Below are positions 1-64,000 of a stretch of 64,000 nucleotides of DNA, in pieces. How positions within the stretch are numbered: position 1 is the stretch's first letter; each line of letters starts with the position of its first letter. A program made the translations under genes and the position numbers. The stretch lies in assembly GCF_036203305.1 (NCBI RefSeq), contig NZ_CP108131.1, positions 558,001 to 622,000 on the forward strand, in the 5' to 3' direction. This DNA is from Streptomyces sp. NBC_00190. GTDB lineage: Bacteria; Actinomycetota; Actinomycetes; Streptomycetales; Streptomycetaceae. Below the pieces are notes generated by a model. The model did no database searches, was not told the DNA's origin, and worked only from the letters and a program-made list of their open reading frames with translations.

Positions 1-100
1 AGTTCCCGGGAAGCCGACGCGAGCGCGCCTTGTACGCCCTCCAGCGCTTCTTGGGCCCGATCACCTTCGAGATGAAGCCGCTCTTTTCGACATCGGACAT
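1..100 (-). CDS. DUF1048 family protein (partial, N-terminus only)
   Basis: Only the first 33 codons lie inside the window and the gene runs off the left edge. The start reads MSDVEKSGFISKVIGPKKRW followed by a basic stretch ending near RRLPGN, which matches the opening of DUF1048 proteins. This small helical family is typically encoded directly downstream of PadR regulators. The ATG sits two bases after the PadR stop codon, so the two genes are almost certainly one transcript. Function is unknown; the pairing suggests a PadR-controlled membrane or stress role, which is inference. Confidence 0.8.
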   Translation of the reverse strand, partial: MSDVEKSGFISKVIGPKKRWRAYKARSRRLPGN

Positions 101-102
101 GG

Positions 103-432
103 TCACTTGCCCCCTTCGCGGAGCTGTTCCAGTCGTTCCGCGAGGAAGCTCCACGTCCCCCAGAACTCTTCGAGGTACTCCCGCCCCTGAGAGTTGAGGG
201 AGTGCACCTTGCGCGGCGGCCCCTTCTCGGAGGGGACCTTCTCCACGTCGACGAGACCGCGCTTCTCCATCCTGATGAGCAGCGCGTAGACGGTTCCTTC
301 GGCGATGTCGGAGAAACCCTGCTCCCGCAGCCGTGCCGTGATCTCGTAGCCGTAGGCGGGCCGGCCGGACAGGGACGCGAGGATGATGCCCTCCAGCGTG
401 CCCTTGAGCATCTCCGTCAGCAGCTTGGCCAT
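103..432 (-). CDS. PadR family transcriptional regulator
   Basis: A 109-residue winged-helix regulator of the short PadR type. Residues about 8-85 hold the PadR signature: LEGIILASLSGRPAYGYEI, then EGTVYALLIRMEKRGLV, the recognition helix and wing. The C-terminal helix (about 86-105) is the dimerisation arm. A GGGAGG ribosome site lies seven bases before the ATG. It is cotranscribed with the DUF1048 gene. PadR proteins usually repress their own operon and release DNA on binding a small ligand; an inverted repeat sits inside the predicted promoter upstream. Confidence 0.93.
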   Translation of the reverse strand: MAKLLTEMLKGTLEGIILASLSGRPAYGYEITARLREQGFSDIAEGTVYALLIRMEKRGLVDVEKVPSEKGPPRKVHSLNSQGREYLEEFWGTWSFLAERLEQLREGGK

Positions 433-477
433 GGAACACCTCCCTCTGAGCTACTCAGTGCTGTTGATTACCGGTAC

Positions 478-507
478 ACCGTATCGCTGACTAGCGGTAC
501 TTAGCAA
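478..507 (-). promoter_or_regulatory. Predicted PadR operon promoter
   Basis: Read on the minus strand, TTGCTA (502-507) and TACGGT (478-483) are separated by 18 bases and fit -35 and -10 boxes, about 45 bases upstream of the padR start. The spacer is largely the inverted repeat described separately, so regulator binding would block polymerase. This is a visual assignment only. Confidence 0.5.
481..500. promoter_or_regulatory. Candidate PadR operator (inverted repeat)
   Basis: A 20-bp imperfect palindrome of the form GTA-N-CGCT-GACT-AGCG-N-TAC overlies the predicted promoter spacer of the PadR/DUF1048 operon. Position and symmetry fit an autoregulatory site. A further short palindrome, TACCGGTA, lies at 469-476. 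Confidence 0.5.
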
Positions 508-591
508 GACCGAATAGTGAGTATAAGTCGGTACCGTCAGCGCTCAGTTGGAGCGTCCGGATCGCCCTCCCCCCGCCGCGGCGGTAGCCGG

Positions 592-1215
592 TCAGTCCAA
601 GGTGAGCTGGAAGTACGCCGTTTCCCGGAAGCCGGCGTCCGGCGGGTCGACTTCCACGGTGACCGGGATCCCCTTCCCGCTCGGCCTGATGCGGACCGGA
701 ACGGCGCGCTTCTCGTCCGTGCCCAGCGGGGGCATGAGGGCGGCGGCGGACTCCCTCCGGTTCAGCCAGGTCAGGCTGTACCCGGAGGCGTAATGGTCGA
801 GCGACTTGCCCGCGCGGACGACGAGCGGTGCGGAACTGTATTCCGACACGCCGGCGTCCAACGACTCCCCTCCAGGGCGGAGCTCTTCGTCGGTGTCGTT
901 CTCGTAGGTCACGGTGAGGCTGTAGGTCCCGTCGGACTCTGGGCGCGGTCGGCTGACGGTGACCTTCAGGCCGTCCTCGTACCGGGCGGTCGCGCCGGGG
1001 CCGAGGGGGTCTGCCACGTGTCCGGCGGGGCCGCTCTTCTGTTCCAGCTGGCCGTAGCCGTCGAGGCCCTTCTCGAAGTCGGCCAGTGCCCAAGCGCCCA
1101 GAGCGACGAGGACGGTGAGGACCGCGACGGCGATCGCGCAGCCGTTGAACCACCGCGCGTTGCCTGCGGTTGGGGTGCCGTCGGTGGTGTCGATGGGGGT
1201 CGGGTCCGTGTCCAT
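592..1215 (-). CDS. Membrane-anchored hypothetical protein with extracellular DUF4352-like domain
   Basis: A 207-residue protein if translation begins at the ATG at 1215; an upstream in-frame ATG at 1245 is possible but adds only a non-conserved leader. A short Thr/Pro-rich cytoplasmic tail is followed by one membrane helix (about residues 22-45, hydrophobic AIAVAVLTVLVALGAWAL) and an outer beta-rich domain with alternating strands such as YSLTVTYENDTDEEL. This layout resembles the many actinobacterial anchored immunoglobulin-like or DUF4352-like proteins, but the family call is weak. No catalytic motif is visible. Its neighbours give no functional hint. Confidence 0.65.
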   Translation of the reverse strand: MDTDPTPIDTTDGTPTAGNARWFNGCAIAVAVLTVLVALGAWALADFEKGLDGYGQLEQKSGPAGHVADPLGPGATARYEDGLKVTVSRPRPESDGTYSLTVTYENDTDEELRPGGESLDAGVSEYSSAPLVVRAGKSLDHYASGYSLTWLNRRESAAALMPPLGTDEKRAVPVRIRPSGKGIPVTVEVDPPDAGFRETAYFQLTLD

Positions 1216-1281
1216 GCAGGTCACGGTAGGGAGCGGCCGGCCCACGGATCATGAGCGGGCGTACTCAAAGACCGGCTGAGT

Positions 1282-1303
1282 AGCCCCGTACGCGAGTGGG
1301 GCT
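1282..1303. terminator. Hairpin downstream of the DyP gene
   Basis: AGCCCC (1282-1287) pairs with GGGGCT (1298-1303) across a 10-base loop, about 75 bases past the DyP peroxidase stop codon on the minus strand. A modest GC stem without a T-run, as is usual for Streptomyces terminators. Confidence 0.4.
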
Positions 1304-1376
1304 CAACTCTGAACCTCGAGTGGAGCCCCGGCCCGCCTTCCGCCACTGCTGCCGCAGCGGCGCAGGGTGCAGCGCG

Positions 1377-2867
1377 CTATGCGCCGGCCTTCTCGAGGAA
1401 GCTCAGGCTGGGCATGAAGAAGTACTCGCCGCCCTTCATCGTGACCGACTGCTTGAGAGTGGCCTTGATCCGCTCGGCGTTGTCGAACTTCTGCGGCCAT
1501 TCCTGTTCTGTCACCTCACCCTGCCCGACGATCGGGTCGAGCCCGGTGTCGAGAACGTCTGCCGGATTCGGTCTCACCTCGGGACGCAGGAACTTGGGAT
1601 CGTTGCACCAGGACTTCTGCATGAACTCGAACTGGTTCTGGATGTTGCTCTGAGCACACAGGAAGAGCAGGCCGACTTTTCCGGCGACGTCGAAGCTGAT
1701 GGCGCGCCGTACGATGCGGGCGTCCCGTTCGAGCGGACTGTCGGTTTCGCCCCGCGGGTTGGTCTTGCGGGTGTGTGCCTGGAACGGGCACCTGTCGCCG
1801 TTCGGGTCCTGCTTGTAGTCGAAGTTGTTCGGGATCTCCTTGCCGACCCCGCTCTCCGAGGCGTACGCCACCACCGGGGCGCCATCGCGGAAACGCCCCA
1901 TCATGTACGCCCCGGCCAAGTCCTTGTCGGACTCGTTGGCCGCTTCACGGCCGTCGGCGTGGGCGATCGCGTTGGCCAGGACGAACCTGTCGTGGTTGAA
2001 CTGGGCGATGTTCTGTTCGAGCTTGCGGTAGACGAAGTACGTGCCGTAGCCGGTCTCCTCGTCGCCGCCCGGGTCCTTGACCAGGACCAGCCCGAGCGGG
2101 GCCGAAGGGTCGTACCGGAACTGTCCGTCCACGGGTTTCACCTTCTCGACGTCCGCGGCGTAGAACAGCGGATTGCTGACCCCGTCGACGAACCCGAAGT
2201 GCTCCCTGACCGGGCCGTTCTCCCCGTAGCGCAGGACGGAGCCGATCTCCTTGTGCGCGATCCTTCCGCCGCTCTTGCCGACCTCGCCGCTGATCCGGTC
2301 GGCTTCCCGCGCGACCTTGGCCGCACTGTCGTCCGCGACGATGACGAGGGCGTGCAGATCCTGCTGGAACCCGGCCTCCCACTGGTCGTGCCCTGCGGGT
2401 GCCGATACCGGGGGATCGCCGAGTGTGCTGGTCGTCTCCTTGTTCTGCGCACCGCGCAGGAACGCCGTGTCCTGCGGAATCTGCCCCGCAGGAGTGCCCA
2501 GCGTGTCGTACCCCTTCTTGGACAGCAGCACGTTGATGAAGATGTCACTCGGCCGCTCGGCGAGTTGTGCCTCGCGCCAGGCGGCCGGATAGGGCTGCTT
2601 CTCCGATTCGGCGAACATTTTGCGGCGCCACAGCGAGTCCTTCCACTGCTTCGAAGCCGATGTCACACGACCTGCCATGGAGCCGAGCCACTGTCTGGCC
2701 TCGGCCGGCTCCGTGAACTGGATGAACAGGTGCTGGCTGTGGTCGCGGCCATGGCTCTTGAGGATGTTGCCCTGGATGTCCCTCAGGTACGTGTCGAGAT
2801 CGGATGGAACGTCGGAGAAAGCGTCAGTCGGACCGATCGGGGATTGGTTTGCGAGGTCGAGAGGCAT
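1377..2867 (-). CDS. DyP-type peroxidase
   Basis: A 496-residue dye-decolourising peroxidase, a haem enzyme that uses hydrogen peroxide. The diagnostic GXXDG motif is present as GFVDG (225-229; Asp228 is the distal acid), with a probable proximal haem His in the segment CPFQAHTRKTNPRG (His365) and distal arginines near 384-388. The length fits the longer bacterial DyP classes. There is no Tat or Sec signal, so it should be cytoplasmic. CGGAG precedes the ATG. The next gene upstream on the same strand is a flavin amine oxidase, a likely source of peroxide; the 237-bp gap leaves operon status open. Confidence 0.93.
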   Translation of the reverse strand: MPLDLANQSPIGPTDAFSDVPSDLDTYLRDIQGNILKSHGRDHSQHLFIQFTEPAEARQWLGSMAGRVTSASKQWKDSLWRRKMFAESEKQPYPAAWREAQLAERPSDIFINVLLSKKGYDTLGTPAGQIPQDTAFLRGAQNKETTSTLGDPPVSAPAGHDQWEAGFQQDLHALVIVADDSAAKVAREADRISGEVGKSGGRIAHKEIGSVLRYGENGPVREHFGFVDGVSNPLFYAADVEKVKPVDGQFRYDPSAPLGLVLVKDPGGDEETGYGTYFVYRKLEQNIAQFNHDRFVLANAIAHADGREAANESDKDLAGAYMMGRFRDGAPVVAYASESGVGKEIPNNFDYKQDPNGDRCPFQAHTRKTNPRGETDSPLERDARIVRRAISFDVAGKVGLLFLCAQSNIQNQFEFMQKSWCNDPKFLRPEVRPNPADVLDTGLDPIVGQGEVTEQEWPQKFDNAERIKATLKQSVTMKGGEYFFMPSLSFLEKAGA

Positions 2868-3104
2868 GGCGGACTACTCCGTTCGCGGGAGAACAGGGGG
2901 GAGCCGGCACAGCGGTCGGGCTCTGATGTCCGTTCCCGTGGTGCTCACGACGGTTAACGGGTGAGGTGTGTGATTACTCCGGGTGCCCGGGACGATCCCG
3001 CGCATGGCCCTTCGTCGTCTTGACAGGACTCCGCTCCAGGGAAGGGGTGTCCAAGGGGCAACGATCGGCCGGGTCCTGGCCGGCCGATGTGATGCCTTCG
3101 CGGC

Positions 3105-4796
3105 CTACGAGCCGAGGTAGGCGCTCGGTGACAGCCAGGTCGGACGGGCCAGGCGGAAGTGCTCCTCGAGCATCAGCTCGGCCTGGGTGAGCGCGCCGTA
3201 GACCCAGCCCTGCCCGGTCGACCACGCGGAACCGCAGACGTACAGGTTGGCGTCGGGAAGCGGGTGGCGCATCCGCGGCATGACCTCCCAGCTCTTCGCC
3301 CCCACCTGCCAGAAGTGGTAGGCCGCTCCGTAGGGGTCCTGCACCCAGTCCTGGAAGTAGGCCACCGTCGGGTCGGGGATGCGGGCGTCGGGGCCGTGAA
3401 GCTCCCGCAGCTGGCGCTGGGCCTCCTCGACCAGCGCCCCCGGCGCCACCGCGTCCATCGGCCGTGGTGGCCGGGTCTGCGCAACCGGGGCGAGGCGGTT
3501 CGGCTGCGGCAGCAGCTCGTTCCAGAACTCCACGTCGCTGATGTCGTTGTAGGAGGCCAGCAGGAGGGCGTTGCGGTTGGCGGGATCGGCCCCGGTCTGG
3601 TCCCCCTCGACACCCCAGTAGTAGACCTGGCGCAGCGGCAGGTCGGTCACCGAGCGGCCGGCCCGCAGGCCGAGATCCTCCCACCACGGCCGGTCGTAGC
3701 CGAGGAAGAGCTTGGAGGCGGGCCGCGGGATGATCGAGCCGAGGTCGGACAGGAACTGGTCGCTGCTGAAGAGGAAGCTGTCCGGGTCCAGCAGCTCGAT
3801 CGAGCGCTGAGGCATCGCGAGAATGACGTGGCGCGCCCGGACCGTGAGCGTCTGGCCCGCGGGCCAGACGGAGAGGGTGAGTCTCAGCACCTCCTCGCCG
3901 TCGACCGTCTCCCGGTCGATCCGGCGCACTTGGTGGTGCAGGTGGACGCTCCCGCCCTCGGCCACGAACCGTCTGACGAGCTCCTCGGGCATCGTCTGGT
4001 AACCGTCGCGCAGGAGCAGGTAGTTCGGCGGCGGGGAGCCGACGAAGTCCGCCACTGACGCCTCCATCGCCTCGATGCCGTTGACGTTGGCTACCACCGC
4101 GCCGTAGCCGAAGCCGTCGTCGAGGAATTTCCATCCCTCTTGCCCAACTGCGTCGAGCAGAAGGTTCCAGAACCCGACGTCGTAGAGCTTCCGACCGTCG
4201 GCCGTCGCCGTCGCCTTGACCTTGTCCCACGCCTGGTGGTCCATGGAGGCGGCGTTGGGGAAGAAGCGCTCGATGACGGACAGGAGCGCCTCGTCCGGCG
4301 TGTTGCCCCGGATCGCGGCGGGCAGATCGTAGGGCACGACGTTCGGATCGGCGAACTGGGGCAGGGTGAAGCGGCGTTGGCGTAGATAGGCGAGGTTCTT
4401 CGGCTCGTCGACCGGGAAGGGAACCGAAGGCAACCCGAGATGGTCCACGAGGTCGGCCACGACCGGATGGCTGCTCAGGTAGCGCATGCCACCCAGCTCG
4501 GCGTGCATATGGGGCATGCCGGGCGGCGTTACCGAGAAGAGGCGGCCTCCGACGCGCCCGCTGCTCTCGAACAGGCTGACTGCGAGGGGACCGCGGCGAC
4601 GTCGCCGAAGGTCCTCCAGCATGCTGCTGCCTTCGGATTCCGGCCCGAGCAGTCGCCAGGCGGCGTACGCCCCGGACACTCCGGCGCCGATGACCGCAAC
4701 GTCGATCACGCCGTCCCCCGACTGCGTCGGCGCCTCCGTCGCCCCGTCGAGCGCCTCATTCCGCGTGAACGTAGCGCGACGCGTTGGTTCGCCCAT
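3105..4796 (-). CDS. Flavin monoamine oxidase / L-amino acid oxidase-like protein
   Basis: A 563-residue FAD-dependent amine oxidase. The dinucleotide-binding motif VIGAGVSGAYAAWRLLG is at about residues 35-51, the arginine-rich flavin region follows (SSGRVGGRL), and the C-terminal FAD-contact motif is seen in YVCGSAWSTGQGWVYGALTQAELML. Such enzymes oxidise an amine or amino acid to the imine and release hydrogen peroxide. The substrate cannot be told from sequence. The N-terminal 30 residues are polar and do not look like a signal peptide. Downstream on the same strand lies a DyP peroxidase that could use the peroxide. Confidence 0.9.
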   Translation of the reverse strand: MGEPTRRATFTRNEALDGATEAPTQSGDGVIDVAVIGAGVSGAYAAWRLLGPESEGSSMLEDLRRRRRGPLAVSLFESSGRVGGRLFSVTPPGMPHMHAELGGMRYLSSHPVVADLVDHLGLPSVPFPVDEPKNLAYLRQRRFTLPQFADPNVVPYDLPAAIRGNTPDEALLSVIERFFPNAASMDHQAWDKVKATATADGRKLYDVGFWNLLLDAVGQEGWKFLDDGFGYGAVVANVNGIEAMEASVADFVGSPPPNYLLLRDGYQTMPEELVRRFVAEGGSVHLHHQVRRIDRETVDGEEVLRLTLSVWPAGQTLTVRARHVILAMPQRSIELLDPDSFLFSSDQFLSDLGSIIPRPASKLFLGYDRPWWEDLGLRAGRSVTDLPLRQVYYWGVEGDQTGADPANRNALLLASYNDISDVEFWNELLPQPNRLAPVAQTRPPRPMDAVAPGALVEEAQRQLRELHGPDARIPDPTVAYFQDWVQDPYGAAYHFWQVGAKSWEVMPRMRHPLPDANLYVCGSAWSTGQGWVYGALTQAELMLEEHFRLARPTWLSPSAYLGS

Positions 4797-5024
4797 CTCC
4801 GGCAGCCTCCCAGCTCACTGTCCTCGGTACGCCACCTGCTGTGGCCATCGGACTCCCATAACGTAACCATGCGGACATTTCTCGACCTGTTGTCGAGGGC
4901 GAACGGGCGAGTGCAACCTGAGTGGACCGCTCCGGGTGCGCCGACTTCACTGGAGGCTTAGCGTGGTGATCCGCATTGCGGTGCTTTTCCGGCGATATCC
5001 ATCGATGCCGGCACTGGAGTAAAC

Positions 5025-5474
5025 ATGTTGCTAGCGTCAAGCCTCGGAGGTTACTTCCACTGGGAGTTGCTCCTGGCGGCTGTTTTCGGCTTCGTCGGAA
5101 GCTGCGCTTTTCTTGGTGCACTCTTTCTCGGATTCCTCGGAGAGCAGACCGCAACGCGGATACGCGCGGGCTTCGAGAAATTGGACCTCCGCCCCAAGGG
5201 TGAGCCGGCGACAACACGCTTGAGTCCTTCCAAGATCTGCTCATTCATGCTGCTTGGAGCTGCACTGGCCGTGATCTTCCAGTTTCCGTACGGCACTCAG
5301 TTCGCCTATCTTCAAGCGCTCATCGTGGGCGTCGCGTGGCCCACACTGATAGGACAGATCATGCGCCAGGCGGAGAGCGAGAAGATCTTGGGGCTTGCCG
5401 ACCAGGTGCAAAACCCTGCGGGATCTTCCACCAGCTCCCCTGCCGGGCAACCCGCCGCGAATGGGCCGAGGTGA
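5025..5474 (+). CDS. Hypothetical membrane protein
   Basis: 149 residues with a hydrophobic N-terminal segment (about 12-40, LLLAAVFGFVGSCAFLGALFLGFLG), a basic/acidic linker, and a second hydrophobic pair (about 72-108), giving two to three predicted membrane helices. GGAG precedes the ATG by five bases. The stop codon overlaps the start of the next gene, so the two are translationally coupled. I do not recognise the family. Codon use is slightly less GC-rich than its neighbours, which may mean horizontal acquisition. Confidence 0.75.
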   Translation: MLLASSLGGYFHWELLLAAVFGFVGSCAFLGALFLGFLGEQTATRIRAGFEKLDLRPKGEPATTRLSPSKICSFMLLGAALAVIFQFPYGTQFAYLQALIVGVAWPTLIGQIMRQAESEKILGLADQVQNPAGSSTSSPAGQPAANGPR

Positions 5475-5923
5475 TGGGGAGGGCAATGGTGGTCGCCTAC
5501 AAAGACGTCGCCCGCCTGCCGGTCGAGCAACTGCTCTCCACCACCGACGCACCCTGCGTGGTCACGCCACAGACCAGCGTCGCCGACGTACTCGCGGGCC
5601 TTGCGGCACGGCGCCATGACATTGCCCTCGTGAAGAGAAGTGCAACGGACTTCAGATTTGTAAGCCGTGAGCGGCTGCGTGGGGCTGCTGAAGCTGCAGA
5701 AGCTTCTGGGGGCGACGCGCGCAATATTCTGGTTGACGGCGTCATCGGCGACGAAAAATCCGTCGAGGTATTCACGGTACCCGCAACCGTGACGCTTGAA
5801 CGTCTGACCGAGCGGGGCACTCCGAACGAGATACTGATAGTTACCGACCCGAAAAGCGGCGAGCCTCAAGCAGTGATCGATCGCACGCAACTGGCCGGCC
5901 GTATTCGACGGCTGGTTTCCTGA
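5474..5923 (+). CDS. Hypothetical cytoplasmic protein coupled to the membrane gene
   Basis: 149 residues when started at the ATG that shares a base with the upstream stop (TGATG); a second ATG at 5486, with GGGGAGG close upstream, is an alternative. The sequence opens with LPVEQLLSTTDAPCVVTPQTSVADVLAGLAARRHDIALV and ends with an ILIVTDP...VIDRTQLAGRIRRL pattern. This two-fold alternation is reminiscent of a degenerate CBS-domain pair, but I cannot confirm it. No membrane helices. The likely role is a soluble partner of the preceding membrane protein. Confidence 0.7.
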   Translation: MGRAMVVAYKDVARLPVEQLLSTTDAPCVVTPQTSVADVLAGLAARRHDIALVKRSATDFRFVSRERLRGAAEAAEASGGDARNILVDGVIGDEKSVEVFTVPATVTLERLTERGTPNEILIVTDPKSGEPQAVIDRTQLAGRIRRLVS

Positions 5924-6535
5924 CAGGTCCAGTGCCTGCATCTCGTCTTGCCGTCATTCATCCCCTGCGACGTCCGCTCCGACGTCAGCGCCGGCCGGGC
6001 GGGGCCGGTGCCCCCCACTCGCCTGCCCCAGGGGCAGGGCCAACCCCTTGCGCCGCCGCACCCGAAAAACGCGCGGCTGATGCGGCACGCTGCCGCGCGG
6101 CTGATCGGAAGTTCATCGCGGCACGCCTTCACGCCGCTGCCCACGTGACATTGCGCGCCGCCCGGCTCATCCTCGTAAGTAGGCGGAGCCGCTGCGGTTT
6201 CAACGTCCCCGCCGCCAATGAGCGAGATCGATGCCGGTCCCGCCCACGGCCGTACCGGCGCCTCCAACCGGCCGAATACCGGCCCGGCGTATGCGTTCTC
6301 GCTGGTAGGGGCGCTGACTGCGCCCTTCCATGGGGAGTGCGCGATGGGCGAGGACTGGGACGTAACGCCGTGATCAAGGAGATGGCACACACCGGACGGC
6401 CCTCTGCCGACGTGCAGCAGCGCGGCGACACTGGACACGAGCCGACCCCTCAACCCTTGGTCTCTGATCACCCTGGGTAGTCGCTGCGGAAATACCCGCT
6501 GAGCGTTCCGTTCGGCAGGTCGAAGGGTGGTAGCG
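5924..6535. other. Long intergenic region without a convincing gene
   Basis: About 610 bases between the coupled hypothetical pair and the PP2C gene. Open frames exist on both strands but have arginine/proline-rich, low-complexity products and no plausible ribosome sites. It holds a tight GC hairpin (6021-6040) and a GCGCGGC...GCCGCGC repeat near 6071-6098. The promoter of the phosphatase gene is probably in the last 150 bases. Confidence 0.5.
6021..6040. terminator. GC hairpin, probable terminator
   Basis: GCCTGCCCC and GGGGCAGGGC form a near-perfect inverted repeat with almost no loop, about 100 bases downstream of the hypothetical pair's last stop codon. No T-run follows. Confidence 0.45.
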
Positions 6536-9016
6536 ATGGACGCACCAGCTCCGGGGTTGGGCGAGCGGCCTGAGGACCCGTTCGCGCTGCACAACTCGGC
6601 CTCGGCGGTACTGGACGACCAAGGCAGAATCGTCGGCTGGAGCGAGCGCGCACAGGAGCACCTCGGCTACCTGCCCGATGAGGTGCTGGGCCGCATGGCG
6701 GTCGAATTTCTGTGCGACTCCCGTGATCGTGAGGCGGTCCTGGACGCAGCGGCCGCGTGCCAGCGCGACCGGGGCTGGTCCGGTGTCCTGCCCGTCCTGC
6801 ACCGCAGCGGGCGACGGGTGGAGCTGGGCTTCCGCGCCCGCGCTGTCATCCGCGCCGGCTCGGCCCGCGAGTGGTTCCTCGTCGTCGCCCCGGCGGAGGA
6901 GGTACTCCAGTGGGAGACGGATCGGTCGGTCTTGGACGGCATGTTCCGGCGCTCCCCGATCGGTCTGTCCGTCCACGCCCCCGATCTGAGCATCCTGCGG
7001 ATCAACCGGGCGCTGGCCCGGTTCACGCAACTTAGCGCGGCGGAGATCCGGGGCCGACGCGCCGGCGACTTCCTGATCGGTCCGGACCTGGAGGTCTTCG
7101 AGAGCCGGCTGCGGCGGGTGCTGGAGACGGGCGAACCCCTGATCTTCACCGAGCAGCCCTGTCGTCTGAGGAGTGACCCCGGCCACGAGCGGGTGGTGTC
7201 GGTGTCGGCGTTCCGGATGCAGGATCCCGCCGGCGGGATCCTCGGAGTCACCCAATTGGTGGAGGACGTCACCGACCGCTACCGGGCCCGGCGGCGGCTT
7301 GCCCTGCTCAACCGGGCGAGCGCCCGCATCGGGACCACACTGGACCTCGGCCAGACCACCTGGGAGCTGGCCGATGTCGCCGTCCCCGTCCTCGCCGACG
7401 CCGTCTCGGTGGATCTGCTGGAGCCGGTGGCCCGCGGTGAGGAGACCGACGTGGAGGCGAGCGGACTGGTCCGCAGGATGGCCGTCCAGTCGGTCATGGC
7501 AGAGGCGCTGCAGGTGATGTACCCCGCCGGAGAGGTCTTCCGCTTCGACTCCCGCACCTCGCAGGCCAGGTGCCTCGCCGAGCGGCAGCCCATCCTGGAA
7601 CCCGTGCTTCAGAGCAGCCCCGGCTGGTACTTCCAGGATTCGGAGCGCACACAGCGCGCCTTCGGCCTGGGCGCTCACTCACTGATCGTCGTACCGCTGA
7701 CGGCCCGCGGCCTGCTCCTCGGCCTGCTCAGCCTGTGGCGGGCCAGGCGGCCCGAACCTTTCGAGGAGGACGACCTCACGCTCGCGGAGGAGTTCGCCGC
7801 GCGCGCCGCCCTCTGCATCGACAACGCCCGCCGCTACACCCAGCAGCATCTGGCTGCACTGACATTGCAGCGCAGCCTGCTGCCGCGGGAACTGCCCGAA
7901 CACAGCGCGGTCGAGGTCGCGCACCGCTATTTGCCGGCTGATGCCGCCACCGGCGTCGGCGGCGACTGGTTCGATGTCATCCCCCTCTCCGGAGCCCGTG
8001 TCGCCCTCGTCGTCGGTGATGTCGTCGGCCACGGTCTGCACGCTGCGGCCACCATGGGCCGCCTGCGCACAGCCGTGCACACGCTGGCCAGCCTCGACTA
8101 CGCACCGGACGAGGTCCTCTCCCACCTGGATGACCTGGTCAACCGCCTGGCAGCCGAGCAGGAGCCTGCTGACGGACGCTCGCAGGGCCAGCAGATCGTC
8201 GGCGCGACGTGCCTCTACGCGGTGTACGACCCCATCTCCCAGCGCTGCACCCTGGCCCGCGCGGGCCACCTGCCCCCCGCCGTGGTGGCCTCCGACGGCA
8301 CGGTGAGCCTGCCCGACCTTCCCGAGGGCCCACCGCTGGGCCTGGGCGGACTCCCGTTCGAGGCAGCCGAATTGGAACTCGCCGAGGGAAGCCTGCTGGC
8401 GCTGTACACGGACGGCCTCGTCGAAGGCCGTGGCCACGACCTCGACGAGGGGCTCAAGAGGCTGCGAGAAGCCCTCTCCCTGCCCGGCCGCTCGCTGGAG
8501 GAGACTTGCACGGCAGTGCAGGACGCCCTGCTGCCCGAGCACCCGCAAGATGACGTCGCGCTGCTCGTCGCCCGCACCCGCGTGCTCGCCCCGGAGCAGG
8601 TCGCCTCCTGGGAACTGCCCGCGGAGCCGACCGCCGCCGCCCGGGCACGGGAACTGACGGAGGCCACACTGACCAGGTGGGGCTTGGAAGAGGTGGCCTT
8701 CACCGCCGAACTGGTCGTCAGCGAACTGGTCACCAACGCCTACCGGTACGGCGGCGGCACGCCGCTGACCCTGCGGCTCATCCGCGACCGCAGCCTGATC
8801 TGCGAGGTCTCCGACAGCAGCAGCACCGCTCCGCACCTACGGCGGGCGCGCACCACCGATGAAGGCGGGCGCGGTCTGCTCCTGGTGGCCCAGCTCACCG
8901 AGCGGTGGGGCACCCGCTACACCCGGGACGGCAAGACCGTCTGGACGGAGCTTCCCCTGGCCACGGCATCGGAGGGGCACTTCGCGAATGCCGCGATGCC
9001 CGCGATCGATTGGTGA
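6536..9016 (+). CDS. PAS/GAF/SpoIIE (PP2C) phosphatase with C-terminal RsbW-like kinase domain
   Basis: About 826 residues. Two PAS domains (roughly 15-120 and 130-245) are followed by a GAF domain (about 260-440), a PP2C/SpoIIE serine phosphatase domain (about 455-665, with GVGGDWFDV, VVGDVVGHGLHAA and ALYTDGLVE metal-binding motifs) and a HATPase_c domain (about 690-815, ELVVSELVTNAYRYG). Proteins of this architecture act on anti-anti-sigma factors and as anti-sigma kinases, linking light, redox or small-molecule sensing to sigma-factor control. I chose the ATG with AAGGG upstream over the GTG at 6527. No partner STAS gene is adjacent. Confidence 0.95.
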   Translation: MDAPAPGLGERPEDPFALHNSASAVLDDQGRIVGWSERAQEHLGYLPDEVLGRMAVEFLCDSRDREAVLDAAAACQRDRGWSGVLPVLHRSGRRVELGFRARAVIRAGSAREWFLVVAPAEEVLQWETDRSVLDGMFRRSPIGLSVHAPDLSILRINRALARFTQLSAAEIRGRRAGDFLIGPDLEVFESRLRRVLETGEPLIFTEQPCRLRSDPGHERVVSVSAFRMQDPAGGILGVTQLVEDVTDRYRARRRLALLNRASARIGTTLDLGQTTWELADVAVPVLADAVSVDLLEPVARGEETDVEASGLVRRMAVQSVMAEALQVMYPAGEVFRFDSRTSQARCLAERQPILEPVLQSSPGWYFQDSERTQRAFGLGAHSLIVVPLTARGLLLGLLSLWRARRPEPFEEDDLTLAEEFAARAALCIDNARRYTQQHLAALTLQRSLLPRELPEHSAVEVAHRYLPADAATGVGGDWFDVIPLSGARVALVVGDVVGHGLHAAATMGRLRTAVHTLASLDYAPDEVLSHLDDLVNRLAAEQEPADGRSQGQQIVGATCLYAVYDPISQRCTLARAGHLPPAVVASDGTVSLPDLPEGPPLGLGGLPFEAAELELAEGSLLALYTDGLVEGRGHDLDEGLKRLREALSLPGRSLEETCTAVQDALLPEHPQDDVALLVARTRVLAPEQVASWELPAEPTAAARARELTEATLTRWGLEEVAFTAELVVSELVTNAYRYGGGTPLTLRLIRDRSLICEVSDSSSTAPHLRRARTTDEGGRGLLLVAQLTERWGTRYTRDGKTVWTELPLATASEGHFANAAMPAIDW

Positions 9017-9190
9017 CACCGGGGTACCTTCAGGGTCCGCGGAGGCGGCAGCCGAGGCCCCACCTGCCGCCGCAACCGCTGTCGTTCCGTGCGACACCGA
9101 TGGCGCAGGCCAACAGGCACGGACGCCGCGTACCTCGTTACGTTGGCGGGAACACCCGCGACCAGCGGAAGGACTGGCACGAGGCACGTG

Positions 9191-10423
9191 GTGACTCAGA
9201 TCGATTACCAGTCGTTGTTCGCGGCCACGCCAAGCCCGTATCTCGTGCTGGATCCCGACTTGATGATCGTCGATGTCAATGACGCCTACCTGAGGGCGAC
9301 CGCGCGGAGCCGGCAGGAGCTGGTCGGGCAGTACCTGTTCGATGCCTTCCCGGACAATCCGGGGGACCCCAAAGCGGACGGGGTACGGAACCTGGGGGCC
9401 TCGCTGCACCGGGTCATGCGGTCGAAGGATCCGGACACGATGGCGGTGCAGAAGTACGACATCCCCGTTGTGTCCCAGCCGGGGATGTTCGAGGAGCGGT
9501 GGTGGTCCCCGATCAACACCCCCGTGTTCGGGCCGGACGGGGACGTTGCGTGGATCATCCACAGGGTGGAGGACGTGACCGAGTTCGTCCTCTCCCGCCC
9601 TGGACAGTCACGGCACGGCGCGCTCGGTAGGCGGGAGGCGATGGAAGCCGAGCTGTACGCCCGGGCACGGGAGCTGCAACGGCTGAACGAGGAGCTGCGC
9701 CAGGCGCATTCCCGGGAACGCCAGGTCGCCGTGACGCTGCAGGAGGCGATGTTGCACTCGCCCGACCTGGAGCGGCACCGGAACGTTGCGGTGCGATATC
9801 TGCCCGCGGTCGGCTCGCTGAACGTGTGCGGCGACTGGTACGACGTGGTCGACCTGCCCGGTGACTGTTTCGCTGTCGCGGTCGGCGACGTCGTCGGCCA
9901 CGGCCTGGAGGCCGCTACCGTCATGGGTATGCTCCGCAGCGCACTGTCCGCTGCCGTCCGGGCCCTCCACGAGCCCGCCAGGTCGCTCGAAGTCCTCGGC
10001 CTGTACGCCCGGTCGGTCGAAGGGGCTCTGGCCACCACCGCCGTCAAGGCCGTGATCGACACCCGCCGCCGCCAGATCACCTACAGCAGCGCCGGCCATC
10101 CCCCGCCTCTCCTGCTGCACGCCGACGGCACGTGCGCGGTTCTGGACCAGGCGACGGACCCGCCCCTGGGTGCCCGCCCCGAACACGCCACCCGGCCCCA
10201 GGCCGCCCTTTCGTACGCTCCCGGCGACACCCTCGTGCTCTACACCGATGGGCTCATCGAACGTCGGGGCGAGGACATCGACGCCGGCCTGCACCGGTTG
10301 GCCGAGGCTCTGGCCGACTATGCCCGCCTCGATCCCGACGACCTCTCCGACGCCCTGCTGACCCGCCTCGAAGTGGCCCGCGGCGCCCACGACGACATCG
10401 CCTTGGTCGTCGTACGCCTATGA
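9191..10423 (+). CDS. PAS-SpoIIE (PP2C) phosphatase
   Basis: About 410 residues from the GTG at 9191, which has GAGG six bases upstream. An N-terminal PAS domain (about 5-125, starting LFAATPSPYLVLDPDLMIVDVNDAY) is followed by a coiled-coil-like linker (ERQRLNEEL-type, about 160-185) and a SpoIIE phosphatase domain (about 190-405) with CGDWYDVVDL, AVGDVVGHGLEAATVMG, LYTDGLIERRGEDID and a terminal HDDIALVVVRL. It should dephosphorylate an anti-sigma antagonist in the cytoplasm. It follows another SpoIIE gene by 174 bases, so the two may be related parts of one signalling set. Confidence 0.93.
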   Translation: MTQIDYQSLFAATPSPYLVLDPDLMIVDVNDAYLRATARSRQELVGQYLFDAFPDNPGDPKADGVRNLGASLHRVMRSKDPDTMAVQKYDIPVVSQPGMFEERWWSPINTPVFGPDGDVAWIIHRVEDVTEFVLSRPGQSRHGALGRREAMEAELYARARELQRLNEELRQAHSRERQVAVTLQEAMLHSPDLERHRNVAVRYLPAVGSLNVCGDWYDVVDLPGDCFAVAVGDVVGHGLEAATVMGMLRSALSAAVRALHEPARSLEVLGLYARSVEGALATTAVKAVIDTRRRQITYSSAGHPPPLLLHADGTCAVLDQATDPPLGARPEHATRPQAALSYAPGDTLVLYTDGLIERRGEDIDAGLHRLAEALADYARLDPDDLSDALLTRLEVARGAHDDIALVVVRL

Positions 10424-10493
10424 CCCCGCGGAGCGCAGCCCACCGACTCGTTCACGGCCGCCACCGAGTCCGGCGGACCCGGTCGGCGACGGG

Positions 10494-10952
10494 TCACGCC
10501 GGGTCGTGCTCGCGGGCGCGGGACGCCCGCGATCGGGCGTCCCTCCGCGCCGCCAGGATGACGAGGGCGCCGGAGATCATGCCCACGAAGTACGGAGACG
10601 GCACCAGCAGGACGCCGCCGACGAAACACCACGCCGCGATGCCCCAGCCGATCCCTGCGGGCACGGCCACCCCGCGTCCCGCCAGATGCCGTATCAGGCA
10701 GCCCAAGAGGATCAAGGGCACGGCAAAGCTTCCCGGACCGGCCCAGAAGGCGACGTGGCTCTGAAGGGACTCCACCGTCGGGTCCGCGCCGTTGCCGCCC
10801 GCCAGTTCCAGCGGGACGGCTGCCCATACCCCTCGGTCCACCCAGCCGGTGACGTCCGCCCAGGAGAACACGGTCAGCAACACCAGGTGACCTGTGCCCA
10901 GCAGCAGCATGATGCCGCTCGCCCAGCGCAGCAGTCGCTTACCGGACTCCAT
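10494..10952 (-). CDS. DUF6463-like membrane protein
   Basis: 152 residues with four predicted membrane helices (about 8-30, 50-62, 70-95, 100-140) and a basic C-terminal tail. The opening RLLRWASGIMLLLGTGHLVLLTVF is typical of the DUF6463 group of small actinobacterial membrane proteins, usually found under TetR control. The start is the ATG at 10952. The upstream region carries three TATACG half-sites in alternating orientation, so a TetR-type regulator encoded elsewhere may control it. Physiological role unknown. Confidence 0.75.
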   Translation of the reverse strand: MESGKRLLRWASGIMLLLGTGHLVLLTVFSWADVTGWVDRGVWAAVPLELAGGNGADPTVESLQSHVAFWAGPGSFAVPLILLGCLIRHLAGRGVAVPAGIGWGIAAWCFVGGVLLVPSPYFVGMISGALVILAARRDARSRASRAREHDPA

Positions 10953-11003
10953 CGTCAGCCCCGCCTTCTGTGTTGTGCCGTGCCACGCCTTGGCCTCTAG
11001 TTC

Positions 11004-11035
11004 TATACGCAACCGTATACTTCGATTTATACGGT
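11004..11035. promoter_or_regulatory. Composite inverted-repeat operator upstream of the DUF6463-like gene
   Basis: Three half-sites occur: TATACG (11004-11009), CGTATA (11014-11019) and TATACG (11028-11033). They make a 6+4+6 inverted repeat, and an 8+8+8 one, ACCGTATA / TATACGGT, at 11012-11035. The AT content stands out against the surrounding DNA. This is typical of a TetR-family operator over a promoter. Confidence 0.6.
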
Positions 11036-11202
11036 AGCGCACATCAGCATTTCCCAACACCCCGCCAGAACAGGCGAGAAGACGCGGTCCGCGCATGGGC
11101 GCGCAACGGGTCGGCGGGCGGCCGGGGATCCGGAACCCGATCCCATCGACACCCGCGGCCAATGAGGCCCGCCCCGGGCGCCGCGGGGCTACCGTCAGCT
11201 CC

Positions 11203-12018
11203 ATGGAGCGAACCCGAGCGGTCCTGATCGACATCGACGGCGTCCTCACCGTCTCCTGGAGGGCCCTGCCCGGGGCGGTGGCGGCCATGGAGCGACTGCG
11301 CGCCACCGGCCTCCACCTCGCGCTGGTCACCAACAACACTTCCCGGACCCGCGCCTCCATCGCGGCGCGCCTGTCCGAACTGGGCTTTCCCGTCGGCGCC
11401 GACGACGTTCTGACCGCGCCGGCCGCCACGGCCGCCTACCTGCGCGACCACTGCCCCGGCGCCCGCTGCCTGCTGCTCAACAGCGGCGACGTACGGGAGG
11501 ACCTGACGGGTGTCACCCTCGTCGGCGAGGGAGAGGAGGCGGACGTGGTCGTCCTGGGCGGCGCCGGCCCCGAGTTCGGTTACGAGGCCCTCAACCAGGT
11601 CTTCGGGCACCTGCAGCGCGGAGCCCGGCTCCTGTCCATGCACCGCAACCTGTACTGGCGCACCGAACGGGGACTCGACCTCGACACCGGAGCCTTCCTC
11701 GAAGGACTCGAGAAGGCGGCCCGCACCGAGGCGCAGGTGACGGGCAAGCCCGCGCCCGCGTTCTTCGCCAGCGCCCTGACCCACCTGGGCGCTGACGCCT
11801 CCGAAGCGCTGATGGTCGGCGACGACATCGAATCGGACGTCCTGGCCGCCCAACGCAACGGCATCACCGGGGTCCTGGTGAAGACAGGCAAGTACCTCCC
11901 CGAAACCCACCGGAGCGCCTCGGGAACCCCCGACCACGTCCTCGACTCCTTCGCCGGCCTGCCGGACCTGATCGCCGCCCACACCCCCGGCCCCCGCCCC
12001 GAACCCGGTGGCGCCTGA
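11203..12018 (+). CDS. HAD-IIA family hydrolase (NagD/LHPP-like)
   Basis: 271 residues from the ATG at 11203. The catalytic DxD motif is DIDGVLT (near residue 9), the second motif is NNTSRTRASI, and the C-terminal metal-binding motif is GDDIESDVLAAQRNG followed by VKTGKY. The C2A cap between the core motifs fits the NagD/pyridoxal phosphatase/LHPP group, which hydrolyses small phosphate esters. Substrate unknown. Its 3' end faces the truncated end of a PP2C pseudogene on the other strand; that frame continues open in antisense across this gene, which is coincidental. Confidence 0.9.
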   Translation: MERTRAVLIDIDGVLTVSWRALPGAVAAMERLRATGLHLALVTNNTSRTRASIAARLSELGFPVGADDVLTAPAATAAYLRDHCPGARCLLLNSGDVREDLTGVTLVGEGEEADVVVLGGAGPEFGYEALNQVFGHLQRGARLLSMHRNLYWRTERGLDLDTGAFLEGLEKAARTEAQVTGKPAPAFFASALTHLGADASEALMVGDDIESDVLAAQRNGITGVLVKTGKYLPETHRSASGTPDHVLDSFAGLPDLIAAHTPGPRPEPGGA

Positions 12019-13384
12019 GCGATGCGGCGAGGCCTCGGCCACACGGGCTCCCGGTACACGTGACGCAGGTCCATTCCCAGGGGCGGGCCCGCATCGCACG
12101 GCAGGCGGCGGACCGACCCGTCCGGCCGGAGCAGCAGGGCCGGCGGGTGCCCGGCCAGGGCGATGCGGCAGCGTCCGGTGCCGCCGTCGTAGACGACACA
12201 GGCACAGGTCGCGGCGAGTTCGCCGTCGCTGCTGGTGAACAGCGCGTCCAGGCGGGTCAGCAAGGGGCCGGGCGGCATGCCCACGGACAGCAGTGCGTGT
12301 ACCGAGGCTCGGTACCGGCCCATGGCCGCGGCGGCGACTCCGTGGCCCATGACGTCGCCAATGCCCAGTCCGATCCTGCCGCCGGGGAGGGCGACCGCGT
12401 CGTACCAGTCGCCTCCGGCCAGGTTGTCGTCCTCAGCTGGGTGGTAGCGGTAGGCGAGCTGGAACCAGTTGGCCGATGGCAGGCATGCGGGCAGCAGGTG
12501 GCGCTGGAGGGCGAGGGCGGCGAGCCGTTCGCGCCGGTATCGCAGCGCGTTGTCGATGGCAGTGGCCGTGCGGGCCGCGATCTCGCGCGCCAGGAGGACG
12601 GCGTCACTGCTGAAGGGGCCTGCCTGCCGCAGGAAAGTGACAGCTCCGAGCAGCCTTCCGACGGCGGTCAGCGGTACCGCGAGGCCGTACCGCGCTGTGA
12701 CGTCCGCCCTGTCTCCCCCCTCAGACTCGAAGGCGACGGGCTGGGCCGAGTTGAGGCACGCGGCGACCGCCGGGAGCGCCGGGCGTGGCAAAGGCAGTGC
12801 GTCCTCGGTCCGGGGCCTCGGCTCCTGCGGGCGAAGGGTCAGACGATGTACGAGGCAGTCCGGTGGCGGGTAGGCGGGTTCACCGGCCGCACGGCCTTCG
12901 GTGTCGGCGGTATCAGTGACCGGCTTCACCGCTCTCGCCAGCAGATCTACCGTGACGGTGTCGGCGACTTCGCGGCGATGGCGAGCACCCCCGTGCCTCC
13001 CGACAGTGGAACCGCCACCGGCTGCCAGCTGACGCTGCGGCAGGTACCGTCACGGAGGCGAAGCCAGTCGGTACGCACCGAGCCGGCGCTGCGCAGTACC
13101 GCGCGGACGAACCCCTTTCCCCGAAACCCCGTGGCGTCCCCGAGCAGAGCCGCATCCCGGCCGATGATCTCCGCATCCCGATAGCCGGTCAGGGCCTCTG
13201 CGGCCTCGCTCCACTCCTGAACGCGCCCCTCGGGATCGATGAGCGCGGTGGCCGCCGGGACGGTCTTCAGCCGCTGCAGCGATACCGCACCAGACAGCGG
13301 TACACCCTGCCCGCCCGGCTCACCATCCGCAGATGCAGAGCCCATCTCACTCACCACCCGGCCGGAACACCGTGCCTCCGTCAC
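12019..13384 (-). pseudogene. PAS-GAF-SpoIIE phosphatase, frameshifted and C-terminally truncated
   Basis: Two minus-strand frames together spell one PP2C phosphatase. The first (13384-12947) encodes a PAS domain (ALIDPEGRVQEWSEAAEALTG) and stops. The adjacent frame picks up at VADTVTVDLLARA, which is GAF-like, and runs through GGDWYDAVALPGG and GIGDVMGHGVAAAAMG. After GPPLGMDLRHVYREPVW the homology stops: the usual YTDG and DDIA motifs are missing, and the frame continues as nonsense antisense to the HAD gene. A frameshift near 12960-12990 and loss of about 80 C-terminal residues would remove two metal ligands, so it is very likely inactive. Confidence 0.8.
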
Positions 13385-13619
13385 AAGCCGCCTGGCCGAG
13401 GACAGCAGCGGCGGATGCGATTACACCGATGAGCCGGCCGGACCGAACGGCGGGCGGCACCTCGTGCAAGGCAGTACGGGCCTCGGCGAACGTGGTCGTC
13501 ATCACGGACTGCCCAACGACGCCGGGCGGCACTCGGTACGGGCACGGGCGCGGTGGGAGCGCGGGCCGCCTGTCGCGGCCCGACCGGGACGATCACCATG
13601 TCCCGCCGAGTCCGTCGAG

Positions 13620-14168
13620 CTACTCGGCCTGAAACGCGTCTGCAGGGACCTCGAAGACGATCGCGATCCCGTCACGCTCGTTCCCCCGCTCGCCGACGCG
13701 GGTGAAACCGAAGCCCGCGATGGTGGCCAGGGAGGCGGTGTTGTCAGAGCTGATCGTGGCCCGCACGGTCCTGACACCGGGTTCGGCGGCGGCCCTGGCG
13801 AGCAGCGCCGTCAACATGGCGCGGGCATAGCCCTGGCGGCGGTACCCGGGCACGACGGTGTAGCCGACCTCGACCACCCCGGCCTCGTCCGGCGGCCCGT
13901 GGTACCCGGCGTCGCCGACGACGGCCCCGTCCGGCTCGGACACCACGGCCCGCGTGATCCACGGCGCGGCGGACGGGTCCTCGGCGAGCTGGTCAGCGCG
14001 ATAGCCGAAGATCCAGCGGGCCCGGTCGCAGACGAAGTGTTCGTCAAGGGCGACCCCGGCCTCGGCGCTGCCGCCGGCGAGGTCACCGTCGGCAAGCGCC
14101 CGCAGCGCTTTTGCGCTGAGCTCGACGAAGCGGACGCGCTTGGGAATGGAGAGAAGTTCGTTGTTCAT
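13620..14168 (-). CDS. GNAT family N-acetyltransferase
   Basis: 182 residues starting MNNELLSIPKRVRFVEL. The acetyl-CoA binding motif A is VVEVGYTVVPGYRRQGYARAML, with the Q/R-x-x-G-x-A core RRQGYA at about residues 113-118, and motif B is DNTASLATIAGFGFTRVGE. The pattern matches the RimJ/RimL-like side of the family, which acetylates alpha-amino groups of proteins or small amines. No partner gene reveals the substrate. The frame continues upstream but lacks conservation there, so the ATG at 14168 is preferred. Confidence 0.9.
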   Translation of the reverse strand: MNNELLSIPKRVRFVELSAKALRALADGDLAGGSAEAGVALDEHFVCDRARWIFGYRADQLAEDPSAAPWITRAVVSEPDGAVVGDAGYHGPPDEAGVVEVGYTVVPGYRRQGYARAMLTALLARAAAEPGVRTVRATISSDNTASLATIAGFGFTRVGERGNERDGIAIVFEVPADAFQAE

Positions 14169-14328
14169 CGCGGAGATGCTCACCCAGTTCAGGAGGGCTG
14201 TCCATCGCTTTACGGCTGCTCCGTCGATCTGGGAGTCCGCAGATCGGCGGTTCGTCCGCTGTGGCGGGGTGGTGGCCCGGGGCACCCCACGTCGGCCGCC
14301 GTACGCGGGACTGACGTAGCGTTCGGGC

Positions 14329-15159
14329 ATGAACATGCCGCCGCCGCCCCAGCAGCCCCCCGGCCCGTACGGGCCCCCGCAGCCCCCGTACGCCGGACAG
14401 CAGTACACCGCGCAGCCGTCGCACCAGCAGCCGTTCGCGGGGCAGCCGTACCCGCCGCAGCCGTACCCCGGTCAAGGAGCGTGGGGGCAGCCCCCGATGG
14501 GCCCGCCGCGCAAGAAGCGCACCGGCATGGTGATCGGGATCGTCGCGGCTTCGCTGGTGGCGCTCGGCGCCCTCGGTTTCGGGGTGAACCTGCTGAACGA
14601 GGCCGGATCCGTTGCGAGCGGAGCCGGCTTCCCCGAGGCCAAGTACCGGCTCACCGTTCCCCAGACCTTGCTGGACGGCAAGTACCAGCTGGTACAGGAC
14701 CTGTCGGACACCGAGGGCAAGCAAGCCCTGCAAGGCAGTTACGACTCGAAGATCCGCAATCCGAAGCCGGCCGTCGGCCAGTACACCTCCGACTCTGCGA
14801 AGGGCGTGAGTGCCCTGGTCATCTCGGGGATGTACGGCCAGTTCAAGGACCCCGAGGGCGCCCGCAAGAAAATGCTGGGCGGCGCGGCGGACGCAGAAGG
14901 TGCGACCCTGGCGGTCCCCGCCAAAGACATCACGCCCGCCGGTTCCGACGTCACCCTGTCGTGTCAGGTGCTGACCGCTAGGCAGGGCGGTGTCGAGAGC
15001 ACCCTGCCGATGTGTGCCTGGGCGGACGAGAACACCGGCGCCTCGGTCGCCTTCGTCACCCCGGAAACCGCGCAGCAGAGGCCCGGCTCCATCGACCTCG
15101 CCAAGGTCGCCGAGACCACCCTCAAGGTGCGTGCCGAGTCCCGGCAACCGGTCGGCTGA
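14329..15159 (+). CDS. Proline/tyrosine-rich membrane-anchored hypothetical protein
   Basis: 276 residues. The first 60 are a PPQQP/PYPPQPY-rich cytoplasmic tail, followed by a single membrane helix (about 65-90, MVIGIVAASLVALGALGFGVNLL) and an outer domain of about 180 residues with two cysteines (CQVLTARQGG and MCAWADE) that may form a disulphide. This architecture is common in Streptomyces and often near kinase or secretion genes; the outer domain resembles those of hypothetical lipoprotein-like proteins. No enzyme motif is seen. It is divergent from the GNAT gene. Confidence 0.75.
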   Translation: MNMPPPPQQPPGPYGPPQPPYAGQQYTAQPSHQQPFAGQPYPPQPYPGQGAWGQPPMGPPRKKRTGMVIGIVAASLVALGALGFGVNLLNEAGSVASGAGFPEAKYRLTVPQTLLDGKYQLVQDLSDTEGKQALQGSYDSKIRNPKPAVGQYTSDSAKGVSALVISGMYGQFKDPEGARKKMLGGAADAEGATLAVPAKDITPAGSDVTLSCQVLTARQGGVESTLPMCAWADENTGASVAFVTPETAQQRPGSIDLAKVAETTLKVRAESRQPVG

Positions 15160-15186
15160 CCGGCGTCCCACGACAGTGCAGGTCAG

Positions 15187-15600
15187 TCAGGGCATCTCAT
15201 CGGGGTCGCAGCTGGCCCGGCGCAGCCCGATCGTGCGCAGGGCCCGCGTCAGGGCCTCGGAGTCTCCCTCGCGCACGACGTGGACGGCTCCCTCGACCGC
15301 GAGGCCGGACAGGGCACGGGACACCCGGGCGGCTGCCGTCCGCAACACCACTCCGCTCGGAGGGTCCAGGCCACGCACCCCGTGGAACACGCGGAAGACG
15401 TCCGGATCCGTGTCGATGCTGTCGAGCCCGGCAGGCAGGGACAGGACGGTGATATCGGGGAGGAGGACGCGGGCGTGGGCGAGAGCGACGGCGGGATCTT
15501 GGGCATGCGACACGACCCGGAAGTGCGGGTTGCGCTGGATACCCGAGCGCAGCAGTTCCAGGAGCTCTCCCTCGGGCACGCCGACCACCAAGACCGTCAT
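15187..15600 (-). CDS. Receiver-like hypothetical protein
   Basis: 137 residues when started at the ATG at 15600, which has GGAG six bases upstream. It begins MTVLVVGVPEGELLELLRSG and has the alternating beta/alpha pattern of a response-regulator receiver (DPAVALAHARVLLPDITVLSLP, then VHVVREGDSEALTRALR), but the acidic pocket at the N-terminus and the usual conserved Lys are not clear. It may be a pseudo-receiver that does not accept phosphate. No output domain is attached, and no kinase is adjacent. Confidence 0.65.
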   Translation of the reverse strand: MTVLVVGVPEGELLELLRSGIQRNPHFRVVSHAQDPAVALAHARVLLPDITVLSLPAGLDSIDTDPDVFRVFHGVRGLDPPSGVVLRTAAARVSRALSGLAVEGAVHVVREGDSEALTRALRTIGLRRASCDPDEMP

Positions 15601-15774
15601 CACCTGCTCCATCCTGCGCTCCCGCACGTCACGAGGCGACTCGGGGCATGGAGACCGGAAGGTTCGCGCACATCCGATGTGACCGTCGCGTGCCGGGCAG
15701 TGCCATGACCGGGAACGTTCACCAGGTGATCGGGTTGATGTCGGCCGCCGCTGAGAGGGTGCAAGGATGTGTGC

Positions 15775-16116
15775 ATGTCGATCACTTCAGTGACCTTGCG
15801 CCGACGCGTGGATGACCTCGAAGCGGCTGTGCCCTTCTACGAGAAGCTGACGGGAGAAACCGCCAACAGGTTTCAATTCGCGGGCCTGGAACTGGCCGCT
15901 GTCGGCCCCTTCCTGCTTTTCAGCGGGCCGGAAGAGGCAGCAGTGCGGTTCGCAGGAGTGGCTGCGACGCTGTCGGTGCCGGACCTTAACCAGGCCATAT
16001 CCGGGGCCGTGGCAGCCGGGGCCGCCCTGATCGCTCCTCCGCAGCCCACCCCGAACGGACACCGTGCCGTGCTGCGTCATCCGGACGGCGGCGTCTACGA
16101 GTACGTCAGCGGCTGA
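15775..16116 (+). CDS. VOC (glyoxalase/bleomycin-resistance fold) protein
   Basis: 113 residues from the ATG at 15775, seven bases after AAGGA; a GTG six bases upstream is less likely. One VOC module: VDDLEAAVPFYEKLTGE opens the first beta-alpha unit and HPDGGVYEYVSG closes the second, with a Glu in the usual metal position. Single-module members act as dimers in metal-dependent enzymes or as binding proteins. Substrate unknown. A strong hairpin lies 87 bases downstream. Confidence 0.85.
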   Translation: MSITSVTLRRRVDDLEAAVPFYEKLTGETANRFQFAGLELAAVGPFLLFSGPEEAAVRFAGVAATLSVPDLNQAISGAVAAGAALIAPPQPTPNGHRAVLRHPDGGVYEYVSG

Positions 16117-16202
16117 GGGAAGGACAAGAACAGCCGCTTGCGCACCCCAGCCCGGGTCGACGAGCCCGCCGAGGCCGGCTGACCGGCAGAGCCCTTCCGG
16201 AC

Positions 16203-16230
16203 GGACCGCCGCCCTCCGTGACGGCGGTCC
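16203..16230. terminator. Perfect 9-bp hairpin, terminator of the VOC gene
   Basis: GGACCGCCG (16203-16211) and CGGCGGTCC (16222-16230) are perfect complements with a 10-base loop, positioned between the VOC stop codon and the metallophosphoesterase start. Confidence 0.65.
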
Positions 16231-16312
16231 GACACCGCTACACAACTAGGCGGCTACGCAGCTACGCGGGAAGCGAACAGCTCCATCTCCAGCCGGCCGT
16301 CATTCCACAGTA

Positions 16313-17080
16313 GTGACCATGCTGAGCCACGTAGCCATCCTCTCTGACATCCACGGAGTCCTGCCCGCTCTCGAAGCAGTGCTCGACGAGCCAGAAGTAC
16401 GCGCCGCGGACCGCATCGTGCTCACCGGCGACATCGCAGCCGGCCCACAGCCGACCCAGGTCCTGGACTTGCTGGCCGGGCTCGGAGACCGCGTCATCTG
16501 GATCAGCGGCAACGCCGATCGCGAACTGCTCGAATACCGCCGCGGCCAACGTGACGCCATCCCAGACCCCATCGCGCCCTGGGCCGCAGAGCAGCTACGC
16601 GGGGACCACCTCGACCTGCTCGCCCGCTTGCCGAAATCACTCACCCTGACCCTGCGGGGCATGGGGAAGGTCTTGTTCTGCCACGCCACCCCTCGGGACG
16701 ACGAGGAAGTCGTCCTCGTCGACTCCCGCCTCGACCGCTGGCAGGAAGTGTTCGGCGCCCTCGACGCCGACGTCCGTACCGTCGTCCTCGGGCACACCCA
16801 CATGCCTTTCGTCCGCCTCGCCCATGGCCGGCTCGTCATCAACCCCGGCAGCGTGGGTATGCCCTACGGGCGGACCGGAGCCCACTGGGCACTCCTGGGT
16901 CCGGGCGTCGAACTACGCACCACGAACTTCGACATCGAGGCCGCCATCACCCAAGTCACCCAGGACTCGTCGTACCCGGAAATCACCGAGTGGGCCGACT
17001 ATTTCCTTCGAGCCCAGGCAACCGATGCGGCCGCCCTCGCGGCCTTCGGCCCTCAGGACGGACGCCGTATCGACCCGTGA
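16313..17080 (+). CDS. Metallophosphoesterase (YfcE-like)
   Basis: 255 residues, or 253 if the ATG at 16319 is used. It carries the complete calcineurin-like metal motif set: LSDIHG (about 11), GDIAAGP (about 41), GNADRE (about 65), CHATP (about 122) and GHTHMPF (about 160), then NPGSVGMP. These ligate two metals for hydrolysis of phosphodiesters or phosphomonoesters. Single gene with no clear operon partner. Confidence 0.93.
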   Translation: MTMLSHVAILSDIHGVLPALEAVLDEPEVRAADRIVLTGDIAAGPQPTQVLDLLAGLGDRVIWISGNADRELLEYRRGQRDAIPDPIAPWAAEQLRGDHLDLLARLPKSLTLTLRGMGKVLFCHATPRDDEEVVLVDSRLDRWQEVFGALDADVRTVVLGHTHMPFVRLAHGRLVINPGSVGMPYGRTGAHWALLGPGVELRTTNFDIEAAITQVTQDSSYPEITEWADYFLRAQATDAAALAAFGPQDGRRIDP

Positions 17081-17130
17081 CGACTCCGTGATCGATGTCG
17101 ACACGACTCCCCCGTTGCCGATCCTGGCAC

Positions 17131-17463
17131 TCAGGCAGTGCACGCAGTCGCGGCGGGACGCTGGCCTGCGGTGAACACAGCCGACGGGACACCCATGAAG
17201 TGGCGGAACTCGGCCGTCATGTGGGACTGATCGTAGTAACCCGCCGTCGCGGCGATCTCCGACCACCGGCCGGCATCAGCCGCCAGGACGGTGCGAACGC
17301 GGCCGATGCGTGCGAATTGTTTGGGGGACAAGCCGGTGCCGTCGGTAAACAGGGTGTTCAGGTGGCGCTCGCTGATGTACAACCCGGCTGCGGTCAAGGC
17401 GACCGTAGCGCCGCCAAGTAGGCGCTCCCCCCGCCGAGCTTCGCCTCGACCTTCCTGCGGCAA
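17131..17463 (-). pseudogene. AraC-family regulator, C-terminal DNA-binding fragment
   Basis: A 110-codon frame whose C-terminal 80 residues match the second half of an AraC HTH domain: SERHLNTLFTDGTGLSPKQFARIGRVRTVL, then WSEIAATAGYYDQSHMTAEFRHFMGV. The ligand-binding part and the first helix-turn-helix are missing: the upstream residues are an arginine-rich run without homology. It is therefore the remnant of a roughly 270-residue regulator. Confidence 0.75.
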
Positions 17464-17515
17464 TCCTGGAGCGCGTGCTGGACCGGCCGGTCAAGCCACG
17501 GACCCACATGCGCTC

Positions 17516-17674
17516 GACCAGTTGCCGGCCGGGATGACCACGGGCATCGGCTGGGCGCGCGCCGACGGTGCGGCCTACGTCACCGACCACGTGCCGCGGG
17601 TACTCGGCCGACCGGCGGGCACGTTCGAGCAGTGGGCGCGCGACCACCGGGAGGCCTTCGCTGCAATGCCGTAA
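17516..17674 (+). pseudogene. C-terminal scrap of an NmrA-type NAD(P)-binding protein
   Basis: On the plus strand the frame DQLPAGMTTGIGWARADGAA followed by VTDHVPRVLGRPAGTFEQWARDHREAF resembles the last 50 residues of NmrA/NAD(P)H-binding family proteins, which end in a GR-x-x-x-TF-x-x-WA pattern. No Rossmann-fold portion is present upstream, where the AraC fragment lies instead on the other strand. The two remnants may be scraps of a regulator/reductase pair. Assignment is by pattern only. Confidence 0.5.
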
Positions 17675-17867
17675 CCCGCCGCCGCCGACGGCCGCTGGGC
17701 CTGGTGGCCCGGCGCCGAAACGGCGGACAACTACGGCGTCTCGCGGGCCTTCCACATCGGCTGTCCGGCATTGGAGTGAAGCGCCGTTTCTCGTGGCTTT
17801 CGCGTGATGTTAGCCGGATGACGCGCCCCTTCCCCGACGCGTCATCCGGAAATCCTTAGGAGTAGTC

Positions 17868-18113
17868 ATGCGTATGCGCTCTGCCCTGACCGCCTCTGTC
17901 CTGGCCGCGGGCATCCTGCTGGGCGGCGCGGGCGCGGCCCTGGCCAACGACGGAGGCGAGAACGAATACTTCTCCGCTGGCCACACCGCCTTCGCGTCCA
18001 CCTGCTCGTCGGCCGCCGCCATCCCGGCCGCGTTCGGTCCCATCTGGACCTCGAGCTGCTCGAAGGAAGCCGAGAAGGAGTGGGCGGAGGCCGCTCACTC
18101 CGCCGGCCACTGA
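17868..18113 (+). CDS. Small secreted protein
   Basis: 81 residues with a classic Sec signal peptide: MRMRSA, a hydrophobic core (about 7-24) and an AXA-type cleavage site near ALA-ND (residues 24-27). The mature part is about 55 residues with two Cys (TCSS and SSCS), which may form a disulphide, and an acidic/His-rich tail. AGGAG lies six bases before the ATG. Small extracellular proteins of this size are common in Streptomyces and unassigned in function. A strong hairpin follows the stop. Confidence 0.8.
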   Translation: MRMRSALTASVLAAGILLGGAGAALANDGGENEYFSAGHTAFASTCSSAAAIPAAFGPIWTSSCSKEAEKEWAEAAHSAGH

Positions 18114-18124
18114 CCCGCTGACGG

Positions 18125-18168
18125 CGGCGCAGGGGCGGTCGAAGGTCACGCCGACTGCCCCTGCGCCG
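18125..18168. terminator. Perfect 12-bp hairpin, terminator of the small secreted protein gene
   Basis: A 12-base arm at 18125-18136 pairs exactly with 18157-18168 across a 20-base loop, beginning 11 bases after the stop codon. Confidence 0.65.
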
Positions 18169-18199
18169 TTCGGGTCCGCCACTGCCCGGGAGGAAGTGC

Positions 18200-18800
18200 T
18201 ACGGGCAGTGGCCCGGGCCGCGTATTCCGCGGCACACGCCGGATCATCAAGACGCCCGGGGGCCGACAGAAGTGCGCGGATCCGGTCGGCGGACGCGGCC
18301 TGGGAGGCGCGGACGGTCAGCCAGGAGCCGTCCGCACAGACGATGTCCACGCGCCGCCGCATCCGTCGCGGCCGTGGGTGGCCCGCACACCCGCGTGCGC
18401 GCAGGAGACCACCTCCGACGCGTCCTGCCAGGCGGCCCGCACGGCGACCCTGCCGTCCGCCACGAGGAGCAGACAGTCCGCCTCCTCCGCGCGCGTCGCA
18501 TCCCTCGCCCAGTACGCCGTATGCACCGCAAGGACGAGTCGTCCCGCATCACTGTCCCAGCCGCCCGCATGCCCGGCCCGGCCCATAGCCGCACCAGGAG
18601 CCGCGAGGCCTTCTCTGCCGGCTCGAACAGCGCGGAGAACGCCGAGACGGGGTCTTCGGGCAGCGAGAACAGGAACCGGACGAAGAAGAGCGAGGCCAGG
18701 GCCCCCGCCTCTTCCGACGCGGCTGCGGCGGCAAGCGCCGCACGCCCGGCCGCCGCCCGTACCGCGGAAGCCCCACCCCGAACTCCATGCCTCACACCCC
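18200..18800 (-). pseudogene. Frameshifted hypothetical gene (probable)
   Basis: Between the two secreted-protein genes the minus strand shows coding-like codon bias that hops between three frames. The first (from a GTG near 18795) gives EEAGALASLFFVRFLFSLPE and EPAEKASRLLVRLW. The second (from 18586) gives DSDAGRLVLAVHTAYWARDA and CLLLVADGRVAVRAAWQD. The third (from 18362) gives VDIVCADGSWLTVRASQAAS. Read in series they look like one protein of roughly 200 residues broken by two frameshifts. I do not recognise the family, and separate small genes remain possible. Confidence 0.4.
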
Positions 18801-18886
18801 TACCGGAAATGGAACGCCGCGCGTGCTCAGGGCCGGGCCGCTCTTGCGAAGCGACCCGGCCCCGTAGGCGTAGCGTTTGCCCGGGA

Positions 18887-19309
18887 TCAGGACCTGGTCT
18901 CGTTGCTGCAGTACCAGTCGCCGTAGCGGCTGGTACTGCTGTAACGGGCCTCGCACACGCGCACCGGGATGTTTTCGGTGATGTCGTAGTTGCACTGGCG
19001 GATCTCGGTGCCGTTGTCGCCGATGCTGGTGGTGTCGTAACAACCGGTGCGCAGGTCCACCCAGGTGTAGCCGTCACAGCCGACGTTGGCGCAGACCCGC
19101 TGCTGGATCTTGCCGTACACCGAGTAGCCGTCGGCGGCGTGGTCCGTGATGTAGAGCCAGTCACCGTTCGGGTAGAACGTAGAAGTGCCCCAGCTCTTGT
19201 TGACACTCACGTTCAGCCCGCTCGCGGAGGCGGAACCCTCCATCCCGGCGACCAAGATCGCGCTCGCCGCCAGGGCCAGACCGACCTGTGCAAGTCGCTT
19301 TAGCTTCAT
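18887..19309 (-). CDS. Secreted hypothetical protein, cysteine-containing
   Basis: 140 residues. A Sec signal peptide (about 1-30) has KLKR, a hydrophobic core and cleavage near SASA-SG. The mature domain of about 110 residues is rich in Tyr, Trp and Asn, with six cysteines (RVCANVGCDGYTW, TGCYD, RQCNYD, RVCEARY, WYCSN), consistent with up to three disulphides in a small beta-rich fold. It is a single-gene unit. Such proteins occur widely in Streptomyces as extracellular proteins of unknown role; no catalytic residues stand out. Confidence 0.8.
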   Translation of the reverse strand: MKLKRLAQVGLALAASAILVAGMEGSASASGLNVSVNKSWGTSTFYPNGDWLYITDHAADGYSVYGKIQQRVCANVGCDGYTWVDLRTGCYDTTSIGDNGTEIRQCNYDITENIPVRVCEARYSSTSRYGDWYCSNETRS

Positions 19310-19437
19310 GAGCGCTTTCCCTTCCCGTCAGTGTTCGGTCACCGCGAGATCACACAGCACTCGCGATCAGGATGTCAACTTGTCCCACACAAAGCCGAGT
19401 TGAAGCCCGCCGGCCAGCGGAGCAGGCGGGCAGCCCG

Positions 19438-20721
19438 TCATGATCCGGTGTGTGGGCGGTGCGCGGCTGGCGCAGTCGCCCGGCGGTGCTTGACGTTGAC
19501 GGCCGAGGCCTTGGCCAGCGCCACGGGGTTCAAGAAGCGCAGCGGACCGATCAGGCGGGATCCGAACAGATGCATGTGCCGCGCCACCGATGCATCGCGC
19601 GCTGCCGCCGAAAACATCAGCCGCTCCATGGGATTGAACGGACGGGCCTTGGCGAAGTCGGCGGCCAGGTACTGGTGACAGCGCAGCCGGCGCCGGTGTC
19701 CGCGTGCGTACATCACGAGCGACCTGTTGAGGTCGCCCCGACCGGTCGCGGCCGAAGCGACCGCCTCCGCCAACCATTGCGCTGACTGCAGAGCCCACCC
19801 GCATCCCACTCCCCACAGGGGATCGCCGGTCAGGGCTGCGTCGCCGATGAGCGCGACGCCCGGTGCGGTCGGCTTGCGGCTGTGGAGCGGGTAGTTGACA
19901 GTGCCGGTGATCTTCGTGATGCGCTCGGCAGCATCGATGGGCGGCGCCTCGGGCAGGGCGCGGACGAATTCGAGGAAGCTGCCCTCCAGGTCTTCCCGGA
20001 AGGCAGGCAGCCGTTTCTTGTCCGGGAGCACCGCGAGGACCGTCACCCCGTCGTCGTTCGGAAACGCGTACGCCATGTCGGGCTCGAGGAACCATGTGTG
20101 ACCGATCCCGCCGTGCAGGGGAAGATTGCGGTAGTGCGCGAGGTAGCCGAACCGCGCGTTCTCGTACAGCCGGGCAGACACCCCGGCGAACTTCGCCACG
20201 GCCGAGTCCTTGCCATCGGCGCCGACCACCAGGCGGGCCCGGATCTCGCGCTCGCCCCGTGGTGTCGACGCACGCACCCCCAGGGTTCGCCCGGCATCCC
20301 GGACCAGCCCGGTCACATGGTGACCGAGGAGCAGATCGACGCCAGGGGTTTCCGCCGCATGGGACCTGATCAACGGGTCGAGGGTGCTGCGCCGAACGTT
20401 GTACCCGTACGGCAGCTCGGGGCCCTCCGGCGCGGCCCTCGGCTCGATCCATCCCCAGCGGGTGTACCAGCGGGCCTCGTTGCGGACGGCTCCCGCCTCC
20501 TCGAGAGCCGGGATGAGGCCGAGTTCGTCCAGCACCGGGTAGGCGTTGGCCGTGAGGGAGTGGGTGCACAGCACCTTGTACGCTGCGGGGTCCGAGCGGC
20601 GTTCCAGCAGTGCGACGCGGACACCTCGTCGAGCGAGCAGGATCGCCGCGGCGCTGCCGGCGAGGCCGGCCCCGCTGATGACGACGTCGTAGTCGTATCC
20701 CGCGCTCTCAGGCTTGGTCAT
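19438..20721 (-). CDS. FAD-dependent oxidoreductase (geranylgeranyl reductase / flavin monooxygenase superfamily)
   Basis: 427 residues from the ATG at 20721, placed just before YDYDVVISGAGLAGSAAAILLARRG. The dinucleotide fold is GAGLAG, the GD motif is LVVGADGKDSAVAKFAG, and the C-terminal FAD-ribityl motif is ALIGDAALTGDPLWGVGCGWA. The overall pattern is of the geranylgeranyl-reductase/hydroxylase group, acting on isoprenoid or aromatic substrates. There is no signal peptide; the longer frame upstream is not conserved. Neighbours do not reveal a pathway. Confidence 0.88.
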   Translation of the reverse strand: MTKPESAGYDYDVVISGAGLAGSAAAILLARRGVRVALLERRSDPAAYKVLCTHSLTANAYPVLDELGLIPALEEAGAVRNEARWYTRWGWIEPRAAPEGPELPYGYNVRRSTLDPLIRSHAAETPGVDLLLGHHVTGLVRDAGRTLGVRASTPRGEREIRARLVVGADGKDSAVAKFAGVSARLYENARFGYLAHYRNLPLHGGIGHTWFLEPDMAYAFPNDDGVTVLAVLPDKKRLPAFREDLEGSFLEFVRALPEAPPIDAAERITKITGTVNYPLHSRKPTAPGVALIGDAALTGDPLWGVGCGWALQSAQWLAEAVASAATGRGDLNRSLVMYARGHRRRLRCHQYLAADFAKARPFNPMERLMFSAAARDASVARHMHLFGSRLIGPLRFLNPVALAKASAVNVKHRRATAPAAHRPHTGS

Positions 20722-21013
20722 GCGCTGATCGCCCCCTTCGGGGTGTGGTGCCGTTCGTGGGTGGGAGTGCCACAGTGCCACTGCTGTCAGGAACATGACC
20801 AGTGGTCGCCCGCGCGGCACTGGACCAGGCCGCCTCCGCTTCAGGTTTCGCGTCGGTACGGGACCTGTTCGACGCGGACCCGAAGACATGCTGGGCCATC
20901 CAGGTGACGGACCGACGCGCAGAAACGATCACGTGTGCGGCGCGGCCGAACGACCGTGCCGAAGCCCGCGAGGATCAACGGACCGAGATCCCCTTCTTCG
21001 AAGGAGAGACAGC

Positions 21014-21148
21014 ATGGCTGTGCGCTCCCGTCCTGCCGTCCCGGCCGCTGCCGGCAAGGCCATCGTCCTGGCAGGCACGGGTCCCGCCGCCGCCGAGTCG
21101 TTCCCGAACCAGGACCGGACCGGTCCCGAGCTCCGCGACCACCGCTGA
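21014..21148 (+). CDS. Small ORF preceding the AA10-like gene
   Basis: 44 codons with a good ribosome site (AGGAG six bases before the ATG), ending 30 bases before the next gene. The product begins MAVRSRPAVPAAAGKAIVLA, then GTGPAAAESFPNQD. This looks like a weak signal-peptide-like n-region and Ala-rich stretch ending in AAA-ES. It could be a small peptide, a translational leader, or the detached remnant of a secretion signal that once belonged to the downstream protein. No homology recognised. Confidence 0.45.
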   Translation: MAVRSRPAVPAAAGKAIVLAGTGPAAAESFPNQDRTGPELRDHR

Positions 21149-21178
21149 TCCCCTCCGAATCCAGATGAAAAGGACTTC

Positions 21179-22261
21179 ATGAGCAGCAGCGCCAACGTCC
21201 AGGCACCCTCAGGGCTCCTGGCCGACATCAAGCACCGAACCGACGGCAGCCACCGGATGTTCGGCATCCACCTGCGGTGGCAGATCGGCGGCAACCGGCC
21301 CGACCACGGGACCTGGCCCCCGCCGGAGGACTGGAACGACGGCAACGCCCCGTACCCGCACGTCTACGAGGTGTGGATCAACGGTGCGGCACGGCAGACG
21401 GTCATCCTCTACTGGCCGGCCTGGGACTGGTCCCCGTCCAACTCCCACTGGGTGGACCTGGGCGAGGAACCCGACGCCGAATACCGGGTGAAGATCCGGG
21501 CCAAGGTCGACGGCTCGTTCACCGCGTTCACCAACGAGGTCACCGTGACCCCGGACTCCGCGGTGCCCTGGTCCACCGCCCCCCAGAAGACCGAGGGTGC
21601 GCGGTCCGGCGTCGACGCCTCTCCCCGCCACGGCACGGTGGACCACCCGCGCAGCCGGGCCGCAGCCGTGATCAGGGACGAAGACCCGTCCCCGATCTGC
21701 GCGAAGGCCCGGGCCGAGAACACCAGCACCACCTGGCAGGAGGTGGTGCCGGGGAAGGACCGGATGCTGGCCGACTACCCCTGGAACCACGCCCTGCACT
21801 ACCTGGAGTACCGCAAGTTCTTCCAGGGCAGCACCGTGGCCTCCACCGGGAACCCGGCGTTCGCAGGTCTCGACCTGGCCCCCCGTGCGGACCTCGGCGA
21901 CTGGCCCACGACCCGTCTGGACGCCGGCGCCGAAAGGCACACGTTCTCGTACGACTACATGGCCTATCACACGAACGAGACCTGGTCGCACCGCTGGTTC
22001 ATCACCCGCGAAGGCTGGAACCCCAGCGGCGGACTCTCGTGGGAGAACCTGGAGCCCATTCCGTTCCTGGTGGAGGTCCAGGGGGCCCCGCGGGAGGAGG
22101 ACTCCACCCATTGGGAGTTCGCCACCCTCCCGTCCCGAAGCGGGCGGGCCGCGATCGTGGACGTCTGGGGCGGTCATGGCGGCCCGGACACCACTGACGG
22201 CGGCAACGGGGGCAAGACCGGCGAGTTCTTCCTCTCCGTGTGCGACGTGGAATTCCACTGA
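21179..22261 (+). CDS. AA10 LPMO-like (chitin-binding type 3) protein with N-terminal Fn3-like domain
   Basis: 360 residues; AAGGA lies five bases before the ATG. Residues about 25-125 form a fibronectin-III-like module (YEVWINGAARQTV, then EYRVKIRAKVDGSFTAFTNE). Residues 151-360 follow the AA10 copper monooxygenase pattern: HGTVDHPRSRA (His151, matching the N-terminal brace His), YHTNETWSHRWFITREGWNP (His264, the second ligand), LSWENLEPIPF, and EFFLSVCDVEFH (axial Phe near 351). In typical AA10 enzymes the first His is exposed by signal-peptide cleavage; here it follows 150 residues and there is no signal peptide. So it is either proteolytically activated, a non-oxidising binder, or redirected. 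Confidence 0.75.
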   Translation: MSSSANVQAPSGLLADIKHRTDGSHRMFGIHLRWQIGGNRPDHGTWPPPEDWNDGNAPYPHVYEVWINGAARQTVILYWPAWDWSPSNSHWVDLGEEPDAEYRVKIRAKVDGSFTAFTNEVTVTPDSAVPWSTAPQKTEGARSGVDASPRHGTVDHPRSRAAAVIRDEDPSPICAKARAENTSTTWQEVVPGKDRMLADYPWNHALHYLEYRKFFQGSTVASTGNPAFAGLDLAPRADLGDWPTTRLDAGAERHTFSYDYMAYHTNETWSHRWFITREGWNPSGGLSWENLEPIPFLVEVQGAPREEDSTHWEFATLPSRSGRAAIVDVWGGHGGPDTTDGGNGGKTGEFFLSVCDVEFH

Positions 22262-22322
22262 CGCCTTTCGGATCCGCGTGACCGTTGAGGGGGCGCGGAC
22301 TAGCGGGTGAGAGTCCATGAGC

Positions 22323-22352
22323 GGGGCGGCCGTGCGGAGCCACGGCCGCCCC
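22323..22352. terminator. Perfect 12-bp hairpin between convergent genes
   Basis: GGGGCGGCCGTG pairs exactly with CACGGCCGCCCC over a 6-base loop, 60 bases after the AA10-like gene. It can serve both this gene and the converging gene at 22532. Confidence 0.75.
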
Positions 22353-22531
22353 TACGCATCACCTGCCACACGAGGCCACCCGGGGCGCCTGGACTCCGCT
22401 GCCGAGCGAATGCGGACGCTGCCCGCCGATCAACGGCACCACGTCCCGCACCGGCTGCGCGATGGGGAAGTCGAGCGCCTCGGAGCCCGAGTTGGGCTCG
22501 GCGGATCGCGGCCCGGTGGGATTGACGTTGA

Positions 22532-23014
22532 TCAGCGGGTTGGGAAGGAAGCCAGGGCCAGGTCCCACTGGTCAGCTGCGTGAAGCAGTGCAGCTGCGTC
22601 CACCCGTACCTCCACGAAGTACTGGTAGATGTCCGCCCGGTCAGCACCCTGCTGCCACGGAGGTGCCGCTTCCAGGGAGAGGTGGAGACGGATCACCGGC
22701 CCGGCCTCGCTCCGGTCGGCGAGGCTGAAGGCCAGGACCGGCTCGTTGAACCACGTGTCCGGGGACAGGTAGCCGTCGGCATCGGGTTGGCTCGCCGACA
22801 CCGTCCCTGCGGCCACCGCGCGCAACCAAGCGGCGACCTGACGGGCTTCGTGGGTCAACAGAGAGGGATCGGCAAAGGACCAACTGCCCTCGGCAGTCGT
22901 CACCGTGCCACCGATGACCAGCCAGTTGTCGTCATAACGGTTGCCCCGGGCCGCGGCGAACTGATAGCGCAGCGGGCGGAGCTCGACACTGTTTGCATGG
23001 TCGCTCAAGAGCAT
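22532..23014 (-). CDS. WapI family immunity-like protein
   Basis: 160 residues, cytoplasmic, acidic. It opens [20 protein letters not shown] and continues [20 protein letters not shown] followed by [16 protein letters not shown], the pattern of the WapI-type immunity protein family. Family members neutralise contact-dependent or polymorphic toxins, but many actinobacterial homologues lie alone. No WapA-like toxin or secretion gene is next to it here, so this may be an orphan immunity gene. Confidence 0.7.
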
Positions 23015-23160
23015 TGCCGCAGGATCTCATGGGCCCTCCTGGCGGCGAACGGAGCCGGCCGGGATCAGGGTGACGCTCCACGGTGGTGACGGAAGCCTCG
23101 GCTGTGCGCATGGATGGCATGGATGGGCATGGTGTCAGCGGGGTCCGTTACCTTCAGGCC

Positions 23161-24225
23161 ATGTCGATCACCGCACAACTGCGCGACTCGGTGAAGCTGC
23201 CGGGTGGGGATGCACTGGTCAGTGGCTTCGCCTTCGAGAGCCGTGGGAATGGGCCGTGCCGCGCTCTCCTCCAGAACGGGCACGAGCTGGAGGTCTACGA
23301 CCTGTACGAGGTCTTCGCGGGGGAACGCGCGCCGACCGCGGTCTTTCCCGTTCCCTGGCCGGGCTGGGACCGCGGTGTCCATTCGGTGAGCCCCGACGGC
23401 TCGTTCACTGTGTTCTCGGGCCAGCGCGCGATAAGGGCCGTGGGCGTGGGCGGAGACACGCTGTGGGAGTACCGGCACGGCTGCTGGGGTCCCGAGATCG
23501 GCCACGCGCACACGGGCGACGAGCAGCAGGTGTGCCACGGCTTTGAGCACGGGTCCTGCCGGGTCTCCGACGACGGCCGGCTCGTCTGGGCGCATGTCGT
23601 GATTGAGCCGGAGGCGCAGGACTGGCAGGAATGCTGGGTCGTCCTGGACGCCCGCAACGGACGGGAACAGGCCCGGCTGCCGCTGGACAGCGCAGCCTCG
23701 GGTTCACATCACCTCTCCCACCCTGACGGCATCCACATGGGGCTCTGCATCGGCATGGGTCAAGACGGCATCCTGCTCCACTGGGCGCGCTGGGACGGTG
23801 AGAAGCTGACCAGTTGGGACCTCAACGAGACCATGGACCGCATCCTGGTGGACACCCACACGGGACTTCCGGGCTTTCTGACCGTCGAGCACTACGGAGC
23901 TGACCTGCAACTGCACGCCCTGGACGGCACCGTGCTCGCCGAGGAGGCGCCCGAGCCGCCCGACGGCGAGGACCCGCCCTGCTGGGACTACGGCTGCGGC
24001 TTCGTCGACGCCGGCACCGTCATCGCCTCGACGGTCGATTCCGACGAGGACCCGGATCGGGCCCGCCACTGGCTGCTCGATGCCCGCACCCTGAAGACAC
24101 GCGGGACGGTCGTGTACCCGAATGGCCCCGTCGACAGCCACGTTCGCCCGCTCGGCGATGGGACCTGGCTCACCTACGACGACAGCAGCGAGACGCTCAA
24201 TCGCTGGAGTGAAGCAGCGCCGTAG
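23161..24225 (+). CDS. Propeller-like hypothetical protein
   Basis: 354 residues from the ATG at 23161. Repeating strands such as HSVSPDGSFTVFSGQRAIRA, CRVSDDGRLVWAHVVI and LQLHALDGTVLAEEAPE suggest a WD40- or quinoprotein-like beta-propeller. Cysteines are scattered and no signal peptide is present, so the protein is probably cytoplasmic. The family is known mainly as hypothetical in Streptomyces and no enzyme motif can be assigned. An upstream in-frame start at 23083 is not supported by a ribosome site. Confidence 0.7.
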   Translation: MSITAQLRDSVKLPGGDALVSGFAFESRGNGPCRALLQNGHELEVYDLYEVFAGERAPTAVFPVPWPGWDRGVHSVSPDGSFTVFSGQRAIRAVGVGGDTLWEYRHGCWGPEIGHAHTGDEQQVCHGFEHGSCRVSDDGRLVWAHVVIEPEAQDWQECWVVLDARNGREQARLPLDSAASGSHHLSHPDGIHMGLCIGMGQDGILLHWARWDGEKLTSWDLNETMDRILVDTHTGLPGFLTVEHYGADLQLHALDGTVLAEEAPEPPDGEDPPCWDYGCGFVDAGTVIASTVDSDEDPDRARHWLLDARTLKTRGTVVYPNGPVDSHVRPLGDGTWLTYDDSSETLNRWSEAAP

Positions 24226-24240
24226 CACCTTTCTCCGCGC

Positions 24241-25191
24241 CTACCGAAAGCCGAGGTGCGGATCGGTGCCGACCAGCTCACCGCTGGCGGCCCACAGGTG
24301 CGCGGCCACGGCCGGGTCGGCCATGTGCGAGAGGACGGGCTCACGCCGTGGTCTGCCACGCAGACCGAAGGCCCTCGGCCCCCACAACTGCCCTCCCTGT
24401 ACCTCCGAGTCGAGGACGGCACGGACGACGGGCCATGCTCCGGCGTCCTTGCCCTGCACCAAGAGCCCGGCGGGCAAGGCTCGCAGCCGCTCGCCGGGGG
24501 TTGTCGTGCGTAGCGGCGGGCGGGACGGGGTGAGGGAATCCAGTGCGCCGCCGGGGTGGGCCACCACACTGAGCACCGGGCTGCCGACGGCACGCAGACG
24601 GCGATCGAGTTCGAAGCCGAAGCACATCTGCGCCAGCTTCGATCGGCCGTAGGTCTGCTTGGGCCGGTAGTCCCGGGTCGACTGCAGATCGCCCAGGTCC
24701 AGTCGCTCGGACCGCGCAGCGAAGCTTCCCACGGTCACGATGCGGCCCGCCGACGCCGCGGACAGCAGCGGGGCCAGCCACTGGGTGAGTGCGAAGTGGC
24801 CGAGGTGGTTGGTGCCGAACATCAGCTCGTGGCCGTCCTCGGTCTCTCGACGCGGCGGGTCGTCGAGCATGACCCCGGCGTTGTAGACCACCGCGTCGAG
24901 ATGATCGAGGCCCAGCCTGTCCACGGCGGTCTTCAGGGACGACAGGTCGGCGAGGTCCAGTTGAAGGTGTCGCACACGCGCGCCGGATACGCGCGAGCGG
25001 ATCGAGGCCATCGCGGCGTCGGCCTTCGCGGTGTTCCGGCTGCCGAGTACGACGACGGCGCCAGTGGCGGCGAGTTGCTCGGCGGCGAAGTAGCCGATCC
25101 CGGCGTTGCCCCCGGTGACCAGGAAGATCCTGCCGCCGGCAGACGGCAGCCGGTGAACGTCCCAGGGCCGGCTCTGGGATGCGGAAGACAC
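24241..25191 (-). CDS. Short-chain dehydrogenase/reductase (retinol-dehydrogenase-like)
   Basis: 316 residues if started at the GTG at 25191, eight bases after AAGGAG; the frame extends to an ATG at 25272 but that leader is unconserved. NAD(P) motif LVTGGNAGIGYFAAEQLA, then NAG (VVYNAGVMLDD) and the catalytic set with Ser in VGSFAARSERLDLG and YGRSKLAQMCF (Tyr-x-x-x-Lys). This is the light-dependent protochlorophyllide reductase/WWOX-like SDR group. Substrate unknown. It ends 15 bases from the converging propeller-like gene. Confidence 0.88.
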   Translation of the reverse strand: MSSASQSRPWDVHRLPSAGGRIFLVTGGNAGIGYFAAEQLAATGAVVVLGSRNTAKADAAMASIRSRVSGARVRHLQLDLADLSSLKTAVDRLGLDHLDAVVYNAGVMLDDPPRRETEDGHELMFGTNHLGHFALTQWLAPLLSAASAGRIVTVGSFAARSERLDLGDLQSTRDYRPKQTYGRSKLAQMCFGFELDRRLRAVGSPVLSVVAHPGGALDSLTPSRPPLRTTTPGERLRALPAGLLVQGKDAGAWPVVRAVLDSEVQGGQLWGPRAFGLRGRPRREPVLSHMADPAVAAHLWAASGELVGTDPHLGFR

Positions 25192-25405
25192 GATGACAGG
25201 CTCCTTGCGCTCTGAGACGGCGTGCTCATGGGGAGCACTCGACCCGCCCAAGGTCGCGGCCTCCACCGACATACCGCCGACAGATCACAGTCGCCGCTGA
25301 CAGACGTCCGACACCCCTCCGCAGTACTGCATGGCCACGGTGCCCGTGACCGCGAGGCACATGACCGCCGCGTTCGCCCGCTCCACGGCATGGCACGATG
25401 CCGGG

Positions 25406-25915
25406 GTGGAGAGTAGAGAACGTGCAGAGAGCCTGTCTGAGCTCGGCGACCTGCTGACATCGCTGTCGAACAGGCCCGTCGTCTCCGTGCGGTACGGCCG
25501 ATTCCCGGATGGCGCGATCCCTGGTCACGGGCTGGGACCCCTTGCCGGCCAGGTGCACGACCTCGTCGCCGAACTTCACCCGGTGTGGAAGCGATACCTC
25601 CCCAGCGGGGCCGAGCCCCCGAGCGCTTCGCAGATCGAGGCTCTCCTGGAGCCGCTCAGCGCCGACGCGGCCGTCGACCTGATGGCCAGGCTCGCCGCCG
25701 ACGACCTCGTATGGCCCGGCTCGAAACTCATGAACCGTGAGATCGCCCACGACACTGTGACGCGCATTGTGAAGTGGCTCGGGCCCGGCGCGACTTGGTG
25801 GACCAACCGGCAAGGCAATTCCTGGGATCCCGTCACCGCCTGCACGTTCGACGGTGTGGTCGCCGGAAGCGACGGCGGGTACTTTGCGGTCCTGATCCAG
25901 GTTGGGGAGGACTGA
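25406..25915 (+). CDS. Hypothetical protein
   Basis: About 169 residues if started at the GTG at 25406; an ATG at 25331 would add 25 residues. None of the possible starts has a strong ribosome site. The product is a helical, neutral, cytoplasmic protein with a clear central pattern (ELGDLLTSLSNRPVVSVRYG, LMARLAADDLVWPGSKLMNR, GATWWTNRQGNSWDPVTACT). I do not recognise the family. It lies upstream of another hypothetical gene on the same strand, with a 206-base gap. Confidence 0.6.
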   Translation: MESRERAESLSELGDLLTSLSNRPVVSVRYGRFPDGAIPGHGLGPLAGQVHDLVAELHPVWKRYLPSGAEPPSASQIEALLEPLSADAAVDLMARLAADDLVWPGSKLMNREIAHDTVTRIVKWLGPGATWWTNRQGNSWDPVTACTFDGVVAGSDGGYFAVLIQVGED

Positions 25916-26121
25916 GCCGCCCGGTCGGCCGCCGCCAGCTCCACACCGGCCTCCACCGCAGACACCGCACCCTGCCGTTCCGGCTTCCCCGGCCGGGTGA
26001 CCGCGGCATGGCGCTCACGCTGCGCCGCCCCGAGGTCCTTCCGCAGGCGCCGGCTTCCCGCGGACCGCGCCGCACGGACCTCGGTGATCTCGTCCGGGCC
26101 GGCGGCAGGGATGATGCGTCC

Positions 26122-26622
26122 GTGGCGACAACGACCCTTGAGCTCTTCGCGGACTACTTCCAGATCTACGTCATGGACGACGACTCCGAGGCAACCGAGA
26201 CCGGCATCGGTGACATGTGGAGCGAACAGGCCTTCCTCGACAGGCTCGCTGTCGACGAACACGCCCTGGCCATCGGCACGGCTGTCAACGTAACCGTCGA
26301 CGTCACCATCGACCTCCTCACCGACCAGCCGGACGATGACAGCGACGACTTCGACCACGTCGTCGAGGCAAGCCTCAACCTGGCCTCGGGACGACTCGTC
26401 GTGCTGGGCTGCACCGACTACCTCCCCGACGCAGCACGCTTCGACATGCCCGCGGGCTGGACTCGCATCCGTACGTCTCGGCGAAATCTCGAAGCCGCAG
26501 CCTTCCCCGACCCCGACTGCGAGGACGAGCCCGAAGACATGGAGGAGATCCGGATCCAAGCCTGGCCGGCACCGCGCTCTCAGCCCCACATCATCAAGCG
26601 ATGGACCCAGCCGGAGAGCTAG
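26122..26622 (+). CDS. Hypothetical acidic protein, ComJ-like pattern
   Basis: 166 residues from the GTG at 26122. Very acidic, with TTLELFADYFQIYVMDDD near the start and SGRLVVLGCTDYLPDAARFD in the middle. This resembles the general layout of the competence protein J (ComJ/Nin nuclease inhibitor) family and related actinobacterial hypothetical proteins, in which an F-x-x-Y-x-Q-x-Y-V motif and a C-terminal strand pair are conserved. The resemblance is from memory of the pattern and unverified. If right, it may be an inhibitor or immunity protein. Confidence 0.55.
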   Translation: MATTTLELFADYFQIYVMDDDSEATETGIGDMWSEQAFLDRLAVDEHALAIGTAVNVTVDVTIDLLTDQPDDDSDDFDHVVEASLNLASGRLVVLGCTDYLPDAARFDMPAGWTRIRTSRRNLEAAAFPDPDCEDEPEDMEEIRIQAWPAPRSQPHIIKRWTQPES

Positions 26623-26690
26623 GGCCTGTCGCCAAGCCACTCGTTGCTGCTCATACACAACGTCGCTCAACACCCCCAGGGCCGGGTGGG

Positions 26691-27713
26691 TCAGCCGGTG
26701 AGCACCATCCGGAAGCGCGCGGCGCCCGAGAGCATCTTCTGGTAGGCCTCGTCGGCCTGGCTCAGCGGCACCGCCTCAACGGTCGGGCGGATCCCGTGCA
26801 GCACACTGAACGCCATGGTGTCCTGCACGTCCTGAGAGGTGCCGGACGGATGGCCGCGGACGATCCGTGCACTCATGAACAACTGCGTCGGGCGGATCTC
26901 CAGCGGCTCAGGGGCCGCGCCGATCACCACCAGCTCACCGCGGTGCGTCAGACCGTCCACGGTCGCGCTGATGGCGCTGGAGTTGGCAGCGGTGGCCAGG
27001 ACGACCTTGGCGCCGCCGAGGGACCGCAGCGCGTCCGCTACGCCCGTGCCCGCTGTGCTGTCGACGTAGTGGTGAGCGCCGAGCTGCATAGCGAAGTCCG
27101 CCTTGTCGGCCCCACGGGCGATGGCCACGGTCTCGAAGCCCATCGCCACCGCGTACTTCACGGCCAGGTGGCCGAGGCCACCGATGCCGAGCACGGCGAC
27201 CAGATCGCCCGGTCGCGCCGAGCTGCGCCGCAGTCCGTTGTACGTGGTCACTCCCGCGCAGGCCATGGGGCCCGCATCGGTGGCGGCCAGCGCGTCGGGG
27301 ATGCGGGCCAGGGCGTCGGCCGGCGCGATCAGCGCCTCCGCGAAACCCCCGTCGTATGCCCAGCCGGGGACCTTGAGGGCCTCGCAGACGATGAAATCGC
27401 CCTGCCTACAAGGTGTGCAGTGGCCACAGCTGCCGCCGAACCAGCCGACGGCCACCCGGTCACCGAGCTGCCAGCCCCGTTCCTGTGCCCCTTCGCCCAG
27501 GGCTTCGATGCGCCCGGCGACCTCGTGGCCGGGGACCAGCGGAAACCGGACGCCCGGCACCATGGCGCCCACGAAGACGGCATCGCTGTGGCAGACACCG
27601 CAGGCATCGACGGCGATGCGCACGTGGCCGGGCCCCGGCTGCGGCACCGCGCGCTCGACGATCTCGAACCGTCCGCCGGGGGAGGTGACCTGCGCGACTC
27701 GATAGGTACTCAT
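26691..27713 (-). CDS. Zinc-dependent alcohol dehydrogenase
   Basis: 340 residues of the medium-chain dehydrogenase family. Catalytic zinc ligands are in CGVCHSD and GHEVAG; structural-zinc cysteines are in CGHCTPCRQGDFIVC. The NAD(P) site is VLGIGGLGHLAVKYA. It is the AdhP/cinnamyl-type group, oxidising alcohols or reducing aldehydes in the cytoplasm. It lies 178 bases downstream of a TetR regulator on the same strand and may share its control, but I see no copy of the shared operator in the gap. Confidence 0.95.
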   Translation of the reverse strand: MSTYRVAQVTSPGGRFEIVERAVPQPGPGHVRIAVDACGVCHSDAVFVGAMVPGVRFPLVPGHEVAGRIEALGEGAQERGWQLGDRVAVGWFGGSCGHCTPCRQGDFIVCEALKVPGWAYDGGFAEALIAPADALARIPDALAATDAGPMACAGVTTYNGLRRSSARPGDLVAVLGIGGLGHLAVKYAVAMGFETVAIARGADKADFAMQLGAHHYVDSTAGTGVADALRSLGGAKVVLATAANSSAISATVDGLTHRGELVVIGAAPEPLEIRPTQLFMSARIVRGHPSGTSQDVQDTMAFSVLHGIRPTVEAVPLSQADEAYQKMLSGAARFRMVLTG

Positions 27714-27890
27714 CCGGTCCTCTCCCAGAAACGGACTCGACGCCCCCGCATTTCCAGCAGAACAGCTCCGTCCCGATCTCGCGCGCCGAATCGGAAGGAG
27801 GACCGCACCAGGTCACACCCTGACCGCGGGATGGTCGTGACCGGGCGGCGGGTGCTGGTATTCCGGCAGTGCGGCCACCCCGTGGAGCTG

Positions 27891-28469
27891 TCACGCGTTG
27901 GGCGGGGCGGCTCGCATGCCCCCGAGCAGGGTGGCCAGGTAGCGGCGTGCAGTGTCGATCCGGCCGGCGGGAGCGCCGCCGCGGACCTCGACGGCGTGGG
28001 CGATGCCGCACATCAGCGGGACGAGGTCGCCGGAGGCGACATCGGGGCGGACCACCCCGGCCTCGAGGGCCCGGTCCAGGAGTCTGCTGCCGGACGACTT
28101 CAGTGACTTCTTGAGTTCCGTCGTCCTCGGCAGCGTGTCCGTGGTTGTGGCGGTGACCGGAGCCAGGGAGGCTTCGGCGACCTGCGCCTCGACGACGCGG
28201 CGCAGGAAGCCCTCGAACGCGCGCCAGGGGTCGGGGTCGGCCAGCGCCCGCTCGCCGTGCTCGGCCAGGGCTTCCAGGCAGGGAGCGGCAATGGTCTCCA
28301 GCAGCGCCTCGGGAGTGGCGAAGTGCCGGTAGACAGTGCCGACTCCCAGTCCGGCGCGGCGGGCGACGTCGTTGAGCTGCAGCGGTGCGCCCTGGTCGAC
28401 CAGGACGCGGGCGACGGCGACGATCCGCTCCCAGTTGCGGGCCGCGTCCTTGCGCAGGGGTGTTGTCAT
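27891..28469 (-). CDS. TetR family transcriptional regulator
   Basis: 192 residues from the ATG at 28469; the longer frame upstream lacks homology. The N-terminal HTH is RIVAVARVLVDQGAPLQLND followed by VARRAGLGVGTVYRHFATPE (about 14-54). The C-terminal ligand/dimer domain follows, with the TetR_C-like SGDLVPLMCGIAHAVEV segment. A matching inverted repeat (CGGAT-N5-ATCCG) lies just upstream of its own start and twice upstream of the neighbouring SDR gene, so it is probably an autorepressor controlling the SDR and perhaps the alcohol dehydrogenase. Confidence 0.93.
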   Translation of the reverse strand: MTTPLRKDAARNWERIVAVARVLVDQGAPLQLNDVARRAGLGVGTVYRHFATPEALLETIAAPCLEALAEHGERALADPDPWRAFEGFLRRVVEAQVAEASLAPVTATTTDTLPRTTELKKSLKSSGSRLLDRALEAGVVRPDVASGDLVPLMCGIAHAVEVRGGAPAGRIDTARRYLATLLGGMRAAPPNA

Positions 28470-28484
28470 GGGAAACATGCTAAT

Positions 28485-28499
28485 CGGATGGCTCATCCG
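28485..28499. promoter_or_regulatory. Predicted TetR operator, site C
   Basis: CGGAT-GGCTC-ATCCG, 16 bases upstream of the tetR start codon. The same 5+5+5 inverted repeat recurs twice upstream of the SDR gene. Confidence 0.65.
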
Positions 28500-28530
28500 G
28501 ATGCTCCGGGCGCCCGTACCCGCACAACGG

Positions 28531-29421
28531 TCAGGTGGTCGTGAGGGGTGCGTGCCGTTCGCTGAGCCGGCGCACGGCTTCGACGACGCGGGCATCTCTC
28601 GCCGTACGGATCGGCGCTGCCGGGCGCGCCTGGGCGTCGATGACGATGCCGCTCCGGCCCTCCAGAGCGTCATCGGTGGCGGCGGCGATCGAGGGCCGGG
28701 CGGCCACGGACGCCGGACCCGAGGTCGAGCGTTCGAACTTGCGGCGTACCAGCGGCCACAGCAGCCGGAGGGCGGGCGAGACGATCTTCGGGTCGGTCAT
28801 GGTGCCGTTGGTCATGTCGGTCGCGGCGCCTCCGGGGTCGGCGGCGAAGACCGATACTCCCGTGCCGTCCAGCCGTGCGGCCAGGTCAAGGGTGTAGGCG
28901 AGGTTGGCGAGCTTGGCACGGCCGTACCAGTGGAAACCGTAGTAGCCGCCGGGCGGCTCCACGTCGTCGAAGACCCGCTTGGCGAGGGCGACCGCGCCCG
29001 AGGTGACGTTCACGATCCTGCTCGGCGCACCGGCCGTCATTGTGGGCAGCAGTAGTTCCGTCAGCAGGTACGGGGAGAGGTGGTTGACGACGAATGACGC
29101 CTCGATTCCGTCGACGGCCTGCCGGGCCGGGAACATGGCCCCGACGTTGTTGACCAGCACCGTCAGCGGTTCACCCGAGGCGGCATGGTCGGAGGCGATC
29201 CGGTCGGCAAGCGCGCGTACCTCTGCGAGCGAGGCGAGGTCGGCCGACAGGTACCGGGCCGGGTGTGCCGGGTTCGTCGCGTTGATGCGGTCGACCGCCC
29301 GGGCGCCCCGGTCGGCATTGCGTCCGACCACAGTGACCGAGAACCCGGCAGCAGCCAGCCCCAGCGCCGTCTCCAAACCGATGCCGGCCGTCCCGGCCGT
29401 GACCACCGCTGTCTTCCTCAT
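28531..29421 (-). CDS. Short-chain dehydrogenase/reductase
   Basis: 296 residues from the ATG at 29421, behind GGAGGGG. NAD(P) motif VVTAGTAGIGLETALGLAAAG, NNVG (VLVNNVGAMFP), the catalytic Ser in VNVTSGAV and YGRAKLANLAYTL (Tyr-x-x-x-Lys). It resembles WWOX/retinol dehydrogenase-type SDRs. It lies 61 bases upstream of tetR on the same strand and has two tandem copies of the predicted operator before it. Together with the alcohol dehydrogenase this looks like a small TetR-controlled redox set, perhaps for detoxifying a carbonyl compound. Confidence 0.92.
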   Translation of the reverse strand: MRKTAVVTAGTAGIGLETALGLAAAGFSVTVVGRNADRGARAVDRINATNPAHPARYLSADLASLAEVRALADRIASDHAASGEPLTVLVNNVGAMFPARQAVDGIEASFVVNHLSPYLLTELLLPTMTAGAPSRIVNVTSGAVALAKRVFDDVEPPGGYYGFHWYGRAKLANLAYTLDLAARLDGTGVSVFAADPGGAATDMTNGTMTDPKIVSPALRLLWPLVRRKFERSTSGPASVAARPSIAAATDDALEGRSGIVIDAQARPAAPIRTARDARVVEAVRRLSERHAPLTTT

Positions 29422-29446
29422 GTGCCCCTCCACCCAGCCAAACATC

Positions 29447-29461
29447 CGGATACTTCATCCG
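29447..29461. promoter_or_regulatory. Predicted TetR operator, site B
   Basis: CGGAT-ACTTC-ATCCG, about 26 bases upstream of the SDR start codon. Confidence 0.65.
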
Positions 29462-29485
29462 CTTGGCAGGACGATAACACGCAAC

Positions 29486-29500
29486 CGGATTAGGCATCCG
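29486..29500. promoter_or_regulatory. Predicted TetR operator, site A
   Basis: CGGAT-TAGGC-ATCCG within a longer AACCGGAT/ATCCGGTT repeat (29483-29503). Its centre is 39 bases from that of site B. Confidence 0.65.
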
Positions 29501-29648
29501 GTTAGGGTTTCGGTCAGCGGCTCAGGCATTGGCCGGACAGCTTGAAGCCGCAGGGGACGCAGCATCCGCCGCCGCGGCACGGCGAGACGGCCGAAACCGA
29601 GGAGGCGCACTCCGCGCAGCGTCGGCTTCGGCGGGACGGAGGTACTGC

Positions 29649-30049
29649 TCAGCGCTGGTGGCGCAGGCGGCACCACAGCGGCATGCCGAACCACAGCCAG
29701 ACCACGCCGCTGAGGATCACGGACGCCAGGAGTGCGGACTGCTCATGGCCATCATGAGGAGGACCAGTCCGACCAGTGCCAACCTGTTCGAGACCGTGAC
29801 GAGTGTGGCCCGCATGCCACAGCGGAAGACGACGAAGCCCAGCAGGATCTGGACGCTGGTCTGGGCGACGCGAACCTCCTGTAAGAGCTCGGCGTACGCC
29901 CTGTCCTGGTCCAGCTCAGGCCGCGCCTCCCGGTCTGGCGGTGAAGCCGTGGGGGAATCGCCCGCACGCCGCGGCGCGGTGAGAGGCGTACGGGGACGGC
30001 GGTGCTCAGGAACCGGCAGGAGGGCCGGCCTCTTGATCGTGGGGGCCAT
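29649..30049 (-). pseudogene. DUF6328-type membrane protein, internally deleted and frameshifted
   Basis: The frame starting MAPTIKRPALLPVPEHRRPR contains RAYAELLQEVRVAQTSVQIL, the signature opening of the DUF6328 membrane family. It then jumps from the first helix (QILLGF) straight to LVTVSNRLALVGLVLLMMAM, omitting about 60 residues with two helices. It next hits a frameshift near 29748, after which another frame gives ALLASVILSGVVWLWFGMPL and ends at the stop near 29649. Two lesions in a short gene make it a clear pseudogene. Confidence 0.8.
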
Positions 30050-30240
30050 CGCGTTGCCCCTTCCGAGTGGGGAATGGGTGGGGGTGGCGGCGGGCAATTC
30101 AGGAGGCACCCGACCCGCATGCACTACCCCTGGCCGAACCCCCGCCGAAATTCTGGTGAACACGTGCACGAGGGCCCTCGCCCTCCGGTTCACCCCGCAC
30201 CGCCCGGCAGGCCGTACCTCGTCACGTCGCCTCATGCCCC

Positions 30241-30993
30241 GGCGAGGACTTCGTAGGCGCCGTCCGCGAGGACGAGCGGGTGCGCGTGATCGTGGTGCAG
30301 AGCGCCGACCCGGACTTCTTCGTCGCCCACGTCGACCTGGGCTTCATGCTCGAGCCGGCGACCTTCGCGGAGCTGGCCAACCCGGACGCCGGCACCGGAG
30401 GCGACGAAGCTCTGATCAACCCGATGCAGAAGCTGATGCTGCGCCTGCGCGCGCTGCCGCAGGTGACGATCGCCAAGCTCACCGGGCGTCTTCGGGGCGG
30501 CGGCAACGAGCTGGCGATGGCGCTCGACATGCGCTTCGCCGCCCGGGGACAGACCTGGCTCGCCCAGCCCGAGACCCGGATGGGCATCATCCCCGGAGGC
30601 GGCGGCACCCAGCTGCTGCCCCCGCTGGTCGGGCGGGCCACGGCCCTGGAGGTGATCCTCGGTGGGAACCTGTTCGACGCGGAGGTGGCCGAAAGGTACA
30701 GCTGGATCAACCGCGCGCTACAGGCCGGGGAGCTCGACGGTTTCGTCGACGCCCTCGCCGGGCGAATCGCCGCACTGCGTCCGGAGCAGATCGCCGCCGC
30801 GAAAGCCGCCGACGGCGCCGCGGCGACCAGCGGCAGCCTGCCGGAGGGACTCGGGGAGGAGAGCAAGGCCCTGAGCGGGGTCTACCCGGCACCGGACGCC
30901 GTCGTCGATCGCATACGAGCCGCCGTGGCGGGCGGCGCCCAGACCCGCGAGGGCGAACTCGACCTGGAGGCGTCACTGGACCGTACCGCCTGA
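30241..30993 (+). pseudogene. Enoyl-CoA hydratase/isomerase, 5'-truncated
   Basis: The frame from about 30241 reads DFVGAVREDERVRVIVVQSA then DPDFFVAHVDLGFM, the middle of a crotonase-fold protein. It includes the second oxyanion-hole region LRGGGNELAMALDMRFAARG and PETRMGIIPGGGGTQLLPPL. About 30-40 residues of the usual N-terminus (first beta-strands) are missing, and the DNA upstream is unrelated. A GTG at 30280 could start a 237-residue product. Probably non-functional given the truncation and the broken neighbours, but expression cannot be excluded. Confidence 0.6.
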
Positions 30994-31130
30994 GCCGTAC
31001 GCCGCCGGGCGGGCGGCATTGCTCACAGGTCTTCGCCCCTTCACTGGTCAGTCAGGGTGTACTCGACCCGCGGCGGCACCCGTCAGCCTGTTCATCCGCA
31101 CCGCCTGCTTCGCCCCTCCGGGGTCCGCGC

Positions 31131-31734
31131 TCAGTCCTCGGCCGCCAAGTCCCGTACGGGACTGCCGAGGACTCCGGCGGTGAAGGTCGCCAGCTTCCTG
31201 CGCATCTCCTCGCGGGCCATGCCCTTCTCGCCGGCCAGATACTCGACGAGATCGGCTCGGGTGGCAGCCAGCAGCGCATGGGCGGCGAAGTCGCTGTCGG
31301 CCAGACCGGGGATCTGCTCCAGCAGGTCGCGGAGCAGGGTCTGCCATCGCTCGTAGTGATCCGTCCGATAGGGGCTGTCCGATCCGGTGCCCTCCAGGGC
31401 CAGGGCGAGGTGCCGGTTGTCGAGCTTGAAGCACAGGACGGCGTCGAGCAGGGCCGGTACACGCTGAAGCGGCGCGGTGGCGGGCCCGAGCGGTGGCGGG
31501 CCCTCTTCGACGGCGTTCCTGACCGGTTCGAGCCGTGCGTCATACAGCGCGCGGATCAGCCCGGTCGGTCCCCGAAGGCACGGAAGAGCGTCGCCTTGCC
31601 GACGCCGGCTCGGCCGCGATGTCGGCCATGGTCACGTCCTCGGGGCTGCGGCACTGAGCGAAGAGGGTGTCGGCGGCCGCAAGGGCGGCTGCCCGGTTAC
31701 GGACCGCGTCCTTGCGCGGCTTTCTCTCGGACAT
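31131..31734 (-). pseudogene. TetR family regulator, double frameshift
   Basis: The start MSERKPRKDAVRNRAAALAA leads into SPEDVTMADIAAE, a TetR HTH. A one-base shift near 31600 then moves the recognition helix GVGKATLFRAFGDR to another frame, and a second shift near 31570 moves TGLIRALYDARLEPVRNAVE to a third frame, which runs to a normal C-terminus (GVLGSPVRDLAAED). Correcting both shifts gives a roughly 200-residue TetR. Two independent lesions favour decay over sequencing error. Confidence 0.8.
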
Positions 31735-31756
31735 GTGACTTCCTCCATTTGCGATC

Positions 31757-31771
31757 CGGACCAGCGGTCCG
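31757..31771. promoter_or_regulatory. Palindromic operator upstream of the broken tetR
   Basis: CGGACC-AGC-GGTCCG, a perfect 6+3+6 inverted repeat between the TetR pseudogene and the divergent NmrA scrap, where an autorepressor site would lie. The site survives although both flanking genes are broken. Confidence 0.55.
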
Positions 31772-31774
31772 TAA

Positions 31775-32038
31775 GCGCTCAGCCACGACGACGTCGCCGA
31801 CATCGTCACGCAGGTCAGAGGCCGCCCCGTGGTCCACCGCCACCTGACATACGAACAGATGCGGGACCTCCTGGCCGCGGTGATGCCGCTGGAGTTCGCC
31901 GCGATGCTCGCCGGCATGGACCGCGCCATCGCCGAGGGAGCCGAGGACCGTACGACCGATACCGTCCAGCGCCTCACCGGCCGCCCACCGCGCAGTTTCC
32001 GGCTGGTCGCCGAACGGGAGCTGGCACGCGACGGATGA
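31775..32038 (+). pseudogene. C-terminal fragment of an NmrA/NAD(P)H-binding protein
   Basis: Directly after an in-frame TAA (31772-31774) the frame reads ALSHDDVADIVTQVRGRPVV and HRHLTYEQMRDLLAAVMPLE, then TGRPPRSFRLVAERELARDG. This is the C-terminal third of an NmrA-like reductase, a family often encoded divergently from a TetR. The Rossmann domain is missing, so the gene was deleted up to here. Confidence 0.65.
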
Positions 32039-32130
32039 CGGGCACTGGTGTGGGCGCAGGGAGCCGCCCGGCACCTACGACACCCAGTGAGAAGACGTCG
32101 TGCGGTGTGACCCGGCGGCGGCCCCGCCGG

Positions 32131-33531
32131 CTATGCCACGGGGCCGAGGTCTCCTTCGAGTACGGTCCGGATGATATGAGGCCGGTCCCAGAGGGCAAGC
32201 AGCTCATTGGCGATGGCCACGATGGACAAAGCGTCCTGGTCACCGTGAACCATGACGGCGGCGGCCGACAGGCAGCGGGGGACGGCTCCGGCATCGAGGA
32301 GGACTCGCCATTCCCGGTGACCGAGTTCCAGGAACTCCAGTCCGGTGAGCTCGGCGATCTCCAGAGGGTCGGCGAGTGTGCCGGGGTAGGCGGTGAGGGT
32401 CCGCAGCCGCGGCAGCCCGGTCAAGGGCGCAAGACTGAGCGGCGGACCGTCCCATACACCGATGGACAGAACCTCCAGGCCGGGGTGGACGGCGGCCTCG
32501 ATGCTCCGCGTGCTGGATGCGTTGACCCAAGCCGCGGCGGGTGGCCGCCGAACCTCCTCGCTACCGGGCTCCGCGCTGGGCCGGTCCAGGACCAGGTCGG
32601 TGAGGGAGTCCGCGACGAGTCCGGCACCGACGCTCTCCTCGTGGGAGAGGATGATGATCTGTCCGGTGTGTCCGCGGGGGCCGGGAGTCAGATCGACGGC
32701 CAGCCGGTCACCGCCTCCGTTGTCCCCGAACACGATCCAGCCCGGCGAGCCGACCAGCCCCTGCACTGCGGCGTCGGGCCGGATGTCGACCGCATCCATC
32801 GCCGCGAACTCCCAGGGGCTGTAGCGGGTCGCCGCCTCGGCGACGTACAGGTCGTCCAAGCCGAAGAGTTCGCAGCGGACCGCCTCGGAATGGCGGCGCG
32901 CAGCCTCGTAGTCGCCGCGCCAGTCCTCCCAGTCGGCCCGTGTCACCCGGTAGAGCACTTTGAGTTCGTCGGGCAGGGCGATGCCCAGGCGCGATTCCGC
33001 CGCGGCGATCTCGGCTTCCGTGGCGCCGACGGCGCCGGGCAGGCGTTCGCGGAGCGTCCGCTCCAGCAGCACGGGGTCCACCGACGGCGCCGGCACCGCT
33101 CCCGGTACCGGATCGGGAAGGCGATGCCAGGGCTCGGGACGCGAGCCCTCGACGAGAACGAGCGCCCCGGGATGCGGACCGATGCCCGGCTCCACGGCCG
33201 GGCCGGGTTCGAGCAGGTGAAGCAGAGTCCTCCCCGACGGCTCGATCTCCACCGCGAAGGAAACGGCGTCGACGCCGTCCTTCGCCAGAGCGCTGCGCAC
33301 CCGCTCCACGGCATCGTGCTCGTCGCGAATGTCCTCCAGCTGGGCAGCGCGGCCAAGGGGCGGCAACCGTCGTTTCAGGGGCACGCTCCATCCACTCTGG
33401 CCGATACGGCCCGCCACACGACCGCCCGGGGCCGCGAGTTGCTCCGCGTGTTCCGCCCGCAGCAGCCGCAGTACGGGCTCCCAGGTCACGAAGTCGTGAA
33501 CCGAAGGAGTGGGGTTCCGTTGATCATCCAT
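32131..33531 (-). CDS. SMI1/KNR4 (SUKH) family protein
   Basis: 466 residues from the ATG at 33531. The SUKH core sits at about residues 160-310: TEAEIAAAESRLGIALPDEL followed by KVLYRVTRADWEDWRG, then WIVFGDNGGGDRLAVDLTPG and GQIIILSHE. The flanking N-terminal region (about 1-150) and the C-terminal leucine-rich-like part (LTGLPRLRTLTAYPGTLADP) are unusual additions. SUKH proteins are classically immunity proteins against polymorphic nuclease toxins and also cell-wall regulators in fungi. No toxin is adjacent, so the partner is unknown. Confidence 0.8.
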   Translation of the reverse strand: MDDQRNPTPSVHDFVTWEPVLRLLRAEHAEQLAAPGGRVAGRIGQSGWSVPLKRRLPPLGRAAQLEDIRDEHDAVERVRSALAKDGVDAVSFAVEIEPSGRTLLHLLEPGPAVEPGIGPHPGALVLVEGSRPEPWHRLPDPVPGAVPAPSVDPVLLERTLRERLPGAVGATEAEIAAAESRLGIALPDELKVLYRVTRADWEDWRGDYEAARRHSEAVRCELFGLDDLYVAEAATRYSPWEFAAMDAVDIRPDAAVQGLVGSPGWIVFGDNGGGDRLAVDLTPGPRGHTGQIIILSHEESVGAGLVADSLTDLVLDRPSAEPGSEEVRRPPAAAWVNASSTRSIEAAVHPGLEVLSIGVWDGPPLSLAPLTGLPRLRTLTAYPGTLADPLEIAELTGLEFLELGHREWRVLLDAGAVPRCLSAAAVMVHGDQDALSIVAIANELLALWDRPHIIRTVLEGDLGPVA

Positions 33532-33815
33532 GCGAAGACCGTACGCGGGGCCGCTGACACCCGATCCCGTCGGTCCTTCGTGGGCGACCTCCCCCGTCAC
33601 ACCCGTCATGTGCCCGAGCGTTCTCGATGCCGCGTCAGACAACGTTCGCCGCGGTGAGGCCCGCGCGATGACCTTTGTGATACTTTCGGCGTCGCCGTGC
33701 AGCACTGCGCATTCGAGGAGGTGAGACCGATCAACACTGTGACACGTCGGGTCTCCCTCCTTTGCATGGTTTAGGGAGCGCCCGCACAAGGCATCCCGAA
33801 AGGCTTGAAACGCTG

Positions 33816-34544
33816 ATGCGCTTCACCTCCCAGACGTCGTCGGACGGCGTCACCGAACAGTTCTTCACTCTCGACGAGATCCCCGGCGTGCTGTGGACAC
33901 CGAAAGACGCCCGCGGCACGCGTCCCCTGATCCTGCTGGGCCACGGCGGCAGGCAGCACAAGACGGCCCCCGGCAACGTGTCCCGCGCGCGTCGTTACGC
34001 CGCCGAAGGCTTCGCGGTCGTCGCGATCGACGCGCCCAACCACGGCGACCGCCCCGAGGACGAGGAGTTCGGCCGGATCGCGGCCGAGATGCGGGCCGGC
34101 ATGGCAGCCGGTGAGAACCCGGGCGCGCTGGTCGCCGGCATGCACAGCCATCTGGCAGGTCAGGCCGTCGCGGACTGGCAGGCGGTCCTGACCGCAGTCC
34201 AGCGCCTCGACCAGGTCGGCGTCGGCCCGGTGGGCTACTGCGGGATGTCGATGGGCTGCGGGCTCGGCATCCCGCTCATCGCCGCCGAGCCCCGGATCCG
34301 CGCCGCGGTGCTGGGCCTGCTCGGCGTGCACGGACTGGCCGAAGACGCCGCGCGCATCACCGTGCCGGTGCAGTTCCTGGTCCAGTGGGACGACCAGATG
34401 GTGCCGCGGGACCAGAGCCTGGCCTTGTTCGACGCCCTGGCCTCGGCTGAGAAGACACTGCACGCCAACCCCGGCAAGCACGGCGATGTGCCGTCGTTCG
34501 AAGTGGACAGCTCGCTGAGGTTCTTCACCCGGCATGTGAGCTGA
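33816..34544 (+). CDS. Alpha/beta hydrolase (dienelactone hydrolase-like)
   Basis: 242 residues from the ATG at 33816. The fold opens with RPLILLGHGGRQHK (oxyanion region), the nucleophile elbow is GYCGMSMGCGLG (Ser in GMSMG), the acid is in PVQFLVQWDDQMVPRDQ, and the catalytic His is in PGKHGDVPSFE. The absence of a signal peptide places it in the cytoplasm. Family members hydrolyse esters, lactones or peptides. It is a single gene, with a divergent SUKH gene 284 bases upstream. Confidence 0.9.
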   Translation: MRFTSQTSSDGVTEQFFTLDEIPGVLWTPKDARGTRPLILLGHGGRQHKTAPGNVSRARRYAAEGFAVVAIDAPNHGDRPEDEEFGRIAAEMRAGMAAGENPGALVAGMHSHLAGQAVADWQAVLTAVQRLDQVGVGPVGYCGMSMGCGLGIPLIAAEPRIRAAVLGLLGVHGLAEDAARITVPVQFLVQWDDQMVPRDQSLALFDALASAEKTLHANPGKHGDVPSFEVDSSLRFFTRHVS

Positions 34545-34619
34545 CACGACGTCACAGTGCCCGAACGCGCTGACCGGGACCCGTTCCCGGCCAGCGCGTT
34601 CGGCCAGACTGCCCGGAGC

Positions 34620-34852
34620 ATGGCCGAGCGGGCGAAGGTGCGGGAGATCGACGACGATGACTCGACCATCTGGCCGGGGATCGCCGGGCCTTGCCTGCCT
34701 GGACCTCTGTGGGCGGGAGGCCGTCCCCGCCGACTCAGCCCTGAGACCCGCACCGCGAGGCGAAGCTGGACCGGATCGAGGAGGTCCTGGGCCTCTTCCC
34801 GGACCGGGTCTTCGAGTTCGACGAGTTTGGCCCGCTCGGGATCCGGCCGTAG
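34620..34852 (+). mobile_element. IS630-family transposase remnant
   Basis: Broken frames match an IS630-type transposase in order. MAERAKVREI is the N-terminal HTH. LACLDL and, one base out of frame, LWAGGRPRRLSP give the ACLD-x-x-WAGGRP motif. DPHREAKLDRIEEVLGLFPD and RVFEFDEFGPLGIRP come from the DDE catalytic core. At least two frameshifts and a large internal deletion separate them. It is too short to be mobile, and I found no terminal inverted repeats. Confidence 0.75.
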
Positions 34853-35086
34853 GCGGACTCGGGCTGGGCCGAGCGAAAACCACCCCGACCACACCCGTCG
34901 CGCAGACACCCGGAACACGAAACAGCCGACGCCTGTCGACGCGTCGCGGTCGTCCGTGCACCTCCAGGACACACCCTGAACCCGGGAAAGCTTCCCGGCC
35001 ACAGCACTAGCGGTAACGGCGCTCGGGAGCAGGACGGCAACGGCGGAGCCGCCCGCTCCCACGGGTCGTTCGGACGCAGCCGGGGG

Positions 35087-35677
35087 TCAACGCGTGACGT
35101 GGAACTCGTTCCCGCCGGCGTCGAGGAACTCGCCGGGTTCCCCGTCGTGACGGGTGACCTCCAGCCGCAGCCTGTTCCGTGCCGTCTTCGGCGCCGCAGG
35201 CGGCCCCATCACCAGCGAGACCGTGCTGGTGGGCCTCCGGCGAAGCCGGACGCCCCAGTCGTGGGACTCGACCGCGTGCCAGTCGGCCTGGGACTGCCAG
35301 AAGGCCCGCTGCGGATGGTCGTCCTCCTCGGCGACGTCGAGGCAGATCGCGACGATGCCGGAGTCGGCGAGCACTCCGGGGTGACCGGGACGCAGCACGC
35401 AGAACTCGTTGCCCTCCGGATCAGCCAGCACGTCCCACGGGACGTCCCCCTGGCCGATGTCGGCCCGCGTCGCGCCGAGTGTGAGCAGGCGCGCCACCTC
35501 GGCCTCCCAGTCCGGCCCCCCGGCCAGGTCGATGTGGAGCCGGTTCTTGTGCACCTTCGGCTTCGCGGTCGGCACGAACCGCAGCTGCAAGCCGCCCGTC
35601 CGGCCCTGCGTCGCGTCCAGCCAGAAGCGGTCCATGAGCGCAACATCCAGTGCGTCGATCACGATCCCGGTCAGCAT
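35087..35677 (-). CDS. VOC family protein, two-module glyoxalase-like
   Basis: 196 residues from the ATG at 35677, MLTGIVIDALDVALMDRFWL. Two VOC-type modules: the first ends in DVPWDVLADPEGNEFCVLRP, and the second ends in GGNEFHVTR, both with the D-P-x-G-N-E-F type closing strand. It is a glyoxalase-like protein, of the type often annotated as an antibiotic-resistance or dioxygenase-related protein, with unknown ligand. The upstream extension of this frame encodes an IS5 scrap and should not be counted as part of the gene. Confidence 0.85.
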   Translation of the reverse strand: MLTGIVIDALDVALMDRFWLDATQGRTGGLQLRFVPTAKPKVHKNRLHIDLAGGPDWEAEVARLLTLGATRADIGQGDVPWDVLADPEGNEFCVLRPGHPGVLADSGIVAICLDVAEEDDHPQRAFWQSQADWHAVESHDWGVRLRRRPTSTVSLVMGPPAAPKTARNRLRLEVTRHDGEPGEFLDAGGNEFHVTR

Positions 35678-35746
35678 CCCGTTCCCCCAAGCCGTCGAAC
35701 CCGTCGCCTGCTCATTGTCGCCCCCGCTGTCGGAGTGCCGTTCGGA

Positions 35747-35821
35747 AGCGGGCGGCCGCAGCGGGGCCACCCGCTCCCACAGGTCGTCCGGAACGAAATC
35801 AGCACGCACCCCGGACACCCT
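35747..35821 (-). mobile_element. IS5-family transposase N-terminal scrap
   Basis: The minus-strand frame reads VSGVRADFVPDDLWERVAPL RPP, the usual start of IS5/IS1647-type transposases found in Streptomyces. The rest of the transposase is absent. It lies in the same frame as the VOC gene but upstream of its start, so it is a leftover of an insertion/deletion event. Confidence 0.6.
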
Positions 35822-35995
35822 GCCGACCAAGATCGCCGAACGCAAGACCCGCGACTCGGCGCTCGGTGGATTCGACGACCATCACGGGCACGTCCGGCTT
35901 CGCGTACTGACACACCCCGTCCGCCCAGGGCAAGCCCGCGGACCGCACCTCGTGGAGCCCGGTGCCGAGGCCCCGGTCCGGTGGCGCCACCATGG

Positions 35996-36154
35996 TCAGA
36001 AGACCATCCAGTTTCCGCCGAAGAGCACTTGGAGCACGAACGTCACTCCGAGGCCGACCAGCGCGAAGAGGATCAGCATCAGTACGGTGACCACTGCGAA
36101 CTGGCCGCCGGGATGCTTCAGGAAGCAGTTCACGCGTGCACGCCGGATCTTCAT
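35996..36154 (-). CDS. Small single-helix membrane protein
   Basis: 52 residues from the ATG at 36154 (MKIRRARVNCFLKHPGGQFA), preceded by GAGGGTGGGGG. One long hydrophobic stretch (about 22-46, VVTVLMLILFALVGLGVTFVLQVL) with a positively charged N-terminus gives an N-in/C-out helix. It is divergent from the Ser/Thr kinase gene by 134 bases. No family recognised. Small proteins like this may modulate a membrane partner; the neighbouring kinase is also membrane-embedded. Confidence 0.6.
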   Translation of the reverse strand: MKIRRARVNCFLKHPGGQFAVVTVLMLILFALVGLGVTFVLQVLFGGNWMVF

Positions 36155-36288
36155 GCCCCCACCCTCACCCACCACGACGGGATACGTACAGCAGAAGCGA
36201 AAGCCCCATGCATCTGCGGATCGTTGGGCTGACACCGGGTGCGGGCCAGCCCTAGGTTCTCCTGTAGGCGATTGCAATCGGGGGAATT

Positions 36289-37803
36289 GTGGAGCAGTTG
36301 AAGGCCGGTGACCCGGCGGCCGTCGGCCCGTACCGGATCACGGCGCGGCTTGGCGCAGGCGGTATGGGGCAGGTCTACCTCGGGGAGTCGCGCAGTGGTC
36401 GGCGAGTGGCGGTGAAGGTCGTCCGGCCGGAGATCGCCTCGGACCCCGGCTTCCGGGCGCGGTTCCGGCGCGAGGTGGAAGCGGCGAAGGCGGTCGGAGG
36501 ATTTTGGACGGCGACCGTGGTCGACGCGGATCCGGAGGCGGAGACGCCCTGGGTGGCCAGCGACTACATTCCTGCACCCAATCTTGCCGAACTGGTTCGG
36601 GATCGCGGGCCGTTGACGGAAGACGCGGTGTGGCGGCTCGGCGCGGGCCTGGCGGAGGCGCTGCACTCCGTACACCGGGCGGGGCTCGTGCACCGGGATC
36701 TCAAGCCCGCGAACGTCCTGCTCACGGAGAACGGGCCGCGGCTCATCGACTTCGGTATCGCCAAGGCGCTGAACGGCGCGACCATGCTCACCCGGACGGG
36801 CGTGGCGATCGGCACCGCCGGATTCATGTCGCCCGAGCAGGCCCAGGGCGGCAGTGTCGGTACGGCCAGTGACATCTTCTCGCTCGGTACGGTCCTTTGC
36901 TTCGCGGCCACTGGGCGCATGCCGTTCGGGCAAGGCAGTGCGGCGGAGCTGCTCTACCGGGTCGTGCACGAGGTGCCGAACCTGGACCGCGTACCGGACG
37001 GACTGCGGACGGTACTGGGCGACTGCCTGGAGAAGCGAGCGGAGCGGCGGCCTTCCGCGGAGGAGGTGTTGTCCGCGCTGAGCGGAGGTGGTGCGGTGAC
37101 TGTCGCGCCTTCGGCGACGGATGCGGATGCGGATGCGGGGGTGCGTCCGCCTGCGGCTCCGCCGGACCTGCCGTTCGCGCCTCCGCCTCGGGCGCTTGGC
37201 AGGCCCGGGCCGCCTGCCGTGCCGGTTGCGGCTCCTGTCCCGACTTTTGCGGATCGGCGATCGGGGCCGCCCGTCGAGGTGCGGTACTCGATGGGGCACA
37301 TGCGCGTCGCCGTCGGGGCCATGCTCGCCGGGGCCGTTCCGCTCGGCGCGGCCGTCTACTACTTCGTGGGCCATCCCCTCCCCGCCGCATTGGCGAGCAT
37401 CGTCGCGCTCGCGCTGTTCAGCCTGGGAGGACTGGCCATGGCGCGCGGGGACGCGGCTTGTGTTCGGGTCGCGGGTGACGGGCTCTCCTTCTTGCGTGAA
37501 GGCCACGAATGGAGCGCGACCTGGGAGGAGTTGAGCCGGGTCACCCTGAAGGCGACGCGCTGGGGCCTGCTGCAGGAGTTCGTCGTGGTGGGCGAACTGG
37601 CGCCAGGGGCGACAAAGAACGTCGTCTGGGAACGCTTCCAGCCTGTCGGTCCCGGCCACAGGGCGGCAGTCACCACCATCCGATTCCGCGACGAGAGGCG
37701 GGCGCGAGCGGAGGTCGGACGGCTGCACGAGGCGTTGCTGCACTGCGCCGGTGAGCGTTACTCGTACGACGGTGGACTATTCTCCGTCGTCCGCAGCCGT
37801 TGA
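36289..37803 (+). CDS. Ser/Thr protein kinase with two membrane helices
   Basis: 504 residues from a GTG with GGGGA upstream. The kinase domain (about 13-265) has LGAGGMGQVYLGE, VAVKVV (Lys43), VHRDLKPANVLL (Asp137), LIDFGIAKA (Asp154) and FMSPEQA. An Ala/Pro-rich linker (about 265-325) is followed by two membrane helices (about 340-390) and a C-terminal domain of roughly 110 residues (AACVRVAGDGLSFLREGHEW, then SATWEELSRVTLKA) that looks like a bacterial PH-like domain. Unlike PknB it has no extracellular PASTA repeats. The C-terminal part may face the cytosol and sense or bind at the membrane. Confidence 0.92.
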   Translation: MEQLKAGDPAAVGPYRITARLGAGGMGQVYLGESRSGRRVAVKVVRPEIASDPGFRARFRREVEAAKAVGGFWTATVVDADPEAETPWVASDYIPAPNLAELVRDRGPLTEDAVWRLGAGLAEALHSVHRAGLVHRDLKPANVLLTENGPRLIDFGIAKALNGATMLTRTGVAIGTAGFMSPEQAQGGSVGTASDIFSLGTVLCFAATGRMPFGQGSAAELLYRVVHEVPNLDRVPDGLRTVLGDCLEKRAERRPSAEEVLSALSGGGAVTVAPSATDADADAGVRPPAAPPDLPFAPPPRALGRPGPPAVPVAAPVPTFADRRSGPPVEVRYSMGHMRVAVGAMLAGAVPLGAAVYYFVGHPLPAALASIVALALFSLGGLAMARGDAACVRVAGDGLSFLREGHEWSATWEELSRVTLKATRWGLLQEFVVVGELAPGATKNVVWERFQPVGPGHRAAVTTIRFRDERRARAEVGRLHEALLHCAGERYSYDGGLFSVVRSR

Positions 37804-37997
37804 CTGAACGTTTCAGAATGCGGCTCGGGTGCCGCCGACTGCCCACCGTAGAGCTAGTGGGAACCCTCCAAGCCCGGCTGGGCATCGTTGTACCGGCCAA
37901 GATCAAGATGGCCATCCGCGCGGCCGCAGACTTGCAGGACGGGGTGGCCGAGGCGGCCGCCGCGTCCTTGTCCGTGACGACACCTGGGAACCACACC

Positions 37998-39206
37998 GTG
38001 AGCGAACGCGTCATCGCACCCAAGAGCCGGGGCTTCCTGTTCCTCGACTCGCATCCTGGCGGCTGCCAACAGCTGGTGGACGAGATGTGGCAGGCCGTCC
38101 CCGCCACGGTAACCGCCGGGGGCGAAGGGCCCGTGGCCCTGGTCATCGGCTCGTCCGCCGGGTACGGCCTGGCCGCTACGATCGCGGGCCTGGCCCGAGT
38201 CGGTATCCGTGGCATCGGGGTGTGCTTCGAGAAGGCGCCCGCGCGGAGGACCGGCACGGCCGGCTGGTACCGCACCGCCGCCACCGCACGGCTCGCCCAA
38301 CAGCACGGGCGGGACATGGTCTTCATCAATGGCGATGCGTTCAGCGACACGGTGAAGGAGCAGGTTGCCGACCTCCTCGCCGAGCGGTTCGGGGGGCAAC
38401 TCGACTTCCTCATCTACTCGGTGGCCGCGCCCCGCCGCACCGACCCGGACACCGGCAACGTGTATGCCTCGGCCCTCAAGCCGATCGGCTCGCCGTACAC
38501 CACCAAGACACTCGTCTTCGACGAGTCCGGTGCCCCGGAGGTGAAGGAGGTCACCACCGCGCCGGCCGAGGGCGACGACATCGAGCAGACCGTGGCGGTG
38601 ATGGGCGGCACGGACTGGGAACGGTGGATCACGTTCCTGGCCGACCGGTCCCTGCTCGCCGACGGCTTCACCACCGCCGCCCTGTCCTACATCGGCTCGC
38701 CGCTCACCGCGGCGATCTACCGGCAGGGCACCATCGGCGCCGCCAAGTCCCATCTGGAAGCCACCGCACGCACGTTGGACGAGCGCCTCGGCAAGACCCT
38801 GGGCGGCCGGGCCGTGACCTCGGTCAACGCCGCTGCCGTCACCCAGTCCTCCACCGCCATCCCGGGCATCGCCCTGTACGCCGGGCTGCTGCGGGGCGTC
38901 CTCGGCGACGCCATGGTGGCCCCGATCGGTCAACTGGTGGAGCTGTGGGACCAGCTGACCGGTGTCCGCCCCCTTGACCTCGACGATGAGGGCCGGGTCC
39001 GCCTCGACACCTGGGAACTCGACCCGGCCGTGCAGAACGCCGTCGCCGAACGCTGGAGCGCCGCCACCAGCGACAGCATCACCGAACTCGCCGACCTCGA
39101 CTGGTTCAGCGACGAAGTCCGCCGCCTCTACGGCTTCTCCGTCCCCGGCTTCGACTACACCGCCGCCGTCGAAACCGACGTCCCCTGGCCCACTCCCACC
39201 ATCTGA
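37998..39206 (+). CDS. fabV: FabV-type trans-2-enoyl-ACP/CoA reductase
   Basis: 402 residues from the GTG at 37998, the start that matches the family (VSERVIAPKSRGFLFLDSHP GGC). The NAD(H) site is LVIGSSAGYGLAATIAG, and the catalytic Tyr-x8-Lys, the hallmark of FabV, is YRQGTIGAAK (Tyr241, Lys250). FabV reduces trans-2-enoyl-acyl thioesters with NADH and is naturally less sensitive to triclosan than FabI. The longer frame from 37800 is not conserved. Located well outside the polyketide-like cluster. Confidence 0.93.
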   Translation: MSERVIAPKSRGFLFLDSHPGGCQQLVDEMWQAVPATVTAGGEGPVALVIGSSAGYGLAATIAGLARVGIRGIGVCFEKAPARRTGTAGWYRTAATARLAQQHGRDMVFINGDAFSDTVKEQVADLLAERFGGQLDFLIYSVAAPRRTDPDTGNVYASALKPIGSPYTTKTLVFDESGAPEVKEVTTAPAEGDDIEQTVAVMGGTDWERWITFLADRSLLADGFTTAALSYIGSPLTAAIYRQGTIGAAKSHLEATARTLDERLGKTLGGRAVTSVNAAAVTQSSTAIPGIALYAGLLRGVLGDAMVAPIGQLVELWDQLTGVRPLDLDDEGRVRLDTWELDPAVQNAVAERWSAATSDSITELADLDWFSDEVRRLYGFSVPGFDYTAAVETDVPWPTPTI

Positions 39207-39223
39207 CCGCACCCGGTGCGGTC
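39205..39223 (+). terminator. 9-bp perfect palindromic hairpin at the fabV stop codon
   Basis: GACCGCACC-C-GGTGCGGTC begins within the stop codon. Confidence 0.55.
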
Positions 39224-39235
39224 GGCGAAGCGGCG

Positions 39236-39276
39236 GCCGGCCGGCCACGAGGGCTCCCCCTTAATGGCCGGCCGGC
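39236..39276. terminator. 12-bp hairpin between fabV and the converging NTF2-like gene
   Basis: GCCGGCCGGCCA (39236-39247) pairs exactly with TGGCCGGCCGGC (39265-39276) over 17 bases. It lies between two convergent genes and could stop both. Confidence 0.7.
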
Positions 39277-39318
39277 AAGGGGACGGGCGGGCGTGTGCGG
39301 TGTGTGCTCGGGCTCCCG

Positions 39319-39828
39319 TCAGGCGGCGGGCGGGGTCCAGTCGGCGGGCAGGCCGGACTGGGTGAGGACAGTGGCCAGGCTGTAGTGGTCCCGGTCGGAG
39401 GTGATCCGGCAGTGGTTCTTGTCGAGGTCGAGGACGGTGGTCATCGGCACGGCGAAGGGCTTGGGCGCGCCCTTGAGATGGCCGGAGTAGACGGCCCGTA
39501 CGGTGACGCGGTCCCGTTCGAGGCGGGTGGCGCGGATGGTGACGTGGACGTTGTCTATGTGGGTGTCGGCGCGGGCCTTCCACCCTGCGATCTCCTCGCG
39601 GCCACGGAAGGTGACGGCCACGGCTTCGTCGGTGTAGATGCCGTCGGTGGTGAACAGGGCGCCGAGGGCCTGGGGGTCGGTGCCGTTCCAGGCACTGGCC
39701 CAGGCGGTGACGATCCTCGGCGTGCGCGGGTTGCTGTCCTGCGCGGCGGAGGCGGCGGCGGGGGCGGCGGCGCAGAGGGCTGCGGCGGCGGTCAGCACAG
39801 TCATGGTGCGGATCGGGCGGGACGTCAT
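39319..39828 (-). CDS. Secreted NTF2-like (SnoaL/DUF4440) protein
   Basis: 169 residues from the ATG at 39828, eight bases after GAAGGAG. Sec signal peptide (about 1-27: basic start, Ala-rich core, cleavage near SAA-QD). The mature domain, about 130 residues, opens RIVTAWASAWNGTDPQALGA LFTTDGIY and follows the cone-shaped NTF2-like fold. It is extracellular; family members bind small hydrophobic ligands or catalyse isomerisation. Specific function unknown. Confidence 0.8.
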   Translation of the reverse strand: MTSRPIRTMTVLTAAAALCAAAPAAASAAQDSNPRTPRIVTAWASAWNGTDPQALGALFTTDGIYTDEAVAVTFRGREEIAGWKARADTHIDNVHVTIRATRLERDRVTVRAVYSGHLKGAPKPFAVPMTTVLDLDKNHCRITSDRDHYSLATVLTQSGLPADWTPPAA

Positions 39829-40490
39829 GGTTGTTGCTCCTTCGGGGGCGGGCGTGCGGGTGCGGCTGCGGCCTTGTCGGCGACGGTGCCCGGTCAGGCC
39901 AGGCTCGGGGCTGCGGCGGGTCGCCGGGTGAACGGCAGGCCCGCTCCCGGCCGTGGACATCGGCGCGCTGCCTCGTCCGTCTGTGTACGTGCACCCTTCA
40001 TGGCGCACAGACTCGTGTCAGGCGCTGTCCACTTTCCAGGCCCCGCAGGGTCGGTGACTGCCCAACACTGTCCACGCTTGTCCACGGGAACCGGCCGACG
40101 ACGCACGTCCCGCTCGGCCGTGGGCAAGTCCCCAGAAGGTCCGCGGCTCGGCTGGTCAGCGAGTGTGGCCGCTCCGGGCTTTCCACTCCTCCACGATCGG
40201 CTCCAAGCACCACGGAACCGGGCAGCGCCGCGGCCATGTCGTGGGCGTAGACCCCGGGCCGTACCCAGAACCTGGCTCGGCATCGGCGTTCGCTGTACGG
40301 ATCCCGGGCGCCTTGGAGCGCACGGGGCCGTCGGCGGGACCGAGGTCGGGCTTGCCGGGGCAGGGGCGGCCGGGGGCGCGGAGGGACTCGGTTGGGGAGT
40401 CGTTGCCGGCTACGTCGCGGCAATGATCCTGTCGGCTCCTGCCGGGCGCGGTGCCGTCGCACACGCCGGACCGCTCGGCATGCTGAGGGC
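39829..40490. other. Intergenic region without a convincing gene
   Basis: About 660 bases. Minus-strand frames contain YAHDMAAALPGSVVL and, shifted, LEPIVEEWKARSGHTR near 40160-40260. This could be the end of a decayed gene, but neither is long or well supported. The last 150 bases probably carry the promoter of the membrane protein gene at 40491. Confidence 0.45.
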
Positions 40491-40994
40491 ATGGATCGTC
40501 GCAGCCCCGAAAAGACGGAAGAGCCAACGGCCCGTGACTACTCCGGCGCGGTCTACGGCTCGCTCCTTGCCGCCTCCGTCATCGCCACCGCAGGGGCGGC
40601 GGGCCCCTTCCCGCGGCTCCAGCTCATGGTCATGCTGCTCACCACCGGCCTGGTCTTCTGGATCACGCACGTCTACGTCCGCATCGTGGGCGACCGGCTG
40701 GCACATGAGGCGCTGTCGTGGGAGAAGATCCGCTCGGATGCGCGCAGGGAATGGCCGATCATCGGGGCCGCGCTCCCGCCGATCGCCGCCGTGATGGTCT
40801 GCTCAGTCCTGGGCCTCGGGCTCGAAGCGACCGGATGGGTGGCGCTCGGCGTCGCCCTCGCCGGGCAGGTCGTGTGGGCCACCGCAGGCCTCGTCAGCTT
40901 CGGTGCCCCGCGCCGCATGATCGCCGTGACCTGTGCGGTCAACCTCCTCCTGGGGCTGGTCATCGTGGCCGCGAAAGTCCTGGTCAAGCACTGA
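40491..40994 (+). CDS. Hypothetical membrane protein
   Basis: 167 residues from the ATG at 40491 (MDRRSPEKTEEPTARDYSGA). Four predicted membrane helices: about 20-42, 48-66, 95-120 and 120-160. No recognised domain; the cytoplasmic loop between helices two and three (about 67-95) is basic, SWEKIRSDARREWPII. Its 3' end meets the beta-helix protein gene on the other strand, with a palindromic hairpin between them. Confidence 0.7.
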   Translation: MDRRSPEKTEEPTARDYSGAVYGSLLAASVIATAGAAGPFPRLQLMVMLLTTGLVFWITHVYVRIVGDRLAHEALSWEKIRSDARREWPIIGAALPPIAAVMVCSVLGLGLEATGWVALGVALAGQVVWATAGLVSFGAPRRMIAVTCAVNLLLGLVIVAAKVLVKH

Positions 40995-41011
40995 TACTCC
41001 GAAGGGCTCCA

Positions 41012-41028
41012 GCGCCGGGGCCCGGCGC
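41012..41028. terminator. Palindromic GC hairpin between convergent genes
   Basis: GCGCCGGG-G-CCCGGCGC (8-bp arms) lies in the 62-base gap between the membrane protein gene and the beta-helix gene. Confidence 0.6.
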
Positions 41029-41056
41029 CGCGGGCTTCACCACAGTCCGGCCGCCG

Positions 41057-42172
41057 CTACGGTTTCACGGTCGCCGTGGCGGTGACCCCGCAGCACTCGA
41101 AGGTCTGGACCGGCGCACCCGACGTCTGCGTGATCTTCACACCCTCGAGCACCGCGTTCGTGTCGACCACCGATGCGATGACCGCGACACCATGCACCCC
41201 ACCCTTGATCCGATCCTTTCGGACGGTGAAAGTACCGTCCTGGAGGGCGATCCCGACGAACGAGCTCCTCTGGATGTCGTTGTGGGCGACGTCGATCTCG
41301 TTGCCGGCAACGTAGATGCCCACCTGGTTGCCGATGAGTCGGTTGTGCCGCACGACGGTGCCGGGCGCGTCGGCGACGATGCCCGCGTGCTGGAATTCGT
41401 TGAAGAAGTCGGGGCCGCAGTCCGCGTCGGGCTCCCGGCACTCGTTGTTGCTGACGGTGTTCCCGGTGACGCGGCCCACCGCGCCGGCCACGAACTCGAT
41501 GCCGTCGGTCGACACCTTCGGGTGCCCGGTGACGGTGTTCCCTTCAATGGTGGCGGTGGACCCCTCGTTGAGGACGACCACGCCCGCGCCCTGGTAGTCC
41601 GTGATCTTGGTATCGCGGATGCTTGCCGAGCCCGTGCTGGTCGGCAGGTCGCCGATGAGGACGCCGGTCGCGCTGTGGAAGCAGGGCGCAGCGGGCGTGT
41701 CGGTGATGTGGGTGACAGCGGCGTGGCGGAGGGCGAGATGAGCACCCCCGAGCACACGAATGCCCGCGCTGAGTGCGCCGTCCTCGCACGTGCCGGAGCC
41801 CGGTCCGCTGACGGAGAGCCGGGACAGCGAGACCGACGCGCCATTGTGGATCTCGACGATCGAGTTTTCGCCGTCGTCGCCGGGGGTCAGCGTCTGCGGA
41901 GCCTGAATGGTCGTCTTCCCGTCGCCCGAGCCGGTGAGCGAGACGTTCTTGCCGATCACCACTTGCTCGCGGTAGACACCCGGCCGGACGGTGATGCGGT
42001 CACCGGGGCGGGCGGCGTCGACCGCGGCCTGGATCGTCGGATAGTCCTTGGGGACCACGAGGTCGTGTGACCCGTCGGCCGCCGCCGACGTCGGCACCAT
42101 CGGAAACACGGCGATTGCCGTGACGACGCAGACGCCCAGACGGACGGCTGTCCTGATCAGTGGGATTGCCAT
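41057..42172 (-). CDS. Secreted right-handed beta-helix protein (pectate-lyase-like/NosD-like)
   Basis: 371 residues with a Sec signal peptide (about 1-32, cleavage near SAA-AD). The mature part shows repeated coils: VSLTGSGDGKTTIQAPQ, VSLSRLSVSGPGS, ATIEGNTVTGHPKVSTDGIE, and NRLIGNQVGIYVAGNEIDVA. These spell a parallel beta-helix of roughly ten turns, with cysteines that may lock the ends. Such proteins bind or cleave polysaccharides; a catalytic set is not evident. It lies upstream of a converging membrane protein gene, alone. Confidence 0.85.
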   Translation of the reverse strand: MAIPLIRTAVRLGVCVVTAIAVFPMVPTSAAADGSHDLVVPKDYPTIQAAVDAARPGDRITVRPGVYREQVVIGKNVSLTGSGDGKTTIQAPQTLTPGDDGENSIVEIHNGASVSLSRLSVSGPGSGTCEDGALSAGIRVLGGAHLALRHAAVTHITDTPAAPCFHSATGVLIGDLPTSTGSASIRDTKITDYQGAGVVVLNEGSTATIEGNTVTGHPKVSTDGIEFVAGAVGRVTGNTVSNNECREPDADCGPDFFNEFQHAGIVADAPGTVVRHNRLIGNQVGIYVAGNEIDVAHNDIQRSSFVGIALQDGTFTVRKDRIKGGVHGVAVIASVVDTNAVLEGVKITQTSGAPVQTFECCGVTATATVKP

Positions 42173-42442
42173 TCCGATTCCGCTCTCGTGTGTTGCTCAC
42201 GCCGTGGATCCGGGGGTCCCCGTGACCCGCCTGCCGGATGGCCCGGCCGCGCTGCAAACCTATTGACGGCTGCGAGCACAAAGGCTTCCGGACATCCGAC
42301 ACGGGTGCCGTTTCCCCCTGCCGGCCCATCGACGGGACCGGCCCCCACGTTGCGGTGCACATACCGCGGCGCCGCGGCATCGCCCACACCGTCCCCGAGA
42401 GGTCTGACCAGGTCCGCAGGCGGACCCGGCGAGGCCGGTGCC

Positions 42443-43585
42443 TCAACCAGCTCGAGCGGCGGGCCGCTCCTGAACCTGGGTGCTCGCACACCGCACGGCG
42501 AGAACCGCGATGTCGTCGTCGAGTCTTCCGCCGCTGTAGTGGATCAGGGCCCGATGAAGCTGGTCGAGCAGTTCGCGGGGCGCCGTCGGGCTTTGCTGAC
42601 GCATCCACTCCGGCAGCGGGAAGAACTCGCCGTCGCGGCCCCTGGTCTCCGTGACGCCGTCCGTGTAGAGCAGCAGCTGGTCGCCCGGAGCGAAGATGAG
42701 GGTGTCGACGCAGTAGTGGTCCCCGATGAGCGATGCCAGGTTGAGCGGCGGAGAGGGGGTGGTGGGCTCCACGACCCGGATCTCGCCGCTGCGCACGAGA
42801 AGGGGCGGGGGGTGCCCGCAATTGAGAAGCCTGAGCCGGCCTCCGCCATGCGGGATCTCGGCGACAAGAGCGGTCGCGAAGCGCTCCGGCAGGTCCAGAG
42901 CGGGGAACGCCGCGCTGTGGCGGGAGATGCTGGCCTCCAGGCGATGGACGACGCCCCTCAGGTCAGGCTCGTCGTACACGGCCTCCCTGAAGCTGCTGAT
43001 CACCGCTGAGGCGGCCCCTACCGCGGACAGGCCTTTGCCGCGTACGTCGCCGATGAGCAGCCGGACCCCGAACGGCGTGTCGACGGCCTCGTAGAAGTCT
43101 CCGCCGATCCGGGCCTGCTCTTGGGCCGCCACATACAGCGACTCGATCTCGACGTCCTCGATGCGGCGCGGCAGTGGGCGCAGCAGTACCTTCTGGGCTG
43201 CGTCGGCGACGAGCCGGACGTTGAGGAGCGTCTCCTCCCGTTGGAGTCGGACATGGCTTGCGTATGCGGCCGCCAAGGTGACGGCGATGATCGCAGCCGC
43301 CGTGTAGGGCGTCCCCAGGTCGGTGTACGCGAAGCTCAGGCCGATCATGACCATCAGGCAGAACGTCCCCAGCATGATCGTGGGGACCACGGGCCACATC
43401 GCGGCAGCGAGGGCAGGTGCGGCGGGCAGGAGGCGACTGAAGGCGAACTCCCTCGGGGTGGAGAACGCCAGAGCGGTGATGAGGACGGTAACGATCACCG
43501 GTGACAGCAGGGCAGCGTCCCACCGGCCGCCATAGAGAGGGCGACGGCGCCCCGCCCGTCTTGACCTGATCACAGAATGCATCAT
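42443..43585 (-). CDS. Membrane-bound SpoIIE (PP2C) phosphatase
   Basis: 380 residues. Four membrane helices occupy about 22-125 (LLSPVIVTVLITALAFS, LLPAAPALAAAMWPV, IMLGTFCLMVMIGLS and AAAIIAVTLAAAYA). A short linker leads to a SpoIIE phosphatase domain (about 140-365) with IGGDFYEAVDTP, LLIGDVRGKGLSAVG, LYTDGVTETRGRDG and DDDIAVLAVR. All metal-ligand aspartates are present. This is the PP2C class that acts on STAS-domain anti-anti-sigma factors. It is the third intact SpoIIE gene in the window; no STAS partner is adjacent. Confidence 0.92.
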   Translation of the reverse strand: MMHSVIRSRRAGRRRPLYGGRWDAALLSPVIVTVLITALAFSTPREFAFSRLLPAAPALAAAMWPVVPTIMLGTFCLMVMIGLSFAYTDLGTPYTAAAIIAVTLAAAYASHVRLQREETLLNVRLVADAAQKVLLRPLPRRIEDVEIESLYVAAQEQARIGGDFYEAVDTPFGVRLLIGDVRGKGLSAVGAASAVISSFREAVYDEPDLRGVVHRLEASISRHSAAFPALDLPERFATALVAEIPHGGGRLRLLNCGHPPPLLVRSGEIRVVEPTTPSPPLNLASLIGDHYCVDTLIFAPGDQLLLYTDGVTETRGRDGEFFPLPEWMRQQSPTAPRELLDQLHRALIHYSGGRLDDDIAVLAVRCASTQVQERPAARAG

Positions 43586-44149
43586 ATCGGGGCAAAATTA
43601 TCGCCGGGTCACGACGGAGCGTGCCGCTCACGCTCGGTGATCAGCCGCTGGCGCCGCGTCAGCATCACGGCGCGGCCCGTCACCCGAATGCGTGATGGGC
43701 CGCGACTCCCTACGCGCATGTACGCCGAGGGCACCACGCGCGACGACATCCGTCGGCGTGACGACGACCCGCAGGTCCCCCGGTGGGGTCTGCGTAGGTG
43801 CCCGTCCAGCGCCGGCGCCGATGTGCTGGACACGAGGTCGGTGTGTCGGCCGGAGGAGTGCAGGGTCTACCGCATTGGCGCTGAGCCCTGCCGGCCGGGT
43901 TCATCCTCGCGCGCGCCTCGGCCCGCCCGCCGACGCGGACGGTGCCGCCGGACCCGCCGGAGCCGCCAACTCGGCGGCGACGGCGCGTCCTTCGACACGG
44001 ACCCGCGCCATCGCCGTGACGGGGATCCGCAGTTCCTCGTGGCGGCGACGCATGCGCAGCGCATCGGCCTCGGCTGCGCATCCCGTCGTGATCCTCCGGT
44101 TCGATCACGACGGGCGGCGTTCGCAGACCTCGGACTCCGAGGACTGCGG
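43586..44149. other. Intergenic region, possible degraded gene
   Basis: About 560 bases. On the minus strand between about 44090 and 43905 one frame (DALRMRRRHEELRIPVTAMA, then RVRVEGRAVAAELAAPAG) has coding-like bias for roughly 60 codons and ends in an Ala/Gly-rich tail. It lacks a start and could be the end of a decayed protein. Other frames are low-complexity. The first 100 bases carry the promoter region of the SpoIIE gene. Confidence 0.4.
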
Positions 44150-44881
44150 TCAGACCGAGGCGTTCCAGGCGGTCGTCAGCCCGTCCAGCCAGGCGGGAGG
44201 CAGCTCCGCGGCGTCCCACTCCTGGCGCAGCTCCTGCGACGCGACGAGGAGCCGCTCCAGCACTGCGATGCTCGTGGCGGAGTGGAGGAGCGAATAGCGG
44301 CCGTGCACCGTGATGGCGCTGCCCGGTCCGAACGTCGAGAACAGGCGCTCCAGTCGGGTGCGGTGGGCCACGGCGAACTCGGTCACCCGCCCCGCGTACC
44401 CGGCTCGCTGCCGTGGGCTCATCGTGCCGAGGACGGCGACGAGCACCTCGTCGGTCGCCTCGGGATCCAGTACCGAGACCGCAGTGAACGACAGGTACAG
44501 AGGCGTGAGCGCCACTCGCACCCGCTCCACCTCCATACGCCCTGCCCGAGGACGCTCCCCGGCCGGACCCGGCTGCGCGTCCGCCCCCACGACCCCGACC
44601 AGGGTCCGCTCGGCGAGGACGCCGAGCTCTTCCAGGAGGTGCCCTGCGCCGTCGAGCCAACCCGACTCGTACGCCTCCCCCTTGTCCCCCGGCGCGCTCC
44701 GGACGCCGCCGCTCAGCTCCTCGTGCGCGAGAGTCAGAGCTCCCGCTTCCAGGAGCCCGATCAGTTGCCGCGCGTCGTCAGAAGGAACCCCCGCCCGGGC
44801 GAGGAGCTGCAGCAGTGTCGTCCTCGCGTTGTCGACACTGGCCTCGTCCGGCCACTGCCGGCCCTCGTCGGCCGCGCCCAT
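44150..44881 (-). CDS. Hypothetical protein
   Basis: 243 residues from the ATG at 44881, five bases after GAGGAGG. Soluble and helical; recognisable stretches are SVDNARTTLLQLLARAGVPS, GEAYESGWLDGAGHLLEELG and SPRQRAGYAGRVTEFAVAHR. No known domain. It is divergent from the sirtuin gene, with an IS21 scrap between them. Confidence 0.65.
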   Translation of the reverse strand: MGAADEGRQWPDEASVDNARTTLLQLLARAGVPSDDARQLIGLLEAGALTLAHEELSGGVRSAPGDKGEAYESGWLDGAGHLLEELGVLAERTLVGVVGADAQPGPAGERPRAGRMEVERVRVALTPLYLSFTAVSVLDPEATDEVLVAVLGTMSPRQRAGYAGRVTEFAVAHRTRLERLFSTFGPGSAITVHGRYSLLHSATSIAVLERLLVASQELRQEWDAAELPPAWLDGLTTAWNASV

Positions 44882-45012
44882 CGGGTCCTCCTCATCGCTC
44901 GGGTAGTGCGGTGTGTGCAACGAAATCGCTCCCTTCGACAGTCCAACGCCCGACAGCCGGGATGTGCTCCCCAGCAGCGGAACAGTACCGACGAAGCACG
45001 CGCCCTCAGCAG

Positions 45013-45156
45013 CTGCCACCGCTGCCGGAGGAACCGTTCGAGACCAGGCGTGTGTTCGCGCCGCGCACCGACCGCTACAGCCAGATCGCCGTCCGCACCA
45101 ACCGCTACCCGGTGCCGGTGCGGCTGATCGGCACGCGGGTCGCCCGAAGGGTCCGA
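45013..45156 (+). mobile_element. IS21-family transposase (IstA) scrap
   Basis: The plus-strand frame LPPLPEEPFETRRVFAPRTD then RYSQIAVRTNRYPVPVRLIG is the C-terminal beta-barrel segment of IstA-type transposases. The catalytic core and IstB are absent. It sits directly upstream of the sirtuin gene, so part of that promoter region may be IS-derived. Confidence 0.7.
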
Positions 45157-45204
45157 GCATCGTGGTCCCGTGCCGGTGTCCTGCCCGTTCCGTACGCTGG
45201 CGGC

Positions 45205-46104
45205 ATGCGCATGCGCCCCACTTTGAGCTGGACGCCTACCGAGGACCTGCGGCCCGGCACCACGGATCCCGGGCCGGTCGCCGATGCCCTGAGCACCGGC
45301 GGTGTGCTGGTGCTCAGCGGGGCGGGCATATCCACGGAGTCGGGCATCCCCGACTACCGGGGTGAGGGCGGGAGCCTGCGACGGCATACCCCGATGACCT
45401 ACCAGGAATTCACCGCCAGTGCTCAGGCCCGGCGCCGGTACTGGGCGCGCAGTCACCTCGGCTGGCGCACGTTCGGCCGCGCCCGGCCCAACGCCGGGCA
45501 CCGGGCCGTGGCCGCGTTCGGGCGGCACGGTCTGCTCTCGGGTGTGATCACCCAGAACGTCGACGGACTGCATCAGGCCGCCGGCAGCGAGGGCGTGGTG
45601 GAACTTCACGGAAGCCTGGAGCGGGTCGTCTGCCTTTCCTGCGGCGCCTACGGCTCGCGCCGTGAGCTCGCCCGGCGACTGGAGGAGGCCAATGCGGGCT
45701 TCGAGCCGGTGGCCGCCGGACTGAACCCGGACGGTGACGCCGACCTCACCGACGAACAGGTCGGGGACTTCTCCGTGGTGCCCTGCACGGCGTGCGGCGG
45801 CATTCTCAAACCGGACGTGGTGTTCTTCGGCGAAGCCGTTCCCCCGCGGCGGGTCGAGCACTGCCGCGAACTGGTCGGTGAGGCGACCTCACTGCTGATC
45901 CTGGGCTCCTCGCTGACGGTGATGTCCGGGCTCCGGTTCGTCCGCCAGGCAGCCCAGGCCGGCAAGCCCGTGTTGATCGTCAACCGGGACCCGACCCGGG
46001 GCGACCGGCACTCCGTCACCCGGGTCGCGCTCCCCTTGGGGACGACCCTCACCACCCTGGCCGACCGGCTGGACATCCCCGTCGACGGCCAGGCGGAGGC
46101 CTGA
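45205..46104 (+). CDS. Sir2-family NAD-dependent deacylase (sirtuin)
   Basis: 299 residues from the ATG at 45205 (a second ATG follows at 45211). NAD motif VLVLSGAGISTESGIPDYRG, TQNVDGLHQAA, catalytic His in VELHGSLERVV, two zinc pairs CLSCG and CTACGG, and LLILGSSLTVMSGLRF. The zinc pairs are separated by a longer insert than in CobB. It removes acyl groups from lysines, coupling protein acetylation to NAD. A perfect 28-bp inverted repeat follows. Confidence 0.95.
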   Translation: MRMRPTLSWTPTEDLRPGTTDPGPVADALSTGGVLVLSGAGISTESGIPDYRGEGGSLRRHTPMTYQEFTASAQARRRYWARSHLGWRTFGRARPNAGHRAVAAFGRHGLLSGVITQNVDGLHQAAGSEGVVELHGSLERVVCLSCGAYGSRRELARRLEEANAGFEPVAAGLNPDGDADLTDEQVGDFSVVPCTACGGILKPDVVFFGEAVPPRRVEHCRELVGEATSLLILGSSLTVMSGLRFVRQAAQAGKPVLIVNRDPTRGDRHSVTRVALPLGTTLTTLADRLDIPVDGQAEA

Positions 46105-46119
46105 GTCAGCTCGGCTGAA

Positions 46120-46177
46120 GGCCGGACGCGGACGGGGTCCGTGCGATGTATCGCACGGACCCCGTCCGCGTCCGGCC
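46120..46177. terminator. Perfect 28-bp inverted repeat, bidirectional terminator
   Basis: Bases 46120-46147 are exactly complementary to 46150-46177 with only two bases between. It lies in the 82-base gap between the sirtuin and HAD-IB genes, which converge here, and marks the left edge of the candidate biosynthetic cluster. Confidence 0.85.
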
Positions 46178-46186
46178 CCGTGTGGA

Positions 46187-46873
46187 TCAGGCCGGGACGC
46201 CCGCCAGGTGGTGCCAGCCGTGCAGGGCGGCCTCCGCCATCAGGTCCGGGTGGTCGCCGACGACGACCGGGTGACCGACGAGGCGGAGAAGCCCCAGGTC
46301 GGAGACGTGGTCGCCGTAGGCGTGGCACTCCTCGGAGGCGATGCCGCGCTCGGACAGGAGCTCTCGGGCGGCCCGAGCCTTGGCGTCGCCGATCATCGTC
46401 GTCAGCACTTCCCCGGTGTACACCCCGTCCTGGATCTCCGGGCGCGTGCACAGCACCACGTCGGCACCGACGTGGGCGGCCACCGGATCCAGAGCGGCGG
46501 CGAAGGAGCCGGACACGAGGACGGTGGCCAGCCCCCGCTCCCGGTGGGCCGTGAGCGCTTCGAGGACGTCCCGGTGGAAGAAGCCGCCCTGCCGCAGGTG
46601 CTGTGCGAACCATGCCCGGCCGACGGACTCCGTCTGCTCGGCCTGGTAGCCGGCGAATCGCCGGTAGAAGATCCGATTGCCCTCTTCCCGGGGCATGCCG
46701 GGGCGCAGCAGGTCGCGGGCGTCCTGACGGAGCCGCTGCTGTTCCTGTGGGGTGTGCCCGACGGCGTTCAGGAAGAAGTCGTAGAAGTCGAACATGGTCT
46801 TGACGGTGGTGAGCGTCTCGTCGACGTCGAAGAACGCGACGGCGTGCGTGGTCGTCGGCAGTGCCGTGGTCAC
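46187..46873 (-). CDS. HAD-IB family phosphatase
   Basis: 228 residues from the GTG at 46873 (CGGAG upstream). Catalytic motif FFDVDETLTTVKTMFDFYDF near residue 14; second motif VLVSGSF; third motif YGDHVSDLGLLRLVGHPVVV. It is the SerB/phosphoserine phosphatase-like group that hydrolyses small phosphate esters. It is adjacent to an AfsA-family gene; in gamma-butyrolactone synthesis an intermediate carries a phosphate that must be removed, so a role in that step is plausible but unproven. A polypurine tract precedes it. Confidence 0.9.
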   Translation of the reverse strand: MTTALPTTTHAVAFFDVDETLTTVKTMFDFYDFFLNAVGHTPQEQQRLRQDARDLLRPGMPREEGNRIFYRRFAGYQAEQTESVGRAWFAQHLRQGGFFHRDVLEALTAHRERGLATVLVSGSFAAALDPVAAHVGADVVLCTRPEIQDGVYTGEVLTTMIGDAKARAARELLSERGIASEECHAYGDHVSDLGLLRLVGHPVVVGDHPDLMAEAALHGWHHLAGVPA

Positions 46874-46889
46874 GGGGAACTCCGGAAGC

Positions 46890-46939
46890 AGGGGGGAAAG
46901 GGGAAAAGGGAAAGGCGAAGGGAAAGGGGAAAGGGAAGG
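46890..46939 (+). repeat. Polypurine tract (G/A-only runs)
   Basis: Two nearly uninterrupted purine runs, 46890-46914 and 46916-46939, broken only by a C, of the GGGGAAAAGGGAAAGG type. They lie between the AfsA-family gene and the HAD-IB start on the cluster's minus-strand transcript, so the RNA there is a C/U-rich stretch. Confidence 0.75.
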
Positions 46940-46991
46940 CGGAGTGCAGGGGACGGCCTGGCGGGCCGACGGGGGCGGGCAGATGGAGGGC

Positions 46992-47996
46992 TCAGCCCAG
47001 CGCCACGTGTACCTCGGCCACCGTCTCGTCCTGCTGGACGGCGCTCATGCGGAAGGCCCCCCGGCTGCCGTCTTCCTCGCGTGCGGCGGTCAGGTGCACC
47101 GGGGCGTCCAGTTCGGCGAACTTCAGGAAGCGACCGTGCAGCCGCAGCACGCGTGCGGCGTCGGTCTCCGGCGTGGCGGTGTCCTGCGGGCCGAGCAGCA
47201 GGGCGCACTGGCGGGCCGCCTCGCTGAAGACCATGGCCGGGACGTGGTCGTAGGGGTGGTCGTACATGCTGCGGTTGCGGTACGTACGGGGGCTGAGACG
47301 GGCGACGAGGGCGGTGAGGTTCGCCGGGTCCGCCTGTACGGCGTCGAGGACGGTGTTCACCGGGTCGAGCCGGCGCACCCGGGCCGGGTCGACCGGCGCT
47401 CCGGCGGGCTCGGCGGGCAGGGTGAACGCGGTGGGGACGGTGGTGCCGCGCTGCATGCGGCGCAGCGCGTGGTACTGGTCGGTGGGGGTGCAGTTGGTGT
47501 CCATGGTGAGCCGGCCCAGGGGGCGGCCGTCGAGCGTGAGGTCCATGGCGAAGGCCAGTCGGCGCAGCCGCCCGCCGCGCCGGCCGCGCTGGGTGACCTC
47601 CGCGTCCATGCGCAGTTCCCCGGGCCGATCGCCGCATCGCAGCGCCTCCGGATCGGTGATGTCCAGCGTCCAGGACGTGACCATGAACGTGGTGTCGCGG
47701 GGCACCGCCTCGAAGACGTGCGCGGAGTAGGTGACCGCCTGGCGGCAGCTCTCCAGGACGAGCAGCGGGTCGTGGAAGCTCCGCCCCGGCACGTGGTCGC
47801 GGAAGTATGCGTGAGACAGGGGCAGTTGGGCTGCGGCGGTGAAGACGCCCTCGCCGGTGGCGACGGCATCGGTGAGGAACACCTCGGACAGGGCCCACCG
47901 GTGGACGAGCGAGCGGGACACGGTCCGGTCGTATGCGGGGATGGGGGTGGCGGTGGGGGTGGGGCTGCTGGGCGCGTCCAGGACGGAGGCTTCCAC
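46992..47996 (-). CDS. AfsA/ScbA-family butenolide synthase (A-factor biosynthesis hotdog protein)
   Basis: 334 residues from the GTG at 47996 (AAGGAAG upstream). Two hotdog repeats: SRSLVHRWALSEVFLTDAVA, FHDPLLVLESCRQAVTYSAH, then RSMYDHPYDHVPAMVFSEAA RQ and FLKFAELDAPVHLTAAREE. These are the AfsA signatures, including the HDP/DHP segments at both repeats. AfsA enzymes condense a beta-ketoacyl thioester with dihydroxyacetone phosphate on the way to gamma-butyrolactone signals. Here it lies in a run with a type II ketosynthase pair and an ACP, which could supply the acyl group. No ArpA-type TetR receptor is adjacent. Confidence 0.9.
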   Translation of the reverse strand: MEASVLDAPSSPTPTATPIPAYDRTVSRSLVHRWALSEVFLTDAVATGEGVFTAAAQLPLSHAYFRDHVPGRSFHDPLLVLESCRQAVTYSAHVFEAVPRDTTFMVTSWTLDITDPEALRCGDRPGELRMDAEVTQRGRRGGRLRRLAFAMDLTLDGRPLGRLTMDTNCTPTDQYHALRRMQRGTTVPTAFTLPAEPAGAPVDPARVRRLDPVNTVLDAVQADPANLTALVARLSPRTYRNRSMYDHPYDHVPAMVFSEAARQCALLLGPQDTATPETDAARVLRLHGRFLKFAELDAPVHLTAAREEDGSRGAFRMSAVQQDETVAEVHVALG

Positions 47997-48023
47997 GATG
48001 ACTTCCTTTCGGATCAAGGGCGT

Positions 48024-49220
48024 TCAGTGCGCGGCGGCGCTGCCGCTCGGTGAGGTGACGGCGGGCGTGGCTGCACGCCCCTTGCGTTCCGCTGCCACGC
48101 CGAGGCCGGCGAGGAGGAGTCCGGCGAGGGTGACGAGGGCTCCGGCCCAGTTGAGGGCGGGGTAGCCGAGGCCGGCGTCGATGATCCTGCCGCCTAGCAG
48201 CGGGCCCGCGGCGTTGGCGAGGTTGAATGCGGCGATGTTCGACGCCGAGGCCAGCGTGGGGGCGCCGTCGGCCTTGGCCATGATGCGCATCTGAAGCGGG
48301 GAGATGGTGGCGAAGGTGGCCGCACCGAAGAGGAAGACGGTCACGCAGGTGGCCGCCTTGTCGTGCACCGTGAAGGTGAACGCCCCGAGGACGAGGGTGA
48401 GCAGCGCCAGCGCACCGCACATGGCGCTCCTGGGGGTGCGGTCCGCGATCCGGCCGCTGATCAGGTTGCCGACGAACATGCCGACGCCGAAGAGCACCAT
48501 GATCAGGGTGACGGCGTTGTCGGTGAAACCGGTGACCTGGGTGACCATTTCGGCGATGTAGGTGTACGAGGTCATGACGCCGCCGAAGCCGAGCACGGTG
48601 GTGAGCAGGACCAGCAGTACCTGCGGGCGGCGCAGCACCCTCAGTTCGGAGCGCAGCCCGGTGCCCTCGGGTGCCGGGGTCCGGGGCACGAGCGAGGCGA
48701 TGCCCGCCAGGCCCACCGCGGCGAAGAGGGCGACCATCCAGAATGCCCAGCGCCAGCCGAAGTGCTGGCCGATGAAGGTGCCCGCCGGGACGCCGAGGAT
48801 CGTGGAGAGGGTGAGACCCGCGGCGACCATCGACACGGCGCGGCCCTTGCGGTCTTCGGAGACGAGATCGGAGGCGACCACCATCGCGACACCGAAGAAC
48901 GCGCCGTGGGCGAGGGCGGAGAGCACCCGGCCCGCCATGAGCAGCCCGTAGGTGGGGGCGAGGGCGGACAGAACCGTTCCGGCGAGGAAGAGCAGCATGA
49001 GCCGGATCAGCAGGCTCCTGCGTTCGGTGCGGGCGCACAGAACGGTGAGGCCGGGGGCGCCGATGACGACGCCGAGCGCGTACCCGGACACCAGAAGTCC
49101 CGCGGTGGGGATGGAGACGGAGAGGTCGGCTCCGATGTCGGGGAGGATCCCCGCGATGATGAACTCGGCGACTCCGATGGCGAAGCCGCTGAGGGACAGG
49201 GCGATGACGGCAATGGGCAC
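48024..49220 (-). CDS. MFS transporter (AraJ-like efflux)
   Basis: 398 residues from the GTG at 49220, eight bases after AGGAG. Twelve predicted membrane helices; helix 1 opens MPIAVIALSLSGFAIGVAEF, and the loop 2-3 motif is LCARTERRSLLIRLM. This is the DHA1 drug-efflux/sugar group. It is in line with the AfsA and aldo/keto reductase genes, so it likely exports the cluster product or confers self-resistance. Confidence 0.9.
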   Translation of the reverse strand: MPIAVIALSLSGFAIGVAEFIIAGILPDIGADLSVSIPTAGLLVSGYALGVVIGAPGLTVLCARTERRSLLIRLMLLFLAGTVLSALAPTYGLLMAGRVLSALAHGAFFGVAMVVASDLVSEDRKGRAVSMVAAGLTLSTILGVPAGTFIGQHFGWRWAFWMVALFAAVGLAGIASLVPRTPAPEGTGLRSELRVLRRPQVLLVLLTTVLGFGGVMTSYTYIAEMVTQVTGFTDNAVTLIMVLFGVGMFVGNLISGRIADRTPRSAMCGALALLTLVLGAFTFTVHDKAATCVTVFLFGAATFATISPLQMRIMAKADGAPTLASASNIAAFNLANAAGPLLGGRIIDAGLGYPALNWAGALVTLAGLLLAGLGVAAERKGRAATPAVTSPSGSAAAH

Positions 49221-49275
49221 GGCTGTGCTCCTGGGTTGGGCTTCGGCAGAACTGGAGGGGTGGGCGCGGCCGCGG

Positions 49276-50343
49276 TCAGGGCTGGATGTCTCCGGGCAGG
49301 TTCCGGTCGCCGGCGATCGCGCGCATGTGCCAGTACGGGTAGGGCGCGGGCCGGTCGCTCGCCGCGTCCAGGCGCTGCCGCTCCTCGGTGGTGAGCTCCC
49401 ACTCGACGGTGCCGAGGTTGTCCTGGAGCTGGCCGGGGCGGCTGGCGCCGAAGACCACGGACGTCACGGCGGGCTTGCTCAGCACCCAGTTGAGGGCGAC
49501 CTGGGCGATCGAGACGTTGCGGTCGCGGGCGATGCCGTCGAGCACCTCCACCACGTCGTAGGCCTGCTCGCGATCGGTGAGCGGGGCGATGGAGGCGGGG
49601 CCCTCGTGTGCCAGACGGAAGTCCGCGGAGACTTCCTGGCCGCGCCGGTACTTGCCGCTGAAGAAGCCGCCCGCCAGCGGGCTCCAGACGGTGATGCCCA
49701 CGCCCTGGTCGGCGGCGGCGGGCACGATCTCGTGCTCCAGTTCGCGGGCTCCCAGGTTGTAGTAGCCCTGGTAGGCGGCGAAGCGGGCGAGGTTGCGGTG
49801 GTCGGAGATGTCGAGTGCCTTCATCAGCTGCCAGCCGGGGAAGTTCGAGCAGCCGATGTAGCGCAGCTTTCCGGCGCGCACCAGGTCGTCGAGGGCCCCG
49901 AGAGTTTCTTCCAGGGAGGTCCGCGGGTCGGTGCCGTGGAGGTAGAGGACGTCGATGTAGTCGGTGCCGAGGCGGCGGAGACTGGCCTCGACGGCACGGA
50001 CCAGGTGGTGCCGGGAGGAGCCGGCCGCGTTGATGTCGTCGGGGTCGGTGCAGAAGCGGGCCTTGGTGGCGATGACGGCCTTGTCCCGGCGGTCCTTCAG
50101 TGCCAGGCCGAGCAGTTCCTCGCACTCGCCGTCCCGGTAGACGTCGGCGGTGTCGAAGAAGTTGACGCCCGCGTCGTGGCAGGCGTGGACGAGGCGGACG
50201 GCGTCGTCGCCCGCGTTGACGCCGAACTGGGACCAGTTCGCACCGGGCAGCCCGCCGAACGCGCCGGGGGTGCCGAGCGTGGCCGCCCCGAAGGACAGCT
50301 CGGAGACCTGGAGGCCGGTTCGGCCGAGGTAGCGGTAGCGCAT
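49276..50343 (-). CDS. Aldo/keto reductase
   Basis: 355 residues from the ATG at 50343. Catalytic tetrad: Asp and Tyr in FFDTADVY, Lys in VIATKARFC, His in LYLHGTD. NADPH-binding C-terminus VVFGASRPGQLQDNLGTVEW. It is a potassium-channel-beta-like/YakC-type AKR, reducing an aldehyde or ketone. Placed between the transporter and the ketosynthase genes of the cluster; could reduce a keto or butenolide intermediate. Confidence 0.92.
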   Translation of the reverse strand: MRYRYLGRTGLQVSELSFGAATLGTPGAFGGLPGANWSQFGVNAGDDAVRLVHACHDAGVNFFDTADVYRDGECEELLGLALKDRRDKAVIATKARFCTDPDDINAAGSSRHHLVRAVEASLRRLGTDYIDVLYLHGTDPRTSLEETLGALDDLVRAGKLRYIGCSNFPGWQLMKALDISDHRNLARFAAYQGYYNLGARELEHEIVPAAADQGVGITVWSPLAGGFFSGKYRRGQEVSADFRLAHEGPASIAPLTDREQAYDVVEVLDGIARDRNVSIAQVALNWVLSKPAVTSVVFGASRPGQLQDNLGTVEWELTTEERQRLDAASDRPAPYPYWHMRAIAGDRNLPGDIQP

Positions 50344-50404
50344 GGGGAGGGGATGTCCTTACGTGGTGGTGGATCGGTGGATCGTTGGGACGGGGCGGGG
50401 AGCC

Positions 50405-51547
50405 TCAGACGCCCGGGCGCGGATGCAGCAGGACGGCGCAGCCGACCGAGCCGTCCGGGCCGACGGAGGTGACGAGGGCGGCCCGCTCGCCGCGGGTGTC
50501 GAGGTGGGGGTCGTGCCAGCGGGCGACGACGGCGGCGACCTGGAGGGCGACGCTCGCTCCGTGGGTCTCGCCGAGCACCTCCTGCACACGCAGCAGATGC
50601 CGGCCGTCACGGCCGTCGAGCGCCGCGCGCAGGGCGCGTTCCTCCACGGCCGCCCAGCCCCGCCGGCCGGCCGCACCAGGTGCGACCACGGCGACGTCGG
50701 CGGCGTCGACACCGCTGCGGGCGAGGGCGTCCCGTACGCAGGTGGTGAGGCGGCGTGCGACGGCGAGGGGCCCGCCTGCGGCGAACCCGGTCGCGACGGC
50801 CATGACGAGGGCGAGGGGGCTCTCGCCGGTGGCGCCGTCCGGGGCCGTCCGCAGGGAGAACACCGCGGCGCCTTCGCCGAGTGCGGTGCCCGCTGCGAGC
50901 GATCCGGCCCGGTGCCAGGCCCAGGCGCTCTGGGGCGACAGTTCCTCCACGCCTCCGGTCAGCAGCCGGTGTGCGTGGCCGGCCACCAGGGTGTTCCGGG
51001 CGTATCGCAGTGCGTGCAGTGAGGCCAGCGGTCCACCGGAGACGGTGGCGTTCGCCTCGGTGAGCCCGTGCCGGATGGCCGTGCGACCTGCCGTCGCGTT
51101 CATCAGGGTGCCCGGAAAGGCCGACGGGTTCACCATGTCGGGGCGTTCCTGGACGAAGGTGTCCCGGGTGAAGCGGCCGACACCGCCGCTGCTTCCGACG
51201 GCGCTGCCGAGGACCACGCCGGTCCCGGAGCGGTCGGCGAGCGGTTCGAGTGCCAGGGTGCAGGCGGCCATGCCCAGTTGTTCGGCCCGCGTCAGCCGGT
51301 TCAGTCCCTTGGTGCCGAGGAGGTCGGCGGCCGGGAAGTCCGCCGGGCGCAGGGTGAGGGGCGGGTAGTTCTCCGCCTCGCGGGCGGCGGGCGGCTGTCC
51401 GCCGGCCGCCGTGCCCTGCCGCAGGGCGTCGGCGAGGGTTTGCAGTCCCACGCCGGCGCTGCTGACCACGCCGGCGGTTTCCAGTGCGAGGGGGACCACC
51501 GTCCGCGGGGTGACGGCCGGACTCTGCTGGTCGTCCACGATGCTCAT
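50405..51547 (-). CDS. Chain length factor-like ketosynthase (KS-beta)
   Basis: 380 residues, starting four bases inside the upstream ketosynthase stop (ATGA overlap), so translationally coupled. Thiolase-like fold, but the active-site Cys position is Ser160 in ATVSGGPLASLHALRYA, and the usual His motifs are absent. This marks a non-condensing partner such as the type II PKS chain length factor, here without the typical active-site Gln. It should pair with the ketosynthase to form a KS-alpha/beta heterodimer that sets chain length. Shorter and more divergent than classical CLFs. Confidence 0.85.
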   Translation of the reverse strand: MSIVDDQQSPAVTPRTVVPLALETAGVVSSAGVGLQTLADALRQGTAAGGQPPAAREAENYPPLTLRPADFPAADLLGTKGLNRLTRAEQLGMAACTLALEPLADRSGTGVVLGSAVGSSGGVGRFTRDTFVQERPDMVNPSAFPGTLMNATAGRTAIRHGLTEANATVSGGPLASLHALRYARNTLVAGHAHRLLTGGVEELSPQSAWAWHRAGSLAAGTALGEGAAVFSLRTAPDGATGESPLALVMAVATGFAAGGPLAVARRLTTCVRDALARSGVDAADVAVVAPGAAGRRGWAAVEERALRAALDGRDGRHLLRVQEVLGETHGASVALQVAAVVARWHDPHLDTRGERAALVTSVGPDGSVGCAVLLHPRPGV

Positions 51548-52779
51548 ACGGTGAACTCTCCGAAGATCGTGACGGCGTTGTTCCCGCCGAAGGCGAAGCC
51601 GTGGTTCTGCACGATGCGCGGCCGGGCGGCCCGGGCCTGGCCCTGGACGCAGTCGAGTCCCGGTCCCAGGTCCGGATCCACCTGGCGAAGCGTGGCGCTC
51701 GGCGGAAGGAAGCCTTCGTACAGGGCGGCACAGCACACCAGGGCCCCGAAGCCGGCTGCCGCCCCCATCGTGTGCCCGAGCATGGATTTGATCGAGCTGA
51801 TCGGCGGGGGGCCGTCGGTGAACACCTCGCGCACGGCGGCCGTCTCCGTGGAGTCGTTCGCCCTGGTGCCGGTGCCGTGTGCGCAGATGTAGTCCACGTC
51901 GCCGGGCTTGATGCGGGCATGGTGGTGGGCGCGCCGGATGCACTCGGCGATCGACGCGGCGTCCGGGTTGGTCATGTGCCGGGCGTCGCAGGTCATGCCG
52001 TACCCGAGGACCTCGGCGTAGATCCGGGCCCCGCGTGCCAGCGCCGTGTCGAGGGGTTCCAGGAGCAGCGCCGCACTGCCTTCGGCGGTGACGATGCCGT
52101 CGCGGTGTTCGTCGAAGGGGCGGGGGACGTCGGCGGCGAGGGCCCCGAGGCGGTGGAAGCCCGCGTGGGTGGCCCGGTTGGAGGCGTCGGCTCCGCCGCA
52201 CAGTGCGGCGTCCGCCTCTCCGGCGCGGACCAGGTCGTAGCCGTAGCCGATGGCGTAGTTGCCGGCGGCGCAGGCGGTGCCGAGGGTGATGGACTCGCCG
52301 CTCAGGTCGAGTTCGGCGCTGACGGCGGCGGCGATCCGGCCGGCGTCGGCCTGGCCGGCGAGCCCGGGGTCGAGCGCGGCGAGGCCGTCGTCGACCCATT
52401 GCCGGGTCAGCTCTTCCAGTACTTGTGACTCGCCGTTGGTCGTTCCGAAGCAGCTCGCGGTGGTTCCCGCGGACAGCACGGCCGGATTCACTCCGGCGTC
52501 GGTGACCGCCATCCGCGCTGCGGCGGCGGCGAAGCGGCCGCTGCGCCCCCACTGGGCTGGGTCGGTTCCCCGCAGGTGCATCTCCGCGTGGAAGCCGCGC
52601 ACTTCACCGGCGAGGGTGCGGTCGAAGCCCGTGCCGTCGAACTGTCCGATCGGGCCGATGCCGCTGCGCCCGGCCCGGATCGCCGCAGTGAGCGCGCGGG
52701 CGCCGAGCCCGAGGCTGCTCACCGCGCCGAGCCCGGTGACGACGACCCGGCGCCCGGTGGCGGAGGCCTCGTCAGACAC
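51544..52779 (-). CDS. Beta-ketoacyl-ACP synthase II-type (KS-alpha)
   Basis: 411 residues. Complete catalytic set: Cys170 in LGTACAAGNYAIGYG, His300 in CAHGTGTRAND, His335 in SMLGHTMGAAAGF, and the closing GFAFGGNNAVTIF. FabF/KS-alpha family. It overlaps both neighbours: eight bases with the ACP upstream and four bases with the chain length factor downstream. It is the condensing enzyme of the cluster, extending an acyl chain on the ACP with malonyl units. Confidence 0.93.
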   Translation of the reverse strand: MSDEASATGRRVVVTGLGAVSSLGLGARALTAAIRAGRSGIGPIGQFDGTGFDRTLAGEVRGFHAEMHLRGTDPAQWGRSGRFAAAAARMAVTDAGVNPAVLSAGTTASCFGTTNGESQVLEELTRQWVDDGLAALDPGLAGQADAGRIAAAVSAELDLSGESITLGTACAAGNYAIGYGYDLVRAGEADAALCGGADASNRATHAGFHRLGALAADVPRPFDEHRDGIVTAEGSAALLLEPLDTALARGARIYAEVLGYGMTCDARHMTNPDAASIAECIRRAHHHARIKPGDVDYICAHGTGTRANDSTETAAVREVFTDGPPPISSIKSMLGHTMGAAAGFGALVCCAALYEGFLPPSATLRQVDPDLGPGLDCVQGQARAARPRIVQNHGFAFGGNNAVTIFGEFTV

Positions 52780-53044
52780 CCAGCGCCTCCGGGGTGCTGT
52801 GCTTCTCGACCAGGAGGTAGGCGCTCGGCAGTTCGTCGAGCTCGGTGAGGTCCTCCTGCGGAATCCGGATGCCGAGGTCGCGCTCGAAGCGCGAGAAGAT
52901 CTCGATGATCAGCAGCGAGTCCGCGTCGAAGTCGTCGGCGAAGCTGCTCTCGTCGGTCAGGGCGTCCACGTCCACTTCGAGTACGTCCGCGACGATGGCC
53001 CGCACCTGCGCGCGCCGGTCCTCGGATATCGCGATGTCACTCAT
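52772..53044 (-). CDS. Acyl carrier protein
   Basis: 90 residues, acidic, four-helix ACP. The phosphopantetheine serine is Ser43 in DADSLLIIEIFSRFE. It is the first gene of the minus-strand biosynthetic operon, followed with overlap by the ketosynthase. The IIEIF helix after DSL is typical of carriers used by type II ketosynthases, not primary-metabolic ACP. Confidence 0.93.
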   Translation of the reverse strand: MSDIAISEDRRAQVRAIVADVLEVDVDALTDESSFADDFDADSLLIIEIFSRFERDLGIRIPQEDLTELDELPSAYLLVEKHSTPEALGV

Positions 53045-53323
53045 CTGATTGCCCTTCGATTCACTGGCTTTGGGAGGCCGGAACGGGGACGACTACGTGT
53101 CCCCCCTACGGCCTGAACCAGCCAATCCCAGGTCCAGAGGCAGCGGCAAGCACTCCGAAAGTGACATGGGCGGTGCCTCCGCAGGGGTCCGTGCCGTCTG
53201 CCCATGGGGGTGGTCGGCACCGGGTGCGGGGGTTTCCGGCCGGTTTTTGCCCGCACTTTCATCGGGGCGCCCGAGCATCCCTGCGATGAAGACGATCCGA
53301 TGTGCGGACAGGTGGTGCGGGGG

Positions 53324-54379
53324 ATGAGACCGACCGAGCCGGTGGGCATAGTGACGGCCGGGCTGTGGCTGCCCGAGGGGCGGTCCCGCGCCTCGGACGC
53401 GGTCACCGCGGGGCGGTTGCGGCGGCGCGACGCGGCGGCCCTGGGCCATGAGAGCGTTCCGGACGCGGGGGCGGTCGCCCCGCCCGACGCCGCGGTCCTC
53501 GCGGCCCGCGGCGTACTGGACGCGGCGGGCCTGGAAGCCGGCGAGCTGGATGTGCTGGCGCACGCGTGGATGTACTACCAGGGGCACGACCTGTGGTCGC
53601 CCGCCCACTACGTCGCCCGCTGTCTCGACGCCCTGCGGGCCCTGCCGGTCGGCATCCAGCAGGTCTGCAACGGCGGCGCCGCCGCCATGGGGCTGGTGAT
53701 GGCGTGGCTCGCCTCGTCGGACCCGGCCCCCTCGGCGCCGCCGCGGCTGGGCCTGGTGACGACGGGAGACCGCTTCGCCGAGCCCGGCTTCGACCGCTGG
53801 GCGGGCGACTACGGAGTGGCGTACGGCGACGCGGGTACGGCCGTTCTGCTCCGTCGGCCTGCCGCGGACGGCGACGTGTTGCTGCTGCGGTCGGTCGCGA
53901 CGGTCGCGGACCCCCTGCTGGAGGAGATGCACCGCGGCACGGATCCCTTCTCGCCGGTCGCCCGCGGACATCGCGACCAGGTCGACATGCGCGCCACCAA
54001 GCGGGCCTACCTGCGCACTCACGGCACGCTGCCGTTCGCCGCTTCCAACCGCCGGGCCATTCGCACGGTCGTCGCACAGGCACTGGCCGACGGTGGCATG
54101 GACGGACGCGACCCGCGTCTGACCCATGTCGTGCTGCCCCGGTTCGGCGCCAAGACGCTGGCCGAGTCGTGGATCCCGGTCCTGGAGGAGCAAGTGGGAC
54201 GGGCGCAACTGCTCGACCTCGGCCGGGAGACCGGGCATCTGGGCGCGGGCGACGCGGTCGCGGGACTCGCCGACCTGGTGGCGCGGGGCCTGCCCGCACC
54301 CGGGTCCAGCGCCCTCGTCTTCAGCGCGGGGGCCGGCTTCACCTGGTCGTGCCTGCTGGTGGAGTCACCGGCGCGATGA
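53324..54379 (+). CDS. KAS III-like (FabH superfamily) enzyme
   Basis: 351 residues from the ATG at 53324; alternative ATG at 53300. The nucleophile Cys115 is in QQVCNGGAAAMGL. At the positions of the FabH His and Asn, the sequence reads VVLPRFGAKTLAESW and RETGHLGAGDAVAGLADL, so the PHQAN and GNTSAAS motifs are replaced (His to Arg, Asn to His). Such KAS III-like proteins in polyketide clusters may prime the chain or act as acyltransferases rather than condensing. It is divergent from the ACP gene and followed by a ketoreductase. Confidence 0.85.
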   Translation: MRPTEPVGIVTAGLWLPEGRSRASDAVTAGRLRRRDAAALGHESVPDAGAVAPPDAAVLAARGVLDAAGLEAGELDVLAHAWMYYQGHDLWSPAHYVARCLDALRALPVGIQQVCNGGAAAMGLVMAWLASSDPAPSAPPRLGLVTTGDRFAEPGFDRWAGDYGVAYGDAGTAVLLRRPAADGDVLLLRSVATVADPLLEEMHRGTDPFSPVARGHRDQVDMRATKRAYLRTHGTLPFAASNRRAIRTVVAQALADGGMDGRDPRLTHVVLPRFGAKTLAESWIPVLEEQVGRAQLLDLGRETGHLGAGDAVAGLADLVARGLPAPGSSALVFSAGAGFTWSCLLVESPAR

Positions 54380-54439
54380 CCTTCGCGCCGTTCACGAGAC
54401 CGGGCGGGAGCGCCCGGTGTCCCAGAAGGAGAGAAACAC

Positions 54440-55144
54440 ATGTCACGTTCCGTCTTCGTCACCGGCGGCAACAGGGGGATCGGTCTGGCCGTGGCGCGGG
54501 CCCTGGCCGCCGACGGCGACCGGGTCGCGGTCGGCCACCGGACCGGAACGCCCCCGGACGGATTCTGGGGGGTGCGCTGCGACGTGACGGACGACGCCTC
54601 GGTCAGGGCCGCGTTCGCCGCCGTCACGGAGGAACAGGGGCCCGTCGAGGTGCTGGTGGCCAATGCGGGTATCACCCGGGACACTCTGCTGCTGCGGATG
54701 GACGACGCCACGTTCGACGAGGTGCTGGAGACGAATCTGAAGGGCGTCTTCCGTACCGTGCGGGCCGCGGCGAGCGGCATGCTCGCCGCCCGCCGGGGCC
54801 GGATCGTGCTGGTGTCGTCCGCGCTGGGCTTCCTGGGCTCCCCGGGGCAGACCAACTACGCCGCGGCGAAGACCGCGCTGTTGGGCTTCGCGCGCTCGCT
54901 CGCCTGGGAACTGGGCTCCCGTGGCATCACCGTGAACCTGGTTGCGCCGGGGATCATCGACACGGACATGACGAGCGGGCTGACCGAGCGGCGCATGAAG
55001 CAGGTCATGGGGATGACTCCGCTCGGCCGGCCCGGTACGGCCGAAGAGGTCGCCGCGGCGGTCCGCTTCCTCGCCTCGGAGCAGGCCGGGTACGTGACCG
55101 GCGCGGTCCTGCCCGTGGGCGGCGGCATCGGCATGGGTATCTGA
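54440..55144 (+). CDS. FabG-like 3-oxoacyl-ACP reductase (ketoreductase)
   Basis: 234 residues of the SDR fold. NADPH site FVTGGNRGIGLAVARALA, NAGITRDTLLLRM, catalytic Ser-Tyr-Lys in VSSALGFLGSPGQTNYAAAK, and the C-terminal PGIIDTDMT...GYVTGAVLPVGGG. It reduces beta-ketoacyl-ACP. A GGAG ribosome site lies upstream of the ATG. With the KAS III-like gene it makes a two-gene plus-strand operon facing the ACP/KS/CLF run; both likely act on the same acyl chain. Confidence 0.93.
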   Translation: MSRSVFVTGGNRGIGLAVARALAADGDRVAVGHRTGTPPDGFWGVRCDVTDDASVRAAFAAVTEEQGPVEVLVANAGITRDTLLLRMDDATFDEVLETNLKGVFRTVRAAASGMLAARRGRIVLVSSALGFLGSPGQTNYAAAKTALLGFARSLAWELGSRGITVNLVAPGIIDTDMTSGLTERRMKQVMGMTPLGRPGTAEEVAAAVRFLASEQAGYVTGAVLPVGGGIGMGI

Positions 55145-55169
55145 GCCGTCCGTGGCGCTCATGTGTGCC

Positions 55170-55200
55170 CCTCCGCGGCCGTCTCGGGCGGCCGCGGAGG
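55170..55200. terminator. Perfect 12-bp hairpin between ketoreductase and response regulator genes
   Basis: Arms 55170-55181 and 55189-55200 (CCTCCGCGGCCG and its exact complement) with a 7-base loop, 26 bases past the ketoreductase stop and in the gap to the converging regulator. Confidence 0.75.
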
Positions 55201-55280
55201 TGGTACGAACCGTCCCGCGTCACCGGCGTCGTCGCCTGGCCCGGGGTGCGGACGTACTGCTGCCGGTGCCCGGCCCGGAT

Positions 55281-56006
55281 CTACCGCAGGACGGCGCCCG
55301 GCAGGCTGTGCGGGCCCCGGAGTACGACGTCGGGCAGGCTGCGGGCGTCCCGTAGTCCGCGAGGGGCGGTCACGGGAGGAGCGATCAGACCGCGCTGCAC
55401 CGCCTTGTTGGCCGCCTCCACCCGGGACCCCGCGTCCAGCTTGTCGAAGATGTTTCGCATATGGCGTTTCACGGTGCCCTCGGCGATGTCGAGTCGGCGT
55501 GCGATGCGGTAGTTGCTCAGTCCGCTGGCTGCGAGCTCCATGACCTGCGTCTCGCGGACCGAGAGCGGCGCGATGTCCGCGGGTGCGGGAGCGGCCAGAC
55601 TCCGGGCGGAGAGCGAGATGGTGACCCGGCTGCCGCCGGCGCACACGTCGCGCACCGTGCCGGCCAGAGACTGGTGGCTCACGGTCTTGTGCAGGAACCC
55701 CCGGATGCCGAGCGGCAGCAGCGACTGGACCAGCCCCGGGTCGTCATGCATGGTCAGCACCATGACCTGGGTCTCCGGCGCGGCCTGGCGCAGGTGCCGG
55801 ACGGTGGCGGCCGGGTCCTGGTTGCCGGGCATTTCGATGTCCAGGAGGAGTACGTGGGGCCGGAGTTCGGCGGCCAGGCGCACGGTCTCGGCGGCGTTGC
55901 CGGCCACGGCCACCACGTCGAAGTCCTCCTCCGCGTCGAGGAGTTCCGCCAGCGCGTCACGCAGCAGGGTGTGGTCGTCGGCTATCAGGATGCGAATGAG
56001 TTCCAT
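55281..56006 (-). CDS. LuxR/NarL family response regulator
   Basis: 241 residues from the ATG at 56006 (GGGGGAGAC upstream). Receiver with Asp56 in LLLDIEMPG, Thr in VLTMHDD and Lys in GFLHKTVS; LuxR HTH LSVRETQVMELAASGLSNYR followed by IARRLDIAEGTVKRHMRNIF (about 155-205). It overlaps the kinase gene upstream by 22 bases. Its position between the biosynthetic and regulatory blocks suggests pathway control. Confidence 0.93.
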   Translation of the reverse strand: MELIRILIADDHTLLRDALAELLDAEEDFDVVAVAGNAAETVRLAAELRPHVLLLDIEMPGNQDPAATVRHLRQAAPETQVMVLTMHDDPGLVQSLLPLGIRGFLHKTVSHQSLAGTVRDVCAGGSRVTISLSARSLAAPAPADIAPLSVRETQVMELAASGLSNYRIARRLDIAEGTVKRHMRNIFDKLDAGSRVEAANKAVQRGLIAPPVTAPRGLRDARSLPDVVLRGPHSLPGAVLR

Positions 56007-57163
56007 GTCTCCCCCGGATGCGGCCCGTGGCCGGTGGTCAGCGGCACCCACAGCAACAGCCGGGTGCCCTTTCGCGGAGCGCTGAGCAGCAGGCAGCGCC
56101 CGCCCATCTGTGTCACCCGCTCACGCATGGCCGTCAGTCCGCCTCGGTGTTCGCGGCGGGTGTCGGGGTGGAAGCCCCGCCCGTCGTCGGTGGCCTGGAC
56201 GTCGACGCGGTGGTGTGAGATCCGTAAGCCGATCGTGACGGCCTGCGGATCAGCGTGGGTGAAGGAGTTGCGCAGGAATTCCCCGACGACGAGGACGATC
56301 TCCCGGCGGTGGGCGGGCGGCACCCGCGACTCGTCACCCTCCACCGTCAGCCGCACGGGAACTCCGGCCAGGTTGAGCCGGTCCGCGTGGCGGCGCAGCG
56401 ATTCCTCGAGGCCGTCCTGCGCGGCGCTGCGGGTTTCGCGCAGTCCGGTCACCAGGCGGCGCGTCAGGTCGGTGGCCTCCCGCAGCGCGTCCTGGACCGC
56501 CGCGAGGTGCCGCTGCGTTCCCGGATCGTCCGAGCCCGCGGTCCGGGTCTTGAGCTGGTGGAGCTCCAGGTGGCGGAAGGCCAGGGCCAGGCTGCCGCCC
56601 AGGTGGTCGTGGACGTCGCGGGCCAGGCGGCCGCAGCAGTCGTCGCCGGGCGCAGGTCGGTGCGCCCGCAGCCGGGTCTCGTAGCCGTGGGCCGCGGCCC
56701 GGGTGTGGCGGGCGGACACCCGGCGCACGATGTCCGCCGCATGTTCGGCGTCCGGCTCCCGGCCCGCCGCGTCCACCGTCGCGACGAGTGCGTCCGTGAG
56801 CCGGTCCATGGCGGACAGGCAGCCGGCGAGCCCGAGGTCCGCGGCGGCCCATCGGGCGCCGAGCTCGCGGAAGGACGCCTCCGCGGGTGCGTGGTCCAGG
56901 TGTCCGGGCGTCCGGGGCCGGGCGGTCGCGTCGAGGGCGCGGGCGCACTCCGCGAGGAGCAGTGCGGCCCGGGCGCGGGTGTCCCGCCACAGTTCCGGGA
57001 GGTCCACGAGCGGATGGCCCTCGGCCGTCAGGGCGTCCGCGTAGCGGGCCAGGACGTCGGCGGCGGCTCTCCTCAGGCGGGGGCCGGGCCGGTCCGGGGC
57101 CGGATCCGCGCGGTCCGCCGTACGGTGCGCGTCGTCATGTTCCGGCGCAGAGATGTCTCCCAC
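55985..57163 (-). CDS. Soluble NarL-type histidine kinase
   Basis: 392 residues from the GTG at 57163, five bases after GGGGAGG. No membrane helices: residues 1-180 form a helical sensor of unknown type. Histidine motif ARDVHDHLGGSLALAFRHLE (His195), HATPase_c with VLVVGEFLRNSFTHADPQAV and DDGRGFHPDTRREHRGGLTA. It is the HisKA_3 kinase for the response regulator downstream, translationally overlapped with it. A cytosolic signal is likely. Confidence 0.9.
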   Translation of the reverse strand: MGDISAPEHDDAHRTADRADPAPDRPGPRLRRAAADVLARYADALTAEGHPLVDLPELWRDTRARAALLLAECARALDATARPRTPGHLDHAPAEASFRELGARWAAADLGLAGCLSAMDRLTDALVATVDAAGREPDAEHAADIVRRVSARHTRAAAHGYETRLRAHRPAPGDDCCGRLARDVHDHLGGSLALAFRHLELHQLKTRTAGSDDPGTQRHLAAVQDALREATDLTRRLVTGLRETRSAAQDGLEESLRRHADRLNLAGVPVRLTVEGDESRVPPAHRREIVLVVGEFLRNSFTHADPQAVTIGLRISHHRVDVQATDDGRGFHPDTRREHRGGLTAMRERVTQMGGRCLLLSAPRKGTRLLLWVPLTTGHGPHPGETWNSFAS

Positions 57164-57340
57164 CCAAGCCTCCCCGAATCGGGCCCCCGTGCCGACCCGC
57201 CGACTGTTGACGGCTGCCGGCACACACCCGCTTGTTCATCTCAGCTAACGATCCGACCGTAGGTGCGGGCCTGCGACCTGTCAACTACGATGGGGCGCCG
57301 TCACCCTGCTGGTTCACGCTGGCGGACAGAAGGAGTGTTG

Positions 57341-57820
57341 ATGCCCCCCTTGGCCGACAAGGTCGACAAACTCTTCAGGACCATCCGCACCAACGGCCGG
57401 GAGTACACCTACGAGGAGGTCGCGCGTGGCTGCAGCCAGCTGAGCGGCGGCACGTTCTCCAAGACGTACGTCTGGCAGCTGCGCACCGGACAGCGCGACA
57501 ACCCCACCAAGCGGCATCTGGAGGCGCTGGCGGCGTTCTTCCGTGTGCCCGCCGCGTACTTCTTCGACGACGACACCGCCGAGCGGGTCGACGCGCAGCT
57601 CGCCATTGCCTCGGCGATGGGCAACGCCGAGGTCCGTGACATCGCCCTGCGGGCCATGAGCATGGACGACTCCGGCCGCAAGCATCTGGCGCGCATCATC
57701 CGCGAGGTCAGTCTGCTGCACTCGGCGGCCTCCGCCCGCGGGCAGGCGGGCCGCGCCGACGGGCGGGCTGACGAGCCGGGGGACAGAGAAGCCGACGGCA
57801 CTGCGGGCGCCGGGGAATAG
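57341..57820 (+). CDS. XRE-family transcriptional regulator
   Basis: 159 residues from the ATG at 57341 with GGAG upstream. HTH-3 domain (about 5-72): EYTYEEVARGCSQLSGGTFS KTYVWQLRTGQRDNPTKRHL. The tail (about 75-159) is basic and low-complexity. First gene of a three-gene run with an ImmA/IrrE-like protease and a MAB_1171c-type membrane protein, a set seen repeatedly in actinomycetes. In Bacillus ImmR/ImmA, the protease cleaves the XRE repressor; an analogous switch is inferred here. Confidence 0.9.
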   Translation: MPPLADKVDKLFRTIRTNGREYTYEEVARGCSQLSGGTFSKTYVWQLRTGQRDNPTKRHLEALAAFFRVPAAYFFDDDTAERVDAQLAIASAMGNAEVRDIALRAMSMDDSGRKHLARIIREVSLLHSAASARGQAGRADGRADEPGDREADGTAGAGE

Positions 57821-57827
57821 ACCGCCG

Positions 57828-58373
57828 ATGCGATTCCTACAGCGACGTCGGCGCCGGTCCGGCCTCCAGGCGCTGCGCCGGGAGAGCCGGCAGCGGCTGG
57901 CCTCCTTCGGGCTGCCCGAGTCCTACGACCTCATGACCCTGTGCGACCACCTCAGCGGCTCCCGGGGCCGGCCCATCCATCTGCTGCCCATGCCCCTGGA
58001 CGCGTCCGGTCCGTGCGGGCTGTGGCTGGCCTTCTCGGACGCCGACTACGTCGTCTACGAGCAGCACACCAGCCGGCACCACCAGGAGCACATCATCGCC
58101 CACGAGCTGGCGCACATGCTGTGCGGCCACCGCAGCGGAACCGCGGACTCGCCGGCCGTCGCCACGCTCTTCCCGGACCTCGACCCGTCGCTCGTGCAGG
58201 ACCTGCTGTGCCGGGACAACTACTCCGACACCCAGGAGCGGGAGGCGGAGGTGATGGCGTTCCTCCTCGGTGAAGGCCTGCGCTCGCAGCAAGGCACGGC
58301 AGCCGCCGAGACGGACGGGGTACTCGGCCGCATCCAGGGCTCGCTCGACTGGCGCCGCCGGGACCGGACATGA
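57828..58373 (+). CDS. ImmA/IrrE-like metallopeptidase
   Basis: 181 residues. Zinc-protease motif AHELAHMLCGH with His92-Glu93-x-x-His96 (IIAHELAHML). It follows the XRE gene by seven bases and overlaps the next gene by four (ATGA). The likely job is regulated cleavage of the upstream XRE protein. Confidence 0.88.
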   Translation: MRFLQRRRRRSGLQALRRESRQRLASFGLPESYDLMTLCDHLSGSRGRPIHLLPMPLDASGPCGLWLAFSDADYVVYEQHTSRHHQEHIIAHELAHMLCGHRSGTADSPAVATLFPDLDPSLVQDLLCRDNYSDTQEREAEVMAFLLGEGLRSQQGTAAAETDGVLGRIQGSLDWRRRDRT

Positions 58374-59554
58374 ACAGTGTCCGCTACCCGCTGGGCGCGC
58401 TGGTCTGCTGGCTGGCGTTCGCCCGCACCCTCCCGCCGGTCCTGCGGCGCGGACCGCAGCCGGCGCTCGTCGCCCTGTGCGCGTCGTTCGGCTGCCAGGG
58501 CATGTACCTCGCCATGTCGACCCCCAGCCACCTGACCGGAAAGCTCTTCGGCACGGTCACCTGGTACAACGTCTCCGTCCAGATGTGGATCATCGCGGCG
58601 ATCGCCTGCCAGCAGGTGCTGCTCATCCACTGGCTGCACCCGCGGGAGGAGGCCCGCGTCCGCGCGCGCCGCCGGCTTGCCCTGATGGCCTGTGTGCCGT
58701 TGGCGATGGCCGTCCTCTTCGAGCTGGCCGTGCTGCACGGACCTCCCCGGAACAATTTCGTACACCCGCGGGAGCAGCCGTACTTCGTGGCCTACCAGGT
58801 CGTCTACCTCACGGCCTTCGCCCTCGGAAAGGCCGTGGTGGCGAAGGCGTGCTGGTTCTACGCCCGGCTGACCGAGGACGTCTGGGTACGGCGTGGACTG
58901 CGGACGGCGGCGGTCGGCGCGTGCCTCGACCTCGTCTACTCCCTGGGGCGGTTCGCGGACGTGTTCCTCGTGCACCGCGGATGGGACCCGTCCGCCTGGG
59001 CGGACGTCACGCGGACCTGTCTGACGGTGGGGCTGACCCTGAACACCGTCGGATGGACGGCGCCGTTGTGGGGCTCGCGGGTGCGGGCGGTACAGGCCTG
59101 GTGGGCCGACTACCGCCGCTTCCGCCGGCTGCGCCCGCTCTGGTACGCCCTGTACCGGGCCCACCCCGAGACGTCCCTGCAGCCCGCTCCCCGCAGCGAT
59201 CTCTTCGCCCTGTGGGACCTGCGTTTCCGCCTGCACCGGCGGGTGATCGAGATCAGGGACGGCTGCCTTGCCCTGGGCGGGCAGGTTGCCCCCGGACTGG
59301 CCCCCGCCCCGGGGCCGGACGGGAGCGAGGAGGAGCGGGCGCGGTGGGAGGCGGCGCGCATCGCGGCCGCCCTTGCCGCGCGGCCCGGGCGGGACGGGAG
59401 GGGGGACCGGGTGGACGACGCCGGCCCCGTGTCGGTGATGAGCCCGGGCGACCTGGACTTCTCCGCCGACGTGCGGTGGCTGGTCCAGGTCTCCCAGGCC
59501 TTCGCCTCCGCTCCGGTCGCGCGGCCGGAGCCCGACCGCGCGACCGTCCCGTAA
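58370..59554 (+). CDS. MAB_1171c-type membrane protein
   Basis: 394 residues. About seven predicted membrane helices from residue 5 to 235 (ALVCWLAFARTLPPVL, then LVALCASFGCQGMYLA, and so on), followed by a soluble helical domain (about 245-394) with YALYRAHPETSLQPAPRSDL FALWDLRF and DLDFSADVRWLVQVSQAFAS. This fits the MAB_1171c family, described as putative transporters. Its translational coupling to the ImmA gene suggests a sensor or ligand-transport partner of the protease/repressor switch. Confidence 0.88.
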   Translation: MNSVRYPLGALVCWLAFARTLPPVLRRGPQPALVALCASFGCQGMYLAMSTPSHLTGKLFGTVTWYNVSVQMWIIAAIACQQVLLIHWLHPREEARVRARRRLALMACVPLAMAVLFELAVLHGPPRNNFVHPREQPYFVAYQVVYLTAFALGKAVVAKACWFYARLTEDVWVRRGLRTAAVGACLDLVYSLGRFADVFLVHRGWDPSAWADVTRTCLTVGLTLNTVGWTAPLWGSRVRAVQAWWADYRRFRRLRPLWYALYRAHPETSLQPAPRSDLFALWDLRFRLHRRVIEIRDGCLALGGQVAPGLAPAPGPDGSEEERARWEAARIAAALAARPGRDGRGDRVDDAGPVSVMSPGDLDFSADVRWLVQVSQAFASAPVARPEPDRATVP

Positions 59555-59560
59555 CCGTCC

Positions 59561-60403
59561 TCAGTCGGCGAACGCCGTGGGAGCGAGGCCCTGGCCCGCA
59601 CCGGGCACGACGAAGACGCTGCCCGCGAGCGGTTCGTCGTGCTCGGGCGCACGCCGCGCCGTGGTGACGTAGAGGTCGGTCAGGTCCGTCCCGCCGAAGC
59701 CGCACGCCGTGGTGAGCGCGGCGGGGAAGCGGATCTCCCGGTCGAGCGTGCCCCGGGGCGTGTAGCGGCGGACCGCGCCGCCACGGAAGAGGGCCACCCA
59801 CACGCCGCCGTCGGTGTCGACGCACAGACCGTCGGGCACACCGGCCGTGCCGGTCAGTTCGGCGAACGGACGCGGGCCGGTTGCCTCCCCCGTGGACAGG
59901 TCGTAGTCGAGCACGTCGATACGGCACGTGGGGGTGTCGACGAAGTACATCCGGCGGCCGTCCGGGCTCCAGGCGATGCCGTTGCTCAGGCGGGCACCCG
60001 AGAGGGCGCGGTGCGTCACGCCCTGGGCGGATACGCGGCCCAGCCAGCCCGGGGCGGACGGGCCGGCCATCGTGCCGACCCAGAGGCGGCCCAGCCCGTC
60101 GACACCCGCGTCGTTGCCCCGTACCCCTTCTGCCGACCAGTCGGCGAGCGGGCGCAGCGACCCGTCGGGCTCGCACACCGCCACACCGTCGCGCATGCTG
60201 AGCACCAGGCCGCCGCCGGCCCGGGGCTTGGCGGCGGCGACGGGCTGTTCGAAGCGCAGGACCGCGTCGGTGCCGTCCGCGGGGCACAGCCGGTGCACCT
60301 CGCTGCGGTTCATGTCGACCCACAGCAGCGTTCCGTCGGCCGTGTCCCAGGTCGGGCATTCGGCGAAGGCAGCCACCGCGCGCAGCACCACCTCCACGCT
60401 CAC
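59561..60403 (-). CDS. SMP-30/gluconolactonase-type protein
   Basis: 280 residues from a GTG that overlaps the upstream DUF1611 stop (GTGA); the longer frame is not conserved. Six-bladed propeller: FAECPTWDTADGTLLWVDMN (metal Glu), GNDAGVDGLGRLWVGTMAGP, LSNGIAWSPDGRRMYFVDT and VPDGLCVDTDGGVWVALFRG. Metal-dependent lactone hydrolases belong here. In a cluster with an AfsA-type butenolide enzyme, a lactone-processing or -degrading role is a reasonable inference. Confidence 0.9.
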   Translation of the reverse strand: MSVEVVLRAVAAFAECPTWDTADGTLLWVDMNRSEVHRLCPADGTDAVLRFEQPVAAAKPRAGGGLVLSMRDGVAVCEPDGSLRPLADWSAEGVRGNDAGVDGLGRLWVGTMAGPSAPGWLGRVSAQGVTHRALSGARLSNGIAWSPDGRRMYFVDTPTCRIDVLDYDLSTGEATGPRPFAELTGTAGVPDGLCVDTDGGVWVALFRGGAVRRYTPRGTLDREIRFPAALTTACGFGGTDLTDLYVTTARRAPEHDEPLAGSVFVVPGAGQGLAPTAFAD

Positions 60404-61542
60404 CGCACGGCCCCCGCCAGACCGGCTCCCGCCCAGCCGGCCCCCGCCCGGCCGCTGTCCTGCGCTGCGGACCCGGACCACACGGCCTCGGCCGCGTCCA
60501 GCAGGACCGCCGCACCGTCACCGTCGAGGACGTCGGCGACCGGGAGTCCCAGATGGCGGAGCCTGCGCACGCTGTCCCGGCCGCGGGTGGCAATGGCCAC
60601 GACGGGGGCGCCGCCGAGGGCTTCGATCATACGGATCTCCGTCTCCAGGTCGGCGAGGGGCAGATGGTCCCAGTGGTAGCGCGAGACGCGCTCGGCGTCG
60701 TGCGCGAAGACGACCGCGTCGGGCTGCGAACCCTGAAGGATCGCACTGGCCAGGCCGCCGAACGCCGGGTGCATGACGGACGCCTGACCCTTGATGATCA
60801 GTAGATCGTGGCGGGGGTCGGCCTGCTGGACCAGATGCTCGACCAGGCCCGCCGCCTGGAACACCGGGGTCCGGTCGATGATCGCGCCTTCGGTGCATCC
60901 GGCGAGCAGACAGGTCTGGCCGGTGCCCACGTAGCCGGAGTCGATGTCACGGGAAAGGGCTTCCCGGTGTATCTGGAGAGCGGTGGTGCGCTTTCCGACG
61001 ACACAGTCGCTGCCGGCGACATGAATCAGTTTGGCGCGCCTCCTGTGAACCCGTCCGGAATACTTGGGAAGCACATCGTGCGGACGTCTCACGTCGACAA
61101 TGCGCTGCCCTTCCGAGAGCATCCCGGCAAGTTCCGTGCCGAGCAGCTGCACATGGAGACAGGAAATGACGTGAAGACCACTGCGAACGGCGGTGTGTAT
61201 CTCGTCCCACCAGAAATCGGGCAGGTCGCCCGGATCTCTCGGCGTGTGCAGGAACTTGCCGTCCAGCGACTCACCGAAATCGGACTCGGTCAGCGCCACC
61301 ACCAGCGCCTCGGGGCCGTATTTCATGGCCTCGGCGACGGACCCGACGACCGGGATGTCGGTTCCCGGCAGTACAGATGCCGAGGTCGGGTGGGGGTGGG
61401 AGCGGTCGACGACCGCGACGGGGCGGAGCACCGTACTGTGCCGGATCACCCCCTGGACTGTCTTTCCCTCAGGATGGGCGAATACTCCGTCGGCGAACAG
61501 AACGGCAGGGAGCGGCAATTGCGAAAACTCTGAAAGAAGCAC
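60400..61542 (-). CDS. DUF1611 (DgcN-like) P-loop acyltransferase
   Basis: 380 residues. N-terminal Rossmann-like part (AVLFADGVFAHPEGKTVQGV) and C-terminal P-loop domain with VAGSDCVVGKRTTALQIHRE, GYVGTGQTCLLAG and HDLLIIKGQASVMHPAFGG. DUF1611 includes DgcN, a D-glutamate N-acetyltransferase; other members are unassigned. It is translationally coupled to the SMP-30 gene and lies 14 bases from the monooxygenase gene upstream, so it is probably part of a tailoring operon. Possible N-acylation of an amino acid building block. Confidence 0.85.
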   Translation of the reverse strand: MLLSEFSQLPLPAVLFADGVFAHPEGKTVQGVIRHSTVLRPVAVVDRSHPHPTSASVLPGTDIPVVGSVAEAMKYGPEALVVALTESDFGESLDGKFLHTPRDPGDLPDFWWDEIHTAVRSGLHVISCLHVQLLGTELAGMLSEGQRIVDVRRPHDVLPKYSGRVHRRRAKLIHVAGSDCVVGKRTTALQIHREALSRDIDSGYVGTGQTCLLAGCTEGAIIDRTPVFQAAGLVEHLVQQADPRHDLLIIKGQASVMHPAFGGLASAILQGSQPDAVVFAHDAERVSRYHWDHLPLADLETEIRMIEALGGAPVVAIATRGRDSVRRLRHLGLPVADVLDGDGAAVLLDAAEAVWSGSAAQDSGRAGAGWAGAGLAGAVR

Positions 61543-61555
61543 CGTGTCATCCTAA

Positions 61556-63088
61556 CTACCGAACCGGGGCAGTTTGCCCGGCCAAATCCCGGACCGCCGA
61601 GTGGAGTTCGTCACGAAACGGGTCGCTCAGCGCGGCAACCGTGCCGTCGGGCCGCACGAGAACGGCACACGGGCGGCTCAGCCGCAGCAACGAGTGGCCG
61701 ATATTGTTCGTATCGGAAATCACTGTGACGCGGACGCTCTCGTGTGCCTTCCGAAAGATATCGGCCAGGTCCTCGACGTCCCTGCGGTGGCTTCCCGTTC
61801 CGGGGAAGAGCAGCAACAGCGGCGCGGGGGCGCCCAGCTCGTCCCGCAGCCAGCGCCCGCGCTCCGCGTCGAGCGGCACGTCCGGCAGTCGCATGCCGGT
61901 CCGCAGATGGCCGGCCCGCTGGCGCGGCCCCGGATGCGCGAAGGACAACTGCGCCTGGCGCGGCACGACGACGCGGTTCAGGACACCGCTGCGTCCCGCG
62001 GCCCCCAGCGCCGCGTCCCGGGCCCGCGCACGCCAGCCGCTCATCATCCACATGCGCGTCTGGAGGTCGGTGTCGCCGACCACGGCCCGCGCGACCCTGA
62101 GCCGTTCCTCCTCCCACTGCGCCAGTGCCTCGTCGCCCCACCGGCCCTCGCGCACCCCGGCGAGGCGCCAGGCCAGCGAAGCCGCGTCCTCGATACCGGT
62201 GTTCAGCCCTTGACCGCCCGCCGGGCTGTGGATGTGCGCGGCGTCGCCCGCCAGCAGCACCCGGCCGACCCGCAGCCTGTCGGCCATCTTGCGGTGCACC
62301 CGGAACACTCCCGTGCGCTGCTCACCGATCAGCTCGATCGGCACCGGGCACCGCTCCGAGGCCGCGCGCTGCACGGCATCCCGGGGGTCGTCCACCGCCA
62401 GGTCGGGCGCCGCGCTCACGAACGTCCGGTACATGCCGCCCGGCAGCCCCACCACCACCAGCACTCCGGCGGGCGACATGAAGTAGTGGACCTCGTCATG
62501 GGCCAGCGAGGTACGGACCGGACCGTCCGTGAGCAGGAACTGCTGCGGATACGAACTGCCCCGGAAGGGCACTCCCAGCACCTCGCGGACCCTGCTGTGC
62601 GCGCCGTCGCAGCCGACGACCCAGCCGACGCGTTCCGTCACCCGGCCCCCGGCCGTCTCCAACTCGGCGTTCACCCCGGCGTCGTCCTGGGTGAAGGAGG
62701 TCAGGGACGTCCCGAACTCGATCGTCCCTCCCAGCCCTCGGAAGGTGTCCCGCAGGACCGCTTCCGTCTCCTGCTGCGGAATCGACAGGGCGTACGGGTA
62801 GCGCGTGCGGCGCATTCCGCCGAACGCCAGACGGGCGACACGCTCCCCCTGCGAGTGGTAGTTCTGCGCGCGCAACACCACGCCGCGCCGGTGCAGTTCG
62901 TCCGCGGCACCGAACCGGGCCAGGGCCTCGATGCCCCGTGGCCACAGGGCGATCGCCTTGGAGTGGGGGTTGGGACGCTCGGAGCGGTCGACGACGCGAA
63001 CCGGCACGCCTCGCCTGAGGAGTTCGATCCCCGTGACGAGCCCCACGGGGCCCGCTCCGACGATGAGCACCTGCGACGATTCGGTCAT
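61556..63088 (-). CDS. Class A FAD-dependent monooxygenase (PHBH fold)
   Basis: 510 residues. GXGXXG in VLIVGAGPVGLVTGIELLRR, DG motif VVGCDGAHSRVREVLG, and the FAD-binding GDAAHIHSPAGGQGLNTGIE. A C-terminal thioredoxin-like domain of about 120 residues (APAPLLLLFPGTGS onward) matches the aromatic polyketide hydroxylase subgroup. It would hydroxylate or epoxidise a pathway intermediate. First gene of the minus-strand tailoring operon and divergent from the SARP gene. Confidence 0.93.
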   Translation of the reverse strand: MTESSQVLIVGAGPVGLVTGIELLRRGVPVRVVDRSERPNPHSKAIALWPRGIEALARFGAADELHRRGVVLRAQNYHSQGERVARLAFGGMRRTRYPYALSIPQQETEAVLRDTFRGLGGTIEFGTSLTSFTQDDAGVNAELETAGGRVTERVGWVVGCDGAHSRVREVLGVPFRGSSYPQQFLLTDGPVRTSLAHDEVHYFMSPAGVLVVVGLPGGMYRTFVSAAPDLAVDDPRDAVQRAASERCPVPIELIGEQRTGVFRVHRKMADRLRVGRVLLAGDAAHIHSPAGGQGLNTGIEDAASLAWRLAGVREGRWGDEALAQWEEERLRVARAVVGDTDLQTRMWMMSGWRARARDAALGAAGRSGVLNRVVVPRQAQLSFAHPGPRQRAGHLRTGMRLPDVPLDAERGRWLRDELGAPAPLLLLFPGTGSHRRDVEDLADIFRKAHESVRVTVISDTNNIGHSLLRLSRPCAVLVRPDGTVAALSDPFRDELHSAVRDLAGQTAPVR

Positions 63089-63171
63089 GATTCCACCTTC
63101 TGTGCGGATGTCTCTTTAGGCGCAGCCATGCGCTTCTTGCGGGGCAGAGCCGCCGGACACGGCCCGCGTGC

Positions 63172-63990
63172 GTGCTTGTATTCCAGCCGGTGAACGGCGA
63201 TGCGCACGGTGTCGCCGACGGACTGACGGAGGTGCTGGCAGCAGTGGCCGGCCAGATCTGTTTCTCGGTGCTCGGAGCTCTCGGCGTCTCCACGGGCACC
63301 ACCCCACACACCCTGCGCGGCCCGATGGTGAACAAGGTGATGGCCCTGCTCCTGCTGCGGGCGGGCCAGGTGGTGGAGGTCGACACCTTCATCGACGAGC
63401 TGTGGGAGGAGCGGCCCCCGCGCTGGGCGCTCAGCACTCTGCGCACGCACGTCTACCATCTGCGCCGCCAGCTCGACGAGGTCCTGGAGTTCCCCGCCCA
63501 ACAGCTGTTGCACACCCGCGTGTCCGGCTATCTCCTGGACATCGACCCCGAGCAGCTGGATGCCACACGGTTCACGCGGCTGTTCCGGGACAGCGAGCGG
63601 CTGCTCGCCCTGGACCGGCCGGACGAGGCCGTCGCCGCCTGCCGTGAGGGGCTGGCGCTGTGGCAGGGCCGCGCCCTGTCCACGGTGCGCCCGGGGCGGG
63701 TCCTCGCCGGTCACGTCCAGTACCTGGAGGAGTTGCGGGTACGGGCCCACCAGGTGCGCGTCGAGGCGGAGATGCGCCGCGGCCGCCACACCCACCTCGT
63801 ACCCGAACTGCGCGACCTGGTCGCCGCGCACCCCTTCAACGAGTGGTTCCACCACTCGTTGATCGAGTCCCTGCGGGAGTCGGGCCGACGCGGTGAGGCG
63901 CTCAGCGCCTTCCAGGCGCTCAGGACCATGCTCCGGGACGAGCTGGGTCTCGAACCCGCCGACGTTCCGTCGTGGAGCGTGCCTGCGTGA
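63172..63990 (+). CDS. SARP family transcriptional activator
   Basis: 272 residues at most; the start is uncertain, and GTG at 63172 and in-frame GTGs further down are possible. The OmpR-like winged helix (about 28-125, ICFSVLGALGVSTGTTPHTL and ALSTLRTHVYHLRRQLDEVL) is followed by the BTAD domain (about 130-270, DATRFTRLFRDSERLLALDR). This is the small SARP type that activates antibiotic clusters by binding direct heptameric repeats. It lies divergent from the monooxygenase operon and likely activates it and the ketosynthase genes. Confidence 0.93.
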   Translation: MLVFQPVNGDAHGVADGLTEVLAAVAGQICFSVLGALGVSTGTTPHTLRGPMVNKVMALLLLRAGQVVEVDTFIDELWEERPPRWALSTLRTHVYHLRRQLDEVLEFPAQQLLHTRVSGYLLDIDPEQLDATRFTRLFRDSERLLALDRPDEAVAACREGLALWQGRALSTVRPGRVLAGHVQYLEELRVRAHQVRVEAEMRRGRHTHLVPELRDLVAAHPFNEWFHHSLIESLRESGRRGEALSAFQALRTMLRDELGLEPADVPSWSVPA

Positions 63991-64000
63991 CGGGATCGTG

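Follow-up and report, generated by a model that had tools for sequence, protein, structure and literature searches.

Genes of the AfsA family are best known for the synthesis of bacterial hormones, so what is one of them doing within a run of genes for a type II ketosynthase (KS), its chain length factor (CLF) and an acyl carrier protein (ACP)? The question is posed by a locus in Streptomyces sp. NBC_00190, which we analysed within a stretch of 64,000 nucleotides (the window). The first-pass annotation had proposed that the KS, CLF and ACP supply the acyl chain, that an adjacent HAD-IB hydrolase removes the phosphate and that the product is a metabolite rather than a signal, an interpretation that gene association and clade position partly support. 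On these grounds the locus is probably a small type II polyketide cluster for an aliphatic chain, with AfsA-type release, dephosphorylation by the HAD protein and an end metabolite as its product. Its genes are listed below, where core loci are the 15 distinct loci at which the core of the arrangement was found.

46187..46873, minus strand: HAD-IB hydrolase, proposed phosphate remover (TIGR01490, 144 bits, cut-off 98)
46992..47996, minus strand: AfsA-type double hot-dog enzyme, proposed phosphorylated-butenolide synthase (PF03756; NF041195, 192.5 bits)
48024..49220, minus strand: MFS efflux transporter, proposed exporter or self-protection (PF07690, MFS_1)
49276..50343, minus strand: aldo-keto reductase (AKR), proposed tailoring enzyme (PF00248, Aldo_ket_red)
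50405..51547, minus strand: CLF, KS fold without the active-site Cys (6kxd_B, 118 bits)
51544..52779, minus strand: KS (PF00109 and PF02801; best PDB match 6kxd_A, 375 bits)
52772..53044, minus strand: ACP (PF00550, PP-binding; Ser43 in DADSL)
53204..54379, plus strand: KASIII-like protein of DpsC/CerJ type, proposed starter-unit enzyme (PDB 4xs7, 207 bits; CerJ, 125 bits)
54440..55144, plus strand: FabG-type ketoreductase (Pfam/NCBIfam)
55281..56051, minus strand: NarL-type response regulator (PF00072 and PF00196; in 12/15 core loci)
55985..57223, minus strand: histidine kinase (HisKA_3 and HATPase_c; in 11/15 core loci, one truncated)
61556..63088, minus strand: FAD monooxygenase, probable tailoring enzyme (PF01494)
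63172..63990, plus strand: SARP regulator, probable cluster member (BTAD)
G000:C1:622099-622836, just outside the window: PPTase

Pfam/NCBIfam and PDB matches confirmed the positions, order and strands previously given for nine genes: a seven-gene minus-strand run from 53044 down to 46187 (ACP, KS, CLF, AKR, MFS, AfsA, HAD-IB) and, divergent from it, the DpsC-like KASIII and FabG genes. The range 46187..55144 does hold these genes but is incomplete, as the response regulator and histidine kinase (55281-57223), which are conserved alongside most of the core, lie outside it. The flavin monooxygenase, SARP and PPTase are probably cluster members too; in S. morookaense, a homologue of the monooxygenase (81%) adjoins FabG and a SARP homologue adjoins the monooxygenase.

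The motifs of the KS, ACP, KASIII and HAD proteins are all intact. The KS has Cys170, His301 and His336, while in the CLF, which PF00109 recognises at only 31 bits, SGG replaces the KS Cys motif. The KASIII-like protein, of which Pfam recognises the C-terminus only (29 bits), carries the nucleophile, His and Asp of the DpsC/CerJ family as Cys155, His345 and Asp350; its open reading frame starts at 53204, homologues start near its residue 41 and its true start is probably near 53324. For CLF the preferred start is the ATG at 51547, which overlaps the stop of KS, and for AfsA it is the GTG at 47996. Both model score and motifs place the hydrolase in HAD-IB, all four motifs of which are conserved across the core loci. 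As for the remaining enzymes, FabG is found with at least 78% identity in 12/15 core loci and the AKR with at least 87% in 5/15 (one copy truncated); the MFS gene, whose product scores 372 bits against NF033135 (Cmx/CmrA, cut-off 400), is present in 5/15.

The AfsA protein itself is a clear member of its domain family (PF03756 at 135 bits, cut-off 24, with two hot-dog stretches), its AF2 model has a pLDDT of 91 and it shares twelve polar AfsA positions, putatively catalytic, that are kept in at least 84 of 86 aligned rows. With 192.5 bits it nevertheless falls below the curated cut-off of 200 for NF041195, the model of ScbA/BarX autoregulator synthases. Core relatives score 197 and 192 and the AfsA of S. 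goshikiensis (L038) lies barely above the cut-off at 200.9, while two plasmid-borne AfsA paralogues of the same genome, which have ScbR-like neighbours, reach 327 and 329. In public annotation, such AfsA genes are often named ‘gamma-butyrolactone biosynthesis protein’, which invites a signalling reading.

The 15 core loci come from Streptomyces, Nocardiopsis, Amycolatopsis and other genera, relatives from the protein search being among the matches listed and those from another search only ones sharing exact peptides. Of the 14 core loci whose flanks are long enough, 13 have KS, CLF, ACP and KASIII beside AfsA, whereas KS plus CLF were found near none of 40 sampled AfsA genes of the genus (roughly 8 kb covered on either side, a shorter stretch at L173 and L176), in line with the claim that a dedicated chain-building set travels with AfsA. 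These 40 are the best-scoring of about 65 genes listed in 41 genomes; the sample leaves out genes close to the end of a contig, those of the window's own genome and L139, an AfsA locus of the KASIII-plus-single-KS type, and two of its genes (L157 and L170) also turned up in a separate homologue search. The KS-CLF loci were gathered with the window's own proteins as queries, and their share is therefore uninformative on abundance. Distances between AfsA proteins and between KS proteins are correlated, both over 22 loci (0.90, leaving out L131) and over 13 core loci (0.85).

A HAD hydrolase adjoins AfsA, as it had been described for the window, in 14/15 core loci (the fifteenth is at a contig end), compared with 6/40 sampled AfsA genes. 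We rejected the idea of one HAD family for all loci, since motif and BLAST checks split HAD-IB (13 core loci) from a HAD-IA type (one core locus) that has DFGGV at motif I and putative phosphatase activity; the profile used for scoring mixed both subfamilies. An apparent AfsA-HAD fusion (P0051, both domains in 546 aa) was discarded because the end of its AfsA half resembles a frame-shifted stretch.

An AfsA gene without KS genes in close relatives had been named in advance as evidence against the proposal. It was found in one of the 14 informative loci (G289), the other 13 keeping KS. G289 retains AfsA and HAD without KS, CLF, ACP and KASIII, and a single deletion has fused its histidine kinase to the AKR, the intervening genes being gone, so that we regard it as a damaged copy. 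In G035 (L114), KS, CLF, ACP, KASIII and FabG are present at 60-84% and an acyltransferase occupies the position of AfsA and HAD, indicating that the chain-building set does not depend on AfsA. The arrangement had also been called unusual, which holds against signalling AfsA loci; it is recurrent, however, and has looser sister types.

Receptor linkage separates the two kinds of locus further. An ScbR-type receptor gene lies within 3 kb of 31/40 sampled AfsA genes, and no ScbR-like gene was matched in the sequence flanking the 15 core loci (3.5 to 28 kb), which agrees with the first-pass annotation that no receptor gene is nearby. In an AfsA tree of 86 rows, from which fragments of less than 230 residues and duplicates had been removed, the receptor-linked and KS-CLF-linked kinds fall on different sides: all 25 KS-CLF rows lie within one 29-row clade (97/92), which places the AfsA of the window away from the 35 receptor-linked rows, and there is a further clade of KS-CLF-linked AfsA beyond the core loci.

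These data bear on the foremost alternative, which we consider unlikely, namely that AfsA makes an ordinary autoregulator controlling the neighbouring KS cluster, with its chain drawn from primary fatty acid synthesis and its receptor encoded elsewhere in the genome. AfsA genes often adjoin clusters under their regulation, and ScbR-like genes do occur near related loci: about 9 kb from AfsA in S. goshikiensis L038, where no second AfsA lies in the stretch examined, in L131, and in S. morookaense, where an additional AfsA-ScbR pair is found some 10 kb beyond FabG (L103). HAD-IB also adjoins five receptor-linked AfsA genes and is therefore no marker of end metabolites. Against this alternative stand the position of the AfsA in the tree, its low NF041195 score relative to its plasmid-borne paralogues, and the fact that the receptors in L131 and S. 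morookaense are each accompanied by their own second AfsA.

If the locus instead encodes an aliphatic polyketide pathway, the DpsC-like KASIII would select and load a short acyl-CoA starter, which KS-CLF would elongate on the dedicated ACP while FabG reduces intermediate beta-ketones; any dehydration or enoyl reduction would be borrowed from primary fatty acid synthesis. AfsA, as a free-standing phosphorylated-butenolide synthase, would then join the last beta-ketoacyl-ACP to dihydroxyacetone phosphate (DHAP) and so release the chain, and HAD-IB would take off the phosphate. In Streptomyces sp. NBC_00190, tailoring by the AKR and the flavin monooxygenase may follow, with export through the MFS protein. 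The product, controlled by the SARP and the two-component system, would be an end metabolite of the 2-acylbutenolide, butyrolactone or furan type and not a classical receptor-bound autoregulator.

No dehydratase family was detected among the core genes scanned, and the predicted structure of AfsA is similar to those of acyl thioesterases and PKS dehydratase domains, so the hot-dog protein might itself be the dehydratase of the cluster, acting on 3-hydroxyacyl-ACP. We think this very improbable: the sister loci L120, L122, L123 and L135 keep AfsA despite having HadA/HadB dehydratases, the residues common to signalling AfsA enzymes are kept, and the adjacent HAD would be left unexplained.

The proposed release by AfsA has a close parallel, as AfsA-type release from modular PKSs is already known. 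In the available portions of the two reports on the trans-AT PKSs for gladiostatin and gladiofungin, an AfsA-family domain releases an ACP-bound beta-ketoacyl chain: the release step with DHAP was demonstrated in vitro for the gladiostatin PBS domain (PMC7756379), gladiofungin was lost when the AfsA domain was absent (PMC7756420), and phosphatase genes lie in or near the cluster (PMC7756379, PMC7756420). There, however, AfsA is the terminal domain of a modular PKS, whereas here it is a separate protein alongside a type II KS-CLF and a discrete ACP, and we recognised no description of an AfsA inside a KS-CLF cluster in the open-licence literature searched. Autoregulator synthesis in Streptomyces (AfsA/ScbA, and SabA with the phosphatase SabP and the dehydrogenase SabD) shares the enzyme family and, in the accessible part of PMC6930871, a phosphatase and reductase adjoining AfsA, but an ArpA/ScbR-type receptor is usual at such loci, KS-CLF is absent and the AfsA of the window lies outside their clade.

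By PDB comparison, the KS and CLF most resemble the highly reducing type II PKS of ishigamide type, 6kxd being the best match of both, with a discrete ACP and a ketoreductase in common. The present cluster differs in having no dehydratase among the genes scanned, in its DpsC-like KASIII and in AfsA and HAD replacing the known release partners. An aromatic type II PKS was rejected (KS scores 177 bits to 1tqy, actinorhodin-type, versus 375 to 6kxd). The KASIII, for all its matches to DpsC and CerJ, lies in a non-aromatic cluster and has Cys where the daunorubicin priming enzyme has Ser.

The methylenomycin pathway, as far as the available text of PMC12593393 goes, likewise has a dedicated ACP (MmyA) and a ketosynthase (MmyC), the proposed suppliers of MmyD, an enzyme that forms a butenolide; deletion of mmyD abolishes the products of the pathway. 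The chain is a diketide there, and the substrates proposed for the condensation by MmyD are acetoacetyl-MmyA and a pentulose. By analogy with the proposals for MmyD and AvrD, AfsA might join its chain to a pentulose or another sugar phosphate in place of DHAP, but this appears more doubtful still: the same text likens MmyD to AvrD and does not contain the term AfsA (PMC12593393), and the AfsA-family enzymes of PMC7756379, in the portion available, use DHAP. That AfsA and the KS set are chance neighbours with unrelated functions, as the retention of AfsA and HAD alone in G289 and of the KS set alone in L114 might suggest, is scarcely credible given their association across several genera and in a further clade, against none in the background sample.

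The aliphatic polyketide reading suggests, from comparison of sequences, that the AfsA family makes end products as well as signals. A broader proposal, on which we are evenly divided, is that the actinobacterial family has a second large, non-signalling branch, made up of free-standing enzymes that release the chains of dedicated type II ketosynthases, be these KS-CLF or KASIII plus a single KS. A HAD protein of one of two subfamilies would usually be the partner, and the butenolide end products of the branch would form an unexplored class. Whether AfsA is linked to a receptor or to a ketosynthase offers a simple genomic rule. If the KS-linked branch does release polyketides, loci now filed as hormone systems would in fact serve the biosynthesis of butenolides, and engineering would gain a useful part in a free-standing enzyme that releases chains from a discrete ACP.

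The first-pass annotation had placed an AfsA-family gene within a type II ketosynthase cluster at 46187..55144, and ORF calling together with Pfam/NCBIfam models bears out the ORFs and families described there. The window spans 558001-622000 on the 8.63 Mb contig of a two-contig genome (8.9 Mb), with the following layout.

Minus-strand run, first gene: ACP
Minus strand, second: ketosynthase (KS), sharing 8 bases with ACP and 4 with CLF
Minus strand, third: CLF
Minus strand, fourth: AKR
48024-49220, minus strand, fifth: MFS
Minus strand, sixth: AfsA
Minus strand, seventh: HAD-IB
Divergent to this run: KASIII-like gene and FabG
Beyond these: NarL-type response regulator and histidine kinase
57263-61542: block of about 4.3 kb
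Beyond regulator, kinase and block: PF01494 flavin monooxygenase, then SARP
Just outside the window, after SARP: PPTase

We count the monooxygenase, SARP and PPTase as part of the cluster because in S. morookaense (L103) the monooxygenase adjoins FabG and is followed by SARP and PPTase. The block between the two cluster parts was left outside; it contains two small ORFs that match no Pfam family, together with genes for a membrane protein (DUF6545/MAB_1171c) and a DUF1611 protein, and is kept in close relatives. On the NCBI Cmx/CmrA chloramphenicol efflux model the MFS protein reaches 372 bits, short of the cut-off of 400, and we do not claim resistance. A second KS, 50% identical to that of the window, is found on the 260 kb contig (G000:C2:142023-143219).

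The best PDB match of both KS (375 bits) and CLF (118 bits) is 6kxd, which we assign to the ishigamide pair because PMC7949117 names as that pair 6KXF, identical in sequence. KS retains Cys170, His301 and His336, CLF has no Cys at the position of the KS active-site Cys, Ser43 is present in ACP and the HAD carries the HAD-IB motifs. The KASIII-like protein is closest to CerJ and to 4xs7 from the daunorubicin PKS, which we take to be DpsC, and has Cys where 4xs7 carries Ser. AfsA is confidently predicted as a double hot-dog (mean pLDDT 91); the solved structures nearest to it in fold, acyl thioesterases and PKS dehydratase domains among them, give modest TM-scores, with a mitoribosome protein ranked first. 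It also has the 12 polar residues that at least 84 of 86 AfsA sequences share.

The protein matches listed include at least 75 relatives, of which 51 share 51-93% identity and the other 24 no more than 47%. Counting its own genome, AfsA occurs at 64% identity or more in 7 of 392 Streptomyces genomes and at 60% or more in 3 of 394 genomes of the class. Counting each genome once, 15 loci share the core, from eight Streptomyces, two Nocardiopsis, Actinorugispora, Marinitenerispora, Allonocardiopsis, Amycolatopsis and one further host. KS, CLF, ACP and KASIII are all present in 13 of the 14 loci with sufficient flank; the fifteenth, with 3.5 kb of sequence, shows CLF and the end of KS. The HAD is HAD-IB in 13 of 15 and HAD-IA in one, the contig of the last ending after AfsA. 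FabG (at least 78%) and the response regulator are each found in 12/15, and AKR (at least 87%) with the window-type MFS in five, all Streptomyces. The exception among the 14, G289 (L063 7413-8693; L042), carries a 426-residue ORF that begins as the histidine kinase and finishes as AKR, evidently the scar of a deletion that took the intervening genes, the KS part of the cluster, and kept AfsA and HAD. AfsA and KS distances correlate (0.90 over 22 loci, 0.85 over 13 core loci), and since strain kinship is still contained in these figures they speak for joint inheritance, not function.

As background we used 40 of about 65 AfsA genes surveyed in 41 genomes, chosen in order of model score once genes close to contig ends, those of the window's genome and L139, a type with KASIII and a single KS, had been set aside. 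An autoregulator receptor gene (ScbR-like) lies within 3 kb of 31 of these and a HAD within 3 kb of six; none of the 40 has a KS of at least 350 bits with CLF nearby, and three have a weaker KS. In a tree of 86 AfsA sequences, receptor linkage (35 rows) requires 2 changes, against a mean of 27.5 after shuffling, and KS-CLF linkage (25 rows) requires 4, against a shuffled mean of 21.8; the branch separating the two sides has support 96/74. A 29-row clade (97/92) contains all 25 KS-CLF rows; its remaining rows are G289, two truncated at contig ends and a short locus where KS adjoins AfsA. On the ScbA/BarX autoregulator synthase model (NF041195, cut-off 200) the window's AfsA scores 192.5, and two plasmid AfsA of the same genome, with ScbR-like neighbours, score 327 and 329; a fourth (L070) has neither kind of neighbour. 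In the related locus L038, on a S. goshikiensis plasmid, an ScbR-like gene lies some 9 kb away from AfsA; in both L131 and S. morookaense the nearby receptor adjoins a second AfsA. L131 (G370:C12, 6965-8044 and 17289-19998) holds three AfsA ORFs, one with HAD, CLF and KS and two with ScbR-like neighbours.

What is observed is the set of genes, how well it is conserved, its intact motifs and the division of AfsA into types. In the proposed pathway, KASIII would load the starter, KS-CLF would extend the chain, FabG would reduce it, AfsA would release it with DHAP and HAD would take off the phosphate, with tailoring and export to follow. For release, the key step, direct precedent comes from the gladiostatin PBS and gladiofungin AfsA domains. 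With the gladiostatin ACP-PBS didomain, DHAP addition led to loss of a 3-ketobutyryl group, and a 3-ketooctanoyl thioester gave a butenolide after phosphatase treatment (PMC7756379); gladiofungin production stopped once most of the AfsA domain was deleted (PMC7756420). As the core contains no dehydratase, a short chain, a hydroxylated one, or one completed by fatty acid synthase may result.

Related clusters vary this theme. L038 and L048 carry AfsA, HAD-IA, FabG, SnoaL, KASIII, ACP, KS, CLF and acyl-CoA carboxylase genes, and a second sister group AfsA, HAD-IA, FabG, SnoaL, ACP, KS and CLF. HadA/HadB dehydratases occur in L119, L120, L122, L123 and L135; L119 belongs to the same genome as L134, a separate contig that carries AfsA. 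A third type pairs AfsA with KASIII and, in most cases, a single KS that is more distant; monooxygenase, AKR and a HAD accompany them. The plasmid cluster L190 (NZ_CP107949.1 33895-58815) has AfsA, two KASIII, KS, HAD-IA and CoA-transferase; a separate ScbR/ScbA pair lies beyond it. In L114 (G035:C4) identities of 33-84% are seen for KS, CLF, ACP, KASIII, FabG, regulator and kinase, and an acyltransferase (PF00698, 11481-12644) occupies the place of AfsA and HAD. This suggests that the last step was exchanged in a cluster that is otherwise alike, and the locus counts against the reading proposed here.

Overall, the AfsA gene within a type II ketosynthase cluster is real, and the earlier interpretation, with acyl supply by the cluster's own KS, CLF and ACP and phosphate removal by HAD, was a sensible one. 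Judged from its genes, the locus is a putative type II form of chain release by an AfsA-type enzyme, and as such a new one. The more interesting part is the wider pattern, a large branch of AfsA linked to ketosynthases rather than receptors.
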